A DNA stretch of 64,000 nt from Aptenodytes patagonicus (lineage: Eukaryota; Chordata; Aves; Sphenisciformes; Spheniscidae). Location: assembly GCF_965638725.1 (NCBI RefSeq), contig NC_134963.1, positions 8,625,501 through 8,689,500 on the forward strand, written 5' to 3'. The notes beneath the pieces are model-generated. The model had not been told where the DNA came from, ran no database searches, and saw only the letters and a list, made by a program, of their open reading frames with translations. Shown in pieces: positions 1-64,000 of this stretch; the stretch's first letter is position 1, and each line of letters begins with the position of its first letter. Made by a program: the position numbers and the translations under genes.

Positions 1-653
1 GACGTGCTGATGAACAGTCTCCCGCTTACCCAGCTACAACTGTGTCTAAACCCCACAGTTCAAAATAGCTTTTGCTGGTACGTTATCTGTACTAATATTT
101 CAGTAGGAAAGCCAAATTCTCCCTGCCTTTGCAAATTTTTCCTGAAACCAGACTCGGTGTTACTATCACACTTCTGTGGGGCGTCCTTACCTACGGACAC
201 GGAGGACTGAAGACCCAAGAGAAACTTACGCCAAGCTCTCTGCAACATGTTTGATTTATATCTAAAACAACACTCATTTTGCGGCAGGACTTCACAAGCA
301 CTTTGCTCCCCAGCGCTCCTCATCCCTGTGCTAGTTGTGGGCAGGGCAGGGCAGTACAGGCAGGTGGCAGGCAGTGGGCAGTGCTGCAGCCAGAACCCAC
401 TCACAAGGGGCTGCACCGGCTTTTTGGACAGGAGTGTGTGTTCCCACCGCGTGTGCTGGTCACTCGTCCCCGCTCACCCTGTGGCATTAGGTCCAGTGCA
501 CCAGGAAACACCAAGGACCTGCAAGTTTTGTAGGTGTGAGATCAGCATCTCCAGCGTTAACACGGGTGGTGGTGGCTGTACGTGTGCAAACACCCGAAGA
601 ATTTTCTTCATTTTCTCACAAACTCCCGAGCTTTTCCAGCACTCACGCCTTAC
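1..653 (-). other. GIT2: GIT2 intron at the left edge
   Basis: Downstream (on the gene strand) of the donor at 653-652. The expected next GIT2 exon, which starts the conserved YIPCSERIH segment, was not found here, so this is intron continuing past the window edge. No repeat or other gene was recognised. Confidence 0.6.
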
Positions 654-3600
654 CTATCATGCTTGTTCTCTTGTGCTGCTCGCAGCAGTTCCTGAATATT
701 CTTAGTGATCTGCTCAGTTTTCCGAATCACATCTTCTGTACTGGGCAAACTGGAGTTGGGGGCTGTGTCAGCATCTTCAGGGATGGAGCTCTCCCCCTGC
801 CAAATGACACTCCTCTGCCGGCCCTTCCTGCCTGACCTGCAAAGGAACAAAGCAGAGGTCAGCCCTGCGGGACAGAACTGGCTGCCTACACAACTCCCTG
901 TCCTCCGACAGCGTGGAGCTGTGCCGTTAGCTCTGCATCACCATGCCGTCAGCTCTGCATCGCAGCACCTACCCCGTCTCCTCCAGCTCCAGAGGGGCGG
1001 TGGGGTTATCGTAGTCACTCTCGGACACGCTGCTCTGCTTCTCCAGCTTCGAGGTCTGCAACGAATACAGGTTTATTTCAGTGTTGTGCAGAAAAGAGGA
1101 GCCCCGAGCTGTGCCAGCGCCACGTCCTGAGTAGGCGGGCTTGCTCTTTAGCACGACAGCCCCTGCACCAGCCGCTACCCTGGAGCCCGGTGTGCCCCCT
1201 CACCCTGTGCTGGGCTCCTGCTGCCAGCTTGTACGCAAGCCCCTGGGCACTGCCGGCACGGCACAGCCCCACCAGACCCAAAGCAAGGGCTCTGCCCCGG
1301 CACCCAGCCGGGCCGCAGGGTGGGACAGACGGCCACAGCACAGCGTCCTTCCCCTGCCGCTGAAACTGCCACGTGGGCACAGAGGGGGAGGCCCAGAGGG
1401 GAGCAGAGGCCAAACAGAGAGGGCAGGGCCACCAGGGAGAAAGAGGCCAGACCAAGAGCAGGAGGCCCACAGCAGACTGGAGGTCAGACAAAGCGTGGGG
1501 GGCTGAACACAGAGTGGAAACCAAACCGAGCACGGGAGGCTGAAACAAGAATTGAGGCCCAGCACAGGCAGAGCAGGAGGCTGGACCGAGTGTGGGAGGC
1601 CCATAACAGAGTAGAGGCCAAATCAAGCATGGGGTTCTGACCACAGAGCACCGGCTGACCCTGGGAAGCCCTCTGCAGAACAGGAGACCAAAATGAGGGT
1701 TGAGGACTATTGCAGTGTGAAAGCCAAAATAAAGACGGGAGACTGATATGACGGTGGGAGGCCCATTGTGGTGGAAGACCAACGGGCATGTAGGAAGCTG
1801 AACCAACGGACTTGGAACCCGCTGCAGATTGGAGGCAGAAACGAGGACAGTTCAAGGCCCCTTGCAGATTGGAGGCCAAAACAGGGGTGGGAGGCCGAAA
1901 AGAGGAGAGTCGAGGCCTATTGCAGATTGGAGGTCGAAATGGAGGTGGGAGGCCAAAACAAGGAGAGTTGAGGCCCATTGCAGATTGGAGGCCGAAACAG
2001 GGGTGGGAGGCCAAAAGGGGTGTGGGAGGCTGAAATGAGGAGAGTTGAGGTCCATTGCAGATTGAAGGCCAAAATAGGGGTGGGAGACCAAAACGGGGAG
2101 AGTTGAGCCCCACTGCAGATTGGTGATCAAAACAAGGTTGGGAGGCCAAATAAGTGAGAGCTGTGGCCACAAGAGTAGACGGCCACTGAAGAATTTGTGT
2201 CAAAAGGAGGTGGTAGGCCAATTCCAAAGTGGAAGCTGAAATGAGGGCAGGAGGCACAGAAGGAAATGAAGGCCAGAGCTAGCATTGTAGGCACAGAAGG
2301 AAGTGGATGCCAGACTGAGTGTTGCAGGGACACACGAAGCAGAGGCCGGACCGAGTGTGGGAGGCCCACTGCAAAGCGGGAGGCTGATCCAACCAGGGGA
2401 CTGAACCCAGAGTAAAGAATGAATGAAGAGTGGGATACAAGGCCAGGCTGGATGGGGCTTTGAGCAACCTGGTCTAGTGGAAGGTGTCCCTGACCATGGC
2501 AAGGGGGTTGGAACTAGGTATCTTTAAGGTTCCTTCCAACCCAAACCATTCTGTGATACCAAAATGAGCTTGGAGGCCAAATCCACAGCGGATGCTGAAC
2601 CCAGAGTGAAGGCCCACAGCTGAGTGGGAGGCCGAACCAAGAGTGGGAGGCACACAGTGGAGTGGAGGGTGAACTGAGCCTGTGACTCCGAACTCAGAAT
2701 GGAGGCCCACCACAGAGTAGGAGGCCAAACCTAGATTGGGAGGCACACAAAAAAGGTGAGGTCAAACCTAGAGTGGGAGGACCGTGGCAGAGGGAAGGCC
2801 GAAGACAGAGTTGGAGGCTGAACCAAGCATGGGAGGCCAGACCGAGCATGGGAGGCCCACTGCAGGGTGGAGGCCAGACCGAGCATGGGAAGGCCCAGCT
2901 GCAGAGTGCTGCTCGAGAGGGTGGAGGCCATAAACAGAGTCAGAGACCCAGAAGCCCAGTATTTTCCTGCTCCCCCCTTCACGTGGCATTCCCTGGGGAG
3001 ATACACTGACTGTGTCCACACTGGGAACCAGAGTGCCACCCATTCCCTGCCTCTGAGCACGTGCGCTTTCTCCCAGGTGCGATGGCAGAACACTCACCAC
3101 CTCCTACTCCCGTACAGACCAGTTCTGCACCTCCCAGTAAAGCATCTAATCTGTGGGCAAGGATGATGCTCAGGTTTTTTTCCTAAACTCCTTTTCAACT
3201 TTTTTTTTTTTTTTTAAACCCTCTCAGAGGGCTGCTAACACAAATAAGCATACTTGCACCATGACAGCTCAAGAGTGCTCTCCCTGCAGATCCTAACGTA
3301 CAGCCCCCTCTGTCAGCAAGAGGTTCAAGCAGACTTTCAGATAGAGAGCTAGGCTCCCTTCTCTAACCTGGTTTAGCCTTCTTGGATATTTTATGCCCAG
3401 GCAATACAACATCCTGGAGGTTTATGCTATGAATACCTACTGTCAGGCCAATCTCTGCAGTTCGCATGAATTTGCAGTTTGAAGCCCCCTGAGGCACACT
3501 CCCATCCTCAGCCGGGCCCCAGGATCACCACACACCCGCCTACTCTAGTCTTAAAAATTGCAAAGCTCATCAGAAGTGCCTACTACAGCTCATCCATTTG

Positions 3601-6600
3601 CAAATATGCCACATCAGTATCACTCTACATACAGATCAGCCTCTGCATCAGCTCCTGCCTTAGTCACAGACACTGCTCACGTAATAGGGTCCTTCGCAAG
3701 CTCCGTTGAAGAACCAGCCTTGGAGCTTTACAGAAGCTTTGAAGTCAAGATGAGGTAATCTCAAGTGTTAGACTGTAAGGGACACCTTCAATTTGCATCC
3801 CTGATCCACACACTTAGGAAATAATACTTCTACCTCGAGGACAGACCAAAAATATGACTAGGAATTGGTTTTCATTGGTTAAGATCCAGTACGTTTGTTA
3901 AGCACTCATCTAATGTTAAAACCAACAATTCTTAACTCTGAAGCACCTGGAGTATGAACACTTTCTGTCCATTTTAAAGTTACTCTGCACAGAAGGGAAA
4001 AACAAGCATTTTTTGAACGCTCACCTCTCAGGATAGCTAGTAAAGATCAATTCTAAAAGTGACACATATTTTGAAGATATGAAACTATTATCTGTAAAGT
4101 CTGACCTTTCCCCTCTCCCAGACGTATAGAGAAGAACAGTACGATTAGTGGCAATGCTCTACGCTATGGTCAGAAATACAAATGACAACAATGAATTACA
4201 AGAATAGGATATTATGGAATCAGTAATATAGTATAGTAATGGAATCAGCGTACAATAAAAACAAACAAACCAACCAACCCTCTGCAAGTTTCTAGTACTA
4301 CACAGTACTGATATCAGCTGCAGCCAAACCCAGATTTGCATTTGGCCAAGCAGGATATTCCCTTGTAAGTTTTATCATCCAGCGCTACTTGCAAATCTAG
4401 TATTTTCTCGATTGATATGTCCAAACACTGTACAGTCAAAATAAAATGGGGACACAAGAATTTAAAAAGCAGGTTCTTTATCCTGGCAGGAAGAGGCCAG
4501 AGTATGACCATTCAACATCTAAACCCACAGACTTGTTTTTTGAAAAATTTAGTATTATATAGTAAAATTTGATTAGAGACTCTACAATGCTTGCCCAAGA
4601 AACAGAATGAGACGGTACCGATTTCATTGTATTAACCACACAGAAAAAGCAGAGCAAAAAGACAGACCTTTTCCTGAAAGATCTTTTCAAAATCAGTTAA
4701 GTCTTACAAAGAAATACAAATACTCCTCTCTCAAGTTTACTTTCGGAAAGTTTTAACACAGAAATAAGCAAAGCCTAAATCCTGAACACGTGATACAACA
4801 AAATGGGTATAAGCTACTCATTATTTCCTAAGAAATGAGACATAAACATCTAAAAACAGCCCAAAGGACCTTGTATCAATATTTGCTTCTAAGTTAAAGA
4901 GGTTTAGTCAGAGCAAGACCTCGAAATGTAATCGACTCATTCTGGTGACAGAGGGCACTTTCTGCAAGCGGTGCAAGCTGGTAGCTCAGGCTGGTCAAAC
5001 AGCAGCGTAAAAGCTACGGGTTGTTCATCTTCAGCATTCATTAGTCTGTGACACGTTAAGCTGTACCTGCTCAGGGTCCATTACTTCAGTCACAGCCCCT
5101 TCACAACCAAAAATGGATGTTACTCTAGAGCTGCAAATGCAATGTGCTTTTCCCTTCTTTTGAATATGTAACTTGCAATTAGTTCAAGGATCCCAAAAAC
5201 ACAGTCTAAAAAGAAGCTGTCACAGGCAGACTCGTCTATCAAACTGTTTGCCTTGCGCTAAATGTGTCCTTTTGCAAGGTGGCATTTTATGTTCACTTCT
5301 AGCAAATGAATTTGAGTAAGACTAGATTTAAGTGTCCCACTACAAAAAGAGAACAGCGTTTAAAAAAAGTTTAAGAAGCTGGACAAGGCTTCTTCAAATA
5401 GCTAATAGCTCACATATGAGGCCACAGCAAAGACAGTGTCTTTGGAATAACATAAGCTTACAGAATGCATTTAATGTTTCGTGGTAACACTGCCATTTTT
5501 TTCCTAGGGTCGGTACTGTAGCTAACAAAAATCCTAAGAACAAAGTTTTGTAGATCCTGATGGAACGCCAGTATAAGCTTCCTTTATACACTCTCAGTGT
5601 CTTTAATCTTGCCCTGGAAGGAGTCTTGCTAAAAACAATTCCCATGCCCAGTCTTTCATCTGTCAAGGTCAGCAGAAAGCAGGCTAGCTGATACTAAATG
5701 TATCGGCGGGCAATATGGATGGCTATCTGTTTGGATGCTTATAGAACTCCCTTCAAACAAACTAATGAACATCTGTAAGATAAACGGTCAATCAGTACCA
5801 ACGTGGATTGGTGCAAACTGACAGCCCCCAAAGAAAGCAGGCTTTAAAGCTAGTACCCAGTGAGCTTCAAATGCCTCATGCAGTGCATTTTAGTCAGTAG
5901 GAAGAGTTATGTATTGGCTTATGAAATATCAGTGAGTGCCTGCCAAATTACTTTCCAAACAGCAACCAACTTGTCTTCTGGCTGTTTGCAGTGTTACGCA
6001 GTTGAACAAGTGATCTGGAGTAACTGTGCATGGTGTTAAATGCTAAAGATTTTAGCCGTTGTGAAGTTAGAGAGAGGCGAGTATCCACAGCATGTGGCAG
6101 AAGAAAATGGAAAGTGATGAAATACTGCTTCATGCAAGCATGAAGGCTAGTCAGCATAAAAGGGGAGAAGGCAGAGGCATAATGGCTTCTAGGGAGATTG
6201 CCACCTCCTCCAGGTAAAAGACCAATTGGGAAGGTACTTAACCCTTCGTGTGCTTTCATCCCTTGACCAGGAAAGCGTGGAGGGGAAGGAAGGTAGAGAT
6301 GAAGAGGAGGTCACAAACGCACTCCTCCCGATCTAAAAATGGGAAAGAGAAAAACACTCGGGAAAAACCAAAAACAAAACACAAATAAATTCTTAACTGA
6401 AATAAAGGAACATTCTTAAAACCATGGAGAGGACATAAAGCAAGAATGATTTTGAGAATTTGGCTAAGCTTGAGTGGACTTAATTCTTTCAAAATACAAT
6501 TGACTTCATGTTAATTCTAATACTGATATTCCAGAGGTGCTAAATTCCACAGGGACTAAAATACATTCACTATAATACCAAATTAACTAACTCCACATAA

Positions 6601-9600
6601 CAAATCAATGCTTCAGAGCCGCTACTTCTATCCAAATTTCAAACCAAATGACCAAAGGACCTATACAAAGCACTCTCATGTTTTGCAAACATTGCCACAT
6701 ACAAAAGAATTCTGACATTCCTTGCTGCCAGAACTGCCTTTATATCAACATGCCAATATAATTTAAAATGATCCAGATTTCATAGTTTAAAGTTCCTATT
6801 AATTTAATTGAAGGTGGGGAAAAACCCAGCATACAAATTTCTGCGCTGATTCCCTGGTGCACTCAACTGTCTTCTTTAGAATGTGCATGAAACATTTGTC
6901 CTCCCTCCTGCCAGGCAAAAAAAACCATTAACTTTCAAATATGTTTTAAAGGGCTTAATTGTTCATCTGGAAGGAAATACAAGGTAGTGCTACCAACAGG
7001 GAAACATATTGAAACAAATCCACAAATGTTAAGTACGTGCCTAAAAAATATTGTCCCATATTCCTGCCCACAGGGCAATCTAAAAAGATGCAACAAAAAA
7101 TTAACTTTAATAAGCACTAGTGTGTGTTGGGCCACTTATCTAAAGTGTGAACACATCAGTGCAGAACCTTTGTGGCTAATACAGAACTCCCTCTCCACTA
7201 TTAGCACATCATACAGGAAAATACTAAACCAGAAGAATTTGTTCAACTAACATCTAAACCATCTTTAGCCTCCAGTTCCAAACTCAGAATAAGAAACTGG
7301 TGGCCTAATGAAAAAGTTAGCTTCAATTTTATTTTATTTTTGGAAGGTGGTTCTGAAGTTCCACAAATTGGCACATGCCTATATATCTCAAGAAAGAAAT
7401 CCATGAACTTTACCTACCTTCTTGGAATATTATTTTTCCCCCCTCCTGGTTTTCAAACAGCCACACATTGATATTTGGCATATATATTGTGGTTAAAAGA
7501 AAGAGCTGAGCAGAAGCCAAAAGCTCCAGTTTACGTATTCCAGAATTGTTATAGCTTTTACTTTTCAAAACATCAAACTCCTGCAGACATGTTAATACAG
7601 CAAACATTAACAATTCTTACAGTTTAAATTCACTTTGAAGCAGACAGTTGAGCAGCTTTGATACATGAGCGTAGTTGGAACAGACAGAAAAGCTGAACAT
7701 AAGAAATGCAGAAGCATCAGCAGTTTTACTTACATGTGGAGGGAAAGGCTGCAGTCTTGTTATGCTTTCTTCTGGGTATGTGACCTCTCCCATGGGGAGG
7801 TAGGGTTTCTGACCTGATCCAGTCTCATACATGGACATGGGTCTGCTACCCCGTGCAGATGGTCGCCGCTTTAAAGAAGAATTGTTGGTAGGGTCTGTGT
7901 ATTCAGAACCAGTTTGGACCTGATATATATTGGTTGTAGCCTGTCTTCTGAGGCTGGTATTTTCACTCTGTAGCGTTTGAAGCTGAAAGAAATGTTTAGC
8001 AGTGGGACTTTGTTTTTCTAATAGCAAGCGTCAAAAGCAAACTGACTATACAATACACGCTTGTCAGCTTTACTAGTAAATCCAGTTACTAGTAGCTGGG
8101 GTTTGATTTCTTTTTCCAAATCTACTTGACTTGCTTAGTATAAGCATGAAAACATCTATGTTCCAGATCTGGAAATATTTATGTGCTGATTTCCAGCACT
8201 TTTTGCTGGGATGCAAGCTAAATTAGATCTTAAAATTGGCTGTTGTAGTCGAAAACACACAATCCATTTCTTCCAGCCTGGCTGTACTGGCATATGAATC
8301 GTGTAATATAATGAGGTTGCGGGGGGAATGACTGCCAACAAAACAGTTTTTCAAGCAAAGTGATCCATTTCAGCAGTCAATACAAGAACTTGAAAGAGGA
8401 CTTTAACATAAGGCCTAGGAAATCTGAAAATGCCAAAACTACAGCACAGACACCAGAGAGAGCGCACAGAAAACTAGAGCTTGCTCTGCAAAGCAAGAAG
8501 AGAGTTTAGCTTATGAAAATTAAGTATCAGCTACTGCTTTCTAAGAAGCCAACAAGAAATAATTTTAAAGCTTTTTATTATTATGTATTTGAAATGCATA
8601 GTAAAAATGCAACAATTCTGATTTTTTTGTGGAGTTACTCGGAGTAAGTTTGCTATATTAACACATCATAAAGAAAAGATGTAAAAAAAGTCAGTATCAG
8701 CAATCCTTTAACAATAATTGAGTATAATATTTCAAACAGCTGATGGCCTTTTAAACAGGAAATTGCATATTTACTACTTGCATTTACTTTGCATCATATG
8801 AACCTTCAAGAACATTATCAAAAAAAATCCTATTTTGCCTACAGGACTTCCCAGAACCCTAAATCGAACATGCAGACTTCTATCAAGATAATTTATGCTT
8901 TTCCTCCCCACTTTCTGTGTGCTCTGTAGTAAGATGCATCAAGTCTTAAGATTTGAGGATCAGCCAGGAGCCAAGCTACCCCTTTAAAGTTTGACATTAG
9001 AGGCAATTAAATAGGTCAACTTTATAGTCTCCTTCTTCCAAACTTCTTCCACATTTTATAAACGTGCTTTTGGTGCAGTTTTAGTCAACAGCTAATGTAA
9101 ACTCACACCAAACTCTTAACCACCTATAAGCACCTAAAAAAATCCACAGGCTTAAAAAAAAATAGCTTTTTCCATTAGAATGCCCATTAAAATAACGGAA
9201 CTATTTTCATTTTTATTTAGGAAGAATCTACTCTAAAGTGGCATTCATCAAGTGTAACTTTGCCTCTTCCTTAATTAACAACTTTTGCTTAGTAATTTCC
9301 ATGCAAAAGATTAGATACACTGTTGGCCAATAAAGTGATACATAAAGTGGATAGATTTTTTTTTTAGTTCAATGACCTTCTAAGCTCTTGCTTAGAAAAC
9401 AAAAAAACCCAAAAAACAAAACACAGACTCTTGAATGACATCTATTGCATTAGAATTGCTGAAGTAGTACAAATATATTGGTGTCTTGCCACAAATAACC
9501 CAGCAGAGAATTCCCATATTGTACCGAAGTTCCCAGTAGCTTAGAGCTACGACAGCTGTTAGCCCTTCCTCCCATCCTGCATTCTGCAATGGCGCACGGC

Positions 9601-12600
9601 TATATCGATTCTTCACCAATCCAGAGCCACTAAACACTAAGTTAAAACCCCGTAGCTATATACATCATCAGGACACAAAATTAGTGCAACTCATCTCCAA
9701 GGTGAGTAAGCCCCGGCTATGCCATCTTTCAAAACAAGTTCAACTGCAGCACAGCAATGATCTCTCTTCTGCTACACCACATAAATATACTAAAGCCTCA
9801 TTAATTCATAGGCCCTAAGTATTTTTTTTTTTTTTACCCTAAATAGACTCTATCTGTTTAAAGAAACTCAATATAAGTGAAAAGATAATTCAACTGATGC
9901 AGAGAAATGCTTAACCAGTACAAGCTGTTAAAAGACCAAGGAAACACCCTGAGATCTCTTAGGTTCCTCTCAGTATTCACCATTCCAATAGATCTGAAAG
10001 GCTGAACACAATTGTAACAGAAGGATGGCACTGAACAAAGATATTAGAATCTGCTGAATTAGAATCATAGAATCATAGAATAGTTAGCTTGGCCTCAGAT
10101 GCTAAGAGCTCAACAGTTCCCACCACTCTCCAAAGCATCTGCCTCTTTGCCCCAAAACAATGGGGAAACAAGCTCTCAGCACAGGTTCACCTCTGCGGGA
10201 CCACAGCTTGAACAACTTTCTCTACAGGGGGAGAGCTTTCTGCAGCACACTCTAAGTCTTGCAGTATTGTAATTATTTGGAAAACAGAATTTTTAACACT
10301 AGGTAAAGAATTAATTTGAGGAAGCAGCCAACCCTTTCTAGGCTAGCATGACAGACAGGACAGTGAACTCAATACAGATACAAATTCTCCTTTACCCCAC
10401 AAAAATCTCTATTTACCAGAACACTGGCAAAGCATTCAACAAATTGTTGATTTGTTTATATAAGGATTAGAAGGTCTGGCTTCCAAACTGGGGTTTTGGA
10501 GCTTTAAATTCAGGATTTTAGCAAAAAATGTTCAGTTTTCTGTTTGTATAAGACTATCTATACATAGTAACTCATATTCTAAAGGAGATACCTCTACCTT
10601 ACCCTCATCTAGACAAAACCCATACTGAAGGTTTAAAGCAGGAATTGAGTTTACCACTACATCCTTTATGTGCTATTTTGCACGGATTCAAACGCAAGCA
10701 AAGAAATAAATCTTGGCCTCCTGGTATACAAAAACTTTATATTGTATTGCCACATTTCAGACTATTTTCTACTGCCAAACTGGATTGGGATTTTAATTTC
10801 CCTTCATTCCAGCTAGGCTTATTAATGAAAAAAACCCAACATATTTCCTGGAAAAGTTGGAAGTACATTAGATACATACGTGCACACACGTAAGGTGTGT
10901 GCTAGCACTTACTTCCTCATTGTTGCAAACTGCTTATCTGTCTTGAAGCAAGACAGCAAAAACATACAAGACTTACAACAACTGTCTTGTCACTTGGAAA
11001 ACTTATGTCAAAGTGAACTAAGCAGATCATCATCACCTCCACAAAAAAAAACATTCAAAGCATGTGCTGCACATATACATTTATAGTCTCATCTGATTCC
11101 AAAGCAGCTCCATTTTAAAATAAGTTTTCTCACTATCCGAATATTGGGTTATTGCATCTTCAGTTTCAGCAGTTTTATTCTGGTCAACTTAAAATACATC
11201 AAGAAATGAAGATGTTACACTGTTGTGCCCGTTACCTTTTTCTGCATGATTCTCAGCTCATCACTCAAGTTGATGTTCACTTTCATTAATTGCTGAATCT
11301 TTACCTCAGAAGCCACCAATGCATTTTTAACTTGCATATATTCTTGGGCTGTCACTGGTCCATCTGACAAGTCTGAATCCAGGCTCTATAAACAGTAAGA
11401 GAACAATACTTACACCATTGGGAAACAGACTACCAAAAGAAAACAAGACAATGAGATTTTGACAGCTTTTCATGTACTTACTTTAAAGGAATCACAGTTC
11501 AAATTAAGTTCAAATTAATAAGATCCATTCATTAAAATAATTTTAGTCCAATGTAAAAGAAATTTGATGTCAATCAAATCTTAGCTCCTCTATGCACAAA
11601 AACGTTTGTCTCAGCATTTCAGTAACACAATACTCTTCCATAAGGATTTTTTTTTTTTTAAATATGCAATACAGAACTGGAAAGTCATAAGAGACAGGTT
11701 ACTAAATATCCAGTGTGCACGTTACCAAGGAAGATTAAACTAGAACTACTAGGTTTACTGCCCCCCCCCCCCCCCTTTTTTTTTTTTTTACCATGCTGCA
11801 TTATTTTCAGGAATGGTTTAAAACACTCAGTCACTATTGGTCTGCTGTAAATATTTCTTCAGTAGGAAGCAGTAAATGTTTGTGAAATACCATGGAATCG
11901 CTGACTAAGAGCATTTTGGTAGATCCAATTATTTCATCTGTGCAACTAGATCTATATCTTAACTCCAGACATGCACAGTGGTGCGCATTACTTTTCTAGA
12001 GAAGCATTTTATTTACAATAAAACTTCCTTAAGTCACAACACTTAATTTTGTTAAAGTTCATAGATTGAGGTATGATTCTGAAATGAATTTGAAAATGAA
12101 TTAAAATATTGGTTTTCTGATCATTTATGCATGTTAAATCCCCTCACAAGGGGAAAGATTCTCTGCAGATTACTGTTATGAATAAAATTTGGTGTGTGTA
12201 TAAACATTTCAAACCTACCTTCTGCCTGTTTGATTTAGCTGCATTTGTTTCCAGATCTGTATCTTCATCTGAAGCAACACTGTCATAATCAGGCTGGTCA
12301 TTATCCTGACTTTCACTACTATGTTGATTGCTGATTGATTTGAGTATCAGTTCCACATTTTCTGTAGATCAACATACACCATTTTAAAACATATTAGTAA
12401 GTCTGGATAAAAAAATAGAAGTGCATACTTTAAAGTAATTAAAAAAAAAAAAAAGGAAGGATCTTCAATCAGAGAGACAATATAAGACATGCCATAATAA
12501 AGTATCATTTGAGTAGCCCAGTTCAAAAAAATTAATTTAGATCCACCTAATAGGTATGGATTATTACTGTCCAAAATGTCAAAGTTTTATGGTTTTGCCT

Positions 12601-15600
12601 TTTCATTTCTTGTAAGTGTTTAGACAAGTTAAAGTAAGTGGTGAGAATCGTGCTGTAGCAGCTTAATAAAATTCACATAAGGGAAAAAAAAAAACAAAAC
12701 AGACTATACTGGACAAATGGATGTCAACATTCAAATGAAAAATATAGGCAAAAATTAAAAGTTAGAAAAGATTTTTTGTATTTTCTCTCCAGAGGGAGAA
12801 CTAGCGTTCAGATGTTGTTTCATACCGTCATGGCTAGAACTATGGCTGTCTGGTTGTTGGCATAGATATTTGTATTCTTTGATACCTATCATGCTCAAGA
12901 AATACAGAAAGTATACATTTTTAGGCAAATTAGCAATAAGCTCAAGGGCATCTAAATTACAGCAAAGTCCTGCATGTATAGAGCAGCCATGAAAGTCAGC
13001 ATCTAAACCACTGACATTATCCTAGCTGCCAATCGAACGAAGCATCACTCTAAAACTGTACAGCAGTATTCTGGAAAATTTTACCAAGTTATCATAAAAA
13101 TCACAACCATCATAAAAAGATGTTCCTGAATTGCACATATCCCACTTGATTTAATTGTATTACAAACACCAACCCTAACAGACAAATCTCCTCTACTTGG
13201 GCATTATTTTGGTGGCCTAATGCTTGTTGTCAATAGCCTGCTATCCATATGATTTAGTCCTTATCATTCATAAAAACAGTATAAATATCTTTCTTCATTC
13301 ATATAGTACTTCTGAATGAGGCTATGGTATTGATTAAACTACTGAAAAATTGCATATAGAAGAACAGACAACCAAAAATATACTCACCTTTTGAACCAGT
13401 GAGAGGATTCCCCTGTTGTCTTCGTTTGGCATCACTTAAAATATCTATAACTAGCGTAGCAAATTCATGGGCATTAAATCGAGCCAGTTTCTGTCTTCCC
13501 TAAATTACAGAATAATGCGGGGGGGGGGGGGGGGGGGGGGGGAAGTACATCGTGTATTAGATGAACAGCAGAGTTCCCAGGTAAAACTAAGACTATAGCA
13601 CTTACAGCGAGTTGATTGTTCAATTAAATTCATTGCAAAAAGTGTGATTTAAATTATCCAGCTGAACACTCCAGGGCAGGGGAAATGTGAAACTATTTTA
13701 ACCTCTTTACAAGTAGATGCAGCTCTTCTACAGTAATGAAGTACAGTAAAGCAATATTACTTAGAATACCTGGCCTATTAAATCAAAATAGTTTTACAGT
13801 ATTAAAAAAAGACTGCATACCTGATTCCTGGTTGAGGAATATTCAGGATTTACGGGAAGAAAAGGGACCACTGTGGTCTCTGTCACAAGTGTACTATGAT
13901 TCTGAGTAGCAAGCCAAACTGCTCGAGAGAAAAAAAAAAACAAAAAAACCCCAAAAGGGAATAATCTTCCTGTACTATTTGACAGTGTTTCTTGTCAAAG
14001 AATAAAAGACCACAATTTCAAACACAAACACAATCAATTCAAAGGAAGGCTTTTTTCCCCAGAGGGTTCTCTACTTTGTAAAAAACACAAGTTTTTTTCA
14101 ATTAACGTCACCTTCAGATAATGCAAGACAAAGAAACTACCATTATCAGTAATTACTGAATACAGAAGTACTTTAAATAGAACATATGCTTGCACTAGCA
14201 TCTTGTATGTAATGTAACAATTCAAATTTATTTTATACACATTCCAGAAAGCCTCATTCACCTGCATCTGTTTCTCTCCTGTCAACTTCATCATACACAT
14301 CCATGGCAAGTTCTTCAAATAAGTGGTTGCTTAGCTAAGGGTAGAAGAGAATAATTGCAGCTTGAAAATAAATAAAATCTAGTAAGACCTCTATAACACA
14401 GAAAATATAAGAGCACAACTGTGCTCTCCCTTGGCTGTTTTCCAGCCTATATAATTGCTTGTTTCTCAGCCTGCATAGTAGAGTAATCCATTAAGCAGAC
14501 ATATACGACCACCCGATTGCTAGATACAGAGACAACAATACGGTTTGACACTTTTCCTTTACTGGTCAATGGATTTTTTTTATCTCCTATCTGATCACAA
14601 AAAGACCTTGCGTACTGGGTGAAGCAGACCTACTGTGGGAACTAAGTACCCAAATGCCACTGTAGATGTGGGCTTAAATGAACAGTGAAGACTCACAAAA
14701 TGCTTGCATGTTTCAAACTGTGTTCCTACAGTGGACGGTTCAAGAGAGATACTTGTGTTACGAAGAAGTGAGCTGTTGGAAGATCAGACATGAAATTAAG
14801 ATGTCACAGGGCTTTGTGGATGTTTCGCTTACTGATGTACAGTGCATTAACATTAGTAATGGGTACCAGACATGATAACTAAATGACAGCGTAAGCAAGC
14901 CTGAATAGGTGGCTGATCTTCCTTCTCTGGGACAAGCTGTACTAAAAAGGGTGAAAAACCTAACACTTTTTCTAGGGTTTAGCTTTATTTCCGGGAAAAC
15001 CAGCCCCGCTTTTTCCAGAGTTTGAGTCCTAAATTCTTAACCAAAGAGCAACTGCAATCATTCTTGAACCCAGATAAAGCCAGTATGTTTACTTCTGTAC
15101 TGGGTCTGGCTGGGATAGAATTAACTTTCTTCATAGAAGCCCACATGATGCTTGCTGTGTTTTGGATTTGTGGCTAAACCAGCATTGATAACACGACCCT
15201 GTTTTGGCTACTGCTGAACAGTGCTTGCACAACATCCGAGGCACTCTCTTCCCCCCTCCGCCCTCCGCCACTCTGCCCACCCCATCACCCAGCAGCAAGC
15301 AGGCTCAGGGTGGGCATGAAGCTGGGAGGAGACACAGCCAGGACAGCTGATGTGAATCCGCCAAAGGGATATTCCATACCACACCATGGCATGCTCAGCT
15401 ATAACAACTGGGGTGGAGGAAGTAGTAGTTTGGTTTTCAGCTTCCAAGATGGCTGTTCAGAGACTAGTTGGGCAGTGGTCTGCCTGTAGGAGGTGTTGAG
15501 CAATTTCGTTTGCTTCACTTGTTTTTCTTCTCTTCCCTTCACCTATTAAACTGCCTCTAAGTCAACCTATGAGTTTTCTGCTTTTGCTCTTCTTGTGCTC

Positions 15601-18600
15601 TCCCCAGTCCTGCTGGGGGGACTGTGTTGGTGCTGGGCTGCTGGCCAGGGTCAACCCACCACAACTTGCAAAAATACAATGCAGGAATCCATCTACTTCT
15701 AGCTAGCTAGGCATTTAAAGTAGCCGGTAACAGCATGTTAACACGTCAACAGAAAGCCAGTTCTGAAGTAGGATTCGTATTTGGTTTGTATTGATTACTA
15801 TTTGAATATCAGTTCTACACGTGCTGGCTTGCTTAGCTGGAATTTTCATGACCGCTAGCATTACCCTTAGAGAAAAACAGACATTGTTGAACAGAAGAAT
15901 ATCAGCAGGATTGTTCTTCCCCTACCTGCAAAATTTTTATCCTTTGATACAATTTGCTTCAGCTAAAAGCTTTAAGTGGAGGGAAAACATATCCCCAGTC
16001 TAACTTGTACAAGGGTTTGGTCACCAACAGTTTAGTAAAACTAGTGAGCTGGCACTACTATCAACTAATTTGCAGACAGTAATGCACTATATTCTGGCCT
16101 TCCACAAAGTTAAAGGCAAATAGTAACATGTAACATACAGATTTATATAAAATACATGAGAGCAAGACAAACAACAAAGTTTAAGGTTCTGAACTGGGGA
16201 GACAGACCTAGAGATAGTATCTGTATCTATAGATATATAGTATCTATATCTATATATAGATATACCCCAAACAAGACCAACAAGTATCTGTTCTCCATCA
16301 TGGATTTGTCGTCATCTCCGCTCCTCTATTTCTGCCTATTTTCACGTTTTTATCCAGACTTTTAACTTGCTACAGAGTTGACGTTTATTTATGCAGGAAT
16401 TAATAGCAGCTGAAACCAGCTTGAAAGATGAAGTGCAGAGTTTGCCACGTCTAGACAAAGATGTGTCACACAGCACACACTGCAAGTTTTACTTACAGAC
16501 TGAAGTTTCTTCTTAGCTGCTTTTGCAAGTTCTGATAAATCTAGACTGCTATGAAAACAAAAAGTGATCATTACATCTACAGCATTTAATAGCTTGTTTA
16601 AACACAAATTCTACATTTCAATAATTCAATGATTAAAATATTACTTTCATTTGAAACTCCTTAATCTTTTAGTATTTTAATATAGTTTTTAACACATTGA
16701 TCTTACTAATATTGCTAATATACCAATTAGTATATTCTTAAGCTTTTCTAAACAACGATCTTCTATTTAAAACAAAAGAATCCCCCAAATCCTTTGGAAT
16801 ATGAATACCCACATTTGCATAGCTCAAGAAGCGGTCAAGCTGTAGTGCAACAAAACGCTTTCTGTAAGGAATCTGAACAATATGATCATTCTGACCAAAG
16901 CTCGAGTCCACAGAAAACACATAGGATTTATTCCACTGGACTCTGCAGAAGGTAGGTGACCAGACGACTGGCAAATGGCTACAGCAATAGGGCCATGCTT
17001 AAAATTATTCTGTACTGATTAGTAAATAATCTCCTCTACTGGCTTCCAGCCTTGAACATGAGGGACAAGATGAAAATTGTGCAGTTCAACAATTTATCAT
17101 AAAAGCCACAGATCAAGAAGCTGACAAATTTTGAGTCCATATTTGTATCACCCAGGGGAAGACTCCCCGGACCTACAAGGAGGGAAAGGCTCAAATAAAA
17201 CCTCTGTATGGTTAACTGACATCACAGAGAGTTTGTGTAGGCAGTCACCTAGACAAGGGGGGGGGGGGGGGGGGGAGAGAAAAAGAAAAAGACCAGCAGA
17301 GGACATCAGTCAGAGGTAAGACAGTCAGGTTGTACTGCAGGCACTGCAATCTGAGCAGCACCTTTGAACAAGTCATTTTCTCTGCTTGCCAACTTCCTTC
17401 TCAGCGTAATGAGGCAAATGACACTTAGTCTGCTCTGCAAAATACTCTGCACTGAAAATACAGAGTACTTTATCCAATAGCTAACATCTGTAATTTTTTT
17501 AGATATACTGTGTTTAACACTATTTTACCAACTATTACAGTTTCTCTCTATAATTTTTATTTTATTAGTTTTTCCACAGAAATTCTGCAAGCAATAAGTT
17601 GAACAAGTTTACTTACAGCCGCCTTATTTCCAATTGCATAGCAATAAAAGAAAAATAGGGACTTATGATTAATACTTGATATGTTTTATACGAATATGAT
17701 TTCACTAATCATAACCAAAAGTTAAAAGCACTCAGATGAGCAAAAGTATAAATATTTTCAGAGAAAAATGCAGCTTTCTTGCAAGTAGTTTCAAAATGCT
17801 GTATCAGGAAACTAACTCAATTGGTCCTTACATTATTTATAAAATCTGTTTCCCAGGAACCCTCATGTGTGTTCCCTTAATATAATTGTCTCACCTTCCC
17901 CCTGCATTTTAACAAATACAGTAAACTTCTATAATTTTTTTGATTTTGTTTAAATGCCAATATTCTTTCTAGAAAAAAAAAGCTTCCAAGATCGATAAAG
18001 GCACACATTAAAAAGTTAGAATGACAACAAGCTTAAAAGTTGTTTCAGAAAGGAAAGGAAACTTAATTATTAGGGTTTTTTATTTTGGTATTTTCAGACA
18101 TGCCATGGAATCAGCAACTTACCTGTCTGCCATCTGAGGTATAACAAAGTGCTGTCCATTTTTATGCTCTAGAGTTGAAAACAAATTGCACTTTAATAGG
18201 TTGTTACTGGACTACAGTTTTCAATGTTGTCAGGATATACAGCTGGTACTCAGTTTTACTAAAAGATATAGTAATGAGAAACCCCAGGACATATGCAACA
18301 GGCAAACGTAGACTAATTTGCCTTGCATGTAATTACTCAATTTCCAGTTATAGGAAGCTAGTAAGTCTTAAAAGAAGGTTCCTACCACAACTTCCTGGTG
18401 TTATCAGAGATTCCAATTAAGGTTTATCAACTGTAGTAAATTCCATTAAAAAAAAAAAATTAAGTTCTAACATAGGTGCCTTTATGGCACCTAATGGCTA
18501 AAAATTTTTAAAAGCATGCTTGTGTTCAACAGGTACCTACTTAATTGAATACTCCCCTGCTTTCAATGAGAAGAAACTACTTGGAAGAGTTTCTACAATA

Positions 18601-21600
18601 TCTCCTGCAGACTATTCAACAGTCACAAAATCTGTATCTTCCCTGCAATTCACTCCTTGAAGTTAAACAGTACTCATCTGATCTTATATGTAGGTTTCTC
18701 CACACTTTCAGGGCTATTCCATTTATAGAACACGTATTTGTGGAAAACCAGAAAGGAACTTCATTTTTAGTTTAGGTATACTTAAAATCCTGCAGTTTTA
18801 TCTGAATTTTAAATGCATTATCACTAAGCTTACATCTTATACTTTCTTTAGTTCTTCCTGTATAATTTATATAACGTTAGAATATTTAAAATGCATATAA
18901 AAAGTGTAATAACACTGACACAAACATTATATACCATAGTTTGAACTGTCCTATAATTAACACTGAAAGATCTTGGAGCGTAGTTTTTCTACTTACCTGG
19001 TTTCCTGCCACAGAGATAGAAAGCTAACCTGTCTGTGAGTTCATACTGAATTTCCACCAGGCGCTCTGCCAGTTCGTGATGCCCACCTTGTCTGGTTTAC
19101 ACACACACACACAAAAAAGTTGCATTAGTTATTCATTTTGAGACATACAAAAAATTAAAAAATGGTCAGAGAAATAGATTTAGTACAAGCCACTGTTCAA
19201 CACTGCACATGTTTAAATGTATCACACAGCACAGACTCACAGCAGGATTTTCAACAGCATGTTCTAGTGGGCAAAAAAACCCTATAGATAAACTTTTATG
19301 AACTTCCCAAAATGAGTCAGTGAAAACTCTGAAAACCTTTGCCTACTGCTTTGCTGTAGAAGAAAACCCAGATTATATAGGCTATTTTGAATACGTTATT
19401 TACAATTTTCTAGACAGTTCCTGAGCTCATGCAGCAAATTCACCCAACTTCACATTTGATTAATAGCATTGAGAAACAGAAATATTCTGGCATATTGTGG
19501 TGCAACCAAGTGAACTTATTCAGTCTTCAGATCCCACGTATGGCCTCAATTCAAAAGCAATCAGAGCAATAAGGATGTTTTATTTACACAAATGTGCACC
19601 TTCTAGTTGATCAGTAATGTCCAATTTTGCACATAAACACAAAAAAAACTTCAATGCTGTGCTGCAAATCTTGCAGTGCCTCATTACTGCCCAACTGATC
19701 AGCAGAGACAGTCACGTTTAATCTTTCTTGACACGAATGTTGTCTGCCCTTGCGAAGCCTAGAGCCTTTCTAAAGGTAGGCTTTCCTGAGGGTGCGGTTC
19801 TGCAACTGGATGAGTCTCACAGTTCACTGCCACTAAAAAGCCTGGTTCCACCCCCTGCTCCCTGACCCATCTGTGCAGTCCAGCCCTTTCCTACAGCAAT
19901 TCCCTAGTTAATCCACACTCCTGGAGTCTACTCAGCTTGCTGAACTTGCAGAAACTCTTCTCCTCAGATTACTTTTCTGTGAGCTGCCAGATTGGCACAG
20001 CCTGTTTCACTGGGATCACAACTGTTGCCTCAAGCATCCAGGAGAATACAGGCTATGAAATGATGAAAATGCTTATTTATACTCTTTATGCATTTGCTCT
20101 TTCTTGAAAAAGTACTTGTTAGCATTTAACAGTCAAATTATTTTCAGGACAGAAACATATCTAAGCAAGTTCATCATGTGATTTATGAACATCAGTTAAT
20201 ATATGAGAGCATCACATAAGTCAGAGCCGTCTACCTTGCATACTCAACTGGAGTTTTTCCATTGGAATCTTGCGTGCCAGGATCAGCACCATAAACCGCT
20301 AATAATTCTGCTTGTAAAGTCTGTCCTGCCTTAGCAGCAACATGGAGCGGGGTGTTTCCTTTCTCCTACAGGTCATTAAGAAAAATATCTACTTAATCAA
20401 CAGGTCTGAGTAGAAGATTGAAATATAATGTGTATCAGCTGAAATCAGTATAAATATTACGAACTGTAAGAATTGATTGTATATCAAAATAATGAAAAAA
20501 GTGTTCATACAGGATGAAAGAAGTTGGCTTGAGCTCCTAAGGAGAGTAATCGCAAACATGTCTCCAGATTCCCTGTCCTTACACTGGAATGGAGTTGCTG
20601 AAAAAGAAGCAGGATTATACTTAATACGGCGGCAATAACTGTGATTCAGCTTTTGTTTTTTCAGCCAAGCTTTTAGAAACAGGTATGCAAGAATTCTTGC
20701 TACGGCTGTTTTGTGTAAATGTTTTTCTCCAAGTTAACCTAAATTGATGCCTCTTAACCATCCACATCTCCAGTATCCATACGTATTACCCCAAAAAAGC
20801 AGCTTCAAGTTGAAGTCAAGCTGTATTTGTTTACATAATAGTGCTGAAGAACAGCAATAGTTATCTCAAGTCAAAAGCAACTAATTTAATTCAGTCAGAT
20901 TTCACTGTTCTGTTACACACAAGTTGTAGCTTCTGCAGGCTGCCAGAAAAAACATACTAACCTTACTAAGATCTTTGGCAGTAACACTGTCATCTTCACG
21001 GCATGGCAAGCGATGAACAAATGCTAACATCTGATATTTAGCTCTAATGAATTCTGCTTTATTGGGACTGTAAAGAGAAACCCAAGCAACAGAAGGGAAA
21101 GAAAATAAATATTAGTGCTTTCACAATAATACAGGTGCTCTAGAAAAATGAAAATTCACAAGTGAAGATTGCATTAGATCTTTGCATGCTACTAGTAGCA
21201 AAGTTAGACCGGAAAAATATTTTCATTAAAAAACCAATCCAGTGCACATTGTCTAACTATACAGAGCATACTTTTGTTACAAACATCAAAATATCTGCAG
21301 ACTTTATGATGTAGGGTATATTTCTTAGAAGTAAACATTGAACTTAAAATTATGCCAACTTAAGATCTATACTTACTATATGCACTTATTTACATTTTAA
21401 AATGAAGCACCATATTCAGTGACAGAAATCTTCTCTCAATTTTTTAATTCATCAGCCAAACTCAATCTCATTAGTAGCATTCAGTTAACTGAAGCACGTG
21501 GCATGAGAATTAAAAGTCTTTTGATTCAATTACAAGTAAAGGTCCTCACTACTCAAAGCTAGAGGTCAGGAATCAATAGTTCAGAGAATTCAAGCAATGT

Positions 21601-24600
21601 ATTTCCATCTTTGCAATAAATTTAAAAAAATTAATCATTGGGAATTTTTAAAAAAATTTAAAAAATAAAAAATGAGTGAACAAATAACTAGTTTACTCCT
21701 GTTCTCTTCCAGCAAGAAAACATACACATGGATACCTTGCTGCCTCTGTCACTGCTGAATAAAATAATCACACTTCTACAAAAATAAAAATTCTGTAATT
21801 TTCCACTTACTGCACTTTATCCTGTGGGCTAGCTTTGCGCCTTCCACTCATAACAGAGGCAGGGTCCAGCAACGAATGTTCCCATATGGAGTTAGCACCA
21901 TTATTATACAGTGTTTCAACCATCTGAAATCCAAAATGTATACAAACAGGCAGTAAAGAAATTTTGCTGCCAGCTGCACAGACTGACTAATCAAGTAGCT
22001 GTAATCATTTTCAAGTGGACAGCAAGCCAAAAATTCATATTCTGTGTGCCAGCATCCATAACCCACTGGGATATCAGAACCAGGCACACGCCTAGGAGGT
22101 TATTATGTGGAATGTAATAAGAACCCCCTTAAAATTCTCTACTCTTCCCAACAGCAGCTCTACTGAAAAGAGAGGCTTGCTACATATTGAAAGTTTAGGT
22201 TGAAGCAGATGCATTGCAGAAGTCTGAAAGAAAAGTTGAAGGTGACCTTCCAAAACAAAGGTATCAAATTAAAAAGGCACAGACAATTCTGATTTTAGTG
22301 GTCCATCATGGCAAAACAAGAGAAATAAAAGGAGACTAACTTAGAAAAAGAAAGCTTAAAAGGACCAGCCCCTCTCAAACAAAAGCTTAGCGATTTAAAT
22401 TCCATTAAGAAAATGTTAAAAAAGTTAATATATCCAGTTTTAATGAAGGAAGACACAGTTTTCCTTTTTACCTGCAGCAGTGTTGGAGGCCATGGTGTAT
22501 GCTTGAGATGTCTCACTTGAGAGATATGACGCCCCAAACTTCGATGAACACTACAGCACTCATCACAGATCAGAATCCCCCTGTTTATAGATGCCCAACA
22601 AGGATCTGAAAAAGAATACATTAATGACAACACAGAAGGCAACATGACCTTGTATTTCAAACACAGGGTCTAAAATGAGGAGCCCTGCCTTCTAACCCTA
22701 GCTTTACTGGTTAGCCATTATATGAGCTTGTAAATGTTACAACCTTGCTGGGCCTCTGGATGCCGGGGAAATAACAGTCCTTGCACTTACTGGGGATGCA
22801 GGAGTCCTAGGACAGCAAGGAGACCTGCTGTGGAAACTCTGAAAAAAGCCCCACTGTTTGCAGTTCTTCCTATGAAAATAGAATATTTTCCTTTGTAAGC
22901 ATAACAGGACACTAAATTTATTACCTTCTTGAAGTGCTTACATGTCATTTAGTGCAGTCCTACAGAAATATATCTAACAATAGTACCTACCTGCTCTTTT
23001 GAAAAACTCAGAAGTCTACAAATAAAAAGTGGTAACAGTAGTCATGCTTTTTCACATATTACTCAGTCTTCATAAAAACACTCAAGAGTGTCACAGTAAA
23101 AAAAAAAGAGCAAGATACACATGTGTCAAGTTAAAGGCTCAGTAAAATCAAAAACTGTCAAGCAAATTAACTTCAACTCTGAACAGACCCAAATTGAAGC
23201 CGTCTTATAAGCAAACCAGAAAGAAAACTGATGGAAGGCAGAAGTAGTAAACAATATATACTAGCTACTATGTAGCTTCAAACATCAAAAAGTATAAATC
23301 CGAGTAGGAATGCTACATCAGATTGAAACTGAATATATGCGCAACAGAACATTAAACTGAGGTCCCTCTGCTGCTCTTAGCTCAGTCTTCAGAAGAAAAC
23401 TCCAGTTTTCTGTCAGTGACACACGAAACCCAGCGTGCCAAGAACCCTGCAGTAACAGGCAACTGAGTAGCAAGACAGATCTTCAGATCTAGCACATCCC
23501 AGGAGAAAGAAAAAGGAATTCAAGATCTCTTCTATTTTGGAAAATTCTTCTTAATTTCAAATCCAGAGATGAGTTTGAGGCTAAATAAGTGAGTACAACA
23601 CAAGCCTAGTATCTGATGAGAGAAATTCTGCATCCTGTCAGAATACATCTAAGCAATTGTGCATGATAAAAGTAGTCTTCTCTGACCCATGCAATAAATG
23701 TACTGAATCCCTGAAACATGAGATCTGATCATAGTTGTGGTTTTTGAGCGGAGTTGATGTTGTGCGTGTGCTGAAGGCAATGTAGGCAAACCTGTTCGAA
23801 CCACGGGCCACGAGGGATGGGAGCATCTATTCACAGATGATAACTATCACAGCCCAGAGCCAAATTAAAGCATATGTTTTAGAAAAAAACCTAACCTAAT
23901 TTAAAAAACAAATTAATAACAAGCATACAACCTCCCTATTAAATCATTCCATTATTTTAACAACTTTCACTTCTAAGAGGGAAAAAAATAACAACGAAAT
24001 GAGATGCATTAGCGCTAACCTAACAACCCAAGACTGGAGGCAGCCTTCCAGATTAATGAGTCTAGTCCCTTTTCATTACAGACAACCTTATCACACACTC
24101 ATTCATAAACTAATAGGATTCTCCTGAAAGCCATTATGTTTCTTGTTTCAATCACTAGTTAGACTGCTTGTGAGCCTCGCTCTGTTTTGATGACTAACAG
24201 TCATCATCAGTTTTTTTTCCTTACATCCACCTCAATACCTAACTTAACTGGCTCCAAACAATGGCCGTTTAGCCAGGGTAAAGTCAGCTACTGTTTATTT
24301 GGTCACTTCATAGCAGAAACAGGGCTTTAAAATTCTTCTAAAGAAAAAAAAGTCGAGGCCTTGCTTGTAATTTCAGCTTGTACATTCTACTTAAAAGAAA
24401 TCACATTGATCAAAGAGTCCATGTTTACGTAGAATCTGTCAAAAACTGGCACCATTGGAAATGTGGATGGCGTGATGCAAAAAAAGACAACAATAAAAGA
24501 AAAACAAAAGGAAAGACAACAGACGGATTCGGCAAGGGAACTGAAAAGTTCAGCACGATGGGCCAAGAGAACGCTCTTTGCTCCTACTAAGTGTTGGGGA

Positions 24601-27257
24601 GGCCAGAGAGAGGACCGACAGCAGCTCAGGCCCCGGTTTAGGAGCCTAAATGATACGGAACAGAGCGGATTTGACAGCGTGCATGGTGGAAAATGGACTG
24701 ATCAAAAAGCAGTGGGAAGTTAAGCACTGCAACCTGTTTTCTGAGTCACACTGGTTTAACTGAAAGAGGTTTTTTTTATGAAACTGCACAACGATTTGTA
24801 GCCCCTCAATTCAATTCATACCTGGCTTAGTACCGTTTACTTGTTCCCAAGTAACAGATGGGGATGGGAAAGGGAAAAGGAACACAGTGTTAGACAGTCT
24901 GAAGAAACAGAGAGCGAGCTATCAGGTTATGGGAAAATTGATATTTCAGGTTTAAATTAAACTCCAGCACAAACACTTAATTAAATTAATTTGGATCATT
25001 TTAAGAGAGATCCAATCATGGACACAATCAAAACATGCTTAAGCTGATACCAAAATACAACAGGGAAGAAGCTAGAAAGATAGGTCAAATCTGTTTTCAG
25101 GAACATGGCAGAGTGATTCAAAACAGGAAGCGTGTGATGAAGACAAGCCTGAACCGTGAGTGTGAACAGTGAACTCCTGCCTGAGAATAGGAAGTGTACC
25201 AGAAAAGTACACGTAAAATCACCTCATGTAAAAGAAAACTACTCATACTTTGCCATAGAAACAAAGCATGTATCGATGAACTTCAAGGGGCAAGCGCTAG
25301 TTATTCCAGCAGTCAGGCATCCTGCGCTTGCTACACCTGCTGTGGGTGAAAAGCCTGCAGTCCCCCCAGGTCTCCAGACAGAGCTGCACACACAGCAGCT
25401 CCCAAACACCGCTCTGACAAATTCTCTTTGGTTTAAGTAAAAGAACGGTTTGATTTTTTTTTTTTTTTAAATTTAAGAAAGGATTAAGTTAAGATTTCTT
25501 TATGTATACGGATAAGCCAGCAGATTTCTTCACCAAGATCAAGTAAATATCTGACAATGTTATAATGTCACAACACAACAAAATAAAAGGCCGGTTTACA
25601 AGATTACCCTAATAGTGATTCTGATACATTGCATACTCCTGATGAGCTTAACAAATACAAACACAGTAAAACAACTTTATCTCAGAGTCACAACACCACT
25701 GATGTTTAAAAGCATAGATATGCTACCTTGTATGAGATAGGGACAACTGCCTACATAAGGTATGCAAGCTCTATTTATTGTGAAAACAAAATTCTATGAT
25801 GGTAAAAGTAACTCCCTGGGAGTTAATTTGAGATTTTTTTTAATTTTTTTTTTTTTTTTAAAGCAGAAGTCCCATTTTACAAAAGTTGTTATCCCCTCTC
25901 CCACATCATACCTTCTGGCCATTCAAATGTTATCTACCTTACAGTGTTTTAATTCATTTCAGTATGTACATAAGTAATTGTATTGGAAGAAGCAGCACAG
26001 AACACAAACAACAAAAACTACATAACTCTGAGAAGGAAAGACAACACAGTTGCTAAAAAAAAAAGTAAAGTGGACAGTTTTAAATATAAGAACAGCAAAA
26101 CTACAGATGGTCAGAAAAGGAGATGCAACTGACTTTCTAGAAACAAGACTTGTTTCAATAAGCTCCCAAATTTATCTGCAGCATAAGACGGACAACGTGC
26201 ATGTCAACACAGAACACGTGTTGCTCACTGAACATTTCCAATCCAAGTCTATCGGGCATTTCGAATACCCTTTCTTTAGAAGTTTGGGATACCTACACTC
26301 AGCTCAGGCCGTGGGACAAGTCATGCACTTAACAAGCTTAAATTTTACTTCCCCCTGACCCTCAGCATAAGGGATGTCCCCAAAATCCGTCCCGCTCTCA
26401 TCTTCACACGTCCCCCGAAATGGCCACTGTCCCACTCAGTGACACAACCTACACCCTCCTCCCACCTTTTAGCTCCGTGACTGGAAGATTTCTTTAAGTA
26501 AGCCTTCCTCCTTTCGAAGCTGAGGAGTTCCAGATTTACTTATAACCAGAGCGCGGTCGTTGTCCACAGGCCATTCCCCGAAGGTCTGGCCCCTCGGCGC
26601 GGACCCGGCCCCAGGGGCGCAGAGCTGACCTGAGAGGGCAGGGGGGAGAGACGGCGGTAACAGCCGGGCTACCGGTGCGACCTGTATGCTTTGAAACTAA
26701 AGTTACAGCAAACTGAAGAGAGGGCTGAGCGCACCATCGCTCGGTACGAGAATGGGTCCTTCAGGAAAAGGCCGATACGGACAAAACCGCTGAAGACGCG
26801 TCCAAACCCGGCAAAACCGGCTCCCCGCCGCCGAGGGGCCGCTACAAGGCGGCGACACCCCGGAACAGCGCCGGGGAGGTGCGGGCCCGCGCCGGGAGCG
26901 CCGCCTTCCCCCGGGACGCTGCGCCGCGCTCCCCCCGCGCCGGGTGCCGGGGCCGCTCCCGGGGGCGGCCCGCTGACAGGAGCCCCCCCCCCCCCCGCCG
27001 CGCAGGGGTGCCCCGGCCCGGCGGCCACGGCCATTGCGAGCCCGGCGCTTCCCGCCCCCCACGGCCCCTCACGGCCGCCACCTGCCCGCGCCCCCTCAGC
27101 GCCTGAGGGGGGGGAAGCGCCGCTGCCCGGTCTGAGGGGAGGGGGATGGGCTCGCCCGGCCGCCGGGGTGCCTTCGCCGCGCCCCCGGCCGCCGCCGGTG
27201 CCTACCCTGGGCGCTGCAGTCGGCGCAGACGTCGCTGCTCCTCAGGCGCTTCGACAT
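654..27257 (-). CDS. GIT2: GIT2, ARF GTPase-activating scaffold protein (3' end outside window)
   Basis: GIT2 is a cytoplasmic and focal-adhesion scaffold that stimulates GTP hydrolysis on Arf proteins and binds PIX and paxillin. Coding exons, 5' to 3' on the minus strand: 27257-27206, 22605-22472, 21923-21811, 21067-20962, 20597-20511, 20365-20235, 19091-18997, 18168-18123, 16548-16497, 14334-14262, 13918-13821, 13499-13388, 12361-12219, 11385-11236, 7982-7734, 1055-973, 836-654. All have AG/GT borders and phases that chain, giving about 635 codons. The ArfGAP zinc finger shows C11, C14, C31, C34 and arginine finger R39. Ankyrin repeats, Spa2-homology segments and a leucine-rich coiled coil follow. 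The translation matches recalled GIT2 better than GIT1. The paxillin-binding C-terminal exons lie past position 1. Exons joining 7734 to 1055 may be missing or alternative. Confidence 0.95.
1385..2935. repeat. Minisatellite, 19-bp monomer with 58-bp higher-order unit
   Basis: Degenerate tandem repeat on the plus strand, rich in GGGAGGCC and GCCAAAAC blocks. The anchor GCAGATT recurs at 1864, 1922, 1980, 2057 and 2115, spacings of 58, 58, 77 and 58, and 77 is 58 plus one 19-bp monomer. Near 2820-2900 the simple 19-bp monomer (AGGCCAGACCGAGCATGGG) is plain. The open frames across it on both strands are repeat artefacts. A CR1 end interrupts the array. Confidence 0.88.
2437..2558 (+). mobile_element. 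CR1 LINE 3' end fragment
   Basis: This matches the recalled 3' end of avian CR1 retrotransposons: a GGCCAGGCTGGATGGGGCTT start, then the TCTAGTGGAAGGTGTCCCTG block, CTTTAAGG, CCTTCCAACCCAAACCATTC and a terminal TTCTGTGAT. Only about 120 bp is present, the usual 5' truncation. Minisatellite sequence lies on both sides, so it was inserted into an existing array or the array grew around it. Confidence 0.92.
7983..11235 (-). other. GIT2: GIT2 intron, AT-rich
   Basis: Long intron between the coiled-coil exon (11385-11236) and the exon at 7982-7734. Apart from a possible CR1 terminal remnant near 10067, only homopolymer A/T tracts were seen. Confidence 0.6.
10067..10087 (-). mobile_element. Possible CR1 3' terminal octamer remnant
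   Basis: Two copies of AATCATAGA followed by ATAG resemble the reverse complement of the CR1 terminal octamer repeat (ATTCTATG). The following sequence does not match the standard CR1 3' UTR, so this is either a divergent subfamily or a chance match. Confidence 0.4.
11761..11789. repeat. C15-T14 homopolymer pair
   Basis: Fifteen C followed directly by fourteen T, inside a GIT2 intron. Length is likely polymorphic or subject to sequencing error. Confidence 0.9.
12826..12885 (-). CDS. GIT2: Putative 60-nt in-frame cassette exon of GIT2
   Basis: Between the exons at 13499-13388 and 12361-12219, both borders at phase 1, lies a 60-nt open segment. It has an upstream pyrimidine-rich tract, an AG acceptor and a GTATGA donor. 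Inclusion would add 20 residues beginning GIKEYKYLCQQ and rich in serine and histidine, without changing frame. GIT genes are known to be alternatively spliced in this linker; whether this exact exon is used is inference. Confidence 0.55.
13519..13542. repeat. G24 homopolymer next to a GIT2 splice acceptor
   Basis: Twenty-four G on the plus strand, which read as C24 on the GIT2 strand. The tract begins about 20 nt upstream of the acceptor of exon 13499-13388, where a polypyrimidine tract is expected. Confidence 0.9.
15096..15663 (+). mobile_element. Solo LTR of an avian endogenous retrovirus (ERVL-like)
   Basis: The element begins TGTACTGGGTCTGGCTGGGA and ends CCACCACA, so it has the TG...CA termini of retroviral LTRs. 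Internal blocks (GGATATTCCATACCA, CATGCTCAGC, CCTATTAAACTG) match a solo LTR recalled as abundant in birds. An ATTAAA signal at 15545-15550 fits the R region in plus orientation. The flanks ACTTC (15091-15095) and ACTTG (15664-15668) look like a 5-bp target duplication with one mismatch. No internal retroviral coding sequence is present, so it is a recombined solo LTR, antisense to GIT2. Confidence 0.85.
16216..16266. repeat. TATC/ATAG palindromic AT tract
   Basis: Interspersed TATC and ATAG units, including the perfect palindrome TATCTATATATAGATA. It lies in a GIT2 intron and could form a cruciform or be polymorphic. Confidence 0.75.
17257..17275. repeat. G19 homopolymer followed by GA-rich tract
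   Basis: Nineteen G followed by an AGAGAAAAAGAAAAAG purine tract, in the GIT2 intron between exons 18168-18123 and 16548-16497. Confidence 0.9.
19100..19115. repeat. Short (CA)n microsatellite at a GIT2 acceptor
   Basis: About seven CA units on the plus strand, reading as (TG)n immediately upstream of the acceptor of GIT2 exon 19091-18997. Confidence 0.75.
22472..22605 (-). CDS. GIT2: GIT2 exon 2, catalytic part of the ArfGAP domain
   Basis: This exon completes the zinc finger (C31, C34) and carries the catalytic arginine R39 in the SVHRSLG motif, followed by the GRHISQVRHLKH segment typical of GIT proteins. All catalytic residues are present, so the GAP domain looks active. The acceptor is CAG and the donor GTAAAA. 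Confidence 0.93.
22606..27205 (-). other. GIT2: First intron of GIT2
   Basis: A 4.6-kb intron between the first two coding exons. It is AT-rich up to about 26400 and becomes GC-rich as it enters the CpG island. Several 60-100 codon open frames occur, but none looks like a known protein or has coherent splice sites. Confidence 0.7.
27206..27257 (-). CDS. GIT2: GIT2 first coding exon (start of ArfGAP zinc finger)
   Basis: The start codon at 27257-27255 opens MSKRLRSSDVCADC, the invariant GIT amino terminus. The exon carries the first CxxC pair of the zinc finger and ends in phase 1 at a GTAGGC donor. It sits inside the CpG island. An out-of-frame upstream ORF overlaps this start codon (see the entry at 27242-27505). 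Confidence 0.93.
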
Positions 27258-27505
27258 GGTGCGCGGCGGCGGCGAGACCGAGCGCTTCCTGCCGCGCTAA
27301 CGGGTCCCCGCCGCCAGCCCCCGCCAGGCGGCCGAGCCGAGGCGGCAGCGCGCAGGCGCACGGCAGCGCCGCCCGCTCCGCCGCCGGCCCTATTCGCCAA
27401 GCTGCGTGCGCCAGCGCCGGGCTGCGTTCCGCTTGGCGAACGGGGGCGTGGTGCGGGGCGGCCCCGGGCCGCCATGTTCGCTCCTGGCAAAGGGGCGGTA
27501 GTCAC
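27242..27505 (-). other. Upstream ORF overlapping the GIT2 start codon
   Basis: An 87-codon frame opens at 27505, with a second in-frame ATG at 27475 inside the YY1 motif. It ends at 27242, past the GIT2 ATG and out of frame with it. If transcripts start upstream of 27475 it would be an overlapping uORF expected to reduce GIT2 translation. The GC-rich predicted peptide has no recognisable family, so it is not claimed as a protein. Confidence 0.35.
27469..27478 (-). promoter_or_regulatory. YY1-type motif oriented for GIT2
   Basis: CCGCCATGTT on the plus strand reads AACATGGCGG on the GIT2 strand, the core of the YY1 site often found just downstream of transcription starts. This suggests GIT2 initiation shortly upstream, but the assignment is inference. 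Confidence 0.55.
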
Positions 27506-27737
27506 GGTCGGCCACGTTTGTCCCTGGCAGACGCCTGCCTCAGGCCGCGCTCCGCTTCACAGAAGCGTTGCGCTTTTGCGGGGAAGCGTAGAGACCTCCC
27601 GTAAGTGGCTGCGCCGGCCTGCTCCGCAGTCGCCTCACGACTAGGGCGGAGGGGGAGCTGGGAGAAACGAGGTTTCGGAAGCCCGGCCCGGCCGGCTGGC
27701 GGAAGAGGCTGCTCTCCATCAAGCCTTGCCCTCACCC

Positions 27738-27748
27738 ACCATGGCGGC
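27738..27748 (+). promoter_or_regulatory. YY1-type motif oriented for ANKRD13A
   Basis: ACCATGGCGGC on the plus strand is a YY1-like ATGGCGGC core, pointing towards ANKRD13A and opposite to the motif at 27469. It may mark the start of a non-coding first exon of ANKRD13A. Confidence 0.5.
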
Positions 27749-28476
27749 GGCAGGGCGGGCGGGCGAAACCAACGTTCGGTGGAGGCGGGGCGGGGAGCAG
27801 CCAGCGCTGAGCGCCGCGTCCGGCCCAACGTCGCGCTGCCGCCCCCCCTCCCCCTGCGCGAAGGGCGATGGGGCAGCTTGCGGGCGGGACGCTCCATCTG
27901 CCCGCCCGCGGGGGGGTAGGGTTGGCGGGGAGCAGCAACTTCCTTTTTCCGTGGGCTCGCCGGTGGCGGCAGGCTGAGGGGAAGCCCCCCCCCCCCGCAT
28001 CCGCCGCGCTGTGGTCCGTCCCAGCCGCTGCCCTGGAGAGACGGGAAGGAGGGAGGTGGGGGTGAGGCGGCCGGGCGCACCCGGGTGTGTGGGGCCGGGG
28101 GAGGCCCTCAGGAGTGTGGGGGCGAGGGGAGCGGGAGGTCCCCAGGAGTGTGGGGCTGTGGGGGGCACCAAGAGCAGGGGAGACCGCCAAGAGTGTGGGG
28201 TGGGGTGGGCCGTGCCGGCGGGGGTGGGCCGTGCCCAGGAGCAGGGGACCCCCAGGAGTGTGATTTTTGCGTGGGGCACCCCTTGGAGCAGGGTGAAGGG
28301 GTTCGTAGGGAGTTGTGGCCCAGTGTCCCCCACCACCACCTGGGGCCGGTGGGTGCCAGGAGAGAGGAGAAGCTCAGGGGGGTCAAGGCTTGAGTAACCT
28401 GGGGTCTCCAAAACAAAGAGGGGGGGGAACAGTGAGGGTAGGCACCCTGCTTCCCCCCCTCCTGCAGGTGTGTGGC

Positions 28477-31400
28477 ATGATGAGTTCCCCTGGCAGGGCC
28501 AGCAGCGCGTTTCCCCTGCACGTCCTGGTCTGGAATAATGACTACAGGCGGCTGGACGAGGAGCTGCAGGACAAGGTAACCGGGGTGCCTGGCCGGCTGG
28601 TGGAGGGGCTGCTGTGGGGCTGGCGGCCCCAAAGAGCTTGTGCCCTGGTACGGGGCTTGGTGCCCCTCGCTTACCGCCCTTCTAGGGAGAAGTAATCTTG
28701 GTGGCACTCCCAGGTCTGTTTGCTGGGCCTGTGGGATTGCTGCGCTTCTTTACCTATTTATTTGTGGTTGCGGGAGTGATGTAAGAAGGCGTAGGAATAT
28801 ACTTTTTGTTATGTAAGATATTAAACATTGACTTCTTATCTGTAAAGCTGTGCTCGGAGCATTCGAGTGCAGGTTGCAGAATAGCTCTATGGAAAGTTTT
28901 AGGAGTCTTTGAAACAGATCAGGAAGAGCAGATATGATGGACGCTAATTTTTTTTCTGTGCCAGGAAAGCAATAAATACTGCTTACCTTAATGGGAAGTC
29001 AACATGCAGAAAAGGTGGCTGCTGCTGCCGAAGATTAAACCAGCCTCTAGCTTGCTGAGGACCAGCAGTTCTTACAGCTTCGTTGCTGTCCAAGACTGTG
29101 GGGGCAGCGTTTTTATACTGGCTGGAATGTTTTCAGCATCTCTGGTAAAAAAATGGATCATTGTTTCGTGCTGTAGAGTAGAAAAATACAAAGCTGTTCC
29201 CTCTCTGGGTCGGCTAAGCGAGAAATGGTAATGACGCAAGGAAACGGTCTGAAAAGCTGCAGCAAAGCTCGAGCAGCAAACATCCTTCTTGCTGAGATGC
29301 TATGTGAAAGCTCTGACATTCGCTAGTGTGGAGTATAGTTTGCAGAAGCAGAGCATATTAATTACATTATACCTGACACCACAAGTATATGAGCCAAAGA
29401 TCAGCTGTGCCGCCTCCTGACTAGTGACTATCATCTGCAATTCTAACGGTACACCACGATTTACTAATGCTTGCTTAGAGCATGCTCCTGTCCTGTTTTT
29501 AGGAGAATCTTTGGAATGCAGTTAGTTCTTAGCTAATTCATGTGATCTTACTCCTTAACAAAATCTTTAACCTTACTGGCACGTTGCTTCTGTGTATTTA
29601 TTTCTGTTTCAATAACGTTCTCGCCTGTGAAAGTTTGTCATTAAATAAGGATCATTCTGCTTCTTGTTAGTCTGAGACAAGTTCACACCTGTGAAGCGCT
29701 GCTTCCTACCTGAAACGCTTTATACTGTACGGAAATGAGCAACGTGTTAAGATGGAATATGTCTGTCTCTTACTTCCTTTATCTGCTTTTAAATAACTTC
29801 TTTTTTTGAAGTATTCCAAAGATATGTTTCCTCCTGCTTCCTTGGGATAAGCTTCTTGCTGTCGGAGGGGTGCGTGAGGGAATCAAAAGACACTTGCCAG
29901 CTGCACGTGGTATGGCAAATGACGGGTAGGATGTATGGTTACCGGTTAACAGCAGCAAAGACAATTGGGAGGGACGCCTTAGAGTCCTTTACCTGTCAGT
30001 GCAGTAGGCATTGGAGCTGTAGGAAGTGGGGAAGCAAATTAATTAGTATTCCACCACAGAAGTGAAAAGAGAATGCTTTAAAATGAAGCTTTCCCTACTC
30101 TGTGTGTGATCTTTCCAACTTAATGCTGTCACATAACCGTGTTAACTTGCATAATAACTTTCCTTTCTTATTCTGCTATTGACTTTCCCCTTTTCCTTTA
30201 GTTATAGATGCTCTTCTGTTTCAAATCTCTAAGCTAATAGTGAGAAATATGTAAGGTATGAGTATGTTGTGCTTGCATGTTTTGGATATTTATGCCTGTG
30301 TAGTTTTTTTTTATTTTAGTGACTTGTACAAAATGCGCTCATTCTTCATTGTGCTGTGTGTGTCAGTCAAATGGATGCTTTGTAAAATACCATTTGCTTC
30401 TATACTTTCAAAAAGTGCTATACAAAATTGGTGTTGTATGTCCTGCTACTTCTCCCCCCCCCCATTATGTGGTATAATGTTAAACTCTCTAGTGGTCTCT
30501 CAGGCTGTTGACTGTCCATGGTGCAATGCACGCAGACTAGAACTCCTGTCTTCTCCTGAAAGAGACCCCTTCTGAAGGGAGACAGAAGGGGAAATAATTA
30601 CAGAAAAAGAAATGAGAAGCATCAACAAGAACTCAGTCACGTCTTACAGTGATACTAGTTCTTACCGTGTCGGTTTTATAGGCCCTGTTCTGCTTCTCTT
30701 TTTATTTCAGTGGGGAAGTAAGATTGCACTGTACGGAGTGCAGAAGGGCAGTACAGTAGTGTTTGAAAACTGAGTCGACTGTGCACCACAGACTGATACG
30801 TGGGAATACCTAGGGAATATTGACTCCTGGGATACTACTGTCAGGCTTTGTTTATATAAACTCTTCTCAGTGTGCTCTGATTAGCTGCATTTGATAGGAC
30901 AGCTTCAGCATTATTTCTCTCTCGGATACTCAACAGGATGTTGATCAACGTGATCCACGAGGCCGGACCTTGTTGCACCTTGCTGTTTCCTTGGGTTATA
31001 TAGAATCTGCCAAAGTCCTTCTTCAACACAAGGCAGACGTAACTAAAGAGAATGCACAGGGATGGACAGGTAAAGATAACTTGGAAAACAGAAGTCGTGT
31101 TAATACTTTTCAGTTGCAGATGTTGTATTTTGACTGCTTTTACATTATGTGTTTTGCTCAGAAAGCCAACTGAAACTAGCTTGTGTCTGGATTTCTTTCA
31201 GTTTTGCATGAGGCTGTCAGTACAGGAGACCCAGAGATGGTACAAATGATTCTGCAGCATCGGGACTACCAGCAGACCTCTATGACACTTGGAGGAGTTC
31301 CTGAATTACTCCAAAAGATTAATGAAGTAATTATCTGGTTTAAACCTCTTACTCCAGGCTGCAATTCTCATTCGAGTAGTTCAGTTAAGTAAACTGAAAT

Positions 31401-34400
31401 CAGATGGGCAATTGTGTTCTTCGTTTCAACTTGCATATTCCATAGCGCTGTGGGAGATGGAGACTTTTTCCTTGACTTTACTTTGAAATCCTTAGTCATG
31501 AACTCCAGCATTGGAGGCTGAATCTTGAAGGTGTTGCTGTTCCTTTAGTAAAATAAGGAAGAACAGCTCATCAGAAAGCAGCAGTGGTAGGCCAGTGTCT
31601 TTTATGTTTGTTAGTTTCAATTTCATTTTTTTAACGTTCATCTATCATGTCTCGAGTTCTGTTCTTTTTTTGTTTTTCTTTATCTAAAATGTTCACGAGA
31701 AATGCTGTACTGAATCTTGGATTAAAACTATTTCATGAAGTATTCATAAAGTATTTTCCTTCTTCAGACTCCTGACTTTTATGTGGAAATGAAATGGGAG
31801 TTCACTAGCTGGGGTAAGAATCCTGGTCATCGTTACCTCTTCTAAACTGTAGACGAAGGGACTGGCTTATGTACAAATGTCACAAAAGATATGCAGAGAA
31901 ATATCTGCTCCCCAGAATACTTATCTCTTCACCTCTCAAAATAACCTTTTATATTTTTGTTGCACAGTTATTCTTTGTTTCCTGTTTATTTGCTTCGTTT
32001 GGGGTTTGTTTGTTTGTTAATGGAGAGTTTAGCCATTGTTAGAATTGCTGAAGACGTTTCTTGGGGTTTTGTTTACCTGTCTCTGGCTATCGATGACTAA
32101 GACAGCGATACACATCTCACAGATAGATGCACAGACTACTTGGGAAATACCTGCTTTTCTTTTAAAGGAATGAACACTAGGCCTTACAGTTGACTTAATT
32201 TTCCAAACAGCTAACTACTAGACTGCTAGGAGATGGGGTTTATGCCATTTCACATCTTTTAGCCTGAACTAATGTCTTCTTCCTTTTCAAGTTCATCTTT
32301 AATGTAAAGCTGGTGGGTTTCATCCCTAAGCTGATTGTTCTTAAAGCTAAAGAAGATCAGTATCTCACCTCCTTTGGAATAATATCACAATACTGAGCAA
32401 TCCTGTGTCAGGGATATAGCTTCTGCTGGAATTCAGACTTCCTGTGCGCGAAGTCTCTTGAATATTTTTCTCTTTACTTTCTTCTCATTTTTCTGTTATA
32501 GTCCCACTGGTTTCTAGAGTTTGTCCAAGCGATGTCTGCCGCATCTGGAAAAGTGGTGCCAAGCTGCGTGTTGATATCACTTTACTGGGCTTCGAAAATA
32601 TGAGCTGGGAGAGAGGAAGGCGTAGTTTAATTTTCAAGGGAGAAGGTAAATATTTTAGCATGTCTGCACCATTGATCACCAAATATCATGTGAGCCACAG
32701 TGAGAAATCCCAACTTTGCACAAAAAGACCTGTTGAGGCTGAGTACTGAATTTTAGAAAAGTTTCATACATATATTCCGTGAGTGTCTCATAGAGATACT
32801 GTTTTGCAGCTTAACGTAACGGCTTAATTTCTTTCCTTTGAGTAAATCTGAGGTCAAAATTTGGTAATAGGGCTAAAATTTGACTTCAGTCTTTTACTTG
32901 GTTAAAGTAAAACTTGTGTTCTCCTGCCCCCCAAATAAAAAATAATTTTAGGTACAGCTCCAGATTTGATCTCAGCTGAGTGCAAAATACAGTAATTAGC
33001 ATCCACCCTGATTTGATACACAGTATATTCTCAGTTTTTCATTCTGGAATACTGTTGCTAAGTTTTTTAGATTGAGATGTACCATTTCCAACAGATACTG
33101 GAGGTTGGGCAGAACTAATTGAGATCAATCATGATGATAAGTTTGTTACAACAGAGCGTTTTGAGATTTCCCAACACATGAAGCGTTTGACATTGGGATC
33201 TATGACACCAAAAAGAAAAGATGTGGAAAGACGCCTTACATCTCCAATTATTAATACGTGCCTTGATACAAAAAATATTGCTTTTGAAAGGTAAGATACA
33301 AAGTTTCTCTTAACAAATAAACACTTCAAGATTATGGGTGGTCATACTTGCAATAAAGCTTTAAAGACAAACTCTCAAAAGCCCTGGTAATAAAAACTTT
33401 TAGGGGTAGATCTGAAATTAATTTAAACTTCACATATCATTAGATAAGGAAATTTGGCTTGGTCAGCTTGCCACTATTGCTTGGCAATATTGATTTGCAG
33501 AAAAATTCCAGTTTATCGTATTAGAGAGATCAATGTTAATGTCTCATCACAAGTTTGCATTTCATCCAAATCCATATGTATAGTGCTGAAACTAATGGGG
33601 AAGAACTTGCATCTTGTAGCTAAGTCAGTCAAATCTCACATTAATACTTTAAATAAAAATAAGTGTATAGTGTGTCTTTCCATAGACACATGTTTGTCTT
33701 CCTTGTTTACTACACGTGTTTATCCAGGTATCTGTCAGCTTAGTTCAAACAATCCTTTTTATGAAGCTCCTTTTGGAGTGCTCTGTGATGCAGTAAACCA
33801 CCCCCATGACCATACAAAACAAGTGTTTTCAAAGTGAGATGTGTAATTCCAACATCTTTCTCCTGAATATTTAGTACCCTTTCAAAGCTGCCCAGAATTA
33901 GTCCCTGTGATGTTCGCTGAGCCTTAGTAACTGCAGCATCTACTCATCCAGAAACTAAGATTTCTTAGACAGAAGTATTCCTACTATCCAGTTCCCCAAA
34001 TTGCAGTGGCAGGTTACTTTTGAAATTGAACTGTGTATTAAAAGCTGCCATGCCCAGGCTGTCGGACAAAATAATTCGGTAAGTTTTTAGGCTGTCCTCC
34101 TCTGTGGCTCAGGTATCCACATCTCAATCTAAAATCTGTCTGAGCTTTTGTGCTTTGGCCACGGACTGAATAAGAACAGAAACAGCATGACTTCCTCAGC
34201 CCTCTTGTGATATATGTGTTTGTGAGGACAGATCGACCTGTGCTTTTGTCCGGGGTTAATAATCAAATAACCTATGAAATGTCATTTAAAATCAATTTTA
34301 GAAAAACGGGCTGGGGATTGTGTAGAAATGCAACTGTATAGACGCTTGTGGTGTTCACTCTTTGTCAGAACCACATCTGGATTCTGGGTATGGAGGACAG

Positions 34401-37400
34401 AAAAAGCAGAAGGTGTAAATGGTTATGAAGCAAAGGTAAAGCCCATTCTATTCTTTTAAGAGGTCTTATAGCTAACTGAAGCATGATTGTGTTTTGCCTT
34501 TATTTCCTGAATATTTCAGGAGTTAAACTTCCTATCGAGAGCTTTATTGTGTTGCCAGCAGAACTGGGCAGGAGTGAGGAACTTCAAGGCTGCCACGTTT
34601 GTGGGAGGGATGGTGCCTGTATGCAGGAATGTCAGCAGGGGCTTTAGGGGAGCAGGAGGATTAAAGCGTTTCAGGATAAGAGGGGCAAAAGATTCAGCAT
34701 AACTGCTAGAACTCCCTTCCATCCAAAAACTGGAATTTAACTCATTCTTGCATATTGTCAATCTTTCACTGTTTTAAAAGACGACGAACCTGTTGGTGAA
34801 GTGCCGTGAGCACTCTTTAGTTACAGTATTGCAAGGAAATAACAGCCTCCTGCTGCCATGAGTTGCATCATGAATTCAAGTAATAAAAGACTGCTGGTAA
34901 ATTAAAGACCCTGACCGTGCTCATGAGTCATACAGTTGCTTAGATTTGTTCCATGTGACACTGTTTTTGTCTCCCATTTCAATTTAGTGAAATATTTCTG
35001 AAGATGGCTTTACAGCCTTACTGTGTTAGGAATTTGAGTTAAGAATCACAAGACTTAACTTCCCTGATTCATAAGTCTGTGTTTACTCCAGGTTTTGGAA
35101 TTTGTGCAATAAATTACATTTTGTAATTTCATTTAACAGAAGAATACATGCTGAATAGCTTTCTACATTTATATGAAGGTTTTTCTGGTAAGACTGCAGG
35201 ACTCTTCAGTTGGACGTGGGGTTCATTAGTGTTCCTGCAGAATTAAACTATCACTAAATTTCATTTGGAAGGTCGTACGAGTGACCTCTGTCTAGAAATA
35301 GCATCATCTGACTTTCCTTCCCCATTCTCTCTTAAAACCTCTGCCCAGGTGGGGATTCTTTCCAGGAAGCTTGGAAATGCCTGTCTAGTTTTGAGGTTGG
35401 TTTAGTTAGTTACAAAAGCGTATTTAAAAGTGTGTAAATCTGCTTTCCAGGAACTTGGTTGACAGCAACAGAAGTCAGCCTTTCAAAGTCAATGCCCAAA
35501 CTCCTTTGCCATTCTTTCGGCACAGGATGCTTGCGAGATTAATGCTGTCTGGAGATACTGTGGTGTATGATTTGCAGTGTTTCTTATTTTATCAACTTGC
35601 CCAGCAGGTGGCATGTAGTTTCAGCCTTATCATAGGTCTGTCAAGAATATATTATGTAGGATTTCCATTATACCAAAGCGAATAGAAAAATCAGAGTGCA
35701 GCATTTCCTGTTGATCACCAGTATGTTAAAGATTAAGACCTTTGTCAATGGGAGGCAGATCCATGCCGCTTTATTCTGTCTTTAGATTTGTGTACATGGT
35801 GCTTTACTAGAGAGAACTCTCTTTTTTTCTTTTTTTTTTAACCTGTGATGCTTTTTTGGTTTTTGTCCTTGTACTTTTTTTTTTTTAAAAGGTATACATT
35901 GCAAACAATGTGAATGTGGTCACAAGAATCCGAACGGAACATTTAACAGAAGAGGAGAAGAAAAGATATAAAGGTAGTTTTCCTATAGGATAACTGGAAA
36001 TAAGTAGAACCTTTTGGCTTTCTGATACCTTCTCTGTGTGACTGCAGACAAACAGGACAGATAGACAAGGGAAATACTTTTCTTGCTGACTTTGCCCTGT
36101 TTTACTTTCACATGTTGTGTGTCCGAGGTAGCTCATTACTGGACTCCTAATCTACAAATGAACCAGTATTTATCCTAGCTGTATTTAGAGAAAGGAAGAG
36201 CCCTTCGAAACTGTTCAAAGTTTATTGAAAGTTTTAAAGGACTGCGCTTTTCCATGCTTTTTGCTGCTCTGGAATGTATTCATGCTTTTACTTTGCTTTG
36301 GCCATGATTACAAGATTCATGTAGGCTTTGTTTGCTTGGACTCTTTGTTTTGTTTTGGTCCACTAATTTTGTCTAGTATTAAAACTAAAGTAAAGGGTGA
36401 CCAGCCAGTAAACTCGTATGGAAATACTGCCCTTCATTTGCCTACCTTGGGGCCCAGGGGGGGAGGCACTGTGACTAATAAAGCTATCTGCTAATGATAG
36501 AAACCACTGAAAATCTTTGCCGCTGTTCTGTGTATTGTACCCATTTTATACTGTCACCTTTAGGTCCTGGGCTTGCCTGGTAAAGCTTACAGGAAATGTG
36601 AACGGCTTACTGCACTTTGGGTTAGAGGCCTTGCTTGTTAACCTGGTGTGTACGTTAAATTTTACTGCTTATTAATAGTAATAGATTTTTTGGGTTTTCC
36701 CTCCTGTTATCTGAAGCTGACAGGAACCCCCTGGAATCATTTCTGGGTACAGTGGAGCATGAGTATGGTGCTCAGGTGAGTGTCTGACGTCGAAACAGGT
36801 CACTGCAGCGCAGAGATCTGTGCTGGTAGGAATTCTGGGTGTGTGGAATCTTGTTGGGCAGCAATTTTGATTATGAGGTTTAAATTTTCCCTGAGGATGT
36901 TTTTGTCTGTTTTAAGCCCTCCAATGTTCTGCATGAATAGCAGGTACCTCCTTCTGAACACTCTTACGAAAAAGACATAGAATCCATTAGCACAGCAAGA
37001 GCTGGGGTGTGAGCAGTGGCAGTAAATCTGAGCAAGCACAGATCTTAGTGGCAACCCACCAGTAATCTGAGAAGACATGTCCACAGACCTGCAGGAGCCT
37101 CAGGTGGGAGATAGTGCTAGCATGGTCAGACAAAGATATGAAAGGATGAAGTGATGTGTTGGCACACTGCTCTTGAGCAACTTGGAGGAAAACCATACAT
37201 CCTCTGCTGTTCTGAAATGTGGTGGTAATGATTTCGATATGGCTTTAGGAACTCCCTTGCATCTGTACGTACTTAAGTACAGTAGATAATAGATTTGCCA
37301 ACTGCTGGCTCTGTATCAGGATGGCGTTGCAGATCTTGCGTGGATCTAGAGATTTTTGTTTCAAATACCCCATCAAAGTTTTGCCTTTAATAAAGGATTT

Positions 37401-40400
37401 GGAGCCTAGAAATGCTGTAGCTTGTGTGTGCATTTCTGGTTGGTTTCTAGCTTTAAAATATTTAAGTAGATTTTTCCTGTCTCTAAAATGCTTGGAGATT
37501 TTTAGCCTCAGCAGAAAGCAGTCTAAACGTGTGCACTTGTATTTATGGCTGTGTGTCACTGGTGTCTAAAATAGAGAATGAGTTACTTCACAAGAGGTAA
37601 CTTCCAAGTTTCTTGTAGTAGCCACTGTCTATTTGTTCCGTACTTTTTGGTTTTTTCTTTTTTTTTTTTCTCTCTTTCCTTATAGAGTACGACCAAGACA
37701 ACAGAGTATGCTGCAAGTAACAATCCTACTGCTATTACTCTGGAGGAATACTTTGACCCAGAATTTGATTTGAAAGGTAGAGACATAGGAAGACCGAAAG
37801 AAGTCACCATTCGAACGCAGAAGTGAGAAATAACATTTTAACTCTTTCTAGTTTGTCTCTTCCCAGTCATCTAATCTCTGGAAACCATTTTTACAAATAT
37901 CCAGTGTGGTTTTCTCCCAGCTTTCAAAATTAATCAAAAGAGAGATCTTGGAGTATTCAGCTATACTCTAATTCTTCTTCCACTAGGTCAAAGAAAACAT
38001 TTGGACTAGTGCTGTAACTTGTTAGTGACCTCCTGTGCTTTGCCCTCAGTCTGACCAGGAATGTGGTTCGGTTTCTCAGAGCAGTAACTGTTCTGACTCT
38101 TTGAAATGTATGAAGCAGGTGACAATGCTATGTATTTTGCTTTGCATCTGTTCCTAAACTGTAAACTTAGGATGTTTTTATTCAACTTTCTCTTTAAGAT
38201 TTAAAGCAACCTTGTGGATGAGTGAAGAGTTTCCCTTGTCTCTTATGGAACAAGTCACTCCAATCATCGATCTGATGGCCAGAACTAGTGCTCATTTTGC
38301 CAGACTTAGGGATTTTATCACTCTGGAATTTCCACCGGGATTTCCTGTCAAAATTGGTAATACTTAGCAATTTTTATTGTAGCATCTTCTTCATTTCCAT
38401 TCTTTCTATTGGTTTTGCAGAGTGTATTTACAAATACCATGTTAGTTTTTTAGTAGTCATCTCACTGATACCTAGAACTGAGAACCCAAATGTACATTGT
38501 CTTGTATGTCTTGGGGTAATTGAATCCAAATTCTGAATGACCAGTACAGAGGTATAATTTTAAAGACAGTATCATTTCAGTAAGAATGAGCTGTTGCTAG
38601 CCCTTTCCTCTTAGCTTCAATGCCTGAGATTTGGCAGATCTTATTATAAAATAAGAGATTTAGAGAGAGAGTGAGAATGACTAAGGGTAACTTCTTGGTG
38701 AAGTATACTTTGTCATTACGGGATGCTGCTTGTGGAATACATTCAAGAAACATGCAAGGGTTTGATGTGGCTGTAGGTGTGGAAGTGAATGAGAGAGTTC
38801 TCTTTTTGACAGAAGTCTTGTACTCTTTCGTATAGAAATTCCCCTATTTCATGTGCTGAATGCCCGAATTACATTTGAAAATGTCAATGGCTGCAGGACA
38901 GCTGACAAAACGTCATCACAAATGGCTGGAGGTGCACAGTGTGATTCAGGTAAGGAGTGGAAAGATGCAGTGTTTGCATCTTTTTACATTTCTGTCAGTG
39001 GAATGCACAGAAGAGAGAGGTGGGTTAACTGCAGAGAATGGAACATTCACAGGTGAGAGGAAGCTGCAATGCATTACAGCTGATCTGGAGTGTGTGATGC
39101 TAATCATACTGACCCATTCTGCCCCTTCCATGCCTGCCAGACTGACTAAACTGAGCTCTAGCAAGCTTTCCCAAGTATTTTGAGGTCTAAATTCTGGTGC
39201 AAGCTATTACTATGGGAAGTGGAATACACAATTCCTGTAAGTGACAGCTAAGTCTGCATGCTCTTTCAGAAAAGAATGGATTACGTTTGAGTAGGATGCT
39301 CATGACTGCATATATCCAGTGATACTCTGTCCTATGAGCTGTTGCAGACCCATTCATTAGGAATAAGCTCAGAAGAGCCACTGCGGTATTTATCTTTTGC
39401 AACCTTTTTTCCCCCCCCCCCCATCTGGTTTTGTCAGAGTTCAGCCACCTTAGTGCTCTGCTGCACACTGGTTTTATTTGTATAACTTGCCAGCATCCTA
39501 AAGGAAGACCCTGCATTCTGTCTTACTGCTGTGCTTGTTTGCCACGGAAGTCTTTCAAAGCCTGTTGGTATATTTAGCCAGGTGGTTAATCTGAATTTTT
39601 GGAGTTAACTTAATCATGCATAAACATTCATCAGAATTTTTTAAGTCACAACTTGTAAAAATATACTGTGCCATGTTTGTAACTATATTTGGCTTCTGTA
39701 GGTCCTAATTTCGAGGTTGACCAGTCAGTGTTTGAGATCCCTAAATCTTACCATGTCCAAGATGACGGTAGGAACATACATGTGCAGGATGAAGATAACG
39801 AGATCATGCAGTTTGCTATTCAGCAGAGTTTGTTGGAATCCCGTGGAAATAAAGTAAGTGTGCTGTAATCTGTGCAGTGCAGATCTGACAGTTTTGACAA
39901 GGACTATGCAGCGATAGCTGCATCTCTGAATTAAACCCACGTAGGACCTATTTTTCTAAGAACCTCAGAAGAGAAAAATATAGTAATGTATTTCAAAGAA
40001 GAAATAAGAGTGATTTAAGAGTTGCCTTTCAGTGAGTTGCACTGCAGACCTGTTAACTGCTGTGGAATTGTCTGTCTCTCCCCATTTCTAGGAAGTGGGG
40101 ATGCATTCCAACGGAGCAGTTGCATATTCACAGGACTTCAATATACAGTATCAGAGGTAACTGATTTTTTTCACGTCACGCCATGCAGTGACAGAGCAAA
40201 AACACTTCCAACAGTAGCGTGAAGCAATTTTGCAATTTTTTTTGTGTATGTAGGTAACAGATGCACAGAACCCAAGCTCTCTTTTCTTGTGCTTCTTCTA
40301 ACTTTTACTTTTCCAAGAAGCAGGGACTCCAAACTGAGCCTCCCTGGCTTATATAGTATAGCTCTCTAGCTCAGCTGTGGGACTGGTCTGCGCACATAAC

Positions 40401-41163
40401 GGATTTATTACCCAACAAATAAACACAGTCCTTCTGCTCTGCTCTTAAACTGTGAATTTGGTCCCTCTGGGTTGAGTGTTTGTTTATTAGGTGCTGCACA
40501 CTTCAGGATAGCTCTTCTTTCTTTTCAAAATCATTATGTAATCCTTAAAAATTTAGCAACATATATTTAATGGACCCTTGAGGATATGCTCTGGTATCTG
40601 TGGGGTCTTCCTGCAGTTAAGTGCAAAGAAATCTTTGTGCACACAAAGAACTGCATCCTCTTGGTTCTTTTGTACGTGGAAAATCGTGTTGCCTTTAAAA
40701 TAGGTGAGAATGTTTTTAGAAGCCCATTGAAAATTTAACTGTTAGTATGTATGAAACATTCTGAGGAACCTTCAAAGAACAGGTTTTACGTTGGGAATTT
40801 TATGGATGTTAGAACAACTGCTCTCTTATCCTGAAAACTGCTTTCTGCCCTCTGGGGAGAGATTTTCAGGTTTGCAGTTAGAAAACAGTTGCTAGGAAGG
40901 ATCATTACAGGAAACATGAAATAGGCTCTGTCCCTTACTTCTTGAAGTTCTCTTTCTCCTTCAGGGCACTGCAGGAGAGCTATCTAACAAGCTCAGGTAA
41001 CTCACACAGCAGCACCCCTAGTGAACCTTCCAGTTTTGAAAAAGACTTGCAGCTTGCCATGGAGTTGTCTGTCCGAGAGCAGGAGGAACGGGAGAAGCAA
41101 CGTCGTGAAGAGGAAGATGCAGAGCTTCAGCAAGTTTTACAGCTTTCTCTTGTGGAAAAATAA
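28477..41163 (+). CDS. ANKRD13A: ANKRD13A, ankyrin-repeat protein with ubiquitin-interacting motifs
   Basis: ANKRD13A binds Lys63-linked ubiquitin on activated receptors and works at the plasma membrane and endosomes. Coding exons: 28477-28575, 30937-31069, 31202-31326, 31768-31813, 32502-32645, 33095-33290, 34369-34435, 35892-35973, 36717-36775, 37686-37822, 38199-38356, 38836-38949, 39702-39853, 40092-40156, 40965-41163. Phases all chain. The product is 591 residues (590 from the second ATG), the length recalled for human ANKRD13A. Ankyrin repeats are in exons 2-3 ([15 protein letters not shown]). The conserved GPCR-chaperone-like core follows. UIMs near the end include [23 protein letters not shown] and a weaker LQLSLVEK. 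Two adjacent ATGs begin the frame; a TGCAG acceptor ending at 28467 implies an upstream non-coding exon. Confidence 0.96.
28576..30936 (+). other. ANKRD13A: ANKRD13A intron 1
   Basis: A 2.4-kb intron after the first coding exon. No repeat family or additional exon was recognised; short C-runs occur near 30458. Confidence 0.7.
40965..41163 (+). CDS. ANKRD13A: ANKRD13A last coding exon (UIM region)
   Basis: This exon completes one UIM (ALQES) and contains a second (DLQLAMELS), a charged E/R helix and a final weak UIM ([12 protein letters not shown]). It ends at TAA 41161-41163. The carboxy terminus matches the family, with several UIMs spaced for multivalent ubiquitin binding. Confidence 0.93.
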
Positions 41164-44100
41164 CTCCGTAGCGATCTCCTGAAATAAGGGTGACCCAAAT
41201 CTGCATAAAACTGAAGCCTTTCAGAGCTGTCAGTCTGAAGACCACTCCTGGATTGCTTAAGTAAACATTTCACCTGCCGCCTTAGTTGGCATCATCAGCT
41301 ACAAAGAGCTGATTTATTTTTGTTTGAGGGAGTTTCAGATCACGGGACTCTGCATTTGGCTCCCCAACCATGCAGTCTTAGCTTTGAAGGAAAAGTTTTT
41401 ATCTCAACGTATTTATTGAAGAGCAGATGGAAACTTTGCTTAGCATCAGGATATAGGATTGCAGTAAAGCTTGAAAACCTGATTTATGGGGACTTCAGGA
41501 GGGAAACTTCATTACTTACCAAAGAAATATTCATCTGCTTAGTCATTTCTGAATAATTCAAAGCCATTGTCTGTTTCTTCCGGTTGTTACATGGAAGAGT
41601 ATCTATATGCGCGTATACACACATACAGTAGTTCTTCATGCTGACAGTGTACCATGCTGACAGATGTTTTCTGTTAGTTTTGTTTATATGTGATTGTCTC
41701 TTCTCTAGTTACTGAGATTTTATCATGTGCTCCTGCTTAAGAGGGATAATTTTATACTTGAACAGCTAATCCAAGCTCAAGATTAAACTAGTGCTTTCTG
41801 AAAAAGGACAAAACAAGTAGCCAGTAAAATTTTAGATCCTAAAATGGGACCATCCGTCTAGTAAAGTAGCAGTTTCTGCAGTGATTCAAAACCAGCTAGT
41901 TCCCATAGTCAGAGGGCAGCAAGAAAATAAGCGATAGATACAGGTGCTTCTTGCGATCACTTGGGGTGTGTGCATGAGTGCGTGCCTGTGTGTGGGTGCT
42001 AAATTCAAATAGAAAAAAATTCAGGTGAAATTTTAATGTATACTTATTGGAAGATAAGTTTTAATTCTGTCATCTGAAAGGGAAACGTGTGTTGCTTTTT
42101 AAAATTCAAATGCTCATCCTTCATGTGAATACATATATATTTTTTTATCTGAATATTTTTATTGATTTTAAAACAAGCCAATATGACTACACTCATAAAA
42201 ATGGTATTGTAACAATTTGCAAGTATGTTTTAACCAGCTTTCCTCAGGTCTTTCGTCATACAATATATTTGTAGCTATTTTATCTGCACTTCTGTCAGTG
42301 TTTACAGTACTTACGCTGTGACTCTCAAGTGCACTCCACAAGTACACAATGTACATCCACAGGAAAGCCTTATGGTAGTTAAATGTGAGCAATATTCCTC
42401 TGTTCTGGCTGGCAGAAGTGTGAAGAACCTACGGTACATATGGTCTGATCTTGCTACCTAATCCTGCACTTGTTCCTTGGGCAAAACAGGGCAGTTCTGT
42501 GTGACCAACTATTAACCAGTATAAAATCACTATAAAATGGACTTGATCATAACCGGTGGGATGGTGGGTTACTCGGAACCCTATTTTAAACCAATAATCC
42601 ATTGTTTTACATAGCAAAAGATTAAAATTCCTTCAGCGTACACTAGAACTGGTATATCTGCACCATTTTTGTTTAATGATACAGCTTGCATCCCTAAATA
42701 GCTTATTTGGTGTTTGCAGGAATGTTGACTTTCTTGCACAGTGGCAGTGGTCTATGTTGGAATTGCATCTTTCTTTGAAAAGGGGATTACTGTGACTTTC
42801 ACAGTTGAAAAAAAGGGAATAAGCCTTGCATTGAGCTCTTGACAAAGTTGTGAGGTAGGAGGCGAGACTGCGGGTTTTTCCTCCAGTGGAAATAAAGAGT
42901 GCTGTTGCCTTTATAAAACTATCTGTCTGACATTGCTTTTCTTCTATTAAGCATTTCAAAGGTTACAAGGGAGGGGGGAAATACCTTTTTGCAAGCTGAC
43001 TTATTCTCTGTTTTTTATGTTGTAAACTAAAGAATATTGAGCAGTTTCAGTTCAAGTTTTGTTATGCTCCTGCTTCTTAGTCTGGGACTGTAAAAAAATT
43101 TGGGTGATGGGTTTTTGTTGTGGGTTTTTTTTTTTTTTCTTTCTGTGACATTTGCATCATTCCATCTAAACTAGAAGGCCCTGCTTCCCTGAAACAGGTG
43201 CTGCTCTCCTTAAACCCTAGCTTACTTTTTACCCAGAGTGTAAGATGCATCCTCTGATCCTCTGTGTGTGCTGGAAGAAAAAACAAAGATACTGCACAGT
43301 GTTACACTGCGCACACGAGTATTTTTTTTTTTTCTAACATGGTAACTGGAGTCTTTTTAATAATGATCCTTATCTGCATTTTTGTACATCAAAGGTGACA
43401 TTATCATCTATGAAACTATCAAAGATAGTTCTGGTTTAGTCTGAAACAGACACATGATCCCTGGAACCATTTTTCTGACATTTTCAGCCAACCTTTGAGT
43501 CTCCCCGTGTTGACAACAGGGACCGGTACAGCACAGACAGTACTAAGGCAATGAAAGGCAGGGTGGTGGTAGGACTTCAGCGCTGTCGGCTGGTTTCTGT
43601 ATGTACCTTTTTGTGAGTAACAGAGAGAGGAGACCGGCAGAGGGTTGCACTTAATAGTAGTGCTGAGACTGCTGTATGAAAGCCGAGTCCAACTTCTCTT
43701 TCCAAGGAAGCTCGAGGCTTATGTAGGAAAGCAGAAGCTCAGTTACAAATACCTGTAGTTTCTTCTGAAACTGTAACTAGCTTTTAAATAGCGCAATTTA
43801 AAGTTCTTCAAACTGATACCATTTCCACAGTGTTGGTGCTGTGCGGCTGTTCCTGAAAGTGAGACGAAGTAGGTACTTTTTTGTGCTTTTAGACTGTTGT
43901 TTCAAGCAGGCAGGCTACGTACAGCAAGAATTCATGATGTGCTTAATTTGGAAATCCTTCTTATACTCCTTTGGCTGACTTTTGATTCAAAATAGTTAGT
44001 CTTCATAACTGAGTTAACTGAACTTTACCTGTTAACGTCTGCTGGTAACTGCACTACACTTGCACAATAAGGTTTCATTTTCAGTTTACTCTTAACAGTT

Positions 44101-44310
44101 CCTTGCTAACAAGCACCCATGAAAACAGGGGCTTCACCCAGCTCTTACTATCACACTGCTGTCCTGCCCCCCCTTCCCTCACCATTGAAAATGGGGTAAG
44201 AACTGTAAGATTATCAGAGGTGGGAAAGGGGACTGCCTCATCCCTTCATACAGCTACAGCTGAGTTAATAACAAACAGAACATCCATGAATAAATAAAAA
44301 GAGTCCTGGA
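41164..44310 (+). other. ANKRD13A: ANKRD13A 3' UTR and downstream sequence
   Basis: No coding sequence was recognised. AATAAA hexamers at 42891-42896 and 44289-44298 (two overlapping copies) are candidate poly(A) signals, giving a 3' UTR of about 1.7 or 3.1 kb. The second lies next to a minus-strand signal. Which is used cannot be told from sequence. Confidence 0.55.
44289..44298 (+). terminator. Candidate distal ANKRD13A poly(A) signal
   Basis: Overlapping AATAAATAAA, with T-rich sequence about 30 nt downstream. It is convergent with the minus-strand AATAAA at 44331-44326. Confidence 0.4.
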
Positions 44311-44325
44311 TTGTTTACTTAGCTT

Positions 44326-44331
44326 TTTATT
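44326..44331 (-). terminator. Candidate poly(A) signal for the C12orf76-like gene
   Basis: TTTATT on the plus strand is AATAAA on the minus strand, about 1.6 kb past the stop codon. A nearer alternative is at 44922-44917. Confidence 0.4.
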
Positions 44332-45951
44332 TGTACAAAGAGACATAGCAGGGAGTGAAGAATGAATGCAAATAAGAATGCTGCTCCTGGGAACTCGGAG
44401 CTGTAGCTGCAAGCTACACCATCCATCCCCCCACAAACAGCACACAGGTACAGGCCAAGTTTTACACCAGACGAAGGACCAAGAAAAGTCAGTGATACAG
44501 GGCTCGGTCATCAAAAAAAAGAAAAGGATCAGAAAGCAATAGAACAGTGTTACCTTGCTTGCTCACTCATGTTTCACTTAGATTAGTAACTAGATCCGTT
44601 CTAGGCCAGTCTCCCACTGTCACTTTACTAATAGAGCAGCAGCAAAGAAAATCCCCCGTTGCAATCAGTGGTCGGTGTCCTTTAAGACAAACTGAACAGA
44701 AAATATGTCAGGTGCAGCACAAGGTTTTAGAGAACAGGTCACCACAATTGTTCTGGAAGTTAAGTTTTAAAACGCTAAATAAATTACTAGCCAAAACACC
44801 CCTATGTTAAATAGCAAAGTAATACTTAATAAGCAAAATCCAGTTATTACTCATAGCAGTGCAAAACAAAATAGCAGCATTCATATGCAAGTGTGATTTC
44901 AGTGTAAACCCTTGAATTTATTACTGAAAATGCATAGAGCAGGTCTGTCCGGAGCTTAAACACAACATACTTCTAGAGAGCCTGAGCCCAGCAGTCTCAA
45001 GCATCTGCCTGGCTTGCAAGCTTTTGGAGGCTCCTATTTCCAGTAGGACAGTAACCTGCTCAGGAGCACAAATCCACCTGCAAGGAGAGGAGTGTTCAGC
45101 ACAGGCTGGAAACCCTCGCCGGCACCCCAGTTCGTAACAGGTTCAGCAGGGCTGTTTTGGTGCAAGGCTGCTTGGGGCTGTTTAGGTAAGAGTTAAAGCA
45201 AATAACGTCAGGAATGACAAGCCGGTCCCTAAACAGCTACACCAGGGTCTGCTCATGCTTCAGTATTTCTGCTCAGAGGTAAGCACGTACCAGACCCCCA
45301 CAGCCACAGCTGCGGTCGGTTGCTGAGCTTTTGCCCTTGGACTATTTTTGAAGGCTGCGCTACAAACACTCAAGACTCAGCATTCAAGCAAGGAACTGAA
45401 TTAATTGGAAAGCAAAACTAGACGTGGTGTAACTGAGTGCTTGGGCCTGCTCGACAGACAGTGATGTTAATGGTCTGGCCGTGTTCTCGTGCTGACGCAG
45501 CGCGGTTCCCCGGGCACTGATCAGAATGGGCGTCACGGCCGGTCGCATTCCCGGCAGCCTCCCAAGGCCCCGGGTGCACACACGCACCAGGGATGCTCTC
45601 GAGCACATCACGTCAGATCAGCCTCGCTGAAACGCTGCGTTTTGGGAAGAAGGTGCGTTGCTACAGGCCCTGCTCCAACCCAGCCGGGTTTGCTGCGGAA
45701 GCGCTCCCGGGAGGTCCAGGAGCCAGTTTGCTGAGGACTGGGGCGTGACTTCCAGCACCCAGCCATACTGTCATTGAAAGTGACATCACGATGGAGCCAC
45801 ACGATGCTGCGTGGGCAAAGAGCCGTCCACACGACGTCAGGGCATCCCCCGTCGCTGGCAGGAGAGGTGGCGGGACGGCTGGGTGCCAGGCGGGAGAACC
45901 AGGCGGGACCGGCAGCGCTTCCCCACGACGGGCCCGCCGGGTCCCGCTCCG
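44332..45951 (-). other. Probable 3' UTR of the C12orf76-like gene
   Basis: Sequence between the stop codon at 45952 and the candidate poly(A) signals. No open frame with family resemblance was seen. The shift from AT-rich to GC-rich DNA occurs around 45.1-45.6 kb. Confidence 0.45.
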
Positions 45952-46313
45952 CTACCGCCGTCGGACGGGCTTGTAAACGCAGACGGCCATGAGGATGATG
46001 GTGAGCAGCAGGGCGCTGAGGATGCTGCCCAGCAGCACTGCGGGAGGAGGGAGCGCGACAGGTTAGGATTTGACTGCCCTCCCCGAGACGTTTCCCCAAA
46101 TTAGCTTTAAAAAAAAAAAAGAAAAAAAGAAAACCAAGCAGAAAGGCGCCCAAGCGCTGCCGTATTTGCAACCCGCCCCTTGCCGCCGCCCGACCGCTCC
46201 TTACCCAGGTTCTGCTTCTGCAGCACGGCGTAGGGCCGGCTGCGCTCCGCCGGGCCCGGGGCCAGCAGGGCCAGCGCCGCCAGCGCCCAGCCCCGCACCG
46301 CCGCCAGCGCCAT
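45952..46313 (-). CDS. C12orf76: C12orf76-like 64-residue single-pass membrane protein
   Basis: Two exons, 46313-46205 and 46037-45952, separated by a 167-bp intron with GT-AG borders, join in frame to a 64-residue product. It has an N-terminal hydrophobic stretch (ALAALALLAPGP) that could be a signal peptide and a short SRPYAVLQKQNL linker. A strong membrane segment (GSILSALLLTIILMAVCVY) is followed by a basic KPVRRR tail, predicting lumenal N and cytosolic C termini. The name rests on its position next to ANKRD13A, as in human 12q24.11, and on a partly recalled sequence. Function is unknown. The start ATG follows a CpG-rich leader. Longer minus-strand open frames across this locus are artefacts of the upstream repeat. 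Confidence 0.65.
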
Positions 46314-46565
46314 CGCCGCTCCCCGCCGACCGCCCGGTCCCGGCCCCGGTCCCGCCGCCCCCGGCCTTTGTCCGCCCGGCCCGGCCCTTCCTCTTCCTGC
46401 CGCCCCGCCCCGGGCAGGGCCCGCCCCGCCGGGCGCCGGCAGCGCCGGGACGGACCTTCCGGGGAGCGGCGGGGCCGGCGGAGCCCAACTGGCCTGGGCT
46501 GCGCTCTCCCCGCCGGGTCGCTCCACCCGCGGGGGAGACCCGGGAGCCCGCCCGGGCGTCCCTGC
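46200..46565 (-). promoter_or_regulatory. CpG-rich promoter region of the C12orf76-like gene
   Basis: GC-rich sequence with many CpG dinucleotides and GGGGCGG-type boxes covers the first exon and about 250 bp upstream, ending where the C-rich minisatellite begins. No TATA box was seen. Confidence 0.6.
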
Positions 46566-47110
46566 ACCCCCGTGTTCCGCCCCCCCCAGCCCCGTGTGCA
46601 TCCCCCAGCCCCGTGTTCTCCCCCCCAGCCCCGTGTTCTCCCCCCCCAGCCCCGTGTGCATCCCCCAGCCCCGTGTTCTCCCCCCCAGCCCCGTGTGCAT
46701 CCCCCAGCCCCGTGTTCTCCCCCCCAGCCCCGTGTGCATCCCCCAGCCCCGTGTTCTCCCCCCCCCAGCCCCGTGTGCATCCCCCAGCCCCGTGTTCTCC
46801 CCCCCCCAGCCCCGTGTGCATCCCCCAGCCCCGTGTTCTCCCCCCCCAGCCCCGTGTGCATCCCCCAGCCCCGTGTTCTCCCCCTCCCAGCCCCGTGTGC
46901 ATCCCCCAGCCCCGTGTTCTCCCCCCCCCAGCCCCGTGTACATTCCCCAGCCCCGTGTGCTCCCCCCCAGCCCTGTGTGCATCCCCCAGCCCCGTGCTCT
47001 CCCCCCCCAGCCCTGTGTGCATCCCCCAGCCCCGAGTGCTCCCCCCCAGCCCCGTGTACTTTCCCCAGCCCCGTGTGCTCCCCCCCCAGCCCCGTGCGCT
47101 CCCCCCCAGC
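46566..47110. repeat. C-rich minisatellite, 19-bp half-units alternating in 38-39-bp dimers
   Basis: Tandem array of two alternating half-units, AGCCCCGTGTGCATCCCCC and AGCCCCGTGTTCTCCCCCC, with C-run length varying by one or two. The array is about 545 bp, or somewhat under thirty half-units, and units are more divergent at the right end. The minus strand carries regular runs of four or more G, giving strong G-quadruplex potential. The long open frames in several phases here are due to the repeat, not to genes. Confidence 0.93.
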
Positions 47111-47985
47111 TCTCGGCTGTGCTCCCCTGTTCTGTTCTGCACCACCCTGAAGGAGAGCGGGAGCCGCCGGGAGGGGACGGTGAGGGTTCAGCGCGGTGGG
47201 CCAGCACACGGCTGAGATGTTGGCGGGGAGCTGCTGCTTCGCCTCCGCCGTGGTGAGTGTGGGCGCTGGAAAGTGTTTAATGGGCCCAATAACTGCTGAG
47301 AAATGGTGAGACTGCATTGGAAGTGATGTGGCGTTACTGGGAAGCCGCGACAGACGGCAGGTGGCTGGTTCACACCAGCGCCAGGGCTGCTTCACCCTGA
47401 CCCCAATATTTGTTTTTAAACTGAGATATATTAAGGTCTTTTCTTCTTCACGTGCTGGAGGCTGCCACTTCTCTCGCAGCCAATCCTCCTGGCTCAGCAG
47501 AGCTGCCGCATCGTGGGGGCAGAGCCGGGACCGGGCAGCCGGAGGGACTGACCTGCCTTCCTGGCCTGAGGGGCTCTGGCTGCAGCAGCGTGTTCCCGGG
47601 AGCGACCCGAGGGGCCACTCAGTTTCTCTACCAGACTTTTGCTCTTTGCAACAGAGCAAGGTATTTGTGTGTCAGGACAGCGGCAGCCCCCCCACCTCCC
47701 CCAGCCCAGCCCCGTGCTTTCAGCCGCACCACGGCGCTTTGTGAACACAGCATGGCAAGCTCTGGCTCCTCTCCCTCCTCTGATCTCCTAACAATTGATA
47801 TCAGCTTTATTTTCCACACCACTCACGGCACAGCTGAAGGCATGCACTGCTCACACCAAGCAGGTTTGCGCAGCAAGGTCGCGAGCGTCTCTACGCAAGA
47901 TGTGTTCACGGCTTGTACCGTCAGACAGCAATCCCTCTGCTGCGGCACTCGCAGCTGCGCCTCCGTCTTCACAGGGAGTCGGGCT
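47111..47985. other. Spacer between the C12orf76-like and SLC6A4-like genes
   Basis: GC-rich sequence without a recognised gene. A plus-strand ATG at 47218 is followed by an open frame to a GTGAGT donor near 47252, which resembles a first exon but has no partner. A minus-strand AATAAA at 47811-47806 could end the SLC6A4-like transcript. Confidence 0.5.
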
Positions 47986-48651
47986 TCACCTCCAAACCGG
48001 AGGAGTTTGGCCCTTGGCTTCCTGCGGCGGGTCCCGTTCTCCCTGCTGTGGATCAGAGGTTTTCCTGCCTGCAGCGAGAACGGCCTCCGGTCTGCCAGCA
48101 CGTGCTGGCGGCACCGCTTCCGCCGAGATGCTCGGGTGCAACGAGAGGCGGCGGCCGGGGAGCTGCCGCCAGCACGTGCAGCTGCCGGGGGAGACACGAG
48201 GGGCAGGTTGCTGTGAAGAAGGTGATGGCAGCTTCTCTTCTGCCTGCCCCATTGCTTTGTTGGGGCAGGAGCAGGAAGCCGAAGCAGTCTCTGTGTCCCC
48301 TGGACGTGCCGCCAGGCTACAGGACAGGTGACATGCACACCGCCTCTGCTTGGGGGTCTCGCGTTGTTTTCTCCGGCCGAATGCAGATGGCGAGGCGCTG
48401 GAGGGTGTAAGCAGGCAGAGAAAAAAGGCAATGGACTTCCTTCCCACACCAGGGCCTGGTGCCACAGGCAGGGCTGCCTGCCCTGGCGTGCCAAAGCCGT
48501 CCCCACCAGAATCTCGCTCGCTGCAGGGCTGGGGCTGTGTCAGCCTGCAGCAGACCACAGCGGGCAGGAGGTGTCCCAAAAGTGGGCCGAGAGGAGGGGT
48601 GACAGTTGGGGATGGGTCTCCTGCCTCCAGGGCCATGCTGATGTAGTCCCG
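47986..48651 (-). CDS. Tentative last exon of the SLC6A4-like gene
   Basis: The TM12 exon ends in phase 0 after SLKQ. A candidate acceptor (GAGACAG at about 48658-48652) opens a phase-0 frame starting RDYISMALEAG that runs to a stop near 47986, with an AATAAA at 47811-47806. RDYIS could correspond to the ERIIKS of human SERT, but 220 residues is far longer than the usual tail of about 25. An alternative is intron read-through ending FKSYF at 48682. Neither keeps a recognisable SERT carboxy terminus. Confidence 0.3.
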   Translation of the reverse strand, partial: RDYISMALEAGDPSPTVTPPLGPLLGHLLPAVVCCRLTQPQPCSERDSGGDGFGTPGQAALPVAPGPGVGRKSIAFFLCLLTPSSASPSAFGRRKQRETPKQRRCACHLSCSLAARPGDTETASASCSCPNKAMGQAEEKLPSPSSQQPAPRVSPGSCTCWRQLPGRRLSLHPSISAEAVPPARAGRPEAVLAAGRKTSDPQQGERDPPQEAKGQTPPVWR

Positions 48652-48879
48652 CTGTCTCCTGGCCCAGCCAAAATCACAGCTTCAGAAATATGACTTAAAA
48701 AGATCAGGCCATCGAGCCATGCTCTTCTGAGCCCTTTTCCAAGCAGCTGTCCAGGTGTGATTTAATTGCCACATGAACAAAGATGCTGAGGAGCCCCGGT
48801 CTCGCACTGACCCAAGCGGGGGTCCCTGCCCACCCCCAGCCTGTGCAGGGGCCGCAGGATTGCCTGCCCCACTCCTGAC

Positions 48880-51800
48880 CTGCTTGAGAGACCCTGGCGT
48901 CCAGACGAGCTTGTACACCATGTAGAAGGGGATGCAGATGAAGGACGATGCTCCTATGAGGTACCCCACTGAGATGCTCCACTCCGGGTACTGATAGTCA
49001 AAGAGTGTCAGAGGCGGCTGGTCCAGGAGGGAGCTGACGACTATGAACTGTAACGAAGCGGAGCACGTTAGGGAAGGACGCTCATGGGGCCAGACCATGG
49101 CAGGACACGCTCCACTGCCAGTCACAAGCAGGCACAGGGCTGCAGCAGGGCTGTACAGCCCGCAAAACCCATGTGCACACGACACGGGGCCAGAAAAGCT
49201 CTTTTGTGATAGCCGGGCATCTCTGGCAGACCAGCCCCGTTGGCTCCCCACAGAGAGCAGATCAGCTGCGACATCTCCCCAGCCCCGGCACTGGTGCCGG
49301 CTCATCCCATAAGTTATCCCTATATCCGCATCCCACTGCCACCCCTGCTTTCCTAACCGTGAAAGGCCAACATGGACATTGCAGTGACATTTCCCAGACT
49401 GCCACCCCTCGCTAGGTATGGGCTGGGAGGTCTTCATCTAACAAACCCCACAGAGACAGTGGCCTGCAAAGGCTGCACGTCCCCGTGCTGAAATGAAATC
49501 ATTTGCTGTCTGCTTTGATTATAATACTTCTCCCTTAATAACCTGGGCAAAGCGCTTGGAGCCGTAATTAATCCTCACAAGGCCTCTTCTCCTGCAGATC
49601 CAGTGAGATTAGACCCCTCTGTCTCTCGCAGATGGCAGCCTTTGAAGTGCCGGGGGAGCTGGCATTTCAAAGGGGATGGATCCGGCCCAGTGCACAGCGC
49701 CGCAGTGCCATCAGAGATGCAGCCACGACTGGCCGTGCCAGTGTGAGCGCGGGATGCTGCGGACCAGGAGGGTGAAACGGGGCCGCACTCACGCCCGTGT
49801 GAGCACCCAGCTGCCAGCTGCCAGCTTTGTACTGGAGCACAGCTCCAGAAGAGGCTGGAAAATGCACTTCCAGCTCCCTTTCTCATTGAAACCCGCTGTC
49901 CCAGGGGTTGCGGACAGCTTGTCATTGCCCGTGGCTGGAGCAGCAGCGTGGGGAGCTGGCAGGGAGGGCTGGCATGATGTCCTACAGCCCCAGCCAGGAC
50001 CCCAGTGCACCCTCCCAACAGCTTGTTCACCCCGTGCAAGCGAGAGGGGAGCCAGCGGTGCAGGCACCCGGGGAGCTGGGCAGCAGCAGCAGCAGCCATG
50101 GAGGGGAAGAGCAGCTCCCCTGCAGGGCATTCAGAGCGGGGTTGACAACCTGGTCTTTAATTCGGGCTATAGATACTCACTGCTAACAAGGCAGGGCTGA
50201 TGGCGACCCAGCACACCTTCCAGAACATGCCTGGGGTGAAGCCCAGCATGGCTTTCACGTCATGGGAGAACCTCTGTATCCCTGCCGGAGGAGAGAGCCA
50301 TCACAGCCCCGGAGACCCGCAGAAGACGTGGGTACAGGGACACGGACACGATGCCCTCCGTGCCCCATCCCAGCCTCGCCAGGAGTCACGCACGTGCTTC
50401 TGCCCCCAAACCCCCTGGCATTTACTCACCTGCATAAGGTTAAATACCCATGTAGGTGCCTGCAGGATGTTTTTCATAACAGAGGCAGTTTCTTACCGTA
50501 AAACCAGGAGACAGCAATTGTTTCCAGTAACACCACCGCCAGGATTGAGCAGCCAGCACCAAATTCCTCCAGCAGTTTCACCACGTAGGCTCCCCCCTGG
50601 AACAGCACAAGGGAGGGGAGGGCAGCTGCAGGGGTGCGGAGCAGGTCTTTGGCAATGTCCCGCACCAGGGGTTGTTGGAGAGACGAGTAGGTGTGTGGCG
50701 GGGACGGGAGCGGAGCGGTGCCCGGTACTCACGTAGGTGAGAGTGCTCAGGGAGCCCAGGAAACAGACTGTGATGAGGCCGAGGACGAAGAGCTCCCGTC
50801 GCCCAGCCAGGACCTGGGGGTACTCGTCCATCACAGCCGTGATCACGGCCTCCAAGCCCCCAAACTGCAAAGGAAACGCCGGCGTGGGGTGGAGAAATGA
50901 GACGTGGGGACAGTCCTGCTCCCCGAGAAAAATCTGCTCTGCTCACGGCCCCCTCTGCCTGTGAGCAGAGGGGGGACATCCCATCCCGTCCCCTCCCTCC
51001 ATCCCCGCTCTGGCCATGCTCGGAGGGCTCAGGCAGGCAGCTCTCCTTCCCGAGGCCATAGCTCCCCTTGTCACCCCGCTATTAGCCATGGGACACGGCC
51101 ATCCCCAGACCCCACTGGGGACACGGCTCCAGGCTGCATGGCTGTGCTGTCGCACTCCACAGAGGTGCCTACCGTGCTGTCCAGCCCCAGCGTTATCATC
51201 ATCAGGAAGAATATGATGGCAAAGAAGGTGGATCCCACCATGTTGGCGATTGCTTCAGGGTAGGTGATAAAAAGGAGGCTTGGCCCTGGGAGGGGACACC
51301 GGTTTGGTTTGCTGTTCACCGGCTGCTCTGGCACAGCCCTGGGTGCCGGTGGGAATGCGCTTGGGGAAGATGCCCCAAAGCCAGAGTGGCCGTGCCTGGC
51401 CCTGGCTGAGAGACAAGGGCCAGACACCTCTCTGTCCTCTGCTCCTGGGAACGGCTCCTGGGCACAAGCCCCCACACCCTGGCAGACCCCAGGGCCAGCC
51501 ATCACCCTGGCCCCCCTCGGCCACGATGGGCACACAGAGCCCTGGGGCACCTGGGCACCGCGGGGCCAGGATGGGGCAGTTGTGCTGGAGAGAGACGAAC
51601 CTTTATCTCTTGCAACATCCTCCACCTCCACGTCCCTCATCTCAGCCATGTAGCCGAGCACGGTGAAGATGACGAAGCCCGAGAGGAAGCTGGTGAGGCA
51701 GTTCACCATGCTGGTGATGAGCGCGTCCCTGGAAAGCAGAAAGCAGGGAGACGTGTCCTGCGGCAGAAACGTCCCTCCAGCACAGCTCTCGCACCATCTC

Positions 51801-54800
51801 AGCTGACCCAGTCGCCTGCACCCCCGCCAGTTCCCTCTTCCAGCCCCGCATACCAAAACCATCAGTAAAATGGGGAAAGATGCTCAGCCTGTGGCCGCGG
51901 GGTGCAGGAGCTGTCAGGATGCGGCTCCACTGCAGCCGTGCCTGGTGCAGCCCCCATGCCCACAGGGTGCAGCCCCTGTGCCCGCAGGGACCCATGGCTG
52001 CGGGAGCTCACCGGTAGCAGTTGTTGTGGAAATGGTTGTAACTGGCGAGAGCAAGAAGGACACCGAATCCAGGGCCCAAGGAGAAGAAAATCTGCGCAGC
52101 AGCATCAACCCAAACCTGGCAGGAGAAGCAACAGGCAGGCTGGAGAATAGGCACGGGGTCCTGGGGGCTGGGAGGTGCCCCACGGCGTGCCTACCCCATA
52201 GCATGCCTACCCCGTAGCGTGCCCACCCCACAGCGTACCCACCCCACGGCATAGGGATGGGGTCCTTGTTGGTACATACTGCCAAACCTCCTCTCTTGCC
52301 TGGGGCTCCTTCCCCTGCCCCGTGCTCCCGCAAAGGCATCCCAGGAGCAGGGGAGCTGCCATGGGAAGGAGGGAGCTCGTTTCCACCCTGGGTCCTGCAG
52401 CAGCAGAATAAAGCAACAGCATCTGCACTCCCCTGTGCCTGGAGGGGGGACGGAGTCGAAGGGAGCCCCGAGACCCCCATGCCCACTCCTGCCCTGGCAG
52501 GTTCAGTCCCAGCAGCACGACCCTGATTACCTTTAATGAGAATTCTCAAGTGCTGCCTGGTAATTACCCACAGGAAGCCTATTGTCAGGTCAGGGCGAGA
52601 ACACAGCACAAACAAAACCCAGTGGCAATGAGATGGGTGATTCAATTACAGATTTACATTTCCAAGAGCCTGTCCAGGGCGTCTTGTTTCTGTAGGAACA
52701 AGGGCCCCATCGCACTGCGGCTCTGGCCAGACCCTCGAGCAGGAGTGGCTGTGTGTCCTGGGGAGGGGGTCTGGGTGCTGCCATTCCCAGGGCGGGGGGC
52801 AGCCGGAGCCGGGGTGGTGCATCCCACTGCACACTCACTGCGGTGCTCAGGAGCTTGCCCCAGTCCGGGCGCAGGTAGAAGATGACCCCTCTCCAGGCGC
52901 CAGGCAGGGTAGCCCCCCGGACCAGCAGGATGAGGAGGACGACGTAGGGCAGCGTGGCCGTCACCCACACCACCTGGAGAGAGGCAGCCATCAGCCCCTG
53001 GTGCCAGCAGAGCTGCTCCACCAAGCGCCCAATCCACCTGTGTCGGGCACGGCCAGCTCGCTCACGGCTGCCCAGGGTGGCCGAGGGGTAGGGGTGTGGG
53101 GAGGAGGCAATATCCCATGTTTAAGCAGCCAGGAAGACCCCACCAGCTGCCAGGCACATGCTCTGCTTGGTCCCTCCTGCCTGGCCCTGGCCATGGAGGG
53201 GATGCTGCATGCCGGGCTGCAAGCCCCCCCGTGCCCAGGGCTCTGGCACGTCCATGCCCTGGCAGGGCTGGCAGCAGAGCCCTCTTTCTTACCTTCCCGG
53301 AGGTTTTCACCCCTTTCCACAGGCTGAAGTAGACGATGGTGAAGATGAGGAAAAGGCAGAGGAGCAGCTGCCAGTGGATTCCCCCCATGTCGTAGAGACC
53401 CCCGGACTTCTGGATCTCCAGGACCTTCCTCCTGCGGGCAGGGATCCCCACAGCCGGGGAGAGTGTCTCAGGTCAGCATGGTGCTGCTGGCTGTGCCCTT
53501 GCAGGCAGCCGGGGAGCAGGCTCAGCCCTGGGCAGGCAGTCCCACACTCACCTCTCTCCCAGCGCACTGAGAATGGGGACCGTGAGCTCCCCAAGAGCAT
53601 CCCCATGTGAAAGCCTGCTCCCAGGCACCCCGGTCCTGCTCCCCGCGCGGCAGACCCGAGTGCCTCCACAGGGATGTGCCCCAGCTTAAACACATCATCC
53701 ACGTATGTGCACTTACGTATAAAACTCTTCGGCGGGGGACCTGGAGAAGTTGGTCCAGGTCACGTTGCTCCTCCCGAAGTAGTTGGTGCAGTCGGGCGTG
53801 TTCCAGGGGTTGTCGCAGCTCGCCCAGGGCAGGGTGCCCGAGAAGGACGAGTAGAAGTAGTAGAGAGCCCAGGCGATGATGGTGTTGTAGTAGAAGGAGA
53901 CGTACAGGCCAATGATGCAAATGGCAAAGCCGATGCCTGGGGAAAGAGGGGGGCAGACTCAGCAGCCCGCGCCGGTCCAGCCCTCTCGCTGTCCACCGGG
54001 ACGCGGCTGCGGGGACCTGCACCACCTGCGTGGCCCCGCTCACCAACACTGCATGGCCCCGACTGCGTGGCAGTGGCCTGGGGCTGGGGGTCTCTTACCT
54101 TTAAAGATGGGGCAGATGCGCTTCCAGATGGGGATGGCACCCGTCCTGTGGAACTGCCCCAGGGCCAGCTCCATGTAGAAGAGGGGCACCCCTCCGAAAA
54201 CAGCCATCAGTGTGTACGGGATGAGAAAGGCTCCTGCGGGGTGAGGAGCAGAGCGGCAGTGACCACCGCGGCCCCGCGCTGGCCGGTGAGCACAGGCAGG
54301 CTGCGGGTGGAGGGCTGCCACTGCCATCCCTCCCAGCGCTGCAGGGATGTGTCACGGAGCAGCGTGCACGAGGGGTTTGGATGTGTGTTTGTAAGATGCT
54401 TTGCAAATTATCTGTTCAGAAGGGGCTCGCGGATGTGAGGACCCTGCTCGGTGCCCCAGCCTCCTGGGCTGCTGTGCTGGTCCCCGCTGGCGTCCCAGCC
54501 TTCGCTGGGGAGAGATCGTTTGGCCGGGATGGTACAAAGAGCAATAGAAACCATCAAGGGATAGGGCACCACGCACCTCTCAGGTCTAGAAGAGTTTTGG
54601 AGAAAATCCCACTGAATATGCATGGTCACCCCGAGACACAAGTAATTAGCGCTGTAATCTGCATTATTCATAACAATGTCATCTGTACCAGGGCTACACT
54701 TGTACCCCATGGAGGTTTTGGAACTGGAGCTGCCCACCACGCTCGTCAGAATAGCCCTGCTGGGATTAGTTAATTTAACCCCCACGGCTCCTCTTTCCGA

Positions 54801-56116
54801 GAGCCCTCCACGCGCTCCACCCTCAACCCCTCAAGGGTTTCTCTTCTAGGAACATCTCCAGCTGATGGGTGAGCCCAGCACTGGCCTGGATCAGCTCTCC
54901 CGCCCTGCGTGGACCATGGCTGTCCTTTCCAAGAGCTGCTGTTTGAACTTCTCACCTTCCTGTGTGCGTGGGGCGGGTAAGGAAAGCATCTGCCTGACCC
55001 ACATCAATGAAGAGTGGCTAAAGTTTGCTCCCGGTCCCACAGGAGTAAATCACAAATAACTGTGCTTGGATGTGGGCACCTGGGATCCACATTTTAGCCT
55101 TGAGTATGGTACTAATTATCTCCTTCTAATTTTCCCAAGCAGTAGAGGACGTTACCCGAATGCTGACTTTGGCAATTAAATCCACTGTGCTTTTGCAAAC
55201 AGCACAAAATTTTCATTCCTCATTTTTAATTTCCATGCAAGGGGTTTTTCTACTCTGCTCTATTTAAAGCAATTTATTTAGTTGTCATTTACTCAAGGTT
55301 TTTTCCTTCACGGACCTTTTGTATCTTAACTTGCTGTTGATCCCTCACAGGAGCGAACACCTGCAGCCCTGTGCAGCGCGGGGCCGCGCGTCCCGGAGAG
55401 CCGGGGCTCCTCCGTGGGGTCCAGCACTGCCGGCTGCACGTCCGGGATCTGCGGCAGGCAGCTGGGATGCTTGCGAGGATTATTTTAAAACACAAGCCAT
55501 CAGAAAGGGTTGCTTTCACAAAGTCACAAGATCATAAAGGGTGCAAACCTTCCACCCTAAATTTGCAGATTCTTAATCCTTTTATGCAGTTTGGACCACG
55601 CTAGTTTTCTCTTTGTGATCCTAGAGCTGCTAACGCACCTCCAACCATGCCAGGGAAGGAGTGAATGACAACAGGGAAGGAGTGAATGGAAGGGGATTTT
55701 GAATGAAGAAAGACACAAAACAGAAAAGAGACAGATGTCAGGAGAAGTTGGGTCAATCTCCAAACTGCCCTCTCCGGAGAGGAGCAGCTAGAGACAAAGA
55801 AAGAAAAGCAGCAGCGAGTTTTTCAGCATCAGAAAGATGAAAACCAGATTTCTTTTCTCCAAAAGAAGACTTAAATAATCCTAGCGGTGTCCTTACCCCC
55901 TCCGTTTTGGTAGCAGATGTAAGGGAATCGCCAGATGTTGCCCAGATCGACAGCGAATCCGATGACCGAGAGGAGGAAATCCATTTTTTTGCTCCATTTG
56001 TCCCTGGGGTGGCTTTGGGACCCCGGGGGTGCGAGGCCGGCTGTGGGACCCAGGCGGGGGGCCGTGCCCTGCCGGGGAGGGCTGGCGGCAGGCGCCGGGC
56101 AGGGCTGCTCTGCCAT
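48880..56116 (-). CDS. SLC6A4-like sodium-dependent monoamine (serotonin-type) transporter
   Basis: Plasma-membrane Na+/Cl--coupled neurotransmitter transporter of the SLC6 family. Exons: 56116-55897, 54233-54099, 53936-53717, 53431-53293, 52973-52839, 52115-52012, 51728-51601, 51285-51173, 50864-50733, 50596-50497, 50281-50181, 49047-48880. These 565 codons chain in frame and cover all twelve membrane helices. Substrate-site D57 (human SERT D98), Y134, Y135, F294, F300, S397 and T398 are kept; no indel relative to recalled human SERT occurs from TM1 to TM8. The extracellular-loop cysteines C159 and C168 are present. SERT-like text includes CTNYF and SPAEEFYT. F54 and V131 are as in DAT/NET. 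The start at 56116 has a good Kozak context (AGGATGG). The final exon is uncertain. The donor after exon 51601 is weak (GTTCGT). Confidence 0.92.
53717..53936 (-). CDS. SLC6A4-like exon with TM3 and glycosylated extracellular loop 2
   Basis: TM3 reads [14 protein letters not shown], lining the substrate site. The loop carries the C159/C168 disulfide pair, the NVT sequon equivalent to human N217 and an extra NFS sequon at N181. The position of human N208 is aspartate (D167), so that sequon is lost. The loop ends SPAEEFYT, a SERT hallmark. Confidence 0.88.
55897..56116 (-). CDS. SLC6A4-like exon with N terminus and TM1
   Basis: This exon encodes about 45 residues of proline-rich cytosolic N terminus, then [15 protein letters not shown] and TM1 with [13 protein letters not shown], the Na+ and substrate site. 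D57 marks it as a monoamine transporter; amino-acid transporters of the family lack this aspartate. The N terminus is roughly 40 residues shorter than in human SERT. An upstream 5' UTR exon is likely but not identified. Confidence 0.85.
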
Positions 56117-59100
56117 CCTGCCACCCTGGCAAATCCTGCAGGATTCAGGCTGAGTAACTTGGGGACGGGAAGGATTTTTCTGTTGCTGATGACAGATCCG
56201 AGGAGGGGAGGGTCAGGCTGACTGCGCTTCCCCACCTCCCGCTGGAAACCCACAGCACCGAGAGCAGCCGGCAGAGAAACCCGTCCTCTGATCAAAGGCA
56301 GGAGGCGGGAGAGCAGTTTTCTGAGCACAGGGCTGAGGCGCGGGGACCAGCTTCACCGCACGGGTCTCTGTCCCCTCTGCTCCCTGGGTCTGCGCCTGGG
56401 CGGGTGCATTTTGGGGTTGGGTTGGGGCTGGTGAAACAGAATTGTATTTGCACCCCGAGGTGGTGCTCCTTCCTCCTGACAAATAGTTATTTCTTTCTCC
56501 TTGGTGTATTTTGCAATTACCACTCTACGAATGATGACACCAGACCCACCAAAGGAGACGACCACTCATTCTTGCAGGGGAAACTCTGTGGAGCGAGCGG
56601 GGCCTGGAAATGCCCCCTGGCCGGGAGGCAAGCACAGGGCACAAACTTGACTGGTGCTTGCCATGGGCCCACCGGACCCTCGTGGGCTGGGGGCATCTCT
56701 GTGTGCGGCCGGGAACCAGCATCACTCGCACAGAGCCGCCCGGTTTGAGCCATCCCGCATCGCCCCGTCTGTCCTCATGGACTTGCTGGGTCTTTCTGTA
56801 GCCCAGGGGTGCGAGTTGTTGCAAATAAGCCTCTGGAAAGTGAAGTAACTTTTGCAGCTCAGATGCAATCAGGGAGGGGATAGCAGTGTACCAAAAGCCA
56901 TTGCTCTCTTCAGTTTGACAGTTTAACAGCAAATTTTATGGCAAATGAAAAGTGCCTGTGGAGGCTTACAGCCCAGGCAGGTCCCTGTGTCTCGCCGCCA
57001 GCTGCGACACAAGGGCCGGTGCCAAGCGAGCCCTTGCCCAAGGCCACCAGGTGCTCCCAGGGCCCCGGGGTGCTCCAGCACCGGCTTTTCCAGGCACCCT
57101 CATCTGTAATTAAAAGAAACCACAGAAGAGATCAAACTGGGAACTGCAGCTCTTAGGGCCATGGTTAGCGGGTTGCTGTGATGACCTGATGCAGGTGCCC
57201 GGTGTCTGCCCAGCACGGGAAACCTCTGGACACTGTTAATCCTTCAGGCACACACATGGAGACCCGTTAGAAACGTCCAGTCAAAACCACACTTTTCTTT
57301 TCTGGTGTGTCTGGTGCTGGCTGCCGGGGCTGTCAGACCGGAGCAGCTCAGGGGGCTGATGCTGCTCCCTGGGCGGACGTCCTGGTGCTCTGGGTGGCTG
57401 CAGCGAGGTGCGCAGGACGGGCTGTGCCTTGGTGGGTTCAGCCCAGGCCGCGGTGGCATAGTCACCTCAGGGCAGGGACGCGGCTCTGCCAGGGGACGCC
57501 ACCCCACCGGCTCCTCGCCTGCACAGCGTGAGCACAAGAGTCCTGGGAACGGGATGTTTTTCTCTTAACCAGCTACCCCTCCTTGCCCTCCTGGATTTGG
57601 CTGCCCCCAGCACCTCGCCGTGTGTCCCCAGGTGTTCCCTCACCCGCTGTGGGGACCACAGCAGTGGACGGCCGAACCGGTCCCCAGCCCCGAGCTGCCC
57701 CCTCCCAGCGGGCAGTGATGGGTGGTGGATCCGCTCCCGCCACCCACCCGCTGTCGGTCCCCGCGCAGGGCGGGCTGTGCTCGGCACGGCTTCTCCCTCT
57801 CTGCTCATGGAACGTGAAATTATTGTTCCTTTTAACACCTCTCATTTGAAAATGCAACAGTTTTCTGCTGGTGGGTTTTCAAGGAGTGACTGGCAACAGC
57901 TCTCTGCACGTGTTTTTCTCCGAGCAAAGGGGTTTAGTTGGAGGGTGTCAGGCTGACCCGACGCGCTGGTCCCTGCGCTGGGTGGGGAGCGAGTGGAGGT
58001 TGGGGGGGTCCTGCCACGGCCAGGCAGAGCCCCCGCTCCGTGAGCCCGCGTGCACGTGGCCCCATGGCTTTGCCGGTGCAGCTCTCCCCCGAGCTGAGGC
58101 CCAGCACACAGGTGAGGGACAATTAATCTCCTGTGGGTTTATAAGGGATTTGTGTCACTCCTGGGACTTTGCAAAGCCGTGAATTTCAGTTGCAGTCCTT
58201 ACAATACGGGTGTGGGCGCAGCCGTTGGAAATTAACGGCAAGGCTGTACTCAACTGCTGGTGCTGCGGGGGGCTGGCAGAGGGGCTGCAGCCACCGAGGG
58301 CTCTGAGTCTTCCCTTGCTTGGGGATGAAGGTGAGAAATCCCCGCTGCTGGCGTGATCTGTCTGAGGAGCGTGCTGGGGGAAGCAAGGTTTAATCCCCCC
58401 TGACTGAGGACCATTCTAAGGGCGTAAATGACAGAACAGAGATAGCTGGTGCCATAGCAACTGTAAAAAAATAATATCTCTCTCGCTGTAGCTGACCCTT
58501 CTTTTCTCCGGGTAGTTTACATGCAATGGCTCGGTGTGCCACGTGTGGAGACCCTCCTGCACCCGGGTCCTGCTCACTGCTCAGGAAGCCTCAGCAGATG
58601 GGCTCAGAGTCACCCCCAGCCCCAACGGGAGGAGCTGGCCGCGCTGGTAGCAGGGTGTGAGAGGTGGTCTGCAGTGGTCTGTGGGGAGCAAGTCCCCCCG
58701 CAGCATCCCTCAGCGCGGGGCGCTGGCCTGAGGCCCCTTCCCGAGTGTGAAGCAGCAGCTGTTCAAACACTGGCATCTTTTTAAAACTAAGCTACTTGCT
58801 CTCCTGAAGAGCCTCTTGCTTTCTCCGCATTGATCTTTTAAATTATACATAATGAGAGGCCCGAGGTGGGCTTTGTACTTGCACCTTGGGCAGAGCTGAG
58901 CATGCAGGAACAGCACTAGCCAGGCACGGCTGTAGCTATTCCCACAACAGGTCCAAGCCAGAGCTGCACGGTGGTTTTGCAACACAGGGATGTGCAGGCC
59001 GCATGTTGCTGTTTATAAGCTCCCTATGCCAAGGCACCGGCCGGTATCAGTTTCCCAGCACGCCGGTGCTGCTCCGCTCCAGCCGAGCCGATGTGCCGTG

Positions 59101-62100
59101 CCGTCGGTTCGATGCCAATGCTGCCGTTCCAGCAGCCTCCATCCCTGACAGATCCCCCCGGGTCCTCGCTGGTGAATGAGCCGCGAATGCACCCAGTGCT
59201 CCCGTCCCGCTCCCCCAGCTCCCACCTTCTCCTCGGGCGCCCGATCGCCCACCCGTGCCGCTGCCTGCTGCCTCTCTGCACCGACCTGCTAATGCGGCTG
59301 CCTCTTCTCCAGCATCGGGTCAAGGCTGCCGCTGTCAAGTCAATGAGGAGAGAGCTTTGAAATCTTAATTTTTTTTTAGAAGCTGCCAGCTGGAAAAACC
59401 ATTGCAGGTTCTCAGGGCTGCTGGAGACGGGAGGAGGGCAGAGGGAGGGGTGTCTTCGGGAGCTGGTTTTCACTGCGAGGAGCTGTGCTCCCCAGAGTCA
59501 GCCCCAGTGTTTTGGGGCCCTGTGAATGCCGAGCTCCCAGCTGGATCCTGGCTCTGCGACCTGCCGGAGAGACGAGTTTTCCCCAGAATTTTGCTTATTC
59601 TGGTCACAGTTGTCCAGCCCCTGTGTAAGGGGCTGTGTGTGTTGCTCCAGCCTGGCCCATCAGCTGTACTGCCTGGGACTCAGGGTGCTCATCAGCGACA
59701 CACCAGACGGGGGGTTTTCTGGGTAAAATGTTGTTATTTTGCCAATTGTAGCCAAATATTTTTGTCCATCATCTGACACTCAATTAGAAGCATTTCAGAG
59801 AGGAGGCTATGGAGACTACATAGCATTTGAAATAATACACAGCTGAAGTCAGGGGTGCTGGATCCGAGCGTTCGCTTTGGCCCGTGATGAGGAAGGGGCA
59901 GCCGGCAGGCGGCTACGACGGGGGTCTCTGCCTTTTATTTACTGCAGCTCACGCTCCGAAAGCTGGCTGGTCCCCTGCGCATCAGCCATCACGTTGTCTG
60001 AATTCCTGCAACATCACGGTCAGACGTAGTCTGTGGGCTCCCTTCATCAGTTTAGTTTTGCTTTTTCCTGTCGTTTTCTTTACTCAAAGCACAAATCACT
60101 TTAGATTTAAAATGTAGAGTTTAAATCTAGCTCAAATCAGATTTAAATTTGAATTTCCATCGTTAGAAGTTGTTTCTAAACAGTACGATTACTTGATTAG
60201 CAGATTGCTTTTATCCTACCTGCTCATCCATGCAATGAAATGCAGAAAAGTAAATTGTGGTCTTAAAACAACTATCCTGCTTAAGCCGCAGAGGCAGCAG
60301 TGGGAAGTTTAATTTAATTACCATGATACTCAGAGATGTAACTTAATCACATTAAGTATAGATCAACGTGCTCTCATTTAAGCTCTCCAGACTTCAGAAA
60401 ACAGGGGCCAATCGTCTCCCACCCATCTTTAATCCAGGGAGAAGCAGAATTTTCCAAGGAAAAGGAACCAGCAAGGCTTATGGAGAGCTTGTCCCTGGGC
60501 TTGTTTCAGTGAATTTCTCCCCAAAGGAACGTAATAAATTAGTAATAGCTCCCACCCCCACTCACCGTTGTTCCTGGGGAGAAAGAAGCCCCGAAAATCG
60601 CTTTTTGTCCCTCTCAAACGGCCTAAGTGTTGCCTTACTTGGTACACGGTCCCACAGAAGTGCCAGCACCACCAACCACCTGAACGTCTCTGGGTTCATT
60701 CAGCATGTGGACGCTGCCCACCCTGTGTTAGCCTGGAGTATCGCAGGGAGATTGACAGGACGGAAGATTGTACAAAACCAGCACGGTTCATTAACAGGAA
60801 TCGAAAGGATCTTCTTCCTCCTCTGGGCTTCCCTCTGCCAGCGCTGTGCATTTGAGTCAAACTCACCAGGTGGTCATCGCTCCCCCGAGCTCGGCAGAGC
60901 CCAGGAGGAGTGTGGGTCCCCTCGGCATCACCCCTTGGCCGCATCCTGCTGGCACAGGCGCGGGGGGAACCAGGCAGCACTTAGAGCACAAATGCTACGG
61001 CAGAGCTGCCAAGGTGTTCTGGGTTCTGTAAAAGCTGCTTGGCCTCACCTTGACCCTTAAAATAAGGGGGGTTTGTTTGTTGGGACAGGTCCTAAAAGAG
61101 TTGTTTTGACTCAGCTTGGACAGACCCGTTTTCCTGATTCAGGTGCTAAACTGAACAATTCCTGCTGTCCAAGTCAAGGTCGATGCCTCCAACATAATTT
61201 TCACAATAGCAAAAGTGAGAAACAGGCGGGAGAAACTCGCCCGCCTGCCCGAGGCCGAGTTCGAAGCTTTGTCAGGCAGCCCAGGCTCTCCTGGCTGGCG
61301 GATGCTGTTGGTTTAAGTCAGACAGCGCTGGAGAAGCTTTACAGAGACCAGAGCTGTGCAAGGTGCTGTGCGTGACACGTTCGTGCTGTGCCCTGGCTCC
61401 TCGGGAACCTGGCACCTTTTCCATTTCAGCATCTGCATGTATGCAGAGCCACGGCTCCACTCTGTCCCCGCGACAACTCGTGGTCAGGGGGGCGAGTAGG
61501 CCGTCTCTGCCCTTGGCAATTTAATTCACTGTTGATATCTGATGGCGCTCCTACATCGTGTTTTATGAGGCCACGATGCCTTCATTATGATTGCTTATTA
61601 GCCTGTCTTAATTGCCAGTTCAAGACTGTAGGACCCGCGGTCATCAATAAATGACAGACAGGGTTGCAGAGCAGCAGAGCTCGGTAGGAGCCGCGTGGGC
61701 TGACTGAGCACGGCCTGAGCCCCTCGGGCAGGGGCGTGCTGCAGCCCGGCTCCCGGCCGGCTGTGCGGGTCTCAGGTCAGACCTGGAAAGCCCTGGGCTC
61801 CTGCCTCTTAGCACCTTCGGTCCTTCTCCTCCTGCACCCCTTTTGGAGGAAGGGGACCCCATCCGCAGGGCGCTCCACGGACAGACCCCCGGCGCAGGCT
61901 GCAGGGCAGAAGAGATGCAATGGTGCCACCTGGTGAGACCGGGCAAGCCGGGCTCGCTGCCTCGGGGGTCCGCAGCCGGCAGTTGTGGGGCGCAGAGCCG
62001 CAGCTGTTCGGACAAACCGGGCACGAGACCCCCGACGCGGCACGCCAGGTCCTGTGCCAGTCGCAGGGGGCCCAACCTGAGGCCAGGGGTGACTCCCCGG

Positions 62101-63180
62101 GCTGAGATCGGCATCCCGAGGGTCGAGTCAACACTCAGCGACTGCAGACGGGAGTTGCGACCCCCAGCAGCGGCATCTGGAGCTGCCTGCTCAGGCTGGA
62201 TTCCCACGGACCCCAGAATCTTTCTGGGATCCGTCTGGATCAGCAATCACATACCCCCAAGCAAGCCGGCCCTGTTGCTGCAGTTCAGTAACATTTCAGC
62301 TGCGACCACCTCCGTTAACAGGGTATTTAGCGAGCAAATAAACAGCGAAAAGCAAATAACGTACACGGAAATAGGTTTTCTCTACAACGGATATGGCACA
62401 GGTATTCTCCTGGCCCCTGTGCCAGCGGTGAAGTAAGAAGGGACCAAAGCCTGATTAATCCCGAGTCCAGAGCTCCCTCCTGTTCTCCCGGCAGACGAGT
62501 GCCCAGCCCGGGCGGCGGAGGGGAGCCATCGGCACGGATGGTTCCTGCCATCTTCAGGGTGACCCAGCACTGGCACAGAGCGAAAGGCAGCTGCTCCGAC
62601 GCAGAGGACACAGCCCAGCTCCGGGTGCGGCGGAGAAGCAGCGCCCAGGGCTGCGGGGGCTGGTGGGTCACCGGGGGGGCTGGAAGAGGTGGGAATTTGT
62701 AACAGGCTGGGACCTTCCCTGCTGTCTGTGCCGGGATTGAGTCCCTTCCCAAGTGACGGCAGCGAGGGCCAGCCGGGCCTGCGTCGGTGGCTGGCGGCCA
62801 TGTGCCGGCGTGCAGCGTGGCTGGGCGCCGCTGCCCTCGCGCTAATGCGGTTTGTAGTTATTGGAAACTGGACTGCGAAGGAGCCGGGATCCTGTTTCTA
62901 TGGAAATGTCCTGGAACAGCAAACGAGGGAAGAGAAAAACAGAAGATATGTTAATGGGAGCTGCTAGGCAGGGCTTTCTCTGAAGGGGTTGCGATTTTGA
63001 TAGAAGGCATCTCGGGTCTCCTGTGATTAGGTCTTCTCAGCTCATTATCACCTTCCCCGTGCGGAAGAGCCCACGGGAGGGTGCCCGGACGGCGCACGGC
63101 TGCCAGGACGTTGTCGCTTTGCCCCTCCGTGTAACTCCAATGGCTCCCAAAGCCCCGTAGGGTGCCGGACACTGCCGGCT
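56117..63180. other. GC-rich intergenic spacer
   Basis: About 7 kb between the SLC6A4-like start and the SGSM1-like CpG island. Many open frames of 60-230 codons exist on both strands because the DNA is GC-rich, but none resembles a known protein. The SLC6A4-like promoter and any untranslated first exon should lie in the left part. No repeat family was recognised. Confidence 0.6.
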
Positions 63181-63960
63181 GCGCCCGCCCCAAAGCAGAC
63201 CCATATGCAGGGACACACCAAGGGTTCACCCCGGCTGCGGCCTGCGCCCCGTCTCCATGTCACCCAGCCCCGCGGGTCGCCGTCCCCGGTCACCTCGGGG
63301 CACCTCGGCCCCGGGTTGGGGGGTGCTGGGGCCTCGCTGGGAGGGTGTCCCCAGTTGGGGGGTGCCTGGTGGTGGTGAGCCCCTGGGATCTGGGGTCCCG
63401 GTTGCGGTCCCCACTGAGGGGCCGGGCCTAGTTGGGGTCCGCCCACCGAGGGTCCGGGCCCGGTTGAGGTCCCCCTTGAGGGCCGGGGCCCGGCTGGGCT
63501 CGCCCCCCGAGGGCCGCCCGTTGCCGGGGGTGCCCGCTGCCCGTCGCCCAGCGGCGCGCGCGGATTGGCGGCGGCGGCGGCGGCCCCACCCCGGCGGGCG
63601 CGGGTGGGCGGTGCGGCCCGGTCGGCCCGGCCCGGCCCGGCCCCGCGGAGCGGCTCCGCCGCCAGTCTGCCGGCGCTGCGGAGCGGAGGAGCGCGGCCAT
63701 GGCGGCGGCCCCGGCGGGTAGGGCGGGCGGCCGGGCCGGGGCCGGGGCCGCGGGCGGCGGGGCCGGGCCGGGCCGCACTAACGGGCCTCTCCCCCTTCTC
63801 CCCACAGAGGCGGAGACCCGGCAGCGGCTGCTGCGCACCGTCAAGAAGGAGGTGGGTGCGGGACCGCGGCGGCCCCCGCGGGAGCAGCCCCGTCCCCCCG
63901 GTCCCCTGTCAGGGCTCGGTGACCCCCGCCCCGCGGTGATGGGCGTCTGCGACGGGACCC
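63181..63960 (+). promoter_or_regulatory. CpG island of the SGSM1-like gene
   Basis: Very high GC with dense CpG, GC boxes and GGCCCGG repeats surrounds the first coding exon. An ATGGCGGC (YY1-like) core overlaps the start codon. Confidence 0.7.
63699..63851 (+). CDS. SGSM1: SGSM1 first two coding exons (partial, continues off the right edge)
   Basis: Exon 1 (63699-63717) and exon 2 (63808-63851) join in phase 1 to MAAAPAEAETRQRLLRTVKKE, almost identical to the recalled amino terminus of SGSM1, a RUN and TBC domain protein that acts as a GTPase-activating protein for Rab and Rap small G proteins. Splice borders are GTAGGG, CACAG and GTGGGT. The 90-bp intron is short and GC-rich. Only about 21 residues are visible, so SGSM2 is not fully excluded. 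SGSM1 is on human 22q11, so its position beside a 12q24 block is a lineage-specific or ancestral arrangement. Confidence 0.72.
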
Positions 63961-64000
63961 TCACCGGAGGGGAGCCCCGGCGCCGGGCTCGCCTGCTCGC

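Follow-up and report, generated by a model that had tools for sequence, protein, structure and literature searches.

An intact second serotonin transporter gene, in all likelihood SLC6A4B, beside GIT2 in Aptenodytes patagonicus

We analyzed a 64,000-nucleotide stretch of Aptenodytes patagonicus DNA (hereafter the window), which is part of contig C15 in a 1.35-Gb genome, and compared its genes with others of the same genome on contigs C15, C17, and C11. The window carries a real and intact gene of the SLC6 family that is almost certainly SLC6A4B, the second vertebrate serotonin transporter (SERT) gene, an old duplicate that probably stems from the early vertebrate genome duplications and was reportedly lost in placental mammals. 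From the present analysis come the intactness of the gene, its placement on the SERT side, its coexistence with a canonical SERT, a duplication before the split from mammals, and the paralogues shared by C15 and C17; its presence in other vertebrate classes and its absence in eutherians come from the literature.

The gene lies on the minus strand with a coding span of 56116-48317 and 13 coding exons (Table 1). Joined, these give 1776 nt, encoding 591 amino acids and a stop codon, and all 12 introns are GT-AG with consistent phases. The original prediction had joined twelve exons in frame, which was borne out by GT-AG introns and matching phases; it ended the gene at 48880, however, and overlooked a thirteenth coding exon at 48397-48317. 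With exon 13, which encodes the C-terminal tail and the stop, the coding span extends to 48317 (56116-48317, not 56116-48880). The position and phase of this exon are the same as those of the last exon of the canonical SLC6A4 in this genome. Chance is excluded because 591 codons run through 13 exons without an internal stop, and because the differences from the canonical copy are biased by codon position. Two other candidates were rejected: a retrocopy is ruled out by the presence of introns, and a pseudogene by the absence of an internal stop, the canonical splice sites, and the third-position bias.

Table 1. Features of the window, with positions counted from its first nucleotide.
Feature	Position	Strand	Remarks
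GIT2	656..27257	-	18 matches to GIT2 probe; GIT1_C match; 3′ end probably beyond the window
ANKRD13-family gene (ANKRD13A in the original prediction)	32567..38355	+	Two domain exons
SLC6A4B coding exon 13	48317..48397	-	Stop codon and C-terminal tail (ends in SPVL); acceptor CTCCAG, phase 0
SLC6A4B coding exon 12	48880..49047	-	Joined gene model
SLC6A4B coding exon 11	50181..50281	-	Joined gene model
SLC6A4B coding exon 10	50497..50596	-	Joined gene model
SLC6A4B coding exon 9	50733..50864	-	Joined gene model
SLC6A4B coding exon 8	51173..51285	-	Asp and Ser of sodium/substrate site
SLC6A4B coding exon 7	51601..51728	-	Joined gene model
22-bp tandem repeat, 2.1 copies, intron 6	51944..51989		Tandem-repeat calling
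SLC6A4B coding exon 6	52012..52115	-	Joined gene model
16-bp tandem repeat, 4.4 copies, intron 5	52178..52247		Tandem-repeat calling
SLC6A4B coding exon 5	52839..52973	-	Joined gene model
SLC6A4B coding exon 4	53293..53431	-	Joined gene model
SLC6A4B coding exon 3	53717..53936	-	Large extracellular loop, two conserved Cys
SLC6A4B coding exon 2	54099..54233	-	GT-AG, phase 1
SLC6A4B coding exon 1	55897..56116	-	Start codon ATG at 56116, N-terminal tail, TM1; donor GTAAGG

The window protein matches the Pfam SNF profile (PF00209) over residues 38-557 and profile positions 1-522 of 524 (749.7 bits, 2.3e-225); that is, it carries the full-length SNF domain that marks SLC6 sodium:neurotransmitter symporters. 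Among the best 60 of 104 matches of its 527-aa core to solved chains, the serotonin transporter came top (902.5 bits), and the noradrenaline transporter reached 679.8 bits and the dopamine transporter 677.3 to 622 bits. Identity to the human proteins was 72.1% for SERT (526 sites), 59.0% for the noradrenaline transporter (NET, 468 sites), and 54.2% for the dopamine transporter (DAT, 524 sites). SERT leads by both measures, in agreement with the predicted SLC6 monoamine transporter closest to SLC6A4. The TM1 aspartate (human SERT Asp98), which we take to be the amine-binding residue, is D in the window gene, in the two SERTs and two NETs, and in DAT; a GABA-transporter-like outgroup has G there.

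The window gene had been taken for a second copy, and a separate canonical SLC6A4 was indeed found in the same genome, running on C17 from 8433800 down to about 8421410 (588 aa, 13 coding exons). Two SERT genes are thus present, and the suppositions that the window gene is the only SLC6A4 of this species, or that the genome has no second SERT gene, fail outright. Upstream of the canonical gene, on the same strand, lie nine Peptidase_C1_2 matches of the bleomycin hydrolase type (C17 8449254 to 8468243), and this BLMH-type gene starts 15 kb from it. SLC6A4 and BLMH presumably stand in the same order on human 17q11.2, and it is because of this adjoining gene that we identify the C17 copy as canonical SLC6A4. 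The related gene on C11 is NET, with 1003.8 bits to the noradrenaline transporter chain vs. 803.4 to the dopamine transporter chain. The two SERT copies of A. patagonicus are alike in having 13 coding exons, with exons 2-12 equal in length and the same phases, but only 68.9% of their residues are identical over 588 sites. Their C-terminal tails differ (SPVL in the window gene, MNAV in the canonical copy), as do several pocket residues.

We placed the window gene in a tree of seven sequences (the window gene, the SERT and NET of this genome, human SERT, NET, and DAT, and the GABA-transporter-like outgroup, also of this genome), a sampling without fish, amphibian, marsupial, or invertebrate sequences. 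The tree was run with five letters in two rows supplied by analogy at exon joins, and again with these letters masked (427 columns). The A. patagonicus and human SERTs formed a pair with the window gene outside it, the SH-aLRT/bootstrap support being 99.8/100 for all columns, 98.2/98 for the 431 ungapped columns, and 98.4/98 with the five letters masked (427 columns). The three SERTs were separated from NET/DAT and the outgroup with support of 99.3/99 and 99.8/100 unmasked and 99.3/100 masked; masking of the hand-supplied letters left the result unchanged. Because the canonical SERT of this genome pairs with human SERT and the window gene falls outside that pair, the SERT duplication most likely predates the split of the bird lineage from mammals. 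Four alternative placements had AU P-values of 0.003, 0.011, 0.025, and 0.001 (unmasked) and 0.003, 0.008, 0.024, and 0.001 (masked). The SH test rejects only the last of the four, the other three having P = 0.073, 0.074, and 0.117 (unmasked) and 0.075, 0.069, and 0.117 (masked).

Two of these placements correspond to other accounts of the gene. The first joins the two A. patagonicus copies, as would be the case if canonical SLC6A4 had recently been duplicated within this lineage and the new copy had come to lie beside GIT2. The equal lengths of coding exons 2-12 and the SH test (P = 0.073) are compatible with such a history, but the AU test speaks against it (P = 0.003), the canonical SERT shares 85.4% of its residues with human SERT (526 sites) and far fewer with the window gene, and the introns show that no retrocopying took place; we regard the chance of a recent origin as negligible. 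The second placement lies inside SLC6A2/A3, where the window gene would belong to the NET/DAT branch and be SERT-like only in looks. This condition, which would have counted against the original prediction, is rejected by the AU test (P = 0.011 and 0.008) but not by the SH test, with P near 0.07 (0.074 and 0.069). We also compared letters at 80 discriminating sites (masked), defined as those at which the two SERTs share one letter and the three NET/DAT sequences share a different one. In the window protein, the NET/DAT letter occurs at 20 of them, several in the binding pocket, against 52 with the SERT letter and 8 with a third (before masking, 55 SERT and 20 NET/DAT letters). Membership of the NET/DAT branch is accordingly very improbable, and the window gene stands on the SERT side.

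Letters equal to those of human SERT are found at Asp98, Asn101, Ser336, Asn368, Asp437, Ser438, Cys200, and Cys209, which we take to be ion, chloride, amine, and disulfide sites of human SERT; one of the two glycosylation asparagines is altered in the window protein (D at 208). From these residues, the window protein would be expected to carry out sodium- and chloride-dependent serotonin uptake of the ordinary SERT type. The pocket differs from that of canonical SERT by Y95F, A173S, S174F, A441G, T497A, and V501I. Five of these six changes (Y95F, S174F, A441G, T497A, and V501I) are NET/DAT letters, A173S being the window protein's own, and SERT's Gly100 and Thr439 are kept. The NET/DAT letters, whether taken or kept, raise the possibility that SERT-B is a transporter of altered selectivity rather than a spare SERT, which we consider conceivable but doubtful. 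Furthermore, over a 525-codon core, differences between the two copies in this genome number 109 at first, 75 at second, and 296 at third codon positions (NG86: dN = 0.185, no valid dS). Because the differences pile up at third positions, they point to selection on the window gene at the protein level.

Both neighbour families that the original prediction had named beside the second SERT gene, GIT2 and an ANKRD13 gene, were found. At the GIT2 locus, the 18 minus-strand matches of the GIT2 probe sum to 1282.6 bits and the 14 of the GIT1 probe to 845.2 bits, both probes being approximate; one of the 18 (1151-939, 34%) may be a chance match. Four of the many plus-strand ORFs listed upstream, and a single short ORF near 46.3 kb, had no Pfam match above cut-off, and no tRNA was found within the window. 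The stretch that separates SLC6A4B from the ANKRD13 gene contains a GC-rich minisatellite (about 46200-47110), whose end at 47002-47110 was called by TRF in a scan from 47000; the remainder appears as repeated peptides in ORFs. An IFT81 domain is located at C15:6693937-6695748, about 1.9 Mb from the GIT2-ANKRD13 block. IFT81 is a close neighbour of this block in human, so the human order is broken here.

Beyond the immediate neighbours, the acetyl-CoA carboxylase central domain (ACC_central) has 16 matches, all of them on C15, 0.26 Mb from the window, or on C17, and 21 NO synthase matches are on C15, C17, and C57. Because these two families are common to both, C15 and C17 look like paralogous chromosomes, and their shared paralogous families fit a genome duplication. 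The third NO synthase locus (C57:500118-501925) is possibly NOS3, a gene that is reportedly hard to find in birds. In human, a GIT1-ANKRD13B block is presumed to accompany SLC6A4, as the original prediction stated. In an exon-by-exon search of this assembly, which may have gaps, GIT1 was found neither on 80 kb of C17 nor genome-wide, and ANKRD13 had no match on C17 and six matches on C15, C7, and C5, in each case among the matches listed. The parallel put forward for the two SERT blocks has GIT2 and ANKRD13 in the window and the paralogues shared between C15 and C17 in its favour; a GIT1-ANKRD13B counterpart was not found in this assembly. The missing GIT1 perhaps reflects an assembly gap or a missing GC-rich stretch; a chicken GIT1 protein is said to have been described.

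The absence of GIT1, and of any ANKRD13 match near canonical SLC6A4, among the matches listed, would also suit an old SERT duplicate that arose before the mammal split by segmental rather than whole-genome duplication and only later came to lie beside GIT2. We consider this unlikely, given the acetyl-CoA carboxylase and NO synthase paralogues common to C15 and C17 and the report of both SERT copies in fish (PMC4894405). An origin of SLC6A4B in the early vertebrate genome duplications is the account that we prefer.

Lovell et al. 2015 (PMC4894405) report SLC6A4B in fish, amphibians, reptiles, birds, and metatherians and its absence in eutherians, regard it as a likely ancestral vertebrate duplication, and state that sauropsids have lost the dopamine transporter. 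Because SLC6A4B had thus been described in birds, the window gene is not new, and the novelty implied by the original prediction does not hold, both avian SLC6A4B and its eutherian absence having been published in 2015; the finding is a correct rediscovery of a known gene. Like the SLC6A4B of Lovell et al. 2015, the window gene is a second SERT coexisting with canonical SLC6A4, and no difference between the two is known; that they are orthologous is taken from the published description. Two SERT genes are present in most teleosts (PMC4456567), and zebrafish slc6a4b, which bears the same gene name in the literature, is likened to the window gene by name, not by sequence.

A 2023 review (PMC10394247) includes, among its entries for impulsive behaviour, a VNTR in slc6a4b, the SERT paralogue of chicken, and refers to Abe et al. 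2013 (Anim Sci J 84:281-288), a paper whose title mentions intronic VNTRs of a chicken SERT paralogue. Two introns of the window gene, 5 and 6, likewise contain tandem repeats (Table 1), and these are candidates for VNTRs of the kind published for chicken. In a chick retina atlas, SLC6A4 marks a bipolar type, and either SERT copy could be meant. A search of the literature, mainly outside subscription journals, found neither a functional test of avian SERT-B nor data on its expression in birds. When the whole genome was searched with a human DAT probe (83 matches listed, 81 of 179 candidates scored), the best matches fell at the NET locus on C11, and among the candidates scored no separate DAT locus was apparent, nothing bar the two SERTs matching exon after exon at the NET level. 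This agrees with the published loss of DAT in sauropsids without proving it.

The interpretation originally offered is partly supported. In the history that we favour, an ancestral SERT would have duplicated long ago, the early vertebrate genome duplications being the most probable occasion; SLC6A4B would have stayed beside GIT2 and an ANKRD13 gene, canonical SLC6A4 would have stayed beside BLMH on the paralogous chromosome, and placental mammals would have lost the SLC6A4B copy. The encoded protein is predicted to be a plasma-membrane transporter of the LeuT fold, in which sodium and chloride gradients would drive serotonin, and possibly other monoamines, back into cells. The transport activity, substrate, expression site, and exact date of SLC6A4B are what we infer, and the 2R date and the identity with slc6a4b draw on published work as well as inference.

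With two SERT copies, studies of drugs, knockouts, and polymorphisms become more complicated in birds and fish, and a complete gene model with a list of pocket residues makes this known problem concrete. Reportedly kept in sauropsids and not in placental mammals, SLC6A4B offers a natural test of the role of a second serotonin transporter. If its selectivity is altered, SERT-B could, in animals that lack DAT, take catecholamines as substrates or show another response to antidepressants.
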